Assembly (NCBI RefSeq): GCF_028583425.1
Contig: NC_072800.1
Location: 95,573,001 to 95,637,000, forward strand
DNA: 64,000 nt
Direction of reading: 5' to 3'
Origin: Eublepharis macularius
Lineage: Eukaryota; Chordata; Lepidosauria; Squamata; Eublepharidae
Shown here: one piece after another, positions 1 to 64,000 of the stretch
How positions within the stretch are numbered: position 1 is the stretch's first letter
Layout of the letters: the number at the start of each line of letters is the position of its first letter
Program-made: the position numbers and the translations under genes
The notes under the pieces: model-generated
Databases searched by the model: none
The model's input: only the letters and a program-made list of their open reading frames with translations
Told to the model about the DNA's origin: nothing

Positions 1-3000
1 TGCGGAGTGCAGTGAGCAGCGGGCTGGGGGTATGGGGCTCCCCAGTGCCCACATTTACCAGCCAGGCGTAGGGGTGGCAATATCAGCTCGGCTCCTGGGA
101 GCAGAGTGCAGGAAAGCCTTCTGCTGGGGTGGGCAAAGGAAGCTCCTGAGAGGGAGGGGGGCAAGCTCCGCTGTGCTGGCCTGTCCTAGTGCCGGCTCTC
201 TTGGCTGCCCCCCTCTCCCCAGCGTCCCTGGATAATGGAGTGAGCGGTGCAGGGCGCCCCGTGAGGAGCTGACAAGCTCTTAATGTGTTTCTTAGTAGCA
301 GCCCAGGGATGTGCTTTGCCTTTGCGCTGGAGTTTTAAAGACCATCGGAGAATTGATGGCCAGTAAAAGAGTAATGTTGGGGGACAGGCGTGATGAATGC
401 TGGCTGTCAGGGGTTGTCAGAGTGCCCTCCTCCACCACCACTGGCTCAGTGGCATTCACCAGATTGCCAGGGGTTATGTCCTGCCTCTCTGGTGCCACTG
501 CTGGCCAGCTGTGCTGCGTCCTGCCAGATGCTCGGTTCCCATTCCCCTTGCGGCCTTAGAATCCTTCCTGGAAAGAGCCAGCCCTCCCCTAGCCAGGGGC
601 TCTCACTGTGGGCTCTTGCCCCCCACCGCCCTTCCCTTCCCCAGGCATCCCCCTCTCGCCTCTCTGCATCTTCCCCAGGCTTGCTCTCTGGCCTCCCGTG
701 ACTTGGTGCCCACGTCCCTGTCCACCAGTGGCACCTGACCAGCAGTGGGGCCAGGGCCTCTCCTACTCTTCCCCGCTTCTCCCCCCCCCCCCGCCCCATG
801 CATTGCTTCCGCAGCGGTTTGGCGGCCCCATCCCATCCGTGCCCCCTGGTTCCCTGACTCCCAGAACTGCGTCGCTTGTGCTGTTTGCCTAGAAGTTGTG
901 GAGGGGGAGGAGAGGAGGCGTTGTCCCTGATGCATTAATGCAGGTTAGGAATATTGGGTTTAATGAGCTGCAAAATGAGGCGGTAGCACAATGACATTTA
1001 CGAATGGCGCCCGCCTCGCGCTCACTTCCCACCGCTGGCTTGATTGTGGCGATCCAAGAGCCTCCAGAATGGTGAGCTGCTACGGGGAGGGCCCTGCGCA
1101 CTCTCTCTCCGCAGGGCTTCCCTGGGTCAGGGGGGAAAGCTCAGCACCTCCCCCGGCTCCGTGCCTGCAAGCATGCCCCAAGGTCTGGGGGGGGGGGCAT
1201 CTGAAATGCAGCAGCCCCCTGCTCGGGGAGGGGTGCTCTCTTCCTTCAGCCCTCCCCGTGGGCACCAGCGGCTGCAGGGAGCAGAGCCTGGCTTGGCAGA
1301 GTCTGTCTGGCCTCACTCCCTGCAGCGCCCTTGCTAATTTCCCTCTCATTTGGAGGGCTTGTTGCCGAGGCGGAGGAATTGGAGCCGAGGTCGGCAGGTT
1401 AACACCCATTAGCAGCCACCGCCGCAGCCAAGCTTCCTCGGGAGTACTTTGGAGCGTTCAGTCCGTAAAAAACCATCAAAAAATAATCAAGGGAGGCGCT
1501 TGTTCATTCCACTGCCCGCTAATTCCCGTGAGCTGCTCACTTTCCCAGGCAGTGCCCCACCCGACAGCCACCGACCCCGGAAGGGGGGCTCTGTGACAAG
1601 CCACAGGTAGCCCCCTGGCCCACCCCGCTCTTTTCCAGCCTGCAAGTCCTGGTCTCTCGTCAAATTACCCAAACGCGCCTCTAATTTCTCAGTTGGGCAG
1701 TCACAAAGCTAATGAGTTGGAGCGGGGAGGATGCTGGGCCCAAAGGAATGCATTGAAATCATGGGGGGGGGCGGGGAGAAAGGCACTCAGCGCCCCCCCC
1801 CCCCCCGCCCGCCTTGCTCTGGAGTCTTGAAAAGCAAGTGAAGATCCTTTTTCTGAGATTTGTGGGCCTCGAGCACCCCCCACACACACACACACACAAG
1901 CCGACTAATGTGAATGGTCAAATGAGTGGCCCTGAGAGGGGCACCTTCACGGGCACCTGATGCTCAGGCCGCAGTCACATTGGGAAAGGGTCCCCAGACC
2001 CACCAAGCCTCCCTGTGAAGCGTTCTTCCCGGGGGCGGGGCGGGGGGCGGGTGTGCCTGGTTCAGGGCTGCTGGTCTCCCCTTATTCCAAATGGGTGCAC
2101 TGGAAGGGGAGGCAGGGGGCGCAGAGCTACACGGGGCGATCGGGAGACTTGTCCGGAATTCATTCCCTGCGGGACTCTCAGGAGACCCGTCTCGGAGGCA
2201 CTGTGCCACAGTTTCGGATCCCTCCACAAGCAGGGAAAGGCAACCATAAAAATGCCATTCAGCTAATTTAAACCCCCCCGCTGCCTCCACCCTGGCTGTG
2301 GGACTGCCCGTCACTGGAAGGAAGAGCTTGGCTGAGGCTGGCACTCGTGGGTGGCCTCATGTGCCGTTGCCTGGGGCCCCTGCACACAGCTCGATGCCCC
2401 CGGCGGCACCTCCCTTGCGGAAGCGAAGCTGGTGCTGCCCAGGAAGAAAGGCAGGCGGGTTGATGCACCTGTACAGACACGTGGGCATTGGTGCTAACGG
2501 TGGGAGGAGCAGCCAGGGGCCTCAGGGGAGCTCCTCCTTTGGCGGCCCAGAGCACCTGCATCTTCTGAGAGGGGAGCTGCCTCGAACCAGGGCTGCTTGC
2601 AGGAAGCCTCTGCACCCGCGGGCACCCGCTGCCCTTCCTGCTCGACAGCCCTGCTCCATGGCTGCGGGGGAGGGCTTGGGGACAGGCTGCCCAACAGATG
2701 CCTGGGAAGGCAGGCCTCCTCCATCTCCCCCGCTGCCCCGAAGAAGAGAGTGAGGAAGCCACGTTCTGGAGCAGAGGGTGTCATTTGCGTGAGGCTAATT
2801 AGGTAATTACAAGTCATGTTGCTAGGAGGCGGAGCGTGTGCTGTGACACGGAGGGATTCTTCATGCCGTCCATCGACAGCCGCTCTGGAGCTGTGAGGAG
2901 AGGAGACATTCCCCTCTGCATCCCGCTCAGCTGTCCGGTGCTGGCCCACAGCAGAAAGGCCAAGGGGCCTTGCTGCTCTCCCCCGACCAGGACACTTAAA

Positions 3001-3260
3001 AGGCAGAACTGCTAGGGAGGAGGAAGAGGAGCCTGTGTAGTCCAGAAGGCCTCCAGACCGCCAGTGCTTGCCCAGCGGTGCCACCCTTGTAGGCCCTGGG
3101 CAAAGATTCCCTCCAGGTCCCCATCATCCTACCCAGACCCTGCTCAGCCACCCGATGGAGACCTCTAGGAGTCTGTCCCATCGTCTCTCCCCCACCCTGG
3201 CTGCCTTGGCCCAGGGCAACAGCAGGGACTTGCCTCTGCGCTGGGCCTGCGCTTCGAGCC

Positions 3261-3301
3261 TGCCGTGCCGTGCCGTGCCGTGCCGTGCCGTGCCGTGCCG
3301 C
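3261..3301. repeat. (GTGCC)n pentamer microsatellite
   Basis: About eight perfect TGCCG/GTGCC units in AGAP3 intronic sequence. Confidence 0.95.
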
Positions 3302-4412
3302 GTGGCCTGAGGCTCACCAGGAGGAAGATCCTCCCCTCCCTTCAGCCGCAGGCAGCCCTGCGCGAGATGGTTTGCTTAAACCAGGGGTGGGGTCTGGCCC
3401 ACCTGGCACCTGCTGGGATTCTTTTCAAGGTTGCTAGGCTGGATCCCACAAAGCCCTTCCTGTATTCGTAAGACAGGGTGCGTGCTCGGGATCAGCTGAC
3501 CCACTTCTCTCTCGGCCGCTGGGAGATCCCCCATTCAGAATACACGGGCTGCTCCAGGCTGACGAGCCCTTCTTGGCCTTAAATGAGGGGCAGGAGGGGA
3601 CAAGCACCAGGGCAACCTCAAGCTCCCCTGACCTGGGACTAAGAACAGCCAGAAGGGGAGCGGGCGGGGCGGGGCGGGGCGGGGCTGGCCCGAGGAGCCT
3701 GTTCCATGGAGCCTGGAAGTCGGCCTTAGTCCTGTAAGACCCAAGAGCATCCGGTGCCTCCACAACACCAGGGGAGTGGAGAGGCCAGCGGCATTGTGGC
3801 CCTAAGGAGGCTCTCAGAGCAGGCATTATACTAGAACGGGTAGAATGTGTTCATGGGAACAGAAACGTCGGTCGAGTATAAAACCTCTCTGCACGCCAAG
3901 GAAGTGTGCCAGCCGGCTAGTAAGGCCCTGAGTTCGAGGCAGTACCACCCCTCCCCTCAGCTGCCACTGCCATGTTCTTCCTTCCGAGTGGCAGGACTCT
4001 GTGCCAGCTGGTCTGAGATACTCCCAGCCCCTCTGGAGTCTCCGCAGGCCTGGCCTGGGGTCTTCTCTCAGCCAACAGCCCTATGAGGAAGAGGAGAGGA
4101 ACCCGAGCCCTGAGCCAGGACTCGCTGCCTCTGTGAAGCCCCCTCCTGGATTCCTGGGCTGGATTCCCAGAAGCCGGCTCCGTCGCTCTTGCTGTGCCAG
4201 AAGGCGCAAGAGGCCTCTGAAGGCTGCCTGGGGCGCCGAGCAGCCCGGTCGGGACGCTGGCTCCAGTCAGCTGCGCCGTCTTCTGCGCAGGAAGGCCTTC
4301 TGCCTTGCCCGGCTCGCTGGAACCACCGGCTCCTCTGGGGTCCGTCCCATTCAGGGGTGGTCTGTACCTCTTGGATTTGCCCACCCAGGTGGCAACAGCT
4401 GGGACCTCTCAG

Positions 4413-4667
4413 AGCCAGTTTGGTGTGGTGGCTAAAAGCAGCAGGACTCTGATCTGGAGAAGCGGGTTCGATCCCCCACTCCTCCTCCGCTTGAAGCCAG
4501 CTGGGTGGCCTTGGGCCAGTCACGGCTCTCTCGGAGCTCTCGCAGCCCCACCCACCTCGCAGAGTGATCGTCGTGAGGATAATAATAACATGCTTTGTAA
4601 ACCGCTGTGAGTGGGCACTAAGTTGTCCTGAAGGGCGGTATATCAATTGGATGTCGTTATTGTCGTT
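4413..4667 (+). mobile_element. tRNA-derived SINE, Sauria type
   Basis: It begins AGCCAGTTTGGTGTGGTGG (tRNA A-box region), has a B-box-like GGTTCGATCCCC, the conserved CCTTGGGCCAGTCAC body, and ends with the LINE-derived tail GTCCTGAAGGGCGGTATAT and a GTTATT repeat. It is near full length. This is a squamate SINE family known to borrow a LINE 3' end. Confidence 0.85.
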
Positions 4668-5341
4668 AATTGGGCCTCCTGTGGCTTGCTGCTGTTTGCT
4701 GATTTTATTGCACTGCTTTACCTGTCGATCGCCTCGCGCAGGACTCTGGAGAGGGGCCATATACATTTTCTGAATAAATAAATGGGTGGGACGCGGAGTG
4801 GAGCTGGTCCAAGCTCAGAGCACAACCGTTTGACCCAGTCCGAAGGGTTCTTGGTGCCCCCCCCCCGCAAGAGAGAGCTGTGCCCTTCAGTGGACTTGCT
4901 CTGCTTCGGAGCGCACGGCCCACCTCCTGCCCCCCTGCTCCCTGCGCACCTCCTGCCCTGGCTTGGGACAAGCAAGAACCGCCGCTTCCTCTGTCCAGGG
5001 TCCTAATTTCTGCCCTGGCCCATTCATACAGGCACCAGTTTGGGCAGAAATAGCGGGGTTTGTGAAGCCGCCTTTGCCTCCGTCCCTTTGGGCCGGCAGG
5101 GCCTCCCCTCCTGAGCAACTGCTCCCTGCAACTGACTGAGAGATTGAACTGGCAGGCCTTTGCATGTGCTCTTGGGCCAGCTGCACCAACAGCCTGCATC
5201 CGGAGAAGGCTGCTGCTGGCCCCACCCCACCCCGCCCAAACCAGCAGAACCTGCAGCCGGCTTTGCGTGCAGCATCCAGCTCCTAGCTGGACCGGTGGAC
5301 CTAGCAGCAGACGGGGCGAGGCGAGCGGCAGGCAGCACCCT

Positions 5342-5379
5342 TCTCTCTCTCTCTCTCTCTCTCTCTCCCCCCCCCCCCC
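5342..5379. repeat. (CT)n tract followed by a C run
   Basis: A 26-bp CT dinucleotide run continues into a poly-C run. Confidence 0.9.
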
Positions 5380-5740
5380 ACCTTGCTGGAGGTGGGGAGA
5401 TGCGTGTTGATGGAAGGGCAGGATTGGCTGGTCAGGCAGAGGGCCCAAGTCTGCTCCTTTGAGGGCAAAGCAACAGGGTGGCTGGCAAGGCTCTTCTGCT
5501 TGGACTTCCCCTACTTGCTCAGCAGGAATTGGGCACTAAGTCTTCTCTGGCAGATCTGCCAAGCGCCTCCAGGGAAACAGCAGTGAGGTGGTTCTGGGAG
5601 GAGCAGGACCACAGCTCTCAAGGCTTGCCGGTGGCAGCGGCAGGGAAGACCCTGGAGGCACTCTTGACCACCCACCCGAGAGCGGGGCAGGGCGTTGCCT
5701 TTCCAGATGTTTCTGAGGAGACTGGCTCTGAACCTAGCAG

Positions 5741-6022
5741 ATCATAGAATCGGAAGGGACCTCTCGAGTCATCTAGTCCAACCCCCTGCACAGTGCAGGA
5801 AATTCACAACGACCTCCCTTGTACACACACACCCAGTGCCCCCTGCTCCATGCCCAGAAGCTGGCAAAACACCGTCAGGATCCCTGGCCAAACTGGGCTG
5901 GGGGAAATGGCTACCTGACCCCAAGGTGGCGATTGGCCTTACCCTGGGCTTGTAAGAAGGGGCCACGAGAACTAAGCCCTGGGCTTGTACCCTTCCTGCC
6001 CTCCCTTTCACGATCTGCCTAG
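5741..6022 (-). mobile_element. CR1 LINE 3' end
   Basis: ATCATAGAATCGGAAGGGACC, CATCTAGTCCAACCCCCTG and a following 3'UTR-like body are the reverse complement of a CR1 3' terminus. The same subfamily recurs at 40692-40990. Confidence 0.75.
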
Positions 6023-6538
6023 ATTGACTCGTCCCTCTCTCTCCTTCCCCCCAAAAGATGGTTGTGGTGTTCTTGGCTGGGCGTCTTCGTGTTATTTCGG
6101 GAGAAAGAGGAGTGTATGGATGTTGTCAATAATAGACGTCAGCCCAGCCTGCTTTCAGTCCCCTCGAGGGGGAGATTCCCTGGGCTGGCTGAGCTGGGAG
6201 TGGGAGGCCACCTCAGCCCCCTCCTGGTGCCCTTCCACCACCCCCCTGCTTTCCTTTGGAGTCCTCGGCTGAAGGAACGGGGGGGGGGCTGAGAGGTGCC
6301 TTCCAGGCCTCCCCCCAGGAAGCCTGCCTGGGGGAAAGAGGCCGCTGCGGCAGGGAAGGTGCAAGTGGAACGCCCAACGGTGGGGTGTGCACACCCCAGC
6401 CCCTTGGCCTGTGGGGATGGGGGCCTGTGGCCTGTAGACTGCTGCTCGGGGGCCAGCAACCAGCGGGGGGGGGGGCGGCGTGTAGGCCAAGGGCTGGCCC
6501 TGCCCAGAGGCTGAGGCACCACCTCTCTCCCCTTTCAG

Positions 6539-11516
<4,978 letters not shown>

Positions 11517-12110
11517 ATGCGTGCCAGGCCACAGTGCCCCTGCCCACGTGTCCTCTGCCACTCCCTTGACCCACAGCCCTCTCTGGCAACCGACTGGCAC
11601 GGGGCCAGTCTTGCGCTTATCCCCTGCGCCAGGGACGACACCTCCTCTACCATCCCTTGAGAAGTGGGATGGAAAGGGCGGGAGCTCGGTTATTTTTGGT
11701 CACTGCAGTGGGTCAGACAGCAGCCCTCTTCTCCCCCTCCAGGACGAAGGGAAGATCGGGCCCAGTGAGGGCCCCATGTGAAGGGAAACACACACATACC
11801 CCACGCCCTACTCTGGCTGCTGTCCGTTGTCCAGCACTGTGGCCACTGCAGTGAGGGGGGGCTTGTTTGCAGAGCCATCTGCCAGCCCCCCTTCTGCCTG
11901 TCTCAGCCCCTTGTGTATAAAATGTACATTGAAAATATTTATATGACAGTCTGTAAATAAGGTTTCTTTGCTCTTTGTGTGTGCCCATGTGTGTGTGCAC
12001 GCACGTATTTGTGTGTGTGTGTGTGTGTGAGAGAGAGAGCGAAAGCGAGATGGACTCGCAGCACCAGATCAGCTGCCCAATAAAGAAACTGCCCCATTTC
12101 TGTCCACGTG
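11517..12110 (+). promoter_or_regulatory. AGAP3: AGAP3 3'UTR with AATAAA at 12079-12084
   Basis: The first canonical AATAAA after the AGAP3 stop lies at 12079-12084 and is followed by a TGT-rich stretch near 12139-12152, a plausible downstream element. The 3'UTR would be about 590 nt. It contains a TG/GA microsatellite (about 12010-12040). Confidence 0.6.
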
Positions 12111-13984
12111 TGGCCCACTGGCTTTGCGCTCTCCTTGCTCTGTGTGTTTCAGGGCAAGGGCTGTGGAAGGGCGGGGGGGGGAGGCACAGCGGAAAAGAGG
12201 CTCTAGCTGCAGCCAGTCAGCCATTGAAGGCCACTGAGGCGGGGCGGGGGGGGGGAGACCTCAGCTCACGTGATGATTTTTGTGACCTCCTTTGGCCAAA
12301 AAACAGAAGCCCAAGGGAGTGCCCAGCTGGCCCACTGCCTCCCACAGAAATCATTTGATTTTTCAGTGCAGCCCACCCACGCTTGTGAAACAAATGGCAG
12401 CCTCCTTGAAACCAGATTCATTGCCGTGGTCTTCCCCCTGAGGGCAACGTGAGAGCTGTGCTTCTGCAAAGGGGGCCCGTGTCCTCCCTAGCCACAGCCT
12501 GACGTACACCAAGGGTACTACTGCCTCTGGACTGGGGCCCCGGGACCTTCTCGGCCTGCTCTTTGTGCTCTGACCAGCAGCGGCTCAAAGGAGTCCCTCC
12601 AACAGAAGATGGCAGGGACCGAGGGTGGGCCGGGCTGCTGACCCGTTCCCATGTAAGGGACCCCTGTTGAGTGATGGGGCAGTTCTGGCCAGGCGGTGAC
12701 CTCGCTCGAGGCAAAAGCCGCAGAACCACACAGAACCCCCCCCCCCGGCGTTCCTGCCTGATGGAGGCGCCCAGAGTTTGAGGAGGAGGAGGACTCCTCC
12801 TGGGTGCTTGGCTGTTTTGATGGCAGGTGAGCAGGTGCTGCAGCATTCTGGAAAGCCTGGCCAAGCTGGGTTGGGGCTGCGGCCCTGGCGGAGGGAGGCG
12901 GAGCCTGCTAAATCCCGCCCCCCCCCTGCAGCTGCCCTGTGGCCTGCTGGGGAAGGAAGGCCAGCCCGATTCCCGCAGTGTCTGCTTGGGAACGCCTCCT
13001 TGGAGAGGGACTGGAAGTCTTCCTTGTTTGCCAGGGCTTCTGAGGGGTGGGGGGATAAGGGGGAGAGATTTTATCTTGGTTTTCATTTGGAATTTTTAAA
13101 ATCATTTTGTAAACTACCCTGAGCTAAGTGGAAAGGTGGGATATAAAAGTTTAATTAATGAAATAAACACACATTCCGGGGGCACATCCCAAGTGCTGCC
13201 CTGGGGCCCATTTCATTCCCTGTTTCCAAAGTGAGCAGTGAGGGAAGGGGTGGGCTGCCACAGAGAGACTGGCAGGGACTACTGCTGGGGTGTGTGTGTG
13301 GCTGCGGCGGCGGCACAGTGGCTTCTGCGCCAGGGTCACAAAATGAGTCCCGGTAGAAGAGAGGCGCCTAGCTACCCCTTTGGAGGCAGCTTGTTGGGGG
13401 CATGCTTGGCGCGGGAGGGCAGTGGGCCAAGCAAAGTGTCTCTGGGCAGGATGCCAGCACCTGCAGCCCTGTATTGGCAAAGTGGCGACTCGAGTGGCTG
13501 GCGGGTGACCCACCGGTGGGAAGGGGAGAGAGAGGCCGGCTTCGGAGACTGGGTCAAGGGAAGGCGTGTGGGATTCTCCTCTCCCCCTGGAAGGTGGCCG
13601 CTGCCTTTCAATCTGAGGCGGGGAGGGGGCTGCATGGGGAACAGCGGCTGAGGCCGGCCAGACCACCCCGTCGCAGGCGAGACCGGGGGCAGACGGAGAG
13701 GAGGTGCGCGGGCGGCTGGAGACATCTCGCAGGCACGACGCTGCCCTCTACTTTCCCGGGGAGATGGCGCGGATGAACCCGGCGCCTCCTGCCCGCCGCC
13801 CCGTCCCCCAAGAAGGGCTCGAGCCACTCCCCGCCCCGGCAGAAAGAGCCGCTGCCAGCCGGAGCGGCGTCCCGCCGGCGGGAGGGCTGGGTGGGGCGGA
13901 GGGTCTGGGCGGGAGCCCTTCAGGCCGGGCGCGGCTCCCAGGTGCGCCCGCGTGCCCGCAGGAGGCGGACCCCAGTCAGGCGCG
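12111..13984. other. AGAP3-GBX1 intergenic interval (convergent genes)
   Basis: No gene was seen. It holds a short L2-type LINE tail (about 13085-13170, TTGTAAACTACCCTGAGC and GGTGGGATATAAAAG) and from about 13640 becomes CpG-rich as it enters the GBX1 3' end. Confidence 0.6.
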
Positions 13985-14006
13985 CGCCGAGTCCATCGAA
14001 AATAAC

Positions 14007-14012
14007 TTTATT
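14007..14012 (-). promoter_or_regulatory. GBX1: GBX1 polyadenylation signal
   Basis: TTTATT on the plus strand is AATAAA on the coding strand, about 80 nt after the GBX1 stop. It would give an unusually short 3'UTR of roughly 100 nt. There may be longer isoforms. Confidence 0.6.
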
Positions 14013-14092
14013 GACTGGCATCACAAGGCTGCACGGGACGCACACATCGAGCGGGGCTCTGTACGGGCCGGGGGCGGGGGGGGGGCGGCGGC

Positions 14093-14649
14093 TCAGGGGC
14101 GCTGGGCCTGCTCGAGCTGCTGGTGCTGGCTGCGCACGGCGAAGCGGTTGACGTGCACCGGGATGGGCACGACGATCTTGGGGTTCCGGACGGGCTCGCC
14201 GGCGCGGCCGCTGACGTTGCCGGCCTTGATGCGCTTCCACTTGGCGCGCCGGTTCTGGAACCAGATCTTGACCTGCACCTCGCTGAGCTTGAGGGCGTGC
14301 GCGATCTGCGAGCGCTCCGTCAGCGACAGGTACTTCTTGCAGTGGAACTCCTTCTCCAGCTCCAGCAGCTGCTCGCTCGTGAAGGCCGTGCGCCGCCGCC
14401 GGCTCTTGCCCGGGCCGCCCGAGGCCCCCGCCGCCGCCGCGCCCCCCAGCGGCGCCTCGCCCCCGCCGCCGCCCCGCCGGGCCTTGCCCTTGGCCGCCGG
14501 GCCTCCGGCCGCCCCGTCCAGCGGCGGCTCCTCTTCGCTCTCCGCCTCGGCCGAGCTGTCGTCGTCCTCGCGCTCGCTGCCGCCCGCCGCCGCCGCCTCG
14601 CCTGGCCGCCCCGCCGGCTTCTCCTCGTCCGAGCTGTAGGCCTTCCCCT
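14093..14649 (-). CDS. GBX1: GBX1 exon 2 (homeodomain exon)
   Basis: On the minus strand the acceptor is TGTCCCGCAG/AGGGGAAGG. The exon encodes the acidic linker, the GGA-rich spacer, the homeodomain and the C-terminal tail, and ends QAQRP with TGA at 14095-14093. Confidence 0.96.
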
Positions 14650-17600
14650 CTGCGGGACAAGAAACGGGCGTTAGCGGCCGGCCGCGCCCTTCCCCTCCCC
14701 GGAGCGCGCCCGGCCGGCGAACTCGGGCCCAGCTGGGCGGCAGTCCGAAGGCCGCCGGGCAGCCGCACGGAGCCGCCGCGGCCTCGGGCCCGGTGCGGTG
14801 CGGTGCAAGCCGGCTGGGCCGCGCCAGACCCGCGCGCCGCTTTGGCGGCCCCGGCCTCTCCTCCCAGCGAAGGAACGGGCGCTTCTGCAGCCGCGACGGC
14901 CGAAAGCCCCGGCCCGGCCCAGACGAGGCCTGGGCGGCAGCGCTGCCGGCTCCTCGGCGGGGGAAGGCCTTCGAGGGGCCTCCGGGCCTCGCCGGGCGAC
15001 TTCCCGCTTCCGCGCCGTGGCCTGCGGGCGCCCGCGGCCTTCTCTGCTCCTGCGCGAGGCCCCGGAAGACGGGCTGAGGGCGCCCGGGCGGCCCAGCGCC
15101 GCCGGCCTTCGGGGGTCTCCGGGAACGCCACCCGTGGGCACGGGCCCCTCGCCCTCCCGGCAGGACTGGCCCGCCTCCGCTGGCATCCTGCGGCCCACCG
15201 GCCCTGGGCAGGCCCGCAAGCGGGGCGGGAGGGCCACAGCCCGGCCGTGTTGCCGCCTCCCCGCCCCCGCCCCCGCCCCCACGCCGCGGTAGACTGCCTC
15301 TGAACAGGGAGGGTCTGCCCCGAGGGGCCGCGCTGGCTGTGACCGGCCTTCCGGAGCGGCTCATCCCGAGCCCAGCCGGTCGGCCCCTCTTCTGGCGCAT
15401 TGGCTCCAGCTTTGGGGGGAGGGGCAGAGGCCCAGGAGCCCCCCCCCAGGACCCCGAAGCCGGTTTGGTGTAGCGGTGAAGAGCGGCGGTTTGATCCCCC
15501 ACCCCTCGCTTGGAGCCAGCCGGGGGACCTCGGGGCAGTCGCAGCTCTCTCAGAGCTCTCTCAGCCCCACCCACCTCCCAGGGTGATTATTGTTGTGGGG
15601 GTAATTATGACAACAACGCACTTTGTAAACCGCGCTGAGTGGGCGGTTTATACATGGAATGTTACTAGTATTATGTTATTATAAGGAAACAGCCTCCCCC
15701 GGGACTTGTGGCCATGGAGGCTGCTCTGGGAAGAGGCCGCACCCTTCCCGGAGAAGCCTTGGTGCGTCTGAGCAAACCAGGGGCCTGCGTGAGGGTCCCA
15801 GGACCCCCCTCCCGATCTCAAAAAAATGGAGGGGCTGAAGATTCAGGATTATCCCAAAATCCGCCTCCGGGGAGGCAGAACCGTCCAGGAACGGTGGCAG
15901 CTCCTTCCTGTCCACTTCGTCCTTCGACACCCCCCACCCCCCACCCCGCAACTGACCCTCCTCGCCCAGTAAAATACACTCCCGATTTCAGCACATGGGT
16001 GAACTAGGGATGGAGAGACAGACCATCCATGCTCAGAGGCACAGGTCCTTACAATGTTGTCCCTGGCCTTTGTTTGTGGCCAGCACTCCCCCTTCTATTT
16101 CTATAACAAAGATGCAGCAACAGAACGCAAGGGTGTCTCCCATCTCAGAAAGGGCCAGGGGTGCCTCTGTGGCATCTGCTCCTGTGGGGTGGCTGAGGAA
16201 GGCGGTGGGTTTTTCTTCAGATTCTGTGTGTGTGTGTGTGTGTGTGTGCGCGGGCGCGCGTGCCATCTTACCAGGATGAGCATGGAGTCCTGTGGCCATC
16301 AGTTGCCCTACTCACCCGCGTTTGGGAGCCCCTTCCTCTGCCTGGGCGGGAAGTCTCAGCCCCACACCAGCACCCCACACAGCTGCTTGGTATAGGGCAG
16401 CCCCTAGTGGCCACAAGGAAGTTTACAGCCAGGCCACAAACTGACACCTGAAGAGCTGTGTGCGCCTTATGTGGCTACAAGTGGCTTGTGCACAATATGT
16501 CCCCAAGGTGGTTCTTGTGTCCAGCCCTGAGCAGTGCTCCATCCCCAAGTTTTTCACCTGGAATTTGTGTCTCATAGAAGCGCAGTGACCATTCCGCCAT
16601 GTTCTCTCTTTCTGAATTAATCCTGCCCCTCCCCTCGAGAGCTCAGGCTGGTTAACATGGGTGGCTCCCCCTGCTCTATCCTTACAACAGCCCTGTGAGG
16701 TATACGAGGCAGAGAGAGGAAGCAATTGGCCCAGGGTCACCCAGGAACATCCTGACCGGGGCGGGCAGCAACCTGAGTCTTCTCAGTCCTGGGCCCACAG
16801 GAGAACCAGTAGAAAAAACTGCTGCTTAAGTTTTTTCGTGCTCAACATGTGTATCAAGAAAAAGCCGAAGGACTTTCTCAATGGAAAAACTGGGTAATTT
16901 CCATTGATTTTTCCCCCTTTTGCAATGAGCGAAATGAAAGTGTGGACACTTTATGTAAGAAAGTACAACATTAGGTAATGACGGGCTACTGTCTACTGTA
17001 AACATTTAAATAATTTTTGCAACGATGAATATGCTATCGAGCATTTAATAATACATTATTAAAGAGTTCCATTTTTTGTTTTATAAAATTTAACTTAATA
17101 TCCAAATACTCTGATAGTCCTAACTACTGTGACTGTATGAGAGTCCAAACAGAGTGCTTTCTACTTTCAACTACCTTCAGGGGTGTGGTGGGTTCCCCCT
17201 GCCCCCCGCCCCCACCGGCAGGCTTCAAGGAGCAGCTGGACGAATTCTTGTGGGGGAGGCTTTAGGCTGATCCTGCACTGGGCAGGGGGTTGGACTAGAT
17301 GGGCTGTAAGGCCCTTTCCAGTTCTAGGATTCTATACAATGTTTCTTAAAGAAACATTAAGACATTAATAATTTTAAATCAGTAAAAAATGTTTAGGCAT
17401 GGCAGGAAAGTAAGTATTGGATGTATTTCAGATTTTCCCCAAATTTTGTTTTTCTCTAGAAAAAGTGGGATTCCCCTCCCCCACGACTTCTCCATCTCTA
17501 CTCCAGCCGCTATTATGCCGCTCTTTTCACTATAAAAACCTCCCTTTTATCCTGTTTCTGAATCCTGAGTGCCCCCCCCGCCCCGTTCACACAGCACTGC

Positions 17601-20600
17601 AAATTCAAGCAGTCATAAAGGAGTTGCCTGAAAAAGACTTGCCCTAGAGAGAAGCCCCTGGCCACAGAGGGGCAAACAAACGGCAGGCATCCTCCAGGAA
17701 CAATCATAGCCTCCATGGACAGAAGAACCAGCCCAGCCTTTGCCCGTCACGCACGCAGCAGACGCAGTCCTTCTGTGCTGCTCTCCTTCGATGCTGGCAT
17801 GGTGCACCAAGCTGCCAGGAGGGATAGGCATAGGGAAATCATCCCCTGATCCATGTGGAACGAGCCACATAAGTGAGTCTGGCACCTGTGGTCCACACAG
17901 GTAAATCCAAGTAAGTGTTGCAGTTGCTCAGAGATGGAAGCAGGCCCAGAAAGAGGGGGGGCAGCAAAAGAGGGAGGGCAAGCCCCACAAGTGGGCAGTT
18001 GGCACGTCTCGACCAGCCCCGCCGCGGGGCTTGCAGTGCAAAGACCCCGCTGTGGGGGTCCTCATGCTCCCCCCAGTGCAGACTGCCCTCTGTCTGACTG
18101 CTCAGGAGAGACCAGGTTCTGCATGGACAGCCTCGCGCGCTGTGGGCTGGTGAGTCGGCACTCAGCTCACAGGTCCAGCCACCTCAGGGCCACTCCTCTG
18201 ATGGGTCTTGGGTGGAGGGGCCTGCTGCTGGAGTTCCTTTTAACTGGAGACTACAAGGGGGGGTCAGCTGGGGTTGAACCTAGAATGAGCTCCTTTCCAA
18301 TGGAAATGCCTCCACACTTAGTTTACTGGCTTGACAAAGTACCACTCACTCAGATTTCTGAATTATTCAACCATTGGGTTAGAGGTGGGACACAGGTCAC
18401 TTTGTGGCGATGTTTCCAAGTGCAGGAGCATGGAGCACCATGTGCCCCACAGGGAGTTTTCAGAAGGTGGCTCCAAATCCCTTCTCTCCCGCACCCAAAG
18501 AACTCTCTGCCCCTGTTGTGGGCAGAGTCTTCTGCTGCAAAGGCTACCCCATCTCGGGTGACAAGAGTCTTATCCCATCCCACCCGCCTCCCACCCCACA
18601 CACAGAGCAAGGGGGACAGTGGAGGCATACCATGTGCATGACTAGATCCCCATGTGGTAAGAGAAGAGCTTGGCATGAGGCGTGCCCACGCACCTAATAT
18701 AGCTGGTCTTGGTGCCGATTTCCACCCATGCTGAGAAATGCCAGAATGGGTGCTGCTCTGGTGCTATTGCTGCTGTTCTCCAGCAAGCAGAGGTTTGGGG
18801 TGCCATTGGCCAAGGCAGCTCTCATCCTTGGGGCTGAGCAGGGGCAGGGATGGTGCTTGGATGCAGAAATGTGTTCCTTTCGTTTTACCTTTCCTCATTG
18901 CGGGGCCTGGGGGCAGAGAGGTTCCTTGGACAAACACAGTAAAGTTGCTCTGTTCAGAGAAGGGTCTGCATGATCCGCATTGGTCATATGAATCCAGGGA
19001 AAGATGACCATTAGAGGCCCTGCAACCATGCTGTGGCACCCTCTCTCCTGTCCTCTTGTGCCAAACTCTGGTTACCACTAACTAGCCCCTGATGCCAAGC
19101 AGTCTGCCTAGCAGCACAAGCATCAGCCAGCCAAGAGAGCTGGCGGCAACAGCCCCACCCCACTCAAGCATGCTTCCTCGGAAGGAGCTCGGGACACACA
19201 AGGGGGGACCCCACCTGACCCTCAGGCACAGCCCACCTCAGTGAGGCCCCCCGAGACTCCCTGATCTTGGCCCCCTGACAGAGGGGCTTGCTCCAGGTCC
19301 CTTGTTTAAAAGTGGGCAAGCAGTGTGTGTGTGGGGGGGGGAGGTATTCCTCGCCTTCAGTGCCCTCCCATCCTATCCAAAGGTGCTTGACCTGTACCCT
19401 GTCAGGCAGAGAGGGACGGGGCAGCCACAGAATCCAAGCCCCCCCCCCACTCCGTGGCAGCCACTTGGCTCCAATGGCATTTGGAGCAGCAGTGGAAAGT
19501 GGCGGGACGGGAGCTGCTGCTGCCACCCGGTGCTCCAGCGCCATTCCTAGGGGGGTCCCTTCAATCCGGAGCTCGGAAGTTTGGGATTTCTTTTCTGTAT
19601 CTCAGCTGCCTCCAACTTTTTGAACAGCAAGAGCAGAGCACAAATATTCCAAATACATAGATAGGTGTTTCCTAATAAAGAGCAGGCCTTTACCCAACTA
19701 AGGCTTCATAGTTGATAAATTATCTGCATCTCACCCAATTAATTTATTATGTTGAAAACCATTTTTGTTCACCGAGTCCTCGCTGTAGAGCATTTCTGAA
19801 ATACAGAAGGGTCAGCTCAGGTACTTTTTAGCAGGACTGTTGAAATATTGCTTCTTTCCCCCTTTCATCCTTTGCTATGGCTGACCCATCAGAACCAAGA
19901 GCCACAGAGACTGGAACCACCAGCTGGCACTCTGGACCCTGCCCAGTAAAAGTCGCCAAGCTTCCCAGCAGCCATGGGCACAGATGCCAGCCCCTCTTTT
20001 CTTGCCTGCAACCAGAGGCCTTAACCCAAGCTCAGCTTCCACGGCTCTTTCACCTAAGGACACCAACTGGGCTTTGCCATCCTCAGGAAGAGACGTTTCC
20101 ATTTCATTTTGCACCTTGCCACGGACTCGGAGCTTGCCGTGGCCTGTTCTGGGAGCTGCTTTCATGTGCTTGCCGAGGCAAATCCAAAATTTATTGAAAG
20201 CAGAACTTTCACGAAGTGGTTCCATTGGACTTCTGAGACTGGGACCTCTGGGATCTGGGCTGAGAACTGCAAGTCAGACCAGCCTGTGGCTAGCAAAAGC
20301 TGTTCTGTAAGGCGGGGGGGGGGGGGAGGCAGCAGGAGGCCCCGGAGGCCACGCAGCCCGAACAGGCCCCCTGGGGAGCCGAGGCAGTGGCAGCGCTTCC
20401 CAGGGGCCGGAGGTCTTCCAGGGAGACGGGGGCGGGCGGCGGGACGGGCTCTGGTGCCAAGGCTCGGCTTCCTTCGCACCGAAGCACCAGCCCAGCCCAG
20501 CGCCCACGCTGGCTCTTGGCCGCTGCCCAGAGGCGGGAGTAGAAGGGAAGCCGAGCAGGAAAGAGGCCGCCTCGGGCGACGCGGCGCGGCGGGCTTCCCT

Positions 20601-21713
20601 GCCCCGGCCCCGAGCCGGCGGGCCCCTGCCTGGCGCACCCCGCCACTCCTAGCACCATGGACAGATCCTCCGCCGCGCTAGCCCCGGCTCAGCTCCTGCG
20701 GCTGCAGACAGGAACCGATCGAGCGGGCCGGGCCGGCAAGGACCCGGGGCCGAGGGCAGGCGGGCCCTCCGCCCTGGCGCTGCGCTGCAGAGCCGCTCAA
20801 GGGCTCGACGGCGCAGCGGCAGAGGGAGCAGCGGTCCTCCGCCGGGAGGGAGCCCGGAGCGGCCTGGCCGGGCCCCGCTGGGAAGGCGAGCGGGCCGGCG
20901 GGGCCACGGCTCGGGCTCCCCCGGGGGAGCGGGACGTGTGCTCCCGCCGCCGGCTCGGCCCTTCGTCTCCCTCGTTGCTGGTGCCCGGCTCGGGAGGAAA
21001 CTTTCCTAGCTGGAGAAAAGTTTCCGCAAGTCCCCGGCCCGGCCGAGGCTCCCGCGCTGGGGTCGTTGCCCGTCGGCGCCGCTTCTTTTCGCGGGCAGCC
21101 CCGCCTGCCTCCGGCGGCCAAGGCGCGCGGCCCGGGTCTGCTGGCGGGCGGGGGAGAGCGCGAGGGAGCCCGCCGCCGCCGCCGCCGCCGCCGCCGCCCC
21201 CCCCCCAGCCTGCCCGCGCCCAGGTGCCCCTGCTGCGTCCCTACCTGCCAGGTGCGGGAAGGGCTCCGGGAAGTGGAGGGGCGGCTCGGGGGGGGCTTTG
21301 TCCCGGCCGGCGGGCAGCTCGTCGCTCTCCAGGCTGTCAGCGGCGCTCCGTCGGCGGCAGGGCGGCTCGGCGTTGCCTCGGCCGGTGGCCGGCAGCTCTT
21401 GCGCTGGGTAGAAGCCGTCGGGGGCCTCCCCGAAGCTGGGCAGGGCCGTGGTGAGCGCCACCATGGACGGGACGGCTTGGCCGAGGCTGGCGCAGAAGGA
21501 GTTGGTGAGGCGGCCGGCGAAGGAGGCCAGCGGAGCCAGCGGCGGGAGCCCGGCAGCCGTCTGCAGCGGCCCGTGGGGGAGGACGAGCGGCCGGTAGGGC
21601 ATGAACATCGGGTAGCCGGTGTAGAGCAGGGGGCCGGAGCGCGGGGCGGGCGGGGAGTGCCCGATGAGCGAGTCGATCGAGAAGGCGGCGCCTTGCCCCG
21701 TCGGTCTCTGCAT
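14093..21713 (-). CDS. GBX1: GBX1, gastrulation brain homeobox 1 (two exons, complete)
   Basis: A homeodomain transcription factor of the GBX family, nuclear, expressed in developing brain and spinal cord (family knowledge). The CDS is exon 1 21713-21245 and exon 2 14649-14093, giving 341 residues against roughly 360 in mammals. The start [18 protein letters not shown] is the family N-terminus, with an engrailed-homology-like FSIDSLIG. The exon junction rebuilds [14 protein letters not shown], a GBX1 signature. The homeodomain (about residues 239-298) has [19 protein letters not shown] in helix 1 and [13 protein letters not shown] in helix 3. The C-terminus [20 protein letters not shown] is conserved. 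An alanine/glycine/glutamate-rich spacer (about 172-236) is low complexity. The intron is 6.6 kb. GBX2 is excluded by the N-terminal details and by the AGAP3/ASB10 neighbours. Confidence 0.96.
15458..15681 (+). mobile_element. tRNA-derived SINE, Sauria type (part of head missing)
   Basis: The GCCGGTTTGGTGTAGCGGTG head is joined directly to the GGTTTGATCCCCC B-box region, so the CAGGACTCTAATCTGGAG part seen in other copies is absent. The body and tail match the other copies. It lies in the GBX1 intron. Confidence 0.8.
16225..16250. repeat. (TG)n microsatellite in the GBX1 intron
   Basis: About 12 TG units followed by a CG-rich GCGCG stretch. Confidence 0.9.
16635..16770 (-). mobile_element. 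MIR-like ancient SINE/LINE tail fragment
   Basis: ACAACAGCCCTGTGAGGTA and GGCCCAGGGTCACCCAGGAA are the hallmarks of MIR/CORE-SINE 3' regions. Old and short. Confidence 0.55.
17180..17337 (+). mobile_element. CR1 LINE 3' end
   Basis: CAGGGGGTTGGACTAGATGG and TTCCAGTTCTAGGATTCTATA are the CR1 3' terminus in forward orientation. Confidence 0.7.
21245..21713 (-). CDS. GBX1: GBX1 exon 1
   Basis: It opens at ATG (21713-21711) in the context GGCGGCCATGCAG and closes at donor CTGGCAG/GTAGGG. It encodes 156 codons plus one base, with the proline-rich [20 protein letters not shown] segment and [19 protein letters not shown] typical of GBX proteins. Confidence 0.95.
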
Positions 21714-22166
21714 GGCCGCCGCTCGGAGAGCAGGGACTGCCGGCCAGGAGGCCCGGCCGGGGCGCCGCCGGGCGCCGGGCACCGCGCCGGGCGTTCCTGG
21801 GCTCCAGTCCCCGGGCAGCGGCGGGCTGCAAGCCTCGTCGAGTTCGGCGCGCCTTCCCCACGCTGGCGGAGCCCCCGCCTGGGCTCTCCTCCCCTCTGCC
21901 TCGCTCGGCGCTTCTTTGGCGCTGTCTGCCGAGGGGGCGGGCGGGAGGCGGGCGGGCGGGCGGGAGGCCGAGGGGAGGGGCGGCGGGCGGGCGGGAGGGC
22001 GTCGCCCTGCGCCGGCCTCATCCATCTTCCTCAGATTCCGCTTGAGTGCCCACCAGAGCCGCCCGCCCAGCGCCGGCCCCGGAGCTGCCGCGGGTTCCCA
22101 CTGGAGCCACCGAGGGGGCCCCTGGGCCGGCGCCGCCCCTCCCGCCCCATCGGCTATTCTGCCTGG

Positions 22167-22186
22167 TGATTGATGGTTGCCAATTA
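22167..22186 (-). promoter_or_regulatory. clustered TGATTGAT, CCAAT and CAATTA motifs upstream of GBX1
   Basis: TGATTGAT (22167-22174) fits the PBX-HOX consensus TGATNNAT; CCAAT lies at 22180-22184 and overlaps a homeodomain-type CAATTA (22181-22186). They are about 450-470 bp upstream of the GBX1 ATG. Function is inferred. Confidence 0.4.
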
Positions 22187-24139
22187 CCGGCCGGGCGCAC
22201 AAGGGGCTTTTGTCGGGCGGGGCGGGCGGGACCAGCTGCTCCCCAGACGCAGAGGAGCGGCCGGGCTCCGAGCCAGGGACGCCCCGTCGCTTCCCGGCCG
22301 GAGCCCGGGCTGACCTCGGAGCCGCTGGCCTGACTGCTTAGCCCCGAGGGGGTCGCGCGCGGTCCCGGAGCCGCCCAGCCCGCGGCCTGCCTGCCTCCCG
22401 CGGCGCGAGCAGCGCTCCCCTCCCAGGCCCTCGAGCGGGCCCGCCTCCCCCATTTGGCCGAGGAATGTGACCTCCCCGCCCCGCCCCGCCCCGCCCCGCC
22501 CGCTCTGCCCTCCCCGGAAGAAGGGCCGCCTGGCCGCCGGGCCGCCTAGGAGCTGGCGGGAGCTCCTGGAGCCTGCGAGGAGGGGTCGAGGGCAGCCGCT
22601 CCTCCTCCGGTGCCCTCCCGGCGCGGTCCACTCCGGCTCCGGAGCCGTCGAGGGTGCGGAGGGCCGGCCACGCGGCCAAGGGCGACTCTCGCGTGGGGCC
22701 GCGCTGCGAAGCAAGGGTGCCGCGGAACCACTCCAGCCGGCCGGTCGAGCCCAGCCGCCTGGACGCCGCGCGGGAGGGGCGGGCGGGCGGCTCCTGCCTG
22801 TTGCAGCCCCGTCCTTCCTTCTCCGCAGGGGCCTCACTCCCCGCCCCGGGGCAGCCACCTGGGAGCGGGCCAGGCCAGACCCGCCCGCGCGCAGCCAGAG
22901 AGCGCGACCCTGGGCGGCTCTCGGGCTGGGGCCGGCACGCCCTCCCCGCTTTGGCTCTGCAGGTACCGACGGGGCGCGCCCCCCATCCCGGCTCGCTCGT
23001 GCTCGTGGCCGGTGCCCCGGAGGGCAAGCGGGCCCCCGCCACGCACCCGGCCTGGCCCGGTCTGTCTGCCGCTTGGGAAGGGTCCGGAGCCCGGCCGCCC
23101 CCTCGGAAGCAGGGCGGAGGCCCCCGCCGCCGTTTCCTCGCGGGCGGCAGGGGCCCGGCCGGGGGCTGCTCTCTCGGCCTCCCGGCGTGGCGGTGCGAGA
23201 GAGGCGCCGACCGGCGGGCTCGAGGGCTGTCCCGGGCCCCTCTCGGGAAGGGCAACCCCTCAGGCGAAGGAGCGGCGTTTGGCCGCCAGACCGCGGGAAG
23301 GACTCGGGGCCGGGCCCCTGCCCGCCCGCCCTCCTGTCCAGGGCGCCGTGGCGGAGGGCCAGGAGTGCCCTGGGGCTGGGGGGCAGCGGCGAGCCCCAAG
23401 GCAGGCGAGCTGAAGCGGCCCCAGCCGGGCGCGCCCCTCACTGGATGTCCCGGCTGGTAATCCCCGGCGCGACCCGCCTTGAGCCTCAGGGGACAGGCGG
23501 CCGGGAGGAAGGGCCGTCCCAGGAACGAGGAAACAAGCCGCCGCCCCCCCCCCAACACACGCACGCCCCGGCCCCGCGTTCTCAAGGCTGACTTGGGGCA
23601 CCAGGCCCTGGAGGGGGCAGCCGCCGCTGGTTTCAGCGGGAATCGCGCGGCTTCCTTCTCCACCCTCAACCCCCGTCAATCCGGATGGAACTGCCCCGAA
23701 CTGCGCCCCGATTTCAGCCGGCCGGGAGAAAGCCTCTCCCCCCCCCCGCCCACCCCTTCGGGCAATGATAATGAAATGTCGCACTGGGGAGGGGGGCGTA
23801 GAGCTGAGCCCCCTCCGGGATCCTGAAGCTGTTTAGATGGAGCACAACGAGGAGGCCACTGAACCCCCCACCCCTTCCTTGACTTGTGGCTGCGCTTCGT
23901 CCCCCCCCCCCCCTACTAGCCTGGGCGGCAGAAACTGGGTCTGGGTCCCGCTGCAGCTTGTTTTCTTCATTAAGCATCTTCTTGGATTCCTTCCTGTCCT
24001 GTTGGGGCCCTGAACCAATTCCGTAGTCATTTCGGTTGCTTCCAGTGGAACTCACCTGACCCCTTCCCCAAGTGGGGTGAAATTCCCGGGCTGCCTCCCT
24101 GGCTCCGAGGGGCCTTCCTCCCAAGCTGGCCGGCTGCTG

Positions 24140-24840
24140 TGCCTGTCAGGCATTTTATTGCCTGACATTTTAATTCCACCCCATTAAGTCCCTTACAGGG
24201 TAGAGAGTTGTACTTTCTGGACACTCTTCAAGGGCAGCCCCACACACAGTGCACTGCAGTAATCTAATTTAGATGTTAACCAGGCATGCACCAAAATGGC
24301 CAGATCTTTTCTGCCCAGGGAAGACCACAGCTTCTTCACCGGCTGAAGCAGACAGAAGGGACCGCTGGCCACCACGGCCACCTGTCCATCCGTCAGAAAG
24401 CCCAGGCTGCAAGCCTGCTCTTCTGGGGGGACCGGGGCCCCATCCAGAACAGAAGACTGTTGGCACCTGGTCGGTCCACACTCCAGCAGCATCTCCATCT
24501 TGTCAGGATTGAGTTCCTTCATTTATTGGCCTTCATCCACTCCAAAACTGCCTCCAGCCACCCCTGCTACTTCTCCACATCCTCTCAGGGGTTTGCTGAA
24601 ACCGTGAGACAGAGCCCGGCATTGCCTGCAGATTGGTGATAACGCAGCCCACGTCTCTGGAAGGCCAGGGGGTTTATGTAGCTGTTGAAGGGCATGGGGG
24701 TGGGGGTGGGGAGATGGAACCTGGTGGGACCGCAGAGGCCACGGGCCCAAACAACGTCCACGCAACTCTTCATTTGGAAAGCTGCCTTCCAGGCTGGACA
24801 GAAACTACCACCAAATAGTGCTTCGGAATGGCTCTAGTGA
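24140..24840 (-). mobile_element. L2-type LINE fragment (reverse transcriptase C-terminal part)
   Basis: The minus strand encodes remnants such as AWLTSKLDYCSALCVGLPLK and LGRKDLAILVHAWL, matching the C-terminal region of L2-clade reverse transcriptases (LDYCNALYxGLP consensus). Broken and 5'-truncated. Confidence 0.7.
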
Positions 24841-25411
24841 GCGGTCCAGGAGAACTTCACAGGGTTGCCTCGACTCCCTCCACCTGCCTCCCAGCCCTGC
24901 TCACCCACCCACCGCACGTCTTTCCAGAGTCCCCCTCTCTCCTGCTGCCCCCTCCTCTCCCCCTCCCCAGAGAAAAAGAAACAATATGGGATGCAGCTAC
25001 AGGCCTCACGGTGCTTCTAGTCAAACGGGCAGATCCAGCCTAGTTACTTCTGGTCCAAAAGACAAAGGAAGTTGCATTTGGATTAGTTACCCTTCTGAAG
25101 TTAATAAACAGGAAATACACAACATTAACATCTACAAGACTGCGGAAAGCTAAAGTGTGTGGGGAACATCAGGAGAAGCGTTAGTTCCCCTTGCTCATAA
25201 AATCCAGTTCAGCTTAAAAATGGGACAGGCAAATACTTCCAAAATGAAAGTGGACTTTATATGCCACGACACACAAGTGCAGCTGTGTTCAAATATACTA
25301 AAAGCACAGCCAACACTCAGGCCTTGGACCAGTGGTTCTTTCTTGCCCAGAGGAATGCCCTGGTCTGAGGATGTTTAAATCCGGAGACCGGAGCCAGGAA
25401 TGAACAAAAGA
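24841..25411. other. unannotated interval
   Basis: No gene, RNA or recognisable repeat could be assigned with confidence in this 570-bp interval between an L2 fragment and the Penelope-like foldback. Confidence 0.4.
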
Positions 25412-25507
25412 GATCTCCCAACTGTATTGTCGAAGGCTTTCACTGCCGGAGAACGATGGTTGTTGTGGGTTTTCCGAGCTGTATTGCTGTGGTCTTGGCA
25501 TTGTGGT

Positions 25508-25550
25508 TCCTGACGTTTCGCCAGCAGCTGTGGCTGGCATCTTCAGAGGT
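25508..25550 (-). ncRNA. hammerhead-ribozyme-like core (left arm, reverse strand)
   Basis: The exact reverse complement of the right-arm core, with the same CUGAAGA, stem II and GAAAC-GUC elements. Confidence 0.65.
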
Positions 25551-25610
25551 GTAGCACCAAAAGACAGAGATCTGACGTGACACTGAGAGATCTCTGTCTT
25601 TTGGTGCTAC

Positions 25611-25653
25611 ACCTCTGAAGATGCCAGCCACAGCTGCTGGCGAAACGTCAGGA
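25611..25653 (+). ncRNA. hammerhead-ribozyme-like core (right arm)
   Basis: CUGAAGA (25615-25621, fitting CUGANGA) is followed by a 6-bp stem GCCAGC/GCTGGC (25623-25628 with 25636-25641), then GAA and AC (25642-25646) and GUC (25647-25649). Stem I is CCU (25612-25614) with AGG (25650-25652). Stem III is minimal (AC/GU, no loop), the form that is active mainly as a dimer. Confidence 0.65.
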
Positions 25654-25720
25654 ACCACAATGCTAAGACCATGGCTATACGGCCCGGAAAATCCGCAACA
25701 ACCATTGATCTCCCAACTGT

Positions 25721-26235
25721 TAAAGGATTTTTAAGACCTCTTTCTAAAAACCTTGTTGTGACACACAAATACTAAGATAACCTTGCTCTAGTGTCACAAG
25801 TCTTCCTCCTGAGATACCCTGCAGGTCAGCTAGGTCTCAGGTAGGTGAGAAGGGGTCACTGAGCAAAGTATACACATCCTCTTGTTCTGGTTATTATGAC
25901 TAAGATTTCAACTTGGACGAGCTTGTCCCCCGAAGTATAACAGAAATACAGCTCCAGCTTCTCAGGTGTTTGTAGAATTCATTTGTCGCTCAAGCTTGTC
26001 AGGTGCCGTGCATTCTGGGAAAGGCACTATTTTGCCTGATTCTGAAGGGGTGTTGTCTGTAGTAATCTTTTTGATCTTTTAGTTGGTAAACAATTAGCAA
26101 TTTTTCTGTAAACAATTAGTGTTAAGGTATATAAGATTATCTGATGTAACTGGTCTTTATACATATGAGCCTAAAAGAGGTAATATGTGTCTGGGTTCTA
26201 TCTGCAAACAATAAAACTCATTTCTCTTTATATAT
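25721..26235. other. AT-rich interval, unannotated
   Basis: AT-rich sequence without a recognisable gene. It includes ATCTTTTAGTTGGTAAACAA and an AATAAAACTC (about 26210) that look like an old repeat or a retroelement LTR tail, but I could not define ends. Confidence 0.3.
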
Positions 26236-26239
26236 CACT

Positions 26240-26349
26240 GTTTTTATTTTTATTTTTTTTATTTATGTAATTTATAGTCCATCTTTCTCACTGAAACTCA
26301 AGGCGGATTACACAGTATGAGATTAGTACAATCAGAATCAAGTACAATC
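26240..26349 (-). mobile_element. L2-type LINE 3' tail
   Basis: The complement of GTGAGAAAGATGGACTATAAA with an A-rich tail at 26240-26270. It is a second, more diverged copy of the tail seen at 26740. Confidence 0.6.
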
Positions 26350-26692
26350 GGTAGATTTGTGGCCGACAAAATGAGATCCTTCTTTATACAACGAGTAATG
26401 AAGACGTGCAATTCTTTGCCAGAGGATGTCGTGATGGCGACAAGAATGGTTAAAAGGGAATTAGATTCTTGGAGGACAGGTCAGTCCGTGGCTATGAGCC
26501 AAGGGGAGATAAGGGAGCCTCCACATCCAGAGGATAAGAGGCAACATCGGGGGAAGGGCCTCGGCCTTTGTGGCTTGCCTGTTGGCCCTTCAGGGCTGTG
26601 AGAAATTCAGCATCCTGTGAGAAACACGATGCTGAATTAGATAGATAACTGGTCTCAGCAACGGGGCTCTTCTGGTGTTCTTATGAGTGTTT
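26350..26692 (+). mobile_element. CR1 LINE 3' fragment, left member of a mirrored pair
   Basis: It encodes a degraded C-terminal CR1 peptide ([19 protein letters not shown]). It matches 44325-44672 in reverse orientation, with about three differences seen over some 330 bp. Confidence 0.7.
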
Positions 26693-27545
26693 GTTTGTTT
26701 GTTTGTTTGTTTGTTTGTTTGTTTGTTTGTTTGTTTGTAGTCCGCCTTTCTCACTGAGACTCAAGGCAGATTACATAGTATGAGATTAATACAATCAGTA
26801 TCAAGGACATTTCCATAAACAATGTTATTGGGTAAACAGATACAAGATGAAAAGACATACCATTAGCAAGGATCCAATACAGAGTAGAAGAAATACTGAA
26901 GCAGAGCATAATCAATTCTAGGACTGTCATTATACAACATGGAGTACTGGTGGTACATAGGAGTGCATATTTAATGCAACAGATAATATGTAAGGCAATA
27001 TAGTGATGAAACCTACGGTCCCTAACTCATTAGCAAAGCATCTGAGACCCCATCCCTACAATGTCCCTCCCATTTGAGTAAAAAAGCCTTTTTGAATAAT
27101 TTGGTTTCGCATCGTTTGTGGGAAGCCAGGAGAGTGGGGGCTCTTCTGACTTCCTCAGGCAGGCCGTTCCATAGCGTAGGGGCCACCACAGAGGAAGCCC
27201 ATGTGCAGGCTGCTGTTGATCTCACCCATGTGCAGGGTGGCACCTGCAAGAGACCCTGTTCAGATGAGGGAAGCTGCCATGGAGGGACATCCTGAAGGTT
27301 TTACGTAGAGGTTGAATAACATGGGAGATAAGACTGCGCCCTGCGGAACCCCACAAGATAGCTCCCATTCTGGAGACAGCTGATCTCCAACAGCCACCCT
27401 TTGAGTTCGCTCCATGAGAAACGATTTAAACCAGTCCAGGGCACATCCTTTGATGCCCACTTCTGTCTCTAGGCGCCTCAACAGGATGGCCTGGTCTACT
27501 GTGTCAAAGGCTGCAGACAGATCCAGGAGAAGCAATGAGGAGGCA
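26693..27545 (-). mobile_element. L2-type LINE with (AAAC)n tail and internal deletion
   Basis: On the minus strand it reads RT motifs LLLDLSAAFDTVDQAILL and GVPQGAVLSPMLFNLY (27260-27535), then, after a deletion near 27290, the C-terminal [20 protein letters not shown] (27022-27249), then the 3'UTR and a GTTT/AAAC microsatellite (26691-26738). It contains the empty version of the solo LTR insertion site at 42984. Confidence 0.8.
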
Positions 27546-27779
27546 TGGCCTTTGTCTATATCTTAATTCTTTGTATCTTAATTGTGAATATTCTTCGTGG
27601 TATTTTAATTCTTTGTGAGGTTATTGGCTGGGGGGGGGGGTTGAATTGGCACACAGAGTACTCTAAAATGAATCCAGGCCTGGCTGCTTTCTACAGTTCA
27701 ACTGGGAGGAAAAAAGGGGGGCAAAACCCTACGGTTCAACAGCAGCCCCCACCTCAAGTCACTGTAGAGCAAAGGTTAA

Positions 27780-27924
27780 AGTTTCAAAATAGGATGCGGG
27801 AAATTGTTGTGAGAATGAAACAGATGAGAGGAGAATGATGGAAACTGCTTCGGGTCCCCATTAGGGAGAATGGCAGGGTATAAATTAAGTCAATTAATAA
27901 ATAATATTAAAAAGTAATAAATAA
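27780..27924 (+). mobile_element. L2/MIR-type LINE or SINE tail
   Basis: AACTGCTTCGGGTCCCCATTA and GGCAGGGTATAAATTAAGTC followed by AATAAATAA repeats are a typical LINE-derived 3' tail. Confidence 0.5.
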
Positions 27925-28222
27925 GGAGTCCCTTGGCACAGAGTGGTAAGCGGCAGTACTGCAGCCCAAGCTCTGCTCACGATCCAGAGTTTGATCCCGG
28001 TGGAAGCCGGGTTCAGGTTGCCAGCTCAGGGTTAACTCAGCCTTCCATCCTTCTGAGGTTGGTAAAATGAGTACCCAATTTCCTGGGGGTCAAGTGTAGA
28101 TGGCTGGGGAAGGCAATGGCAAACCACCCCGTAACAAAAAGTCTGCCAAGAAAATGTCGTGATGTGATGTCCCGCCATGGGTCAGTAATGACTTGGTGCT
28201 TGCACAGGGGACTTCCTTTATG
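27925..28222 (+). mobile_element. tRNA-derived SINE of a second squamate family
   Basis: It starts GGAGTCCCTTGGCACAGAG, has a B-box-like AGTTTGATCCCGG, the body GGTAAAATGAGTACCCA and GGCAATGGCAAACCACCCC, and ends GGTGCTTGCACAGGGGAC. This is a different SINE from the Sauria type; I recognise it as common in lizard genomes but do not give a database name. Confidence 0.75.
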
Positions 28223-28402
28223 TAGGAAAATATAGCAGAATTTGTGCAAAGACTGTGCATTGGAAGTAATGAGAATAGATTCACACACACACACTCCAGT
28301 GTAGCTCTGTAAAAATACTTTACTAAAGGATAATAATTAGGGTTACATTTGGAGAAAATAATAAATTGCTAAGTTGACTACATCTTGCTAGATAAGTGAC
28401 TT

Positions 28403-28638
28403 AGAGCAGAACCACAAGTGACAAAAGGCACAGATTGGACACTTGTCAGCTTCCCTCAAGTTTTGATGGGAAATGTAGGCATCCTGGTCTTGCAGCTTCG
28501 CTCTCCGACTGCTGTCCAATGGACTTTTCAACAGTCACTTGTCCAACATTCCACCAAGCTGCCTACATTTCCCATCAAAACTGGAGGGAAGCTGACAAGT
28601 GTCCAACCTGTGCCTTTTGTCACTTGTGGTTCTGCTCT
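28403..28638. mobile_element. palindromic non-autonomous DNA element (hAT-like MITE)
   Basis: Two 78-bp arms (28403-28480 and 28561-28638) are near-perfect inverted repeats around an 80-bp centre. The arms start AGAGCAGAACCACAAGTGAC. The CAGAACC-type terminus and the short size suggest a hAT-like MITE, but I could not identify a clean target duplication. Confidence 0.6.
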
Positions 28639-29217
28639 TAGAGTCAAGATGAAGTAAAGCAGTGGAAGGAGAAGCAGAAGAAGAGAACAAAGAGCAATAA
28701 AACTTCAGTATATAGCATCAATTAATTGCCCCCAATAAACTAACTGCCCAGTAGAAAATCCTAGTCTTCATTATGCTTAGTGACTCCCCTTTCTATGGCG
28801 GGAATCTTATTCGAAGCTCTAATGGTTACATTCAAAGTATGTTTACTAATTAAGTAAGTAACACAAACAGTTTAACTCTTTCATGACTGAAATGAAAACA
28901 CTTGCTAAATTCCCACACTTTACCTTTACCTAATAAATACAGGTGAAGATGGGAGGCAGATAAATGTAAGTTGTTAGTGGGTCTGAAGGAGAGGGAGGCA
29001 GGGAAAAGGGAAGTCCCCCGCCAGTCTGTGCAGGCTCACCTCCATGCTGGTACCAGGCAACTGGGCCACAGGGGACGGCCTTTCAGGGGGGAGAGGAGAG
29101 GCAGCCAAAGGTGGGCGGGAAAGAGAGGAGACAGCCGGAAAAGGGGAGAGGCTATGGGGGGACAAGGAAGGGAAAGAGCACAAGGTGAGGGAGGGGAAAA
29201 TGAGATTTCCCCCATAA
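28639..29217. other. unannotated interval
   Basis: No gene or confident repeat. Purine-rich from about 28970 to 29215. Confidence 0.4.
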
Positions 29218-29469
29218 GTAATAATAGTAACATTCACTTTCTATACCACCCTTCAGGACAACTTAATCCCACTCAGAGCGGTTTACAAAGTGTGTTGTTA
29301 TTACCCTCACAACCACAATGGCCCTGTGAGGTGGGTGGGGCTGAGAGAGCTCTGAGAGAGCTGTGACTGACCCAAGGTCCCCCGGCTGGCTTCAAGCGGG
29401 GTGGGGAATCAAATCCGGCTCTCCAGGTTAGAGACCCGCTGCTCTTAACCACTACACCAAACTGGCTCT
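29218..29469 (-). mobile_element. tRNA-derived SINE, Sauria type
   Basis: A full-length reverse-oriented copy: it ends (plus coordinates) with CCACTACACCAAACTGGCT, the complement of the SINE head, and starts with the complement of the GGGTGGTATAGAAAG tail. Confidence 0.85.
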
Positions 29470-29689
29470 CCTTACCAGGCCCCACTTATATTATGCCCTT
29501 TAACAAAAGTTATAACTTGCCTTTCCGCTCTCATAAAGGTCACCAAGGTGGTTAACAAATTAAAACATACCTAATAAAACCACATTTACAACTCTTAAAT
29601 CCAACCACCACAAGAGCAGCACAACAATTAAAACCAGAGCTTCCAAAAACCAGAGACATAAAAACAATTAAAACTTTTGAAACAATTAT

Positions 29690-31115
29690 GGATACGAATG
29701 AGGAAAACGAAGCCAGCCAGGGAGGGGCCAGAAGGAGGGCCGCACTGGCTGCCGCCAAGGGAGCCCCAGGCGCGCCTTGCCGGCCTGCGGAGGAAGCAGC
29801 GGGAGCCCGGAAGGGGCCAGCGGGGCGCCGGGACCTCCCCGCCCCTCCCCCTCCCCCTCCCCGGCGGGCCGGGCGCTCGGGCAGGGCGGCTGCCGGCCGG
29901 GGGCGGGGCGCGTGCGGCTCCCCCTCGCTTCGGCGGCAGCCCCGTCGCCAGGCGCGCTCGAGTGCTGCGGGGCTGCAGCTGCAGGCCAAGCGCCCGTCCC
30001 GCCCGCCGCCCGCCCCAGGCCCCGCCCAGCCCCGGCCGCCCCGAGAGCGCCTGGCGGGTTGCGCGAAGGGGAGCCCCCCCCCCCGGCCTCGCCGCGCCGC
30101 CTCGGAGGGCAGACACGTGTGCGCGCGCGCGCGCGAATCGCCCAGGCCAGGCGCAGCCACGTGGCTCTCGCGAGCAAGTCGGGGAGGCGCGCGCCGTGCC
30201 GGGGCGTTTGGGCGGGGCGGGGCGGGGCGGGGGCTCCGCCGCGCCTGCCTCTCGGGCTCGGCGGGGGGCTCTGCAGCCCCTCCTCGCCCCGGGGCCACGC
30301 CCGCCGCAGAGCCGCCCCGCTGCCCTTGCCAAGAGCGGGGGGGAAGGGGCGGGCTGGAGCCCCCCGGGGGCCCGTGCGCGGCGCCCGGCTGGATTGCCCG
30401 AGGAGCAGCAGCGCCGCCCCCGACGGACAGGCAGCGGCCCTTTAGGACTCCGGCGGCCGGGGGCGGCAGGCCCAGCGGTTTGTTCCGCGACGATCTGGGG
30501 CTCGGATCGGGCTCGGGGGGGGGGGGGCGGCAGATGGGCTCGGGGGGGCCCGCGAGGCTCTCCGCAGCCCTGTCCGAGCCGGGCCTTGCTGCCCCGGGGG
30601 GGGGGGGAGGCTCTGGGCGGAACCAGCCGCAGAAGACCCGGGGGCGGCCGCCCGCGGCAGAGGCCAGAGGGGGCCCAAAGGCGGCGCGAAGAGCCCGGCC
30701 CGGCGCGCAGTCGGCCGCGGCTGCCGGCCGCAGAAGCGCCCTGTCCAGCCGCGCCGCCTTCGCGTCCTGCCGTGCGGCGAGCGCCCCCTGCGGATGGCCT
30801 GGCCGAGAGCAACTCGGCGCGCCCGAAGCGCTCCCGCCGCCCGGCTCGTGCGCCTGGGCCCTCCGCTGCACGGGCCGGGCGGGACCCCTCCTCTCTCTCT
30901 CTCTCTCTGCCGTGGGATCCCCCCGCCCCCGCCCCCCCGGGGGTGCTCGGCCCGGCTTCAAGCTCAGACCTGAAAAGCTTGTGCGTCTCCAGTGCGCCGC
31001 TGGACGCCAATCCTGCGGTTGTGCTGCAGACCGAGAGGGCTGCCCACCCGAAGCCACTCTCAGCCTAAGCGCTCCTGCGGGGTTCGGGGGCTGGTGGACG
31101 GGAGAGTCCCCGGAG
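29690..31115. promoter_or_regulatory. isolated CpG island without a recognised gene
   Basis: About 1.4 kb of extremely GC- and CpG-rich sequence is bounded abruptly on both sides by AT-rich repeats. It contains a (CG)n run (30119-30135), GGGGC repeats (30211-30231) and long open frames on both strands (up to about 500 codons), none with a recognisable domain. It lies about 8 kb upstream of the GBX1 ATG. It could be a promoter of an unannotated transcript or a distal GBX1 promoter. Confidence 0.55.
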
Positions 31116-31224
31116 AAAGAGCAGGATTAGAAAAGCCCGAAATAAGTAAATAAAACGCATGTCCAAGAACCAGGCAGGGCACGAACTTGTGGGGTCCTTT
31201 GGGAGTATCAAACATATAAATAGA

Positions 31225-31464
31225 TCCAGAGGAGTTAGCTGAGTTAGTCTGTAGTCGCAAAATAGAGAGTCCAGTAGCACCTTTAAGACTAACCAACTTT
31301 ATTGTAGCATAAACTTTTGAGAACTACAGGTCTCTTCCTCAGACACATGACAAAGACAGCTGTAGTTCTCAAAAGCTTATGCTACAATAAAGCATGTAAA
31401 TACACAGGGATGACCTGTATATATTGTCTATATTTCCAAAATGCTTTTGACAAAGCCATTTGAA
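31225..31464. mobile_element. Penelope-like foldback, second family
   Basis: A minus-oriented piece (AGTCCAGTAGCACCTTTAAG, TTATTGTAGCATAAAC) meets a plus-oriented piece (CTGTAGTTCTCAAAAGCTTA) near 31345. The minus piece reads CUGAGGA with the stem AGAGAC/GTTCTC, a decayed hammerhead-like core. Short tandem and inverted copies are usual for Penelope-like elements. Confidence 0.55.
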
Positions 31465-31876
31465 TGTAAATAACGCAGCGGAATTACGCTGTGCTGATTA
31501 GAGAGGCAAAAAGTTTTATTTGAGGAAGTCACATACTTGAGAGTAAAGAGGAGAGAGAGAGATCCTTGCTATCTGACTACATCTTGCAGAGAGAGAGAAG
31601 AAGCAGGATCTTGCCCTGTTTAGCCCCATAGGAGACAAGACCAGGAAATTACCCCCCAGGAAACAAGAGAGGTGCTGCTCTCACTGTCCTAACTGAGTGA
31701 TCCTTGCTGCCCCCTGCATGGTAGGCTCTTCTTCCTTCTTGCTGCTGCAGTACACCAGGCATTGCTATTTCCAACAGTTCTCAAAAGCTTATGCTACAAT
31801 AAAGCGTGTAAATGTACAGGGATGACCTGTATATGTTGTCTATATTTCCAAAATGCTTTTGACCAAGCCATTTGAA
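31364..31876 (+). repeat. 101-bp direct repeat flanking a 311-bp segment
   Basis: Copy 1 at 31364-31464 and copy 2 at 31776-31876 (about five mismatches) both start AGTTCTCAAAAGCTTATGC and end in TTTGAA. The 311 bp between them is unlike either flank. Confidence 0.85.
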
Positions 31877-32149
31877 GCAGTCTTACATACTGTCAGACAG
31901 TTCTCGGCCTCCACACCCTCCGGTTGGCCCTCCAGAGTAACTGATTGGCCGCTGTGTGTGTGGGGCAGGGTGCTGGACCACTAGATGGACCTCTGCTCTG
32001 ATCCAGGGGGCTCTTCTTCTTATCAGGCATAAGCAATGCAGTGGCCAATTTGGCAGACGACAACAGCTGATTCAGGGCGGTGAGAAACCCAGCAGATTGT
32101 GGAAAGCTCCGAGCTGGGGGAGCGGGCAGCATTAGGGAAGACACACAGA

Positions 32150-32925
32150 CGGGTAGAGCTGGAAGGGGCCTTGCAGAGCATCTAGTCCAATGCCCTGCCC
32201 AGCACAGGAACAGCCAAAAGCCTCCCCAGCAAGGATTCGTCCCGCTGCTCCCTGGAGACCCACCACGTCCCTAGGCAGCCAATCCCACCGCTGGGTTACT
32301 CTTAACATGAAGTTTTTCTCAGTGTCCAGCCTGTGGCACTCCACTGGGCACCAGATGTGATGCTGTTGACAACGACTCCTTGGGTGCAGTTATCCAGCCA
32401 TTTCCCTGTCCATCTAACCATCCTAGAGTCCAGCCCACAGCACTCCAGTTTACCTATCAGAATGTCAGGAGGAACCTTGTCAAAAGCTTTTCTGAGATAA
32501 ATTACATGGACAGTAAGCCTGTCACTCAAACATCGAAGGAAATGAGGCTGGTCTGGCAGGACCTGTTGGGGGCAAATCTGTGCTGGCTTCCCCGTATCAC
32601 CATGTTGTCCGTCAGAGGCTTCCAGATGGATGCCTTTAATAAGGGCTCCAGTATCTTCCCTGGGACAGAGGTCAGGCTGACTGGCCCGTTGTTCCCAGGT
32701 TTGTCCTTCTTCCCTTGCTTGAAGATTGGGGTGACATTTGTCCTCCTCCAGTCTTCCAGCACATCACCTGTCCTCAAAGAGGCCTGGAAGATGACTGACA
32801 AAAAGAAGTATAAAAATTAAAAATAAATACACCACATTGGCTCCCCAGGGCTGGATCACTTTCACCTTCTGGCACTGAAGATATTCGCAGCTTCTGTGTT
32901 CCCCCACCAACCATGAGAAATCTTG
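32150..32925 (-). mobile_element. CR1 LINE (reverse transcriptase and 3' end)
   Basis: Minus-strand remnants read NVTPIFKQGKKDKPGN and SVPGKILEPLLKASI (palm/finger motifs) and KAFDKVPPDILIGKLE. The 3' end carries the complement of CATCTAGTCCAATGCCC. Several stops and frame changes; an old copy. Confidence 0.75.
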
Positions 32926-33084
32926 GAGGGCAGGTGAGGCACCACAAGGCAAGATGGGGCAGAAGTCCCCATTTTCCAAAGTGGAGCAGCAGCAGCCCCG
33001 GGAGACTGCAAGCAGCTGAGTCTGACGGAGAGGATACTGGGACAGACTGCAAATTGGCCACTCCGCACCCTTCGCAAAAATGCA

Positions 33085-33990
33085 GTGATGAGCAGGAATC
33101 AGAAGGGGTTAGGAAGAAATCCTGCCAGATTCAATTTGAGGGGTTTTTTTTAAAACAGTTTTTTAGTTTAGTAGATTGTGGGAATGCCGTGGGTACAATA
33201 TACCTTGATTTCAGAAATGAATTTGACAAAGTTCCCCATGGTATTTTATTTAACAAAGCAGATAAAAGCGGGCTAGAAGAGAGGCTGGAACCAATAGGTG
33301 GATTCACAGCTGACCGGAGAAGCCCCCTCAAAGGGTCATTAAGGGCATCACTCAATCTGGAGGGGGGGGGCTTACAGGACACACTTTTTAAAAATCGGTT
33401 ACTTGAATGAAGAGTGGAGGAAATCCTGGTCATGTTTACAGATGACAGAAAACTGGGAGGGGGTGCTTACACCACCGAGCAGATAAATAAAATTCAAAAT
33501 GACCTGGACAGGCTGAAACTAACAAAATGAAATGCAACGGACAAATACACAATTCTTCATTTAGGCAAAAAGATAAAGGGCAAGGGATGCTTAGTTTGGA
33601 TACAGAACACGTGAAAAGGGTCTCAGGACTGCAGGTGATAACAAGCGGAAATGGAGTCGGCGATGGTCTGGTCCTCCTCAGATCGTATAAATCTTCCACC
33701 TTGTATTAAAGGTTTCCGTGGAGAAGAAGTGGAGTCAGCAGTGTGATGCCATCGCACCATGTGGGGTTGTATTGACAGAAGGGTTGTGCCCTGGCCAGGA
33801 GAAGTAAGAGTCTATTCTGCTGTATGCTGGTCAGACTTTGCCTGGACCCCTGAATCCAGTTGTGGGAGCTGCGCTTTGTAAAGGAGCAGACTGACTGGAA
33901 GGGAATCAGAGGAAGACAGTGAAGATGGTTAAGGGCCTGGACAAGCAGCCCTTCAAGGACAGGTTGCACTTCTCTCAGCCAGTGGGCCGC
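33085..33990 (+). mobile_element. CR1 LINE fragment (reverse transcriptase region)
   Basis: It encodes remnants of the YLDFxxAFDKVPH motif and of the ADDTKLGG region, then sequence corresponding to the C-terminal part. It is heavily decayed, and 32925-33085 may be the junction of two CR1 copies in opposite orientations. Confidence 0.6.
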
Positions 33991-34387
33991 CTCTCTTGCA
34001 CTTGGTCGATTCAGCATAAGGGCATGCTCAGCATAACAGAAGAGCATGCCTCTCTCGGCTCTTGATCTGCCTTCAGCTTCCAGTGAGTGAGCTGAGAAGC
34101 CATCTTGCTAGGCCTCAGTGAGTCACCTGGCAACGCAGGAACGGATCAGGGCCGAGCCATTAATTGGCATTACAGCTGTGTGCAAACTAGGGAGTTGAGA
34201 AGGCTCTCTGAGAAGTCTCCCGAGGCAGAATCTCGGGGGAACGTCCAGACCGATCTGCAGGTGTTCCCAGTCAGCTCTGGCAAACACGTGCTTGTGCCAG
34301 GCCACAACCCTTGCCACACAACTTGAACCTCAGTTCAGCCATTTCCTCTAAGGACCTCATCTCGGGTTAGCCACTTCCATGCAAGAG

Positions 34388-34735
34388 GGCAGTGAAGACA
34401 GTTGGGGGCCTGGACAACCAGCCCTTCAAGGAACGGTTGCATCAAGCGGGGAGCAGAAGCCGGAGAGGGAGCCATGGCCCACCCTGAAGGGCTGTCGTGT
34501 GGCAGAGGGACGGGACTTGGTCTCTGCTGCGAGTGGGCTTGATTTTGGTGAAGCAGGGGAGGCGCTTCCTAAAGGGAAGCCTTTCCTTGGTGAGAGGGTG
34601 GGCTCCCCCTCGCTGAAGGCCTTGAAGCAGAGGCTGGGCACCCGTCTGTCGGGGAGGCTGTCCCTTTGGATTCCCTGTGCTGAGCCGGAGGGGGACTAGA
34701 TGGCTGCGAGGACCTTGTCAGCTCTATGGCTATGT
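34388..34735 (+). mobile_element. CR1 LINE 3' end
   Basis: It repeats CAGCCCTTCAAGGA from the end of the previous CR1 piece, then runs through the C-terminal region to GGGGGACTAGATGGCTGCGA, a CR1 3' terminus. See the finding on the 50-bp direct repeat. Confidence 0.55.
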
Positions 34736-35464
34736 GTGGCAGGCACCCATCTTCTGTCACCACAAGAAAAAGCTAAATCTGTGGGCAGTATCCATTCTGT
34801 GGGTGCAACATCTGGCTCCGTAGCTTAACAGGTGAACAAGATCACTGACCATGCCTGGTCATCTTGCCGTTCAATAAAATAATGGGGCAGGCCTGGAAGA
34901 AGGGCCGTTTATGACTGTGAGAAGCAACAGCGTGACTGTCCCCCCCCCCGCCCCCCCGGCTGCTCAGAAGCTCCACAGTGCACAAGGACTCCAGTGTATG
35001 GAGCGTCTAAGTTCCTGCATTTTTCAAAAAGTACTGAGCAGACATATGGGGGGTTCAAACCAGGTCATGACACTGGCACTAGGGGAGGGGCTCTTACGCC
35101 TCCACCATGCCACCTCCTTGATGAAAAAATGGGACGTACTATTTACCTCACTGGGAACCTGCAGGCGTCAGGGTGTGAGGCACAGGTGCGCTTCCCAGAA
35201 GGGGCAAAGAGTGCTCCCACAGGGAGAGTCTGGCTCAGGAAAACAGCACATGGGGGAAGATGCAAAAGTCCCCTCCCCTTGCACCATAGTTCTGACCCAA
35301 GTGCGAGTCAAAGGATGCTGGGTGGGTGCTCTGGTTGCAGAACTCCCAGCACGCCTTGCAGCTAGGCCTTGAGGCGATGGATCCGTCAACAACGACGACG
35401 GGGGAATGTCAGGTTGGGTTAGAAGGGCACCGGGTGCACATAGAGAACGCAGAATGCAGGAGTC
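34736..35464. other. unannotated interval downstream of ASB10
   Basis: No gene recognised. CCGTAGCTTAACAGGTGAAC near 34816 resembles a tRNA 5' region but no cloverleaf follows. Confidence 0.4.
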
Positions 35465-35485
35465 CCCCCGTCTTTGTCCAACATC

Positions 35486-35491
35486 TTTAAT
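35486..35491 (-). promoter_or_regulatory. ASB10: possible ASB10 polyadenylation signal (ATTAAA)
   Basis: The first AATAAA-like hexamer found downstream of the ASB10 stop on the minus strand is ATTAAA here, giving a 3'UTR near 1.05 kb. Confidence 0.3.
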
Positions 35492-35960
35492 AAAAGCATG
35501 ATGAGGCGGGAGGAGCTCTTCCTCCCGTGAAGCGGGCTTTCGCATGGATCTCTGGTCCAAGAGTCTGATTGACAGGTGGAGAAAGTGCTTTCCCAATCAC
35601 TGCGAATCGAGATCCTTTTCCTAGAGGTCCCAAAGCTACACATGGGATCTGGTGCAGGAAAAGCTTTTGGCTCAACCAGAGCGAGGGCCCGTTGGGTGTT
35701 CTGCCCCTACCAGTAATTTCAAATGGATAATGCTCTGCTAATCCAAGTTGTATTGTTTTAGCTATTGGCTGTAATGACAACGGCATAACAGTACCGAACA
35801 CTGCAACAAGAAGAACGACACATACTCCAATAGCAAAAATCAATGCAATGTACAGCGATCCAAACAGTTCCCAATTCTGAGTCACCCACGCCTTGCTCTT
35901 TGGGTGCCCTTTACCAGAGTCTGTCTTGCATTGAGGAGAGCCTGCCTTGCATTTCCACAT
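35487..35960 (-). CDS. hypothetical open frame with one membrane segment (unproven)
   Basis: I do not recognise this protein. The minus strand is open for 157 codons from ATG at 35960. Residues about 33-56 form one strongly hydrophobic stretch (LYIALIFAIGVCVVLLVAVF), preceded by a lysine- and cysteine-rich N-terminus with CKAGSPQCK, so a type II or tail-anchored topology is possible. A potential donor (ATTACTG/GTAGGG) lies after HYPFEITG, which would cut the frame at about residue 84. Codon use is more AT-rich than in ASB10. It sits inside what would be the ASB10 3'UTR, so it may be non-coding, an exon of another gene, or a repeat remnant. Confidence 0.22.
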   Translation of the reverse strand: MWKCKAGSPQCKTDSGKGHPKSKAWVTQNWELFGSLYIALIFAIGVCVVLLVAVFGTVMPLSLQPIAKTIQLGLAEHYPFEITGRGRTPNGPSLWLSQKLFLHQIPCVALGPLGKGSRFAVIGKALSPPVNQTLGPEIHAKARFTGGRAPPASSCFY

Positions 35961-36533
35961 CCCAGTCCAGTGTGACAGTGTGCGCTCACTCAGGCCAAGG
36001 TGCTGCCTGGGAGCTGCCAGGCTGCGGCCGACTTCTGCCTCTTTCTTCTTCTTGGCCAGTGGCTGGACTCCGCAGGGGGATGTTTGGCCTATGCTCAGGG
36101 CTTGCCTGGGACATAATTTCCTTCTTGCATGTTAAGCACCAAGCAAACTGTCCTGGATCCTCTCCACACTCCAGCAGCTGCTGCAACTCCTGCTCATGAC
36201 CATTTGCCAGAGCCCCGTGAAAGGAAGTTGCTATGGGAAACGAAGGGGGCAGATGCTCAGCCCCACAGCCATCCCATTGCAGTCAGGTTTGGACCAGATG
36301 TGGCGAGGGGCGGCCTGCTGGCTCACCATCACAGAAGCAAAAGGCAGGATTCACTGGGGATGTCCTTGTTGTGCAGAACAGGAGGGGTGTTTGCCCTGAG
36401 CAGCTGCAGCTCACGGTGCCAGAGGCAGAGATGCCTTGACCAGCCCCAAAGAGAAGGTCGGGGGAAGGGGCTGTCTTGTTTTGGGTGAGGCCTTTCCTCG
36501 GCTCCCTCCAGACCTCCGGGCAGGGGCTCGGCC

Positions 36534-36719
36534 CTAGTATAAGACGTCCTCAAAGTGGAGCAGCAAGAACTGCTGCAGGGAGAGTGGCAGGCCCAGCTCC
36601 GGGAGGGCCTGCAGAAGCCGCCCTTCCAGGCACCTCCGGAGGGCACACCGAGCCAGGTGCTGCAGGGATCGGGGGCTCTGGCCCAGGGAGAAGAGCGACT
36701 GGAAAAACCTGGGGTGCTT
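36534..36719 (-). CDS. ASB10: ASB10 exon 5 (SOCS box)
   Basis: Acceptor TTTCTCTTGCAG/AAGCAC, TAG stop at 36536-36534. It encodes [20 protein letters not shown], the SOCS box, and the terminal FEDVLY shared in form with mammalian FEGVLY. Confidence 0.95.
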   Translation of the reverse strand, partial: KHPRFFQSLFSLGQSPRSLQHLARCALRRCLEGRLLQALPELGLPLSLQQFLLLHFEDVLY

Positions 36720-39700
36720 CTGCAAGAGAAAAGAGGGTGCGATGAGCTCGCCGAAGCAGAGGGGACACAAGAGCAGCTGCTCTGAGTCAAATCAGTGGTC
36801 CAGCTCGGACAGCAGCACCCTGCGGCCCAAAGCGGCCAAGCTGGGAGGGTGACACGGCGCACAGAGGCCGAGGGCAGGCTGTGCAGAGGAGAGGACCGGT
36901 TAAATCACTGTGCCTGATAGTCAGTGGTGGGGCCAGTGAGGGCCTCTATGCATTTGTCTTATCCCTTTTGAAGGCCACCTAGAGGCCAATCAGTACGTCC
37001 TGCGGCAGTGAATTCCACAAGTTACTTACTCACGGAGTGGAAAAGCTCCTTAAAGGTGAGCACAGTTTTCCAGTGTTTCAGCATAAGCTTTTGTGAGCTA
37101 GGGCCCACAGCCTCAGGTGGGCCTCCTTGTTCATCCTGAATCTACTCCCCATTGACCTCACCAGGTGCCCCCAAGTGCCAGGAGTTCAGGACAGAGACAA
37201 GAAGTTCTCTCTATCTGAGTTAGGCATATTTTAAAATAAACTTTTATCATTTCATCTTTTCTATGAACGGAGAAGTCTCGGGCTCTTTTGCTTTTCTCCA
37301 TAGGAATTTCTGGAACGGCGGCCCTGAGTCATTCTAGTTGCCGTATTCCATGTCTTTCCTAGCTATGCAATATTGTTTTTGAAATGGGTTGACCAGAATT
37401 GTGCACATTATTCCAAATGTGGTCACAGCATAGATCCATATCAAGGCATTACTATACTGGCCACGATCCTTCTCCTAAAAAGACCCTAGTGTACAATTTG
37501 TGTTTTTCACGGCTGGTCAACATTTTTATTCAGCTTTCCAGCAAAGCTCCAAGACCACAACAGGTCTTCAGCATCTCCACCACTTCAGGCTCCCTCAGTG
37601 CATTTCTGATGTTAGGATTTCCCCCCCAGTGAACATCACGGTACACTTACTCACCACACGGGGGGGGGGCTGACTGACCGTGGGCTGCTGCCCATGCAGG
37701 GAGCGACGCAGGGCGGCTGTAGGAGAAGCATCTGCAGCACTGCTCTGCCTGCAGCCGATGGGAGGAGCAGAACTAAGCTCCGCCTCAAATGGATGGGGCC
37801 AAGCTCCGCCTTCTCCTCTCCCTCCTCCAATCCTTTCGGGCCTTTCCCCTTTCTCAGCTGATCGACAGGGCAGCTTTTGGGAAGAGGGGGCTTGCTGGGT
37901 TATGGGGGGGCGACACTGAAATTTTATTTATTATTTATTTACATTATTTATAAGGAGACATCTAACAAGCAATATAATAAGATTAGGATTGCCGAATTCT
38001 GAATGGATCTAGACTTGAAGCAAGGAGTGTCCAGAACCTTATCAGCACAAGAGACCAGACAGAACGGCTCCAAGCAGCAGACGCCTCCGTTGCCTGCATG
38101 CCGATCAAATCAGTATCGAATGGCCAGACTAGATGAGATGGGTTTTTTTTAACAGTTGGGTCTGGCTGGAGAACAGCCCTGTGTCTCGCTGCTGGGAAGT
38201 CGTCTCTCAGGTCTGTGGGTCCCAATGTGGATTCGAACTACAGTGCAGAGCGGGAAGAGACACTATTTGCCTAACCCGGGGCAGCTATTGGCCCCATTAG
38301 CAGAGGTGCACAGGTAGCCCATCAGTACATGTGCAGCTCCCCAATAGAGAAAATGATACCCCAGGGGTAGTTTTGGGTTTGGAACATGGCGGGGGGAGAG
38401 TGAAGCCCTTTCTTGCCTGTATACAGTCCTATTCTAAATCTGGGTCTCGCATTCTTGGGAAATGAGTTTCCAGCACCATTGCACACAGACGATGGATCGT
38501 ATGAGAGCTGGGTTAGCGGGAACCGTGAGAACGATAATAATAGTGCTTATGTTCTGCCCTTCTAGACAGATGAGTGCCCCACTCAGAGCAGTGAACAATG
38601 TCGGGGTTATCATTATCCCAACAATACAGCTGGAGAGTTGGGCTAAGAGGAGGGGCTCACCCAAGGCTGCCTGCTGAGCTCAGGGCAGAAGTGGGATTCC
38701 AACCAGCAGAGTGCTGATTCCCAACCCAACCACTTAACCACTCTGCGGCAGCAGATAGAAATCTTTTAAAAATACATCACCTACTTATACCTAAGTTGGA
38801 ATGAATCGTTGGATTTTTATTGGCAAAGGATAGTGGTTGTAAAATTAGGCAATGGGTGGAGAACGTGGACAGAGGGAGCTCCTTCTCTCTCCCACAATTC
38901 TAGAACTTGGGGGCTCCCAAGGAAATTGCTGGCAGACAGGTTCAGGACAGACAGAAGGACGTTCTCCTTTACTTACTCACGTAATTAAACTGTGCACTGC
39001 ACTGCCAGTGGAGGTAGAGATGGCCACATGTATGGCCAGGTTGGACAAATTCCTGGAGGAGAAGCCCTATCTAAGGCTGCAAGCCACAGTGACGGAAGGG
39101 AGCCGCCGTCTACAGGGCTGCAAACCTCTGAATCCCAGAGCTGCACGTCAGAAGCTGGGGAAGGCCTCGGCCTCTTTGCACTGGTTGTTTGGCCCTCCAG
39201 GGCTACTGGTTGCCCTCTGTGTGAAACAGGAGGCTGGACTAGATGGGCTGCGGGTCTGATCTGGCTGGCTCTCCTTAGGTTCTCCTGTTTAGCATGTTAG
39301 CCGTTTGCAGATTTCTAAGAGGTTGATCAGGAAACCACAAGTCCCCGTGGCTGAGTCCCCGTCGGAAAGGCTCTTTCTTCTACAATTCTATCTTTTACAA
39401 ATTGTAGAAGCATAGAACGAGTTGGAAGGGGCCTTACAGACCGTCCAGTCCAACCCTCTGCCCAATTCAGAAACAGCCTAAAGCATCCCCGAAAACGCTC
39501 TATCCAGCCACTTAACAGGCTAGTGATTTCCCATACCCCACCCCCCTTCATACCTTTTTGAGATCAGTGCCACAGTTGCTGCTGTCAGCCCTCTAGAAGG
39601 GACGCCACCTTTGGCAACGAATTCCATAGTTTTGTCAGGAGACCAAGAATTTCACATCCGAGCCCCTCAAGAATCTACAGGTATGTGCCACCTGGACTCC

Positions 39701-42700
39701 ATGACTTGTTACTGTTTAATTTGTCTATCAGCCTTAGAACTTCATAACTTGTCGAATTGGTTTGACTCTGTTTTCCCAACATCTCCCATAAAAATAGCAG
39801 CTGTGGCGTGAGTAACTGCCTGACGTTTTCCACAGACAGGCAGGGTGTATTCTATTTCTCTGCAGTCTCCCAATCTGCCTTTAGCCACCCTTTCTCCCCT
39901 TTTTTTGTCTAAGGGTCCCATCGCCTCCCTGGTCAGTTTCCTGTCATTTAAGAGCTGCTTATTCATTGTTGTAATGTTTTGAGTAACCCACTCCTCAAAT
40001 TCTCTGTGTGCTCACCTCTGGGGCACTCCTTTTGCCAGAGCCTGCGCTCCTGTCTAGCCACTTCATTTGGGAAGCCTGCCACTTGCTCAGGGGTTCCTTA
40101 ACTGTGCTCATTAACCTGGCTGGCAGATGTGGGCGTAACTTTCCTGATGACCACCATAACTTTCACCCGTGCTTCCATTATTGTGGCTTTAAATGATTTC
40201 CATGCACACTGCAGAGATTTGACCTTCCTTGCCCTCCTCTCAGCTTCCCTTCGGCTGATCTCTATGGGCAGGAAGGCAGGCATTGGACCTCTCAGCCTGG
40301 GAAACGTGGCAGCTGCTGCCCTCCTCCAGCCCTCCTCCAAAGGGACGCCTGTTGCCCCAGGGACCTCGAGGGGCCAAGAGGGTGGCAGGCCACAGGGGTG
40401 GAAGCTGCACGGGCCACGCACTTGTGGCTGGGGCTTCTGCCTGTGGAATAGACCCAGGACTGCAGGCTCACCTGCACAAGCTCAGCTGGGACAGCCTCTT
40501 CCCACTCCTCTGTGACACGCACACGCTCATAACTGTTGACCAGGGCCTCGATTGTGCGGGGGGAGGCACAGCAATGGCGAAGCACCTGCATGGGAGGGAA
40601 AGAGTGAGAGAGAGAGAGATGCTGCAGGACATGGCACAGGCGCAACACCACACAAAAGCCAGAATGGCAGTATTTCAGAGGTGGAGAAACCATAGAATCA
40701 TAGAGCTGGAAGGGTCCCCCAAGGGTCATCTAGTCCAACACCCGACACAGTGCAGGAAATTCACACCTACCCCCCTCCACTCCCTCAGTGATCCCTGATC
40801 AATGCCTGGAGGAAGGCAAAAACCCTCCAGGATCCTCAGTCAATCTGGCCTGGAGGAAAATTCCTTCCTGACCCCGAAGCGGCAGTCGGCATTACCCAAG
40901 GCATGTGAGGAAGGGCCAAGAGAGCCAAGCGCCGGCTCTTCCCTTCATGCCCTCCCTTCATACTGAGTCATAGCCTCCTCACAGGAGGCCCTCTACCCTC
41001 TGCTTAAAAGCCTCCAAAGAAGGAGCATCCAGCACCTCCTGAGGAAGCCTGTTCCACTGAGGGACCGCTCTAACTGTCAGGAAGTTCTTCCTAATGTTTA
41101 GCCGAAAGCTCTTAATGTCAACCCATTGGTTCTGGTCCGACCTGGAGCAGCGGAAAACAACTCCACGCCATCCTCTACATGGCAGCCCTTCAAGTACTTG
41201 GAGATGGTTAATTGTATCACCTCTCAGTCGTCTCCTCTCCAGTACTCCAAATGAGGTCTAACCACCTTGGGGCCCCTGTTTGGGGGGGGAAGGGAGAATG
41301 CAAGTGTTTCAAAATATAAATAAATAAATAAATAATCAGAGGATGGTAAAGTGGTACCATTACATCACATGATCTGAATGCTAGTTCTGTTGATGCAGCC
41401 CAAAATCACACTGGCCTTTTTAGCTGCCACATCACACTGCTGGCTCATGTTCAGTGTATGGTCTACTAAGACCCGTAATTCCTTTTGATTTGTACTACTG
41501 CCAAGACAAGTCTTATGAATCCTGTAATTAGGAATTTGATTTTTTTTTTATCTAAACGCAGAACTTTGCATTTATCCCTGCTGAAATTCCTTTTATTTGT
41601 TTTTGCCCAGTTTCCCAGCCTATCAAGATCATCCTATATCTTGACTCTCTTCTACTATATTTGCTATCCCTCCCAATTTAGTATCGTCTGCAAATTTAAT
41701 AAGCATTCCCTCTATTCCTTCATCCAAATCAATAATAAAAACGTTGAACAGAACAGGTCCCAGGACTGATCCCTGAGGAACTCCACTTGTCACTCTTCTC
41801 CAAGAGGACGAGGAACCACTAACTAGCACTCTTTGCGTGCAATCTGTCAACCAATTACAAATCCACCTACCAGTAGTAGGATCCAAACCACATTTTCCCA
41901 GCTTATCAACAAGAATATCATGCAGGACTTTATCAAAAGCCCAACTGAAATCAAGATAAACTATGTCTGTAACATTCCCCTCATCCACCAAAGTAGTAAC
42001 ATCAGACAAGGAGATAAGGTTAGCCTGACATGACTTCTTGCTGAGGAACCCGTGCTGACCTTTAGAAATCTCAGCCTGCAGAGTGTCCAGTTATCTGAGA
42101 CTGTGGTCAGCTCTTCTGCTCACTGGTCACCCATTTGCGTTTCTTTGAGGATATGAACAAGTGATGCTTGTTGGGAAGGCAGAGATCTTGAAAGACATTG
42201 TACTCCCCACTTTCGATGGAGTTCGTCTGACCCTTGCAGACTCGGTTAAGAGCCTGGGGGTTATACTGGATCCAGTGCTACTACTAGAAAAACAAGTTAA
42301 GGCAGCCACAAAAAATGCTTACTACAATCTCACTCTAGCCTGGAAGATGGCTTCTTATCTCGACACAGCTGACATGGCCACTTGGATCCACGCTATGGTA
42401 ACATCAAAACTTGACTATTGTAATACACTATACATTGGTCTCCCACCCATCTAAGTTAACTAGGAGGCTCCAATTGGTGCAAAATGCTGCAGCTCAACTA
42501 TTATCAGGAGCAAGCAGGAGCTTGAACATCACTCCCATCCTACAGTCACTCCATTGGCTAACTATCAGTTACCGTGCTCAGTTCAAGGTACTGGTTATTA
42601 CATACAAAGCTCTTCACAGCCTTGGCCCAGCATACCTACGGGACCGCCTCCCTCCCAATGTCCCTCCATGGCAGCTTCGCTCATCTGAACAGGGTCTCTT

Positions 42701-45700
42701 GCAGGTGCCACCCTGCACATGGGCGAAATCAACAGCAGCCTGCACATGGGCTTTCTCTGTGGTGGCCCCTACCCTGTGGAACGGCCTGCCTGAGGAAGTC
42801 AGAAGAGCCCCCACTCTCCTGGCTTCCCACAAACGATGCGAAAGCGAATTATTCAAAAAGGCTTTTTACTCAAATGGGAGGGACATTGTAGGGATGGGGT
42901 CTCAGATGCTTCGCTAATGAGTTAGGGACCATAGACTTCATCACTATATTGCCTTACATATTATCTGTTGCTTTAAATATGCACTCCTTGTCAGGGCTTG
43001 CCGCCGCTGCCGCTAGGCGTGGCACTGGGCGGTCTGCTCCTGACGTCACAGGGGGGCCAGGGATTCTGCAGGACCCTGCTCTGTGGAAGGAGGGGCGGTA
43101 TACCTCACCCAGACTCCCTCTCAGTCCACTCGCTGGCCTGCTCAACCTGGCCTGCTTACCCTCTGCGTCCTCCTTCGTCTCCTCCTTCCAGAACTCTCCT
43201 CCAAACCTCCACCCTTGCATCTTACTGCTCTCACTCCACATCATCACTCCTCACTCACACCCACCACCACAGGGCTCTTCCCAGCCAGCTTTTATAGGGC
43301 TTCCTTCTACTGCCCCACCCCTCTTCCAGCCTGGCCTTGGGCTGCACCAAGCAGTTGCAGCTGGGGTAGCTGATCTGGCCCCACTGACCAGCACCAGCTG
43401 TGCCTTGTTCTCTGGCTGCCCAGCCTCCCTGCCTTGGCTGATTGCTGAAGGCATGTCCAGCTGCAGTCCCCTGGCTAGCAGCCCAGCCTCCCTGGCAGAG
43501 CTGATGGCTGAAGGTGGGTCCAGCTGCGGCTCCTTGGCTGGTTGCCCAGGGCTTCCTGCAGAGTGCCTCCAATAGCCCCACCTGGAGTGGCTTGGCTTTT
43601 GGCAACTCCTGGGCCCGGCTACTATTTTCTAGCTGGGGCGTGGCTTTGGGTTGTTGGGGCTGCTGCTGCTTCTCCTCCTCAGGTAAGGTCTTTGGGTGGG
43701 TGACTGCTGGGCTCCCAATCCCTCTGCCCTTGCCCCCTTCCGCCTTGCCTAGCCCCCTTTCCCTCCCTAGGGGAGTGGACTCGCTGGCCTCTCTCTGTCT
43801 CCCCCTGCCTCCTGAGGCCCTGGGCTTTTGCCCCTTGCCCCTGGCACCGGCAGGTTCTGGCTCCATTTGCCTGTGTGAGGGGTTGACCTGCTGTCCCCCA
43901 GCTGCCCCCTCTGCCTGCCAGTCAGACCGGTTGACCTGCTGTCAGCTGGCTGACCAGTTGACCTGCTGTCTGCTGGCTGCCCCCTCTGTTTGCCCGTCAG
44001 CCCGGCTGACTTGCTGTTCCCTCCTACCAAGTCTGGGGGCTGGGACCCAGCCCCCGGACACTCCTAGGTACCACTTGTGCTCCATGTTGTCTAATGTCAG
44101 TCCTAGAATTGATTATGTTCTGCTTCAGTATTTCTTCTACTCTGTATTGGATCCTTGCTAATGGTATGTCTTTTCATCTTGTATCTTTTTACCCAATGGC
44201 ATTGTTTATGGAAATGTCCTTGATACTGATTGTATTAATCTCATACTATGTAATCTGCCTTGAGTCTCAGTGAGAAAGGCGGACTACAAACAAACAAACA
44301 AACAAACAAACAAACAAACAAACACTCATAAGAGCACCAGAAGAGCCCCGTTGCTGAGACCAGTTATCTATCTAATTCAGCATCGTGTTTCTCACAGGAT
44401 GCTGAATTTCTCACAGCCCTGAAGGGCCAACAGGCAAGCCACAAAGGCCGAGGCCCTTCCCCCGATGTTGCCTCTTATCCTCTGGATGTGGAGGCTCCCT
44501 TATCTCCCCTTGGCTCATAGCCACGGACTGACCTGTCCTCCAAGAATCTAATTCCCTTTTAACCATTCTTGTTGCCATCACGACATCCTCTGGCAAAGAA
44601 TTGCACGTCTTCATTACTCGTTGTGTAAAGAAGGATCTCATTTTGTCGGCCACAAATCTACTGGCTGTCCGGTTCACTGCATGCCTTTAAGAGTGTGCAT
44701 TCTCTTAAAGGAACAGACTTGACAATGTTACTACACGGCTAGTTTTTGTATTATGTGCAATTCGAATAGTCTATAATGATTGAATGTATTGTATTTATTG
44801 GCTGTATATCTGATCTTGTATGAACTATTAAGTATAGCTATATATTCATATATGCGCTACGCCACTTTATACACTAGTACAGCTATATTGCTTATTTATA
44901 CATTTGGCTATTCCAATTAGTGACTATACCTTGATTTATCTTTGACGTTTATTGGGATAGTAGCATTCCTGGGCCTCCAGTTCATAGAATCATAGAATCA
45001 TAGAGTTGGAAGGGGCCATACAGACCATCTAGTCCAACCCCCTGCCCAGTGCAGAATCAGCCTAAAGCATCTCTGACAAGTATTCATCCAGCCTCTTCTT
45101 GAAAACTGCCAGTGAGGGGGAGCTCACCACCTCCCCAGACAGCTGGTTTCACCTTTGAACTACTCTGACCGTGAAAAAGTTTTTCCTAATATCCAGCCGG
45201 TACCTTTGTGCATGTAGTTTTAGCCCATTGCTTCGCGTCCTACCCTCTGCTGCCAACTGGAACAGCTCCTTGCCCTCCTCCAAATGACAGCCTTTCAAAT
45301 ACTTAAAGAGAGCAATCATGTCCCCCCTCAACCTTCTCCAAACTAAACATTCCCAAGGCCCTCAGCCTTTCCTCGTAGGGCTCAGTCTCCAGACCCCTGA
45401 TCATCCTCGTCGCTCTCCTCTGCACCCTCTCGATTTTGGCCACAAAATTGTGGCTTGGCCACTCCGTTTGTTTGCCTTTTCACTGGGAGAGCCTCTTTTT
45501 TGTTGCCCTCCCATCTGGGGATGGCGACTCTAGCTGGAGTTTCAATTTTCAGACATGTAAAAAGTTCTTGGGAGGAAGGTGGTGGCCCCTGCCCACCCCA
45601 GTCACAGAGCCCAGAGGCCCGGGCATGCCCTGGAGACTCATGCAAACGAACCCGGAAGTGGAAGGCCCCACGGAAGGGTTGCCAGGTCCACATCGGGAAA

Positions 45701-47977
45701 TTCCTGGAGATTTTGGGGGTGGAGCCTGGAGAGGGTGGGGTTTAGGGAGGGGAGGGGCCTCAGAATGGTTATAATGCCACAGAGTCCACCCTCCAAGCAG
45801 CCATTTCCCCCAGGGGAAGTGATCTTTGTCACCGGGAGATCAGTTGTAATTCCGGGAGATGCCCAGCCACCACCTGGAGACTGGCAACCCTACCCCAGGG
45901 GCCAAAGGAGGCTGGCCACTTCCGAGGAAAGGCTAGTGGGGCTGGGGTGGGGGGGAGGCACCACAGCGTGGCTTCCAGCACAGTCACCCTCTGCAGGGCA
46001 CAAGCCACCGCCCTCTCCCATCCTCCTCCTCCTCCTCCTCCTCCTCCTCCTCCTCCACATGCTCTTCCAACTGCTCCCATTCTGTTGGCCGTACCTTGAG
46101 AAGGGCTCCTGGCCAGACCCGGACCGCCCCATGGTTGAGCAGGTCCCGCACCACCTGCTCCGGCTGGTGGTCCAGCTTGTAGGATGCCACTTGCAGGATG
46201 TTGTGCATGGCTGTGTTGCCACTGTAGCTCATGATGTTGACGTTGGCCCCCTGGGCAAGGAGCAGCTCTACCACTCCGGGGTTGGTGTTCTTGCAGGCCT
46301 GGTGGAGCGGGCGCTGGCGATCACGGTCAGAGGTGTTCACGTGGGCACCAACATTCACCAGCTGCTGGCACACTTGGTAATAGTCCTCCATGGCATGGGG
46401 AGGGTGCGACTGGGCACAGGCCGCGTTCAGCGGTGTTTGTCCCTCAGTGTTCCTGGCCTCCAGGCTGGCTCCATAGCTCAGGTAAAGCCGCACGTGCTCC
46501 ACCAGGCCAAGCCGTGCAGCCATGTGCAGGGGGGTGTCCTCTTCCTCCTCAGAGATGCTGTTCACGCTTGCAGCATGGCGCAGCAGGAGCTGAGCACACC
46601 TGGAAGAGTGAGACATTTCTTCAAGGGCAGCCAAACCATGGGCCAGGCCCACCCCGGTGGCTTCCTCCAGGTGCGGGGGAACGGCCATCACGCCAGCCCC
46701 TCACCTCGAGGCCTGCCTGGCTTTGAAGGGCCCCGCCCTTGTCAAAGGCCACACAGTCCTCTCACAGTTCCCTTAGCTGAGCTCTGGTGCCTTAGAATAA
46801 CTAAGCACCTCTGCAGGGGGGGGGGGAGCACTCACGCAAAGGATCCTGCGCTCTGGCACAGGTGCAAGGGCTTGAACCCATCCTCAGAGATGGCCTCGGG
46901 GTCAGCACCAGAAGAGAGGAGGAGCCTGACGCAGTCCGTCATGGCCGCTGTGCAGGCCACGTGCAGCGCTGTCTGGCCCCCAGGGGCCAAGTCCACCTCT
47001 GCCCCCCGGAGCAGCAGATGGCGCAGGCAGTCCACGTAGCCACGGCTTGCTGTGATATGGAGAGGGGTGGTGAGCTCCTGCTTGTAGGTCAGTGCCCAGA
47101 GCCCTGCAGGAGAGATGGTCAGAGCGTCAGGATCCAGGCAGCGCCACGCACTGTCCGGCTAACAGGGCACTCTAGGCATGCTTGGACAGGTCTCTCTGGG
47201 CCTCAGGCCTGCGGGACAAGGGAGGGATCGCCCTAGTCCGGCAGCCCGCCCGCCTGCCCGCCCGCCCCCAGCTGCTGCCAGCCCCAGGAAGGGACCGGGG
47301 TTTCCAGGTCCAGGTTGGGAAATCCCTGGAAATTTTGGGGGTGGAGCCTAGAAAGGGTTGGGTTTGGGGAGGGGCCTCGGTGGGGTATAATGCCATAGAC
47401 TCCACCCTCCGAAGCAGCCATTTTCTCCAGGGGAACTGATCTTTGTCACCTGGAGATCACTAGTAATTCCAGGAGATCTCCAGCCACCACTTGGAGGCTG
47501 GCAACCCTAGAAGAGACAGGCCCTTCCTTCTCCACCACCCAAGGCCCACCTGCCTGCGCGCTCTCCCTCCCCAGCAGCGGCCCTGCCCAGCCGCTGAGCT
47601 TCCGGGGGCCCTGTGCTCCCCTCCGCTCAGCTGCTTCCTGCCTGCCAGCCCCTCTCCCCCAACACACTCAGCCAGCGGGAATTGAAGCGGTAGTTCTTCC
47701 ACTCCTCCAGGTCACTGGTGTCAAAGACAGAGTTGGGGCCCACCCCACCCTGGGGGTCTCCAAGGAGGCAGACGATGGCGCGCCCGTCTCCAGCGAGGAG
47801 GGCCTGCCAGAAGGCCTGAGCAGGGCCCTTTGCCTTGGCAGTCACAATGGGCTCCATGAAGGATGCCTCCGGCCCCAGTGGGGCTGGTCTGAAGAATGAG
47901 GGGGAATCTCTGGGACCAAAGGGCTGCGGCAAGGCGAAGAAGGGACGCCCTGCTGCCAGGGAGTCCGGTTGCAGCAT
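36534..47977 (-). CDS. ASB10: ASB10, ankyrin repeat and SOCS box protein 10 (five exons, complete)
   Basis: Substrate-recognition subunit of a Cullin-5/Elongin BC ubiquitin ligase; in mammals expressed in muscle/heart and in the eye outflow tissue (family knowledge). Exons (minus strand) are 47977-47668, 47103-46836, 46599-46095, 40585-40472 and 36719-36534. All junctions are GT/AG and phases agree, giving 460 residues against 467 in human. The N-terminus contains [14 protein letters not shown] and [15 protein letters not shown]. About seven ankyrin repeats follow (about residues 112-358; [68 protein letters not shown]). The C-terminal SOCS box has the BC box [12 protein letters not shown] and a Cul5-box-like [13 protein letters not shown], and ends FEDVLY. 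Intron 3 is 5.5 kb and full of LINEs; intron 4 is 3.8 kb. Confidence 0.95.
36920..37650 (-). mobile_element. old CR1/L3-type LINE fragments with a Penelope-like scrap
   Basis: TGCGGCAGTGAATTCCACAA, GAATTGTGCACATTATTCCA and ATGTGGTCACAGCATAGA are typical of the reverse complement of CR1/L3 3' regions. At 37080-37118 a GCATAAGCTTTTGTGAGC..CTCAGG block resembles the Penelope-like hammerhead region. In ASB10 intron 4. Confidence 0.5.
37651..38526. other. ASB10 intron 4, unannotated part
   Basis: No coding sequence or confident repeat; includes an ATTTATTATTTATTTACATTATTTATA tail-like stretch near 37921-37950, probably a LINE tail. Confidence 0.35.
38527..38757 (-). mobile_element. tRNA-derived SINE, reverse orientation
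   Basis: The complement of a SINE head (AACCACTTAACCACTCTGC) and of a B-box (GTGGGATTCCAACC) sit at the right end; the left end carries CTTCTAGACAGATGAGTGCC and GAACAATGTCGGGGTTATC. Related to, but distinct from, the Sauria copies. Confidence 0.65.
38880..39290 (+). mobile_element. CR1-type LINE 3' end
   Basis: GGCCAGGTTGGACAAATTCC, the aspartate-poor C-terminal region, TTGGCCCTCCAGGGCTACTGG and AGGAGGCTGGACTAGATGGG mark a CR1 3' region. Confidence 0.6.
39405..39510 (-). mobile_element. CR1 LINE 3' end fragment
   Basis: AAGCATAGAACGAGTTGGAAG and CCAGTCCAACCCTCTGCCC are the complement of the CR1 terminus. Confidence 0.65.
39511..40471. other. ASB10 intron 4, unannotated part next to exon 4
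   Basis: About 960 bp without a recognisable gene. 39540-40280 has the look of an old LINE or other repeat body on the minus strand, but no motif settles the family. Confidence 0.35.
40472..40585 (-). CDS. ASB10: ASB10 exon 4
   Basis: A 114-bp in-phase exon with acceptor CTCCCATGCAG/GTGCTT and donor GTGCAG/GTGAGC. It encodes 38 residues including [16 protein letters not shown], matching mammalian CPRTIEVLMNTY. It is separated from exon 3 by 5.5 kb of repeats. Confidence 0.93.
40692..42075 (-). mobile_element. CR1 LINE, 3' half (reverse transcriptase and 3'UTR)
   Basis: The minus strand encodes [38 protein letters not shown] and [13 protein letters not shown] (RT motifs, with the catalytic DD in FADD), followed by a degraded C-terminus and the 3'UTR (CATAGAATCATAGAGCTGG at 40690-40708). 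It is a better preserved copy than the others, 5'-truncated. In ASB10 intron 3. Confidence 0.85.
42105..44324 (+). mobile_element. L2-type LINE 3' half, interrupted by a solo LTR
   Basis: It encodes [75 protein letters not shown] and [20 protein letters not shown], the C-terminal region of an L2-clade RT, then a 3'UTR and a (CAAA)n tail (44285-44324). The 3'UTR is split at 42988/44061 by a solo LTR. Confidence 0.82.
42989..44060. mobile_element. solo LTR with 5-bp target duplication
   Basis: A 1072-bp GC-rich segment starts TGTCAGGGC and ends GCCCCCGGACA, so it has TG...CA ends with an imperfect terminal inverted repeat. It is flanked by CTCCT on both sides (42984-42988 and 44061-44065). The related L2 at 26693-27545 shows the uninterrupted site with a single CTCCT. 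No internal retroviral region is present, so it is a solo LTR, a fossil left by recombination between two LTRs. The family is not recognised. It contains TTGACCTGCTGT-type tandem repeats (43883-44020). Confidence 0.85.
44325..44675 (-). mobile_element. CR1 LINE 3' fragment, right member of the mirrored pair
   Basis: The reverse-oriented counterpart of 26350-26692, joined to the same end of the same L2 tail. Confidence 0.7.
44985..45435 (-). mobile_element. CR1 LINE 3' end
   Basis: A tandem ATAGAATCATAGAATCATAG (complement of the CR1 8-bp terminal repeats) followed by CATCTAGTCCAACCCCCTGC. Minus-strand peptide [14 protein letters not shown] and [16 protein letters not shown] is the CR1 RT C-terminus. 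Confidence 0.8.
45675..45891 (+). mobile_element. MITE with AGGGTTGCCAG terminal inverted repeats, copy 1
   Basis: It starts AGGGTTGCCAGGTCC and ends ACTGGCAACCCT. The interior holds TTTTGGGGGTGGAGCCTGGA and CCCAGGGGAAGTGATCTTTG. 217 bp, non-coding. I recognise this as a frequent squamate repeat. Confidence 0.7.
46020..46056. repeat. (CCT)n trinucleotide repeat
   Basis: About 12 units, 39-75 bp past the donor of ASB10 exon 3, intronic. Confidence 0.9.
46095..46599 (-). CDS. ASB10: ASB10 exon 3 (ankyrin repeats)
   Basis: Acceptor CACTCTTCCAG/GTGTGC, donor CTCAAG/GTACGG. It encodes [20 protein letters not shown] through [16 protein letters not shown]. The polyglutamate run predicted just beyond the donor (CTC repeat, 46020-46056) is intronic. 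Confidence 0.95.
46836..47103 (-). CDS. ASB10: ASB10 exon 2 (ankyrin repeats)
   Basis: Acceptor TCTCCTGCAG/GGCTCTGG, donor TTTGC/GTGAGT. It encodes [34 protein letters not shown] and [20 protein letters not shown]. Confidence 0.94.
47297..47508 (+). mobile_element. MITE with AGGGTTGCCAG terminal inverted repeats, copy 2
   Basis: The same element and orientation as 45675-45891 (GGGGTTTCCAGGTCCAGG start, GGCTGGCAACCCT end), located in ASB10 intron 1. Confidence 0.7.
47668..47977 (-). CDS. ASB10: ASB10 exon 1
   Basis: ATG at 47977-47975. It encodes 103 codons plus one base, with donor CTGGCTGA/GTGTGT. The split codon rebuilds arginine to give RWLRLWALTY, which matches the mammalian RALRLWSLTY. 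The first 40 residues, rich in proline and phenylalanine, are the variable N-terminus. Confidence 0.92.
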
Positions 47978-48100
47978 GTTCTATTCCTGGGCATCTGTCT
48001 TGTGACAAACAGATGTGGCCTGTTTAAAGGGAAAGCAGCAGGGAGGAATCGGAGAGAAGAGACGGGAGGGTTTTTATTTCTTGGTTTGAAATGGACTTAT
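47978..48100 (-). promoter_or_regulatory. ASB10: sequence just upstream of the ASB10 ATG, two E-boxes
   Basis: CATCTG/CAGATG E-box cores lie at about 47992-47997 and 48010-48015, within 40 bp of the start codon. E-boxes of this type bind myogenic bHLH factors, which would suit a muscle gene; function is inferred. Confidence 0.25.
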
Positions 48101-48448
48101 GCTTGCCTCCCTCCCAGGTAACTGTGAAACAAGTCTGGTAACGAAACCAAAACCATCTAAAAGGAGGGCAGGTGAACAACATTTAATAAGACATTGAAGT
48201 CAGCGTCAACAGAACAGGCTGCAAAAATACAACCAGCTCACTCCTGCCAGGCCACTGCTCAGAGAGTCCGGAGGGCCAGTGAGCCCAAATGTTGACTGCC
48301 AAGGGCAACGGAGGGAGTGGGGACCCTGGAGTGGGGTTGCTGGTCCCTTGGTGGCGGCAGGGCATCCCCTGCTCCCAGCCTCCTCCCTGACACCGCTCAC
48401 CTGGCCAGCGGGGGAAAGGCGCGGGAACGGGCATCCTGGGGTGGTGCA

Positions 48449-48575
48449 ATGACATCATCGCACTGGCCCGGGAGTGCTTCTGGGCTTTGCACCATGCCGA
48501 TTCAGCCCATTAGGGACCCAAATTGGCCTGGCACGAAACCCGGGAGCACTCCCGGGGCTTGCGCGATGATGTCAC
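48449..48575. repeat. imperfect palindrome with TGACATCATCGC arms
   Basis: Two arms of about 41 bp (from 48449 and to 48575) share TGACATCATCGC and CCCGGGAGTGC in inverted orientation, separated by about 45 bp. Probably a small DNA-transposon remnant. Confidence 0.5.
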
Positions 48576-49019
48576 TCCTGGAAGTGATGTTGTCAGGCTG
48601 TATCAGGAGCAGGCACACCGAACTGCTGTGTCCCCCTCTCCTGCCAGGAGGGTAAGGGGACCTGACAACCGTGCCCTGGATCCCGCCTTGCCGACCGGCC
48701 TCCTCTGCCCTGGCAAGTCCCACTTGGCCGGTGGTAACTGACCTTGGCAGAGGGGAGGCCCTCAAGCCCATAAATAATCTTGCAAATAGTAGATAGTAGC
48801 CGTAGTAGATGGCACCTGCACATAATTGTCCAGCTGAGCTGTCCCTTGTGGTTTGGGGGCTTCTACATGGTAGCCCAAGGGAACGGGACTCTGACCACAC
48901 AATGGCCCATTGCGATCAATTTGCTGCTTTGCAGACACAACCACCCAGATACTGGCGTAGGGGCACGTTCAAATGATGCCCTCTTGGCATCTGTTATCTC
49001 CAATGTATATGGATTATAT
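48576..49019. other. interval upstream of ASB10, unannotated
   Basis: No gene seen. Includes GGGGACCTGACAACCGTGCC, resembling ends of squamate repeats, but not assignable. Confidence 0.35.
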
Positions 49020-49562
49020 GCATTCTCACAATATGCCACGTTGGTCAGGACCCACCTGGAGTATTGTGTGAAGTTCTGGAGGCCTCACTTCCAAAAGGGA
49101 TGTGGACAAACTGGGCATGGGTGCAGAGAGCGACCGGGACGATCAGGGGCCTGGAGACCAAGGCCTGCTAGGAAAGACTGAGGGACCTGGGAATGTTGAG
49201 TTTGGAGGAGGCCGAGAGTAGACATGCTTGCTCTCTTTAAGTATTTGAAAGGCTGTCACTGACAGCGGGGAAGGGAGCTGTTCCCGTTGGCAACAGAGAA
49301 TAGGACTCAAAATAATGGGTTTAAACTACAGGAGGGAAGGTACTGGCTGGACTTTGGGAAGAGCTTCTTCACATTAAGAGTAATTTAGCAGTGGAATTGG
49401 CCGCTTGGGGACGTGGTGGCTTCCCCCTCATTGGCAGTCTTCAAGAAGCAGCTGAATGAATACCAGTTGGGGATGTTTTAGGCTGTTCCTGCTTTGGGCA
49501 GGGGGTTGGACTCGATGCCATGTAAGGCCCCGTCCAGTTCTAGGATTCTAGGATTCCTTTCA
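49020..49562 (+). mobile_element. CR1 LINE 3' end
   Basis: RTHLEYCVKFWRPHFQKGC, a frequent CR1 RT C-terminal motif, is followed by degraded sequence, GGGGGTTGGACTCGATGCC and TCTAGGATTCTAGGATTCC. Confidence 0.8.
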
Positions 49563-49564
49563 GC

Positions 49565-50460
49565 TTGTGGAGCATGAGGAAGTAGACAAGATCCTCGGAC
49601 GGGTGAGATCCGTGTCCTTCCTGGGTGATAAAAGCTGCCAGAGGGGGACTGGCCGAGTGGATCAGGGGAGTAGTAAATGCTTCCTTCACCGTGGGAGTTG
49701 CGCCAGCTGTGCTCAAGGAGGCAGTGACTGGACCTGTTCTGAAAAGCCCTGCGTGAGTCCTCCCACGCTGGAGAACTTCTGGCCAGGCTTCAGTCTTCCA
49801 TTCCTGGGCCAGGCGCTAGAGAAGGTGGCTGCTTCCCAGCTCCAGGGCCTTTTGGAGGAGATTGATTTCCCGGCCCCCTCTCAGTCCGGCTTCGGTTCAG
49901 GGCTTGGAACGGGGAGTGCTTTGGCCACCTTGCTCAACGACCTCTGCTGAGAACTAGGCAGTAGCATGGGACCCTGCAAGTCCTGCTGGATCTCTCGGCC
50001 GAACAGCCCCTCAGCACTGGGGCCAAGGGGCACTGTGCTATAGCGGTTCAAGCCCTGCCTGGAAGGCTGGTCTCAGGAGGCAGAGGTAGGTGATCCCTGC
50101 TCTGCCCCTGGCCATTGGCCTGTGGGGTCCGCAGTTTTATCCCCCAAGTTATTTAACATCCATATGAAACCACTGGGAGAGGGGATCAGGAGGTTTGGGC
50201 TGCGGGGCCACCAATACACAGAAGATACCTGTCTGCTAAAGCTCGCCTCATAAGACCAGACAGGGCCTTTTTGGTATCAGCCACATGACTTGCCTCTCCG
50301 GGGAGATGCCCCTCGCCCCTCTCTGCTGATCTTCAGAAGGCAGCTGATGGTTTTATTTAGGACTGTTTTTAAGTTAACTTTGTCTTAAAGCTTCCTGTGG
50401 CAACCCAACGGGGTGCTTCCAGGTCCCTAATCCCCTCGAAGAAATCTCGACGACAACGAC
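49565..50460 (+). mobile_element. L2-type LINE reverse-transcriptase fragment
   Basis: The frame from 49567 includes PTLENFWPGFSLPFLGQALE, KVAASQLQGLLEEIDFPAPS and QSGFGSGLGTGSALATLLND, matching the finger/palm region of L2-clade RT (NFRPVSNLPFLGKVLEKV consensus). Further RT pieces (SPKLFNIHMKPLGEG) and a tail run to about 50460. Broken. Confidence 0.75.
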
Positions 50461-51765
50461 GATAGCCTTGAAGCAAAGCGTTGTGCATTTCCTCGGCAGA
50501 CACCCTCATCTGCTTTTTCAGTCCCTCCCATGCAAAACACCATTCTCCTCTCCCCGAGATGGAAGCAGGGACAACCTATTTGGAGAAGGGGTAGGATCTG
50601 GAGCGCCAGGGGGGCAGGCCCACGGCATGGCTCCGGGAGGGAGTGAGCACCAGGGCTTGGGCCATCTGATATGATGCACCCGTCCAGCCTCTGGGCACTG
50701 CCTGTGACCTACAGGTGACACACACACGGGGGGGGGGGGGCTTTGGAGCAGGCTTCCGAAACTGATCACGGGGGTGGGGAGCAGGGGTGCCACCACCAAG
50801 GTCGCCCACTCAGCACTCCGCAGTAATGCAACCCTGAGGTTCCCGGGGGCACCTCTTTCGGAAGCCGTTTCCACCAAACCCAGAGCCCAGTGCCCGTCAG
50901 CTTATTTTAGCCATTTATTTAGAAAACACGCACGCCACCTCTGGCAGGAGCAGGGAGGCATCACTAAAGCAATAAGACATTAAGAGCCATTAAAAGCAAG
51001 ACAGGAATGTAAAAACAGCACACAACATTCAACAGCCTAAAATGATACTTGTGGAGAATGCGTTTTATTTTAGTGTTACATTTTTTCATTCCCTTAGCAG
51101 GGATCCGGCAGGAGTGGGGAAGGCAATTGCCCTCAAGCCTCACCCATCGGTGCATAATGCCCACAGCCCCCCTGGCCAGAGACAATGATAGGGCCCGCTC
51201 CAGCTAGAAGCTGACACCCAGCAGGGAAGAGGGGTTTGGGAGGGGGGGGTCAAGGTGTCAGCAGCCAGCTAGTCCCTGGAGACTTCAGGAAAGACTTCTT
51301 TGACCCCAGGGGTGGGGGTGGGGGTGGGCAAACAGAGAGAACAGAAACCCTTGGCATGGAGGGGCAAGGGAAACCCTTGGCATGCAGGGGCAGGGGGGAG
51401 GAGCTCTTGGCCCCCGGGCTCCTGCTGAAGGCAGCTGTTGCCATGCAGAGGGCTGCCAGCTGAGCAGAGACACCAGAACACTTCTAAATATGGCGAAGCT
51501 GAAGAGCCTGCCACAGAGTAAGGGCTGCCAGGAGTTTGGAAACGGGGCATGCACAGAGTGGGGGGGGGTGGAGGAATGGCATTCTTCCGCCTCTCTTTGG
51601 GATTCCTTGCTCAGTCTGTGGCTGCGATGAGAGGATGCATACGGACGCTTCCTTTAGATAAAACGTTTTATCATTTCTAATGCTTCACCCTTTATGGCTT
51701 AAGGAAAAACTGACCAAATGAGCAGCAAGGAGCCCAGGGTCTGGCAAAAGAAATGTGTGTTGACG
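50461..51765. other. unannotated interval
   Basis: No gene recognised. Includes short C/G runs, a GGGGTGG repeat (51308-51328) and AT-rich 50990-51110. Confidence 0.35.
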
Positions 51766-51769
51766 GGCA

Positions 51770-52350
51770 AGCAAAAAGAGAGCTCCAGGAGCAGAATGCT
51801 ACAAACATTAAGACAAACAATGAAGATTTATTTAAATATATGTGGAGCAGGAAACTGACGAGGGAGGCAGTTGGGCCACTGGATAGCAGAGGAATAACAG
51901 GATTGCTAAGAAACTGAACTGCAGAGAACTGAGTGGCTTCATTTCATCTGTGTGCACTGTGAAAAGGTTAGGAAGTGTACCTGCACCTGAGCGCCTGTTT
52001 CAGGGACAGGGGTCTAAAGAACTGAGTGATGTGCAGAGCTTCGGGTGGGGAGCCGTGCCGGTCCGCAGTAGAACAGCAGGGCACGAGTCCAGTGGCACCG
52101 GAGAGACCCGCCGGATTGCCAGCGGGTGAGCTCTCACGGGTCAGCACTCCCTTCAGATACACTAAACACACACACACACACACACACTCACAAAATCGTG
52201 TTGGTTTCTAAGGTGCCACCGGACTGAAAAATCCTGCTGAGTGAAGGTGAGGTGTTGCTAGTTGAGATTCTAGGACTACTGGGCAAACTGGAAAACAGAA
52301 AGTCCCCGAGTCCAGGCGGCATACGACCCAAGGCTCTTAAGGAACTCTGA
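51770..52350 (+). mobile_element. CR1 LINE fragment interrupted by a Penelope-like foldback
   Basis: Before the insertion it reads CR1 sequence upstream of RT; after it (52245-52350) come KSPSPGGIRPKALKEL-like residues of the RT N-terminal motif. The interruption is 52030-52240. Confidence 0.55.
52030..52240. mobile_element. Penelope-like foldback inside CR1
   Basis: GAGTCCAGTGGCACCGGAGAG on the plus strand is matched by the complement AAGGTGCCACCGGACT at 52210-52226, so two partial copies face each other. A minus-strand CTGAAGGGAGTGCTGACCC block with GCTCACC resembles a decayed hammerhead region. A (CA)n microsatellite lies at 52166-52187. The flanks share CTGAGTGA, a likely target duplication. 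Confidence 0.5.
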
Positions 52351-52384
52351 CATGAAATTGTTATCAATTAACCAGTGCATGTAT

Positions 52385-53085
52385 GCAAACATTTTTAGCC
52401 CACCTTTCCTCATGGTTCAAGGCCCCTTACAATAGTAGATCAAAATACCTACAGTTAAAACCAAAATAAAATAACCACCCCCGAGTCCCCCTTAAAAGAC
52501 GCCTGCTGTTCAAACCCCCGCCAAACAAGGCAGCTTCACGTGACACCTGAAGACCTCCAAGGAAGGGGCCCCCTCCCCTCTTCAGGGCGGCCATTCCACA
52601 GGCCAGGGGCCTCAGGAGGAAAGCGTGCGCTCAGGTCTGTGCCAGGCAGGCGTCCTCAGGAGTGGTGGGACAGCAAACAGGCGGTTGCCTGAAGACCACC
52701 GTTGGCACACCTGGAGGGATGGAAGTGGATGGCTCTTCTCATGTGTGGGTCATTATTTAGCGGCCATAACCAGCACCTTGAAAGGAGTCTGGAAACAGAA
52801 GGCCAACCAACCGAGTTATTTCAGAACGGGCAACGTATGTCCCCAGCCGCAGTCCATGCCAACCTGCTTTCAAAGCACAAGGCAGGTTTCTGAGCACCCC
52901 GAACTCTTAACTTGCAATGAAAAAGACAACTCCACTTTATCCAGGACAAGGAGATTCAGTCCCTCTAGAATATTGGCCTTCCCGAGCAGCAATACCCCCG
53001 TCTTGTCTGGATCCAGGTTCAGTTTGTTCTGCCTCAGCCACCTGATAACATCCCCGAAGCACTGGCTCAGAACCAAGATGGACAC
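52385..53085 (-). mobile_element. L2-type LINE, cut at its 5' side by the LTR element
   Basis: The minus strand reads WLRQNKLNLDPDKTGVLLLG (L2 RT motif) near 52980-53050, and a tail (TAGCCCACCTTTCCTCATGG complement) lies at 52395-52420. The match stops at 53085, where TGTAACG begins. Confidence 0.6.
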
Positions 53086-56000
53086 TGTAACGAAATGGGT
53101 GCCAAGGGTGAAACCCGATTGCCTAGGCCCTAAATGTGGAGGGCCTGGGAGGCAGCAGAAAGGGGGGAAAAGGCAGTTAGTCACCTTCTTGGTTGGAGGA
53201 GGAGAGGCTCCTGCTGCTGGATGAAACCCGGGTGCCTGGGCCCTAAATGTGGAGGGCCTGGGAGGCAGCAGAAGGGGAATAAAGAGAGTCACCCTTCTTA
53301 GTTGAAGAAGGAGAGGCTCCTGCTGTGGGGTGAAACCCGGGTGCCTAGGCCCTAAATGTGGAGGGCCTGGGAAGCAGCAGAAAAGGAATAAAGAGAGTCA
53401 CCCTTCTTGGTTGAAGAAGGAGAGGCTCCTGCTGTGGGGTGAAACCCGGGTGCCTAGGCCCTAAACGTGGAGGGCCTGGGAGGCAGCAGAAAGGAAACAA
53501 AAAGGGAGTCACCCTTCTTGGCTGAAGAAGGAGAGGCTCCTGCTGCTGGGTGAAACCCGGGTGCCTAGGCCCTAAATGTGGAGGGCCTGGGAGGCAGCAG
53601 AAAGGTAATAAAGAGAGTCACCCTTCTTGGTTGAAGAAGGAGAGGCTCCTGCTGCTGGGTGAGACCCGGGTGCCTGAGCCCTAAGTGTGGAGGGCCTGGG
53701 AGGCTGCAGAAAGGGAATAAAGAGAGTCACCCTTCTTGGTTGAAGGAGGAGAGGCTCCTGCTGCTGGGGGAAACCCGGGTGCCTGGGCCCTAAATGTGGA
53801 GGGCCTGGGAGGCAGCAGAAAGGGAATAAAGAGAGTCACCCTTCTTGGTTGAAGAAGGAGAGACTCCTGCTGCTGGGTGAGACCCGGGTGCCTGGGCCCT
53901 AAATGTGGAGGGCCTGGGAGGCAGCAGAAAGGGAATAAAGAGAGTCACCCTTCTTGGCTGAAGAAGGAGAGGCTCCTGCTGCTGGGTGAAACCCGGGTGC
54001 CTAGGCCCTAAATGTGGAGGGCCAGGGAGGCAGCAGAAAGGGAATAAAGAGAGTCACCCTTCTTGGCTGAAGAAGGAGAGGCTCCTGCTGCTGGGTGAGA
54101 CCCGGGTGCCTGAGCCCTAAGTGTGGAGGGCCTGGGAGGCAGCAGAAAGGGAATAAAGAGAGTCACCCTTCTTGGCTGAAGAAGGAGAGGCTCCTGCTGC
54201 TGGGTGAGACCCGGGTGCCTGAGCCCTAAGTGTGGAGGGCCTGGGAGGCAGCAGAAAGGGAATAAAGAGAGTCACCCTTCTTGGGTGATGGAGGAGAGGC
54301 TCCTGCTGCTGGGTGAAACCCGGGTGCCTGGGCCCTAAGTGTGGAGGGCCTGGGAGGAAGCAGAAGGGGAATAAAGAGAGTCACCCTTCTTGGTTGAGGA
54401 AGGAGAGGCTCCTGCTGCTGGGTGAGACCCGGGTGCCTGGGCCCTAAGTGTGGAGTGCCTGGGAGGCAGCAGAAAGGGAATAAAAGAGAGTCACCTTCTT
54501 GGTTGAAGAAGGAGAGGCTCCTGCTGCTGGGTGAGACCCGGGTGCCTGGGTCCTAAATGTGGAGGGCCTGGGAGGCAGCAGAAAGGGAATAAAGAGAGTC
54601 ACCCTTCTTGGCTGAAGAAGGAGAGGCTCCTGCTGCTGGGTGAAACCCGGGTGCCTAGGCCCTAAATGTGGAGGGCCTGGGAGGCAGCAGAAAGGGAATA
54701 AAGAGAGTCACCCTTCTTGGTTGAAGAAGGAGAGGCTCCTGCTGCTGGGTGAGACCCGGGTGCCTGGGTCCTAAATGTGGAGGGCCTGGGAGGCAGCAGA
54801 AAGGGAATAAAGAGAGTCACCCTTCTTGGTTGAAGAAGGAGAGGCTCCTGCTGCTGGGGGAAACCCGGGTGCCTGGGCCCTAAGTGTGGAGGGCTTGGGA
54901 GGCAGCAGAAAGGGAATAAAGAGAGTCACCCTTCTTGGTTGAGGAAGGAGAGGCTCCTGCTGCTGGGTGAGACCCGGGTGCCTGGGTCCTAAATGTGGAG
55001 GGCCTGGGAGGCAGCAGAAAGGGAATAAAGAGAGTCACCCTTCTTGGTTGAAGAAGGAGAGGCTCCTGCTGCTGGGTGAGACCCGGGTGCCTGGGCCCTA
55101 AATGTGGAGGGCCTGGGAGGCAGCAGAAAGGGAATAAAGAGAGTCACCCTTCTTGGTTGAAGAAGGAGAGGCTCCTGCTGCTGGGTGAGACCCGGGTGCC
55201 TGGGTCCTAAATGTGGAGGGCCTGGGAGGCAGCAGAAAGGGAATAAAGAGAGTCACCCTTCTTGGTTGAAGAAGGAGAGGCTCCTGCTGCTGGGTGAGAC
55301 CCGAGTGCCTGGGCCCTAAATGCGGAGGGCCTGGGAGGCAGCAGAAAGGGAATAAAAGGGAGTCACCCTTCTTGGTTGAGGAAGGAGAGGCTCCTGCTGC
55401 TGGGTGAGACCCGGGTGCCTGGGCCCTAAATGTGGAGGGCCTGGGAGGCAGCAGAAAGGGAAATAAAAGGGAGTCACCCTTCTTGGGTGAGGAAGGAGAG
55501 GCTCCTGCTGCTGGGTGAAACCCGGGTGCCTGGGTCCTAAATGTGGAGGGCCTGGGAGGCAGCAGAAAGGGAATAAAGAGAGTCACCCTTCTTGGTTGAA
55601 GAAGGAGAGGCTCCTGCTGCTGGGTGAAACCCGGGTGCCTGGGCCCTAAATGTGGAGGGCCAGGGAGGCAGCAGAAAGGGAATAAAAGGGAGTCACCCTT
55701 CTTGGTTGAAGAAGGAGGGGCTCCTGCTGCTGGGTGAGACCCGGGTGCCTGGGCCCTAAGTGTGGAGGGCCTGGGAGGCAGCAGAAAGGGAATAAAGAGA
55801 GTCACCCTTCTTGGTTGAAGGAGGAGAGGCTCCTGCTGCTGGGGGAAACCCGGGTGCCTGGGCCCTAAGTGTGGAGGGCCTGGGAGGCAGCAGAAAGGGA
55901 ATAAAGAGAGTCACCCTTCTTGGTTGAAGGAGGAGAGGCTCCTGCTGCTGGGGGAAACCCGGGTGCCTGGGCCCTAAGTGTGGAGGGCCTGGGAGGCAGC

Positions 56001-59000
56001 AGAAAGGGAATAAAGAGAGTCACCCTTCTTGGTTGAAGGAGGAGAGGCTCCTGCTGCTGGGGGAAACCCGGGTGCCTGGGCCCTAAGTGTGGAGGGCCTG
56101 GGAGGCAGCAGAAAGGGAATAAAAGAGAGTCACCTTCTTGGTTGAAGAAGGAGAGGCTCCTGCTGCTGGGTGAGACCCGGGTGCCTGGGCCCTAAATGTG
56201 GAGGGCCAGGGAGGCAGCAGAAAGGGAATAAAAGGGAGTCACCCTTCTTGGCTGAAGAAGGAGAGGCTCCTGCTGCTGGGTGAGACCCGGGTGCCTAGGC
56301 CCTAAGTGTGGAGGGCCTGGGAGGCAGCAGAAAGGGAATAAAGAGAGTCACCCTTCTTGGTTGAAGGAGGAGAGGCTCCTGCTGCTGGGGGAAACCCGGG
56401 TGCCTGGGCCCTAAATGTGGAGGGCCTGGGAGGCAGCAGAAAGGGAATAAAGAGAGTCACCCTTCTTAGTTGAGGAAGGAGAGGCTCCTGCTGCTGGGTG
56501 AGACCCGGGTGCCTAGGCCCTAAGTGTGGAGGGCCTGGGAGGCAGCAGAAAGGGAATAAAGAGAGTCACCCTTCTTAGTTGAGGAAGGAGAGGCTCCTGC
56601 TGCTGGGTGAGACCCGGGTGCCTGGGCCCTAAGTGTGGAGGGCCTGGGAGGCAGCAGGAAGGAAACAAAAAGAGGGTCACCTTCTTGGTTGAAGAAGGAG
56701 AGGCTCCTGCTGCTGGGTGAAACCCGGGTGCCTAGGCCCTAAATGTGGAGGGCCTGGGAGGCAGCAGAAAGGGAATAAAGAGAGTCACCCTTCTTGGTTG
56801 AAGAAGGAGAGGCTCCTGCTCCTGGGTGAAACCCGGGTGCCTGGGCCCTAAATGTGGAGGGCCAGGGAGGCAGCAGAAAGGGAATAAAAGGGAGTCACCC
56901 TTCTTGGTTGAAGAAGGAGAGGCTCCTGCTGCTGGGTGAGACCCGGGTGCCTAGGCCCTAAGTGTGGAGGGCCTGGGAGGCAGCAGAAAGGGAATAAAGA
57001 GAGTCACCCTTCTTGGTTGAAGAAGGAGAGACTCCTGCTGCTGGGGGAAACCCGGGTGCCTGGGCCCTAAATGTGGAGGGCCTGGGAGGCAGCAGAAAGG
57101 GAATAAAGAGAGTCACCCTTCTTAGTTGAGGAAGGAGAGGCTCCTGCTGCTGGGTGAGACCCGGGTGCCTGGGCCCTAAGTGTGGAGGGCCTGGGAGGCA
57201 GCAGAAAGGGAATAAAAGAGAGTCACCTTCTTGGTTGAAGAAGGAGAGGCTCCTGCTGCTGGGTGAAACCCGGGTGCCTAGGCCCTAAATGTGGAGGGCC
57301 TGGGAGGCAGCAGAAAGGGAATAAAGAGAGTCACCCTTCTTGGTTGAAGAAGGAGAGGCTCCTGCTGCTGGGTGAAACCCGGGTGCCTGGGCCCTAAATG
57401 TGGAGGGCCAGGGAGGCAGCAGAAAGGGAATAAAAGGGAGTCACCCTTCTTGGTTGAAGAAGGAGAGGCTCCTGCTGCTGGGTGAGACCCGGGTGCCTAG
57501 GCCCTAAGTGTGGAGGGCCTGGGAGGCAGCAGAAAGGGAATAAAGAGAGTCACCCTTCTTGGTTGAAGAAGGAGAGGCTCCTGCTGCTGGGTGAAACCCG
57601 GGTGCCTGGGCCCTAAATGTGGAGGGCCTGGGAGGCAGCAGAAAGGGAATAAAGAGAGTCACCCTTCTTGGTTGAAGAAGGAGAGGCTCCTGCTGCTGGG
57701 TGAGACCCGGGTGCCTGGGCCCTAAGTGTGGAGGGCCTGGGAGGCAGCAGAAAGGGAATAAAGAGAGTCACCCTTCTTGGTTGAAGGAGGAGAGGCTCCT
57801 GCTGCTGGGGGAAACCCGGGTGCCTGGGCCCTAAGTGTGGAGGGCCTGGGAGGCAGCAGAAAGGGAATAAAGAGAGTCACCCTTCTTGGTTGAAGGAGGA
57901 GAGGCTCCTGCTGCTGGGGGAAACCCGGGTGCCTGGGCCCTAAGTGTGGAGGGCCTGGGAGGCAGCAGAAAGGGAATAAAAGAGAGTCACCTTCTTGGTT
58001 GAAGAAGGAGAGGCTCCTGCTGCTGGGTGAGACCCGGGTGCCTGGGCCCTAAATGTGGAGGGCCAGGGAGGCAGCAGAAAGGGAATAAAAGGGAGTCACC
58101 CTTCTTGGCTGAAGAAGGAGAGGCTCCTGCTGCTGGGTGAGACCCGGGTGCCTAGGCCCTAAGTGTGGAGGGCCTGGGAGGCAGCAGAAAGGGAATAAAG
58201 AGAGTCACCCTTCTTGGTTGAAGGAGGAGAGGCTCCTGCTGCTGGGGGAAACCCGGGTGCCTGGGCCCTAAATGTGGAGGGCCTGGGAGGCAGCAGAAAG
58301 GGAATAAAGAGAGTCACCCTTCTTAGTTGAGGAAGGAGAGGCTCCTGCTGCTGGGTGAGACCCGGGTGCCTAGGCCCTAAGTGTGGAGGGCCTGGGAGGC
58401 AGCAGAAAGGGAATAAAGAGAGTCACCCTTCTTAGTTGAGGAAGGAGAGGCTCCTGCTGCTGGGTGAGACCCGGGTGCCTGGGCCCTAAGTGTGGAGGGC
58501 CTGGGAGGCAGCAGGAAGGAAACAAAAAGAGGGTCACCTTCTTGGTTGAAGAAGGAGAGGCTCCTGCTGCTGGGTGAAACCCGGGTGCCTAGGCCCTAAA
58601 TGTGGAGGGCCTGGGAGGCAGCAGAAAGGGAATAAAGAGAGTCACCCTTCTTGGTTGAAGAAGGAGAGGCTCCTGCTGCTGGGTGAAACCCGGGTGCCTG
58701 GGCCCTAAATGCGGAGGGCCTGGGAGGCAGCAGAAAGGGAATAAAAGGGAGTCACCCTTCTTGGTTGAGGAAGGAGAGGCTCCTGCTGCTGGGTGAGACC
58801 CGGGTGCCTGGGCCCTAAATGTGGAGGGCCTGGGAGGCAGCAGAAAGGGAAATAAAAGGGAGTCACCCTTCTTGGGTGAGGAAGGAGAGGCTCCTGCTGC
58901 TGGGTGAGACCCGGGTGCCTGGGTCCTAAATGTGGAGGGCCTGGGAGGCAGCAGAAAGGGAATAAAGAGAGTCACCCTTCTTGGTTGAAGAAGGAGAGGC

Positions 59001-62000
59001 TCCTTCTGCTGGGTGAAACCCGGGTGCCTAGGCCCTAAATGTGGAGGGCCTGGGAGGCAGCAGAAAGGGAATAAAGAGAGTCACCCTTCTTGGTTGAAGA
59101 AGGAGAGGCTCCTGCTGCTGGGTGAGACCCGGGTGCCTGGGCCCTAAGTGTGGAGGGCCTGGGAGGCAGCAGAAAGGGAATAAAGAGAGTCACCCTTCTT
59201 GGTTGAAGGAGGAGAGGCTCCTGCTGCTGGGGGAAACCCGGGTGCCTGGGCCCTAAGTGTGGAGGGCCTGGGAGGCAGCAGAAAGGGAATAAAGAGAGTC
59301 ACCCTTCTTGGTTGAAGGAGGAGAGGCTCCTGCTGCTGGGGGAAACCCGGGTGCCTGGGCCCTAAGTGTGGAGGGCCTGGGAGGCAGCAGAAAGGGAATA
59401 AAAGAGAGTCACCTTCTTGGTTGAAGAAGGAGAGGCTCCTGCTGCTGGGTGAGACCCGGGTGCCTGGGCCCTAAATGTGGAGGGCCAGGGAGGCAGCAGA
59501 AAGGGAATAAAAGGGAGTCACCCTTCTTGGCTGAAGAAGGAGAGGCTCCTGCTGCTGGGTGAGACCCGGGTGCCTAGGCCCTAAGTGTGGAGGGCCTGGG
59601 AGGCAGCAGAAAGGGAATAAAGAGAGTCACCCTTCTTGGTTGAAGGAGGAGAGGCTCCTGCTGCTGGGGGAAACCCGGGTGCCTGGGCCCTAAGTGTGGA
59701 GGGCCTGGGAGGCAGCAGAAAGGGAATAAAGAGAGTCACCCTTCTTGGTTGAAGGAGGAGAGGCTCCTGCTGCTGGGGGAAACCCGGGTGCCTGGGCCCT
59801 AAGTGTGGAGGGCCTGGGAGGCAGCAGAAAGGGAATAAAAGAGAGTCACCTTCTTGGTTGAAGAAGGAGAGGCTCCTGCTGCTGGGTGAGACCCGGGTGC
59901 CTGGGCCCTAAATGTGGAGGGCCAGGGAGGCAGCAGAAAGGGAATAAAAGGGAGTCACCCTTCTTGGCTGAAGAAGGAGAGGCTCCTGCTGCTGGGTGAG
60001 ACCCGGGTGCCTAGGCCCTAAGTGTGGAGGGCCTGGGAGGCAGCAGAAAGGGAATAAAGAGAGTCACCCTTCTTGGTTGAAGGAGGAGAGGCTCCTGCTG
60101 CTGGGGGAAACCCGGGTGCCTGGGCCCTAAATGTGGAGGGCCTGGGAGGCAGCAGAAAGGGAATAAAGAGAGTCACCCTTCTTAGTTGAGGAAGGAGAGG
60201 CTCCTGCTGCTGGGTGAGACCCGGGTGCCTAGGCCCTAAGTGTGGAGGGCCTGGGAGGCAGCAGAAAGGGAATAAAGAGAGTCACCCTTCTTAGTTGAGG
60301 AAGGAGAGGCTCCTGCTGCTGGGTGAGACCCGGGTGCCTGGGCCCTAAGTGTGGAGGGCCTGGGAGGCAGCAGGAAGGAAACAAAAAGAGGGTCACCTTC
60401 TTGGTTGAAGAAGGAGAGGCTCCTGCTGCTGGGTGAAACCCGGGTGCCTAGGCCCTAAATGTGGAGGGCCTGGGAGGCAGCAGAAAGGGAATAAAGAGAG
60501 TCACCCTTCTTGGTTGAAGAAGGAGAGGCTCCTGCTGCTGGGTGAAACCCGGGTGCCTGGGCCCTAAATGTGGAGGGCCAGGGAGGCAGCAGAAAGGGAA
60601 TAAAAGGGAGTCACCCTTCTTGGTTGAAGAAGGAGAGGCTCCTGCTGCTGGGTGAGACCCGGGTGCCTAGGCCCTAAGTGTGGAGGGCCTGGGAGGCAGC
60701 AGAAAGGGAATAAAGAGAGTCACCCTTCTTGGTTGAAGAAGGAGAGACTCCTGCTGCTGGGGGAAACCCGGGTGCCTGGGCCCTAAGTGTGGAGGGCCTG
60801 GGAGGCAGCAGAAAGGGAATAAAAGAGAGTCACCTTCTTGGTTGAAGAAGGAGAGGCTCCTGCTGCTGGGTGAGACCCGGGTGCCTAGGCCCTAAGTGTG
60901 GAGGGCCTGGGAGGCAGCAGAAAGGGAATAAAGAGAGTCACCCTTCTTGGTTGAAGGAGGAGAGGCTCCTGCTGCTGGGGGAAACCCGGGTGCCTGGGCC
61001 CTAAATGTGGAGGGCCTGGGAGGCAGCAGAAAGGGAATAAAGAGAGTCACCCTTCTTAGTTGAGGAAGGAGAGGCTCCTGCTGCTGGGTGAGACCCGGGT
61101 GCCTAGGCCCTAAGTGTGGAGGGCCTGGGAGGCAGCAGAAAGGGAATAAAGAGAGTCACCCTTCTTAGTTGAGGAAGGAGAGGCTCCTGCTGCTGGGTGA
61201 GACCCGGGTGCCTGGGCCCTAAGTGTGGAGGGCCTGGGAGGCAGCAGAAAGGGAATAAAAGAGAGTCACCTTCTTGGTTGAAGAAGGAGAGGCTCCTGCT
61301 GCTGGGTGAAACCCGGGTGCCTAGGCCCTAAATGTGGAGGGCCAGGGAGGCAGCAGAAAGGGAATAAAAGGGAGTCACCCTTCTTGGTTGAAGAAGGAGA
61401 GGCTCCTGCTGCTGGGTGAGACCCGGGTGCCTAGGCCCTAAGTGTGGAGGGCCTGGGAGGCAGCAGAAAGGGAATAAAGAGAGTCACCCTTCTTGGTTGA
61501 AGAAGGAGAGGCTCCTGCTGCTGGGTGAGACCCGGGTGCCTGGGCCCTAAATGCGGAGGGCCTGGGAGGCAGCAGAAAGGGAATAAAAGGGTGAACCTTC
61601 CCTGAGACCCCCCCCTTAAGGCAGAGTAGGGAACAGTGTGGTAGGGAAAGCAGACGGCGGTTCTCTGCAGTTTGATTTTCTGCCCTGTGGGGTTCTGAAC
61701 AGGGGGGGTCTACCCCTATGTGTGGTGCCTTTACCTGCTTTGTATACAGTGCTCTGTATATAGTTATTAAATTACACTTTCTTGGAATATAAAGGACCTT
61801 GTGGTGCTCTGACTACGTAAGCTCCCCCACTTGGCACGCTACAGGGAGGGAGGGAGCCCAGGAGAACTGATCAGGCCAGATCTTGGTGGGTTGCCAATTC
61901 TTCAGGGCCCACCCAAAGATTGGGGAATGCACTTCCCAGTAGGGAAATTCAGCCAGAGGGGTCTCACTGCCCCTCAGTCAGGCGGTGTACAATTCGGTGA

Positions 62001-62126
62001 GTGGTGGCAGCGACGAAGAGTGGGATCCACGCCCACCAGGGACGGTGGGAGGCAGATAGCGGGGCTAGCAGGCGATCGATGGCGGCTCAGTTGCCCGGAC
62101 TGAGAGCCAGCACCCATTCCGCCACA
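53086..62126 (+). mobile_element. probable 5' LTR of a Ty3/gypsy-like element, containing the tandem array
   Basis: Sequence from TGTAACG (53086) to CCGCCACA (62126) has TG...CA ends and is followed after 2 nt by a primer-binding site. It includes the 110-bp array and then a unique part with TATATAG (about 61755-61765) and ATTAAA (about 61766-61771), plausible promoter and polyadenylation signals. The 3' limit is uncertain: CTACA at 61843 or GTACA at 61991 are alternatives. The LTR is fossil material; only one copy is complete in the window. Confidence 0.5.
53108..61590 (+). repeat. 110-bp tandem array, about 77 units, with higher-order structure
   Basis: The unit starts GTGAAACCCGGGTGCCTGGG and ends CTCCTGCTGCTGGG; neighbouring units are about 90-98% alike. 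It accounts for about 8.5 kb. A variant unit carrying GCAGGAAGGAAAC occurs at 56654, 58511 and 60370, giving a super-period of 1857-1859 bp (about 17 units). Units at the left edge (53108-53530) are the most divergent. Nearly every unit carries AATAAA on the plus strand. Long minus-strand frames here are a by-product of a unit without stops in some frames. Confidence 0.95.
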
Positions 62127-63840
62127 CGTGGTGGCAGCAGTGGGGATCGAACACCAGAGCACCGAATAGTGGGGGGTAGACCTACCCCCCCCCAGAGCAC
62201 CTAGCAGGCACAAACACACTGAACAGACCAAAAAGGGCTTTCTGTTTCTTTTTCGGGCTACAGAGTAGGGACAGTTTAGCTAGGTAGCATGGAAAAAGAA
62301 ATCCTTGCTAGACTTTCAGTGCTGAAAAAGCATGAATTGCAGGAGGAGTGTAGACTCCAAGGCATTGATCCAGGAGACATGACGGTGGGTGAACTGAAAT
62401 ACCATCTGACATCTCGTTATAAAGCTGCTGCCCCTGAGAAGTCCAGCTCCTCCGAGGCAGTAGAATTGGAAAGGATACGCCTGCTACAGATCGAGCGACA
62501 GGCAGAAGCTCGCAGACAGGAACTGGAGATGGAGAGGGAGATGAAGAAAGCTGAGATGGAGATGAAGAAAGCCGAGAGGGAGATGGAAAAGCAGCGTCTT
62601 CTGGCACAAGAGGAGCAGCGTAGACATGAACGCCTTCAAGTGGGTCAAAGCAACAAGATCAGAGTCACTCCCAAGGATTTCGTCCCCTACAAAGAGGGGG
62701 AAGACCCGTCAGTCTATTTGTCCAACTTCGAAAAGGCAGAAACTCAGTGGGGTCTGGCAGAAACAGACTTCATGGCCTACCTCTGCAGCCTCTTGACAGG
62801 GGAGTTGGCTGCAGTGTACCATAGCATGCCTAGCCAGGACGGAGGAATCACCTTCAAAGATTTCAAGTCGGCTGTGTTTAAACGGTTCCAGTTGGGACCC
62901 AACCATTTTCGCAAACAGTTTAGGGCCTTAAGCCCACTGCAGTGTAAATCCTATATGGCGTATAGGATGGCGTAAACTGGGAGAAATGTGGGAAAGGTGG
63001 CTAACTGAAGCCAAGGTAAATGATCTGAAGGGGGTGTCCCAACTGATACTCCTTGATCAGCTGTACTCCAAGGTGCCTAGGGAGTTACAATGCCTGATCA
63101 AGGACAAGGAGCCCAGAACCCTCGCTGAGGCCACTGACCTGGCAGACAAGCTGGTAGCCCACCGAGAAGGGGTGGAGTGGGAAAATGGGGCAGGGGGGCG
63201 GGGCCCGAGGGGTGGAAAACCAAGCCCCCCTCCTTGGAGAAGGGAAGTTATTACCCCAGCGGGCCCTAAGAAAACCCCAGAGATGGCCATGAGAAACAAA
63301 GCCCCTAGTCGAACGTGTTATCATTGTGGGGACCCAGGGCATATAAAAATTACTTGCCCTAAATTGCAAACAGCATCTCCCAACCCCTCTCCTACAGTGC
63401 CAGCTGTCTCAAAGGTGAAAGAAGGGGAGGTGGCATTAGTCCAGCATGAATGCCTCTTTGCCACAATGAGGGCCCTTGATGATTGGGCTGATTTTGTAGA
63501 ACCAGCGAGGGTAAAAGACTAACTGGTTCTAGGGTATGCTGATACGGGTTCATCCATCTCGCTTATAAGGTCTGACCTGGTATCTGACGCGGATGTACTA
63601 CCAAACAAGGTTTTTAAGATTGTGGGGGCTTGTGGAGGATCTCAGACGGTACCAGTGGTAAGGGTGCCCCTGGAATGGAGGGAAAAGGTTTACCGCATGG
63701 AGATGGGGGTGAAGACAGACCAACCTTGCCCAGTACTGCTAGGCAGGGACCTTCTGGCAGGCCAGTTTCCCATAAATGTAGCGACCCGCAGCCAGACCTT
63801 GAAGGGTGAAAAACAGCTGGCCCCAGTTCCGGGCAAGTGA
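62127..63840 (+). mobile_element. Ty3/gypsy-like element, leader, Gag and protease region (fossil, incomplete)
   Basis: The Gag region (62289 to about 63520) begins MEKEILARLSVLKKHELQEE, has a glutamate/arginine coiled coil (about 62460-62640), a capsid part with a SCAN-like FKDFKSAVFKRFQLGPNHFR, and a CCHC zinc knuckle, CYHCGDPGHIKITC (63316-63357). The protease region follows (active-site DTGSS at about 63541-63555; LLGRDLL near 63740). The SCAN-like capsid and this order point to the Gmr1-like group of Metaviridae. RT and integrase are not in the window. It looks broken, with two or three breaks in the part visible. Confidence 0.75.
62129..62152 (+). promoter_or_regulatory. primer-binding site, tRNA-Leu type
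   Basis: TGGTGGCAGCAGTGGGGATC is complementary to the CCA-bearing 3' end of a vertebrate tRNA-Leu (about 21 of 24 positions against my memory of the AAG/TAG isoacceptors). A second, interrupted version occurs at about 62002-62026. Confidence 0.55.
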
Positions 63841-64000
63841 GCCGCGGTCAATGGCCTGCTAGCCCCGCTATCCGCCTCCCACCCTCCCTGGTGGGCGTTG
63901 CTCACACTCTTCGTTGCTGCCACCACTCACCGAATTGTACACCGCCTGACTGAGGGGGCAGTGAGACCCCTCTGGCTGAATTTCCCTACTGGGAAGTGCA
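63818..64000 (-). mobile_element. inverted LTR fragment of the same element family
   Basis: The complement of 63818-64000 matches about 61926-62110 (for example CAGCCAGAGGGGTCTCACTG and GGCGGTGTACAATTCGGTGA). It starts TGGCCCCAG on the plus strand and cuts off the forward element after the protease region. It continues past the window end. Confidence 0.8.

Follow-up and report, generated by a model that had tools for sequence, protein, structure and literature searches.

Kelly reportedly showed in 1994 that the minisatellites Ms6-hm and Hm-2 lie within MaLR LTRs. Both mouse minisatellites are described as having arisen within these LTRs (PMC6947457, PMC9659126), and, as far as those accounts go, the locus analysed here would share with them the origin of a vertebrate minisatellite from inside a retroelement LTR; it differs in that the array stands in a Ty3-type element with a SCAN Gag, is built of a 109-bp unit, and is still framed by termini, a primer-binding site (PBS) and gag. 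Human ERV9 LTR12 is described as carrying U3 enhancer repeats in 5-17 copies of ~41 bp (PMC11853044), likewise a case of tandem repetition within U3, whereas the array here comprises ~77 copies of 109 bp. Ogre, a Ty3/gypsy element of Lathyrus sativus, contains short tandem arrays that occasionally expand to satellites, but these plant arrays are reported from the 3' untranslated region rather than the LTR, and their expansions mainly from primary constrictions (PMC7004042). The MALREP satellite of Monopterus albus is listed in a table as Gypsy LTR-derived (PMC9659126) and would be a further case of a vertebrate Ty3/gypsy LTR serving as a source of tandem repeats. Squamate reptiles are reported to possess SINE-derived satellites (PMC10702118), which are also retroelement-seeded vertebrate tandem repeats, with a SINE instead of an LTR as their source. 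According to these sources, LTR-derived minisatellites and satellites are already known, vertebrates included; the principle invoked in a preliminary description of this locus, of satellites being seeded by retroelements, is sound but already published, and the present array is a well-preserved further case. Exact-phrase queries of the literature on LTR-internal tandem repeats returned no papers, a result that covers that wording only and says little. What the locus may offer is an unusually clear snapshot of a mobile element seeding a minisatellite, with the birthplace still legible, since the array, the two proposed LTR ends, the PBS and gag are collinear.

Within the window, that is, the whole 64-kb stretch of DNA analysed, Tandem Repeats Finder (TRF) reported an array at 53106-61587 (period 109, 77.6 copies, 94% matches, score 14813). 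Splitting the array at the conserved head of the unit yielded 78 starts, corresponding to 77 full units and one partial unit ending at approximately 61588; unit 1 measured 113 bp, units 2-77 measured 109, 110 or 111 bp, and the modal length was 109 bp. The preliminary description had placed about 77 copies of a 110-bp unit at 53108..61590, of which the coordinates agreed to within 2 bp and the copy count was reproduced, while the modal unit proved to be 109 bp. Mean pairwise identity among the units was 94.6%. Comparison of the unit with the window outside the array revealed chance-level short matches only, the best exact one being 15 nt (E 0.038) and the longest one 24 nt at 79% identity (E 5.6). 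The array contained 73 sense AATAAA hexamers, no canonical G-quadruplex motifs, and 15 such motifs when loops of up to 12 nt were allowed.

The array is head-to-tail, homogenised and organised in a higher-order repeat of 17 units (~1.86 kb), as expected of an LTR-derived minisatellite or satellite. Three pairs of exact repeats of at least 700 bp were found inside it, starting at 55848/57705 (973 bp), 57718/59577 (994 bp) and 55861/59577 (960 bp), at lags of 1857, 1859 and 3716, respectively. From unit 24 onward, identity reached 97.6% at a lag of 17 units and 97.9% at a lag of 34, compared with 94.6-96.1% at the remaining lags (to 39). These exact repeats of 960-994 bp, together with the 17-unit periodicity, show repeated recent block duplication. 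The left edge of the array, by comparison, is old, since unit 1, the most divergent of all, showed only 85% identity to the consensus and singletons made up 19 of the 24 left units versus 5 of the 53 units to their right. The array retains an old edge alongside a young amplified part.

The TG-type start noted earlier at 53086 is present, 20 bp to the left of the array, and this terminus and the one ending at 62126 are reciprocal best non-self matches on both strands of the 64 kb. A 14/17 match is expected by chance 0.2 times anywhere in the window on both strands, and matches of at least 14/17 are expected 8e-5 times in the 50 bp that precede the array; of 4000 17-mers drawn at random from the window, none did as well against the 50 starting positions there. 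When the first 50 nt of the proposed LTR were locally aligned with its inverted final 50 nt, 9 of 1000 shuffles did as well. The bases immediately preceding 53086 read GGACAC. The CA terminus at 62126 stands 2 nt before a PBS-like site, which was the best match on both strands of the 64 kb (the next best having 16 matching positions) to the complement of what we take to be the 3' end of tRNA-Leu. The two termini and the PBS-like site 2 nt further on delimit a proposed LTR of 9,041 bp, so that the earlier placement of the array within an LTR of about 9 kb is supported but not proved, the support being positional. The unique stretch after the array was described correctly: TATATA (61757), ATTAAA (61766) and TATAAA (61788) are promoter and poly(A) candidates, followed by the PBS-like site at 62129 and by Gag from 62289, and the order of LTR, signal candidates and Gag is that of an LTR element. 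The coordinates of all features are collected in Table 1.

Table 1. Features of the array, the proposed LTR and their surroundings, in window coordinates
Feature	Position	Strand	Basis
Left flank, open stretch abutting the proposed LTR	52873..53085	-	33 aa, 45% to 42161-42259, E 0.002
Proposed 5' LTR (U3-R-U5), 9,041 bp, TG...CA	53086..62126	+	paired inverted ends, with a PBS 2 nt past the CA
Left terminal inverted repeat TGTAACGAAATGGGTGC	53086..53102	+	14/17 to reverse complement of 62110-62126
Tandem array, 77 full units and a partial one, 39 distinct sequences among the 77	53106..61588	+	TRF, unit splitting
Units 1-24, older left part	53107..55732	+	unit comparison
Units 25-77, recently duplicated, 17-unit higher-order repeats	55733..61523	+	unit comparison, exact pairs
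Unique LTR remainder, then putative R/U5	61589..62126	+	TATATA, ATTAAA and TATAAA
Right terminal inverted repeat GCACCCATTCCGCCACA, proposed LTR end	62110..62126	+	followed by CG, then PBS-like site
PBS-like site TGGTGGCAGCAGTGGGGATCG	62129..62149	+	18/21 to tRNA-Leu 3'-end complement
Gag first open frame, judged N-terminal from its position	62289..62975	+	ORF; no Pfam match
Gag second open frame, other phase, SCAN and CCHC knuckle	62986..63522	+	SCAN 2.8e-06, zf-CCHC 8.9e-05
Protease-like frame (YADTGSS)	63523..63840	+	aspartyl protease matches all sub-threshold, best E 0.048
Inverted copy (92%) of 61928-62111, running past the window end	63816..64000	-	sequence alignment

An alternative LTR end at 61843 (CTACA) was rejected: 53086 was absent from the best 12 of the 48 matches of its inverted 14-mer, 184 of 1000 shuffles did as well as the gapped match, and no PBS was seen by eye after it. 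The left flank, which we take to resemble the terminal part of a LINE reverse transcriptase, had no Pfam match and could not serve as an independent boundary, the DNA alignments being too weak to define an edge. Comparison of the unit with the flanks and the rest of the LTR revealed no likeness beyond chance, so that an origin from LTR sequence stays putative; when flanking LTR sequence was considered as the source of a degenerated unit, 49 to 148 of 200 shuffles did as well. Between the LTR start and the unit head, a short likeness (GAAA..GGGTGCC), seen without a shuffle control, is a hint only.

Gag is distributed over two phases, which gives this copy the appearance of a dead element, and the two frames may once have formed one gene. 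The SCAN match lies near the start of the second frame, covers model positions 31-87 of 90, and scores 27.5 bits against a cut-off of 27; the capsid would thus be SCAN-like, as in Gmr1-like elements, with a score just over threshold. TG...CA inverted ends, a PBS-like site beside the proposed 5' LTR and a Gag with a CCHC knuckle would place the element in the Ty3/gypsy order. Sequence searches of the PDB gave a viral nucleocapsid knuckle as the best hit for the second Gag frame (E 0.019) and a best E of 0.14 for the first. Matching the second Gag frame against viral_contigs gave 2 pattern matches, none confirmed, and 19 Gag pattern matches in genome_contigs (prokaryotes only) were likewise not confirmed; one exact unit pattern had no match in viral_contigs or in genome_contigs. 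Rfam returned no matches at gathering scores for 52400-64000, and no tRNA genes were found in the 64-kb window. The window ends 160 bp past the protease-like frame, with the 3' LTR beyond it, and the inverted copy at its right edge is probably a reverse-inserted piece of another LTR or leader belonging to this family. Its 8% difference from the U5 of the proposed LTR contrasts with the recent block duplications in the array, and the figure does not date the insertion of that LTR.

We moderately favour the reading that a U3 repeat of a decayed Ty3/gypsy-type copy grew in the chromosome, after insertion, to ~77 units. An element with a SCAN-like Gag would have integrated at 53086 with an LTR whose U3 held a few copies of the 109-bp repeat, starting 20 bp inside the TG terminus; the copy would then have decayed, its Gag becoming split over two phases, while the repeat presumably expanded in place by unequal sister-chromatid exchange, gene conversion or replication slippage. 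Growth would mainly have affected the right two thirds, through several duplications of blocks of 4 and of 17 units, leaving a single-locus minisatellite with two LTR termini still framing it. Should the 3' LTR and solo LTRs prove short, the array would date and polarise how a satellite seed grew in a gene-containing region of a vertebrate chromosome.

Active elements of the family might instead have carried many-unit U3 arrays, so that both LTRs were long at insertion, an explanation that we consider quite unlikely. Variable U3 tandem repeats do occur in other LTRs, with 5-17 copies described in human LTR12 (PMC11853044), and the array's left part, being old and diverse, could pre-date insertion; however, in a 3' LTR the 73 sense AATAAA hexamers would fall upstream of R, copying and packaging would involve several kilobases of U3, and homogeneity peaks in the right part alone, as local exchange predicts. 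The Gag phases, the AATAAA hexamers and the young internal block duplications are better accommodated by expansion after insertion in a dead copy; of the "hugely expanded LTR" proposed earlier, the position of the array within the LTR is supported, while a mobile 9-kb LTR fits less well than post-insertion growth. That a vertebrate family of Ty3 type should have mobile LTRs bearing U3 arrays tens of units long, almost all of these units with a sense AATAAA, seems very doubtful; if it did, each insertion would deliver a ready-made satellite, and LTR length would be an evolving, perhaps regulatory, trait of the family.

It is unlikely that the array is a host minisatellite lying beside an ordinary LTR of ~0.5 kb that starts to its right, for example at 61637 (TGTGGTAGGG), with the 53086 terminus a coincidence. 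The unit resembles neither flank above shuffles, TGTGG opens both 61637 and the inverted LTR end by direct reading, and the chance expectation for a 14/17 match is ~0.2 per window; against this, the match lies 20 bp from the array edge, where the expectation falls to the 8e-5 given above, 61637 agrees with the inverted LTR end at 7/17 positions (by eye) versus 14/17 for 53086, and an LTR beginning there would leave only ~120 bp ahead of the first TATA candidate. Inflation of a shorter array by an assembly error, such as duplication of a 1.86-kb block, is highly improbable: exact repeats of 960-994 bp at lags of 1857, 1859 and 3716 do have the pattern of mis-joined repeats, but outside the exact stretches the block copies diverge, with different units in a different order, and 19 of the 24 left units occur just once in the array, which indicates that at least a long array is real.

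Folding of one unit (55075-55183) gave hairpins, which as plus-strand DNA beat 200 of 200 shuffles (z -2.9); shuffles did as well or better in 0 of 200 cases for plus-strand DNA, 1 of 200 for plus-strand RNA, and 1 and 4 of 200 for the minus strand. For the unit as a conserved RNA structure the evidence is mixed: among the 39 distinct units, none of 1287 cells showed a compensatory double change and 25 cells (5 of them gaps) failed to pair, both against selection on structure, whereas stem columns were half as variable as loops (mean 0.92 versus 1.84 differing rows, significance not computed), which speaks for it. The hairpins of the unit may help slippage.

TRF described 53106-61587 as a single large array (period 109, 77.6 copies, 94% matches, score 14813) in a window sequence that contains no N, and its second description of the same interval, with a period of 437, corresponds to four units. 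Cutting at the conserved unit head yielded 78 unit starts, comprising 77 full units and a partial last one. Both approaches bore out the tandem array of the preliminary description, although the modal unit proved to be 109 bp instead of 110 bp. Numbered from the left, unit 1 is 113 bp long and the other full units are 109, 110 or 111 bp. The 77 full units represent 39 distinct sequences, with a mean pairwise identity of 94.6% (minimum, 80.9%).

The arrangement of these units revealed an array whose left edge is old and whose right part was built by recent block duplications, as indicated by the distribution of singleton units (19 among units 1-24 versus 5 among units 25-77), the divergence of unit 1 (the most divergent, 85% to the consensus), the 17-unit periodicity, and exact repeats. 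From unit 24 onward, units 17 apart shared 97.6% identity and those 34 apart 97.9%, while the remaining lags up to 39 gave 94.6-96.1%; when all units were included, 15 of the 60 pairs at lag 17 were identical. Three exact repeat pairs were found, spanning 994, 973, and 960 bp at lags of 1859, 1857, and 3716 bp, respectively.

Comparison of inverted termini led us to propose an LTR of 9,041 bp (53086-62126) with the array inside it. The reverse complement of its GCACCCATTCCGCCACA end, TGTGGCGGAATGGGTGC, found its best non-self match on both strands of the 64 kb at 53086 (TGTAACGAAATGGGTGC, 14/17), and the reverse search from 53086 returned the same pair, followed by matches of 13 and 12. Base composition predicts 0.2 matches of this quality per whole window and 8e-5 within the 50 bp that immediately precede the array; none of 4000 random 17-mers matched equally well in that 50-bp stretch. 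The evidence was weaker when the terminal 50 nt were aligned locally with gaps, since 9 of 1000 shuffles did equally well. The LTR end at 62126 stands two bases ahead of the site resembling a tRNA primer-binding site (PBS), the best tRNA-Leu-type PBS on either strand of the window (runner-up, 16/21). An alternative CA end at 61843 had no support in the inverted-terminus comparison. The 11-mer GTGGTGGCAGC occurs at 62001 and 62128, and the PBS core TGGTGGCAGC lies at 62002 and 62129, twice in 130 bp, and once more at 63916 within the inverted copy of 61928-62111. The doubled core would fit a past duplication or extension of the LTR/leader junction.

Features of the window around the tandem array
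Feature	Position	Strand	Description
Tandem array	53106-61588		modal unit 109 bp
Unique stretch right of array	61757; 61766; 61788		TATATA; ATTAAA; TATAAA
PBS-like site	62129 (start)		TGGTGGCAGCAGTGGGGATCG, beginning within second GTGGTGGCAGC; 18/21 to what we take to be the tRNA-Leu 3'-end complement
Gag frame 1	62289-62975		open frame, phase differs from frame 2
Gag frame 2	62986-63522		open frame with SCAN and CCHC knuckle
Inverted copy of 61928-62111	63816 to window end		92% identity
LTR left flank	52873-53085	minus	frame presumably resembling a LINE reverse transcriptase end
LINE-like fragments	42161-42259; 42411-42917; 24484-24548	plus; plus; minus	presumed reverse transcriptase fragments
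Homeodomain frame	14093-15574	minus	presumably GBX-like
Ankyrin-repeat frame	45984-46691	minus	presumably ASB10-like

Growth in place is the best-supported account of the array. The preliminary description saw in it what seemed to be a hugely expanded LTR, showing how a retroelement can seed a satellite. That interpretation is partly supported: the array's position inside the LTR is supported by the paired termini and the adjoining PBS, whereas its size is better accounted for by growth in place. Unequal sister exchange or gene conversion could have generated the young homogeneous blocks, both local and multi-unit. These blocks are identical over nearly 1 kb, in contrast to the window's two U5 copies (61928-62111 and 63816-64000), which differ by 8%, a difference that does not date the LTR insertion. 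A mobile element carrying such a U3 would probably give truncated RNA, because 73 sense-strand AATAAA hexamers in the array would precede the proper 3'-LTR poly(A) site.

When a single unit (55075-55183) was folded as plus-strand DNA, its hairpins beat 200 of 200 shuffles, and such hairpins could help slippage. The predicted fold comprises two hairpins, with AATAAA within an internal loop. The array contains 46 exact matches to CCTTCTT-N5-AAGAAGG and 77 matches to AGGAG-N3-CTCCT. As to selection on the fold, the 39 distinct units point both ways: no compensatory changes were found, but variation in stem columns was half that in loop columns. The unit showed no likeness to either flank above chance.

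The two Gag frames appear to have once been a single gene, and since Gag is split over two phases, this copy of the element does not look active. Pfam returned no match for frame 1; frame 2 matched SCAN, starting at model position 31 (2.8e-06; score 27.5 bits, cut-off 27), as well as the CCHC knuckle (8.9e-05). Right of Gag, a frame with YADTGSS gave only sub-threshold protease matches. Gmr1-like is a name for SCAN-Gag Ty3 elements. Several papers use it, one on frogs (PMC4131045) among them; we do not assign the element to this clade, which would require its RT. Searches of IMG/VR and prokaryote genomes found no relative.

The array joins known LTR- or retroelement-derived tandem repeats, being large and retaining both proposed LTR termini. 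In human ERV9, the U3 of LTR12 carries 5-17 copies of a repeat of about 41 bp (PMC11853044), and large mouse arrays are related to MTA, a MaLR LTR (PMC3218096). Further examples given in reviews are minisatellites that arose from MaLR LTRs in mouse, the LTR-derived RPCS satellite of Ctenomys, and a Gypsy-LTR satellite of a fish, Monopterus albus (PMC9659126, PMC6947457). In plants, nine Lathyrus satellites are reported to have expanded from short arrays within Ogre elements (PMC7004042), and CRM1TR and CRM4TR are traced to LTR plus UTR (PMC3648361). A further review names LTR segments, or short in-element arrays that grow, as satellite sources (PMC12628747).

The inverted segment at 63816-64000 is probably part of another family copy in reverse orientation, and TGTAGCG at 63777 may mark the edge of this second, reversed element. 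On the left, DNA alignment failed to place the edge of the flank, and Pfam found nothing in 52873-53085 and no reverse transcriptase match in 42411-42914. Some LINE-like fragments are weakly similar to the left flank, which matched 42161-42259 over 33 aa (45%, E 0.002). As the homeodomain and ankyrin-repeat frames indicate, the window contains genes, and the array therefore does not lie in a gene desert.
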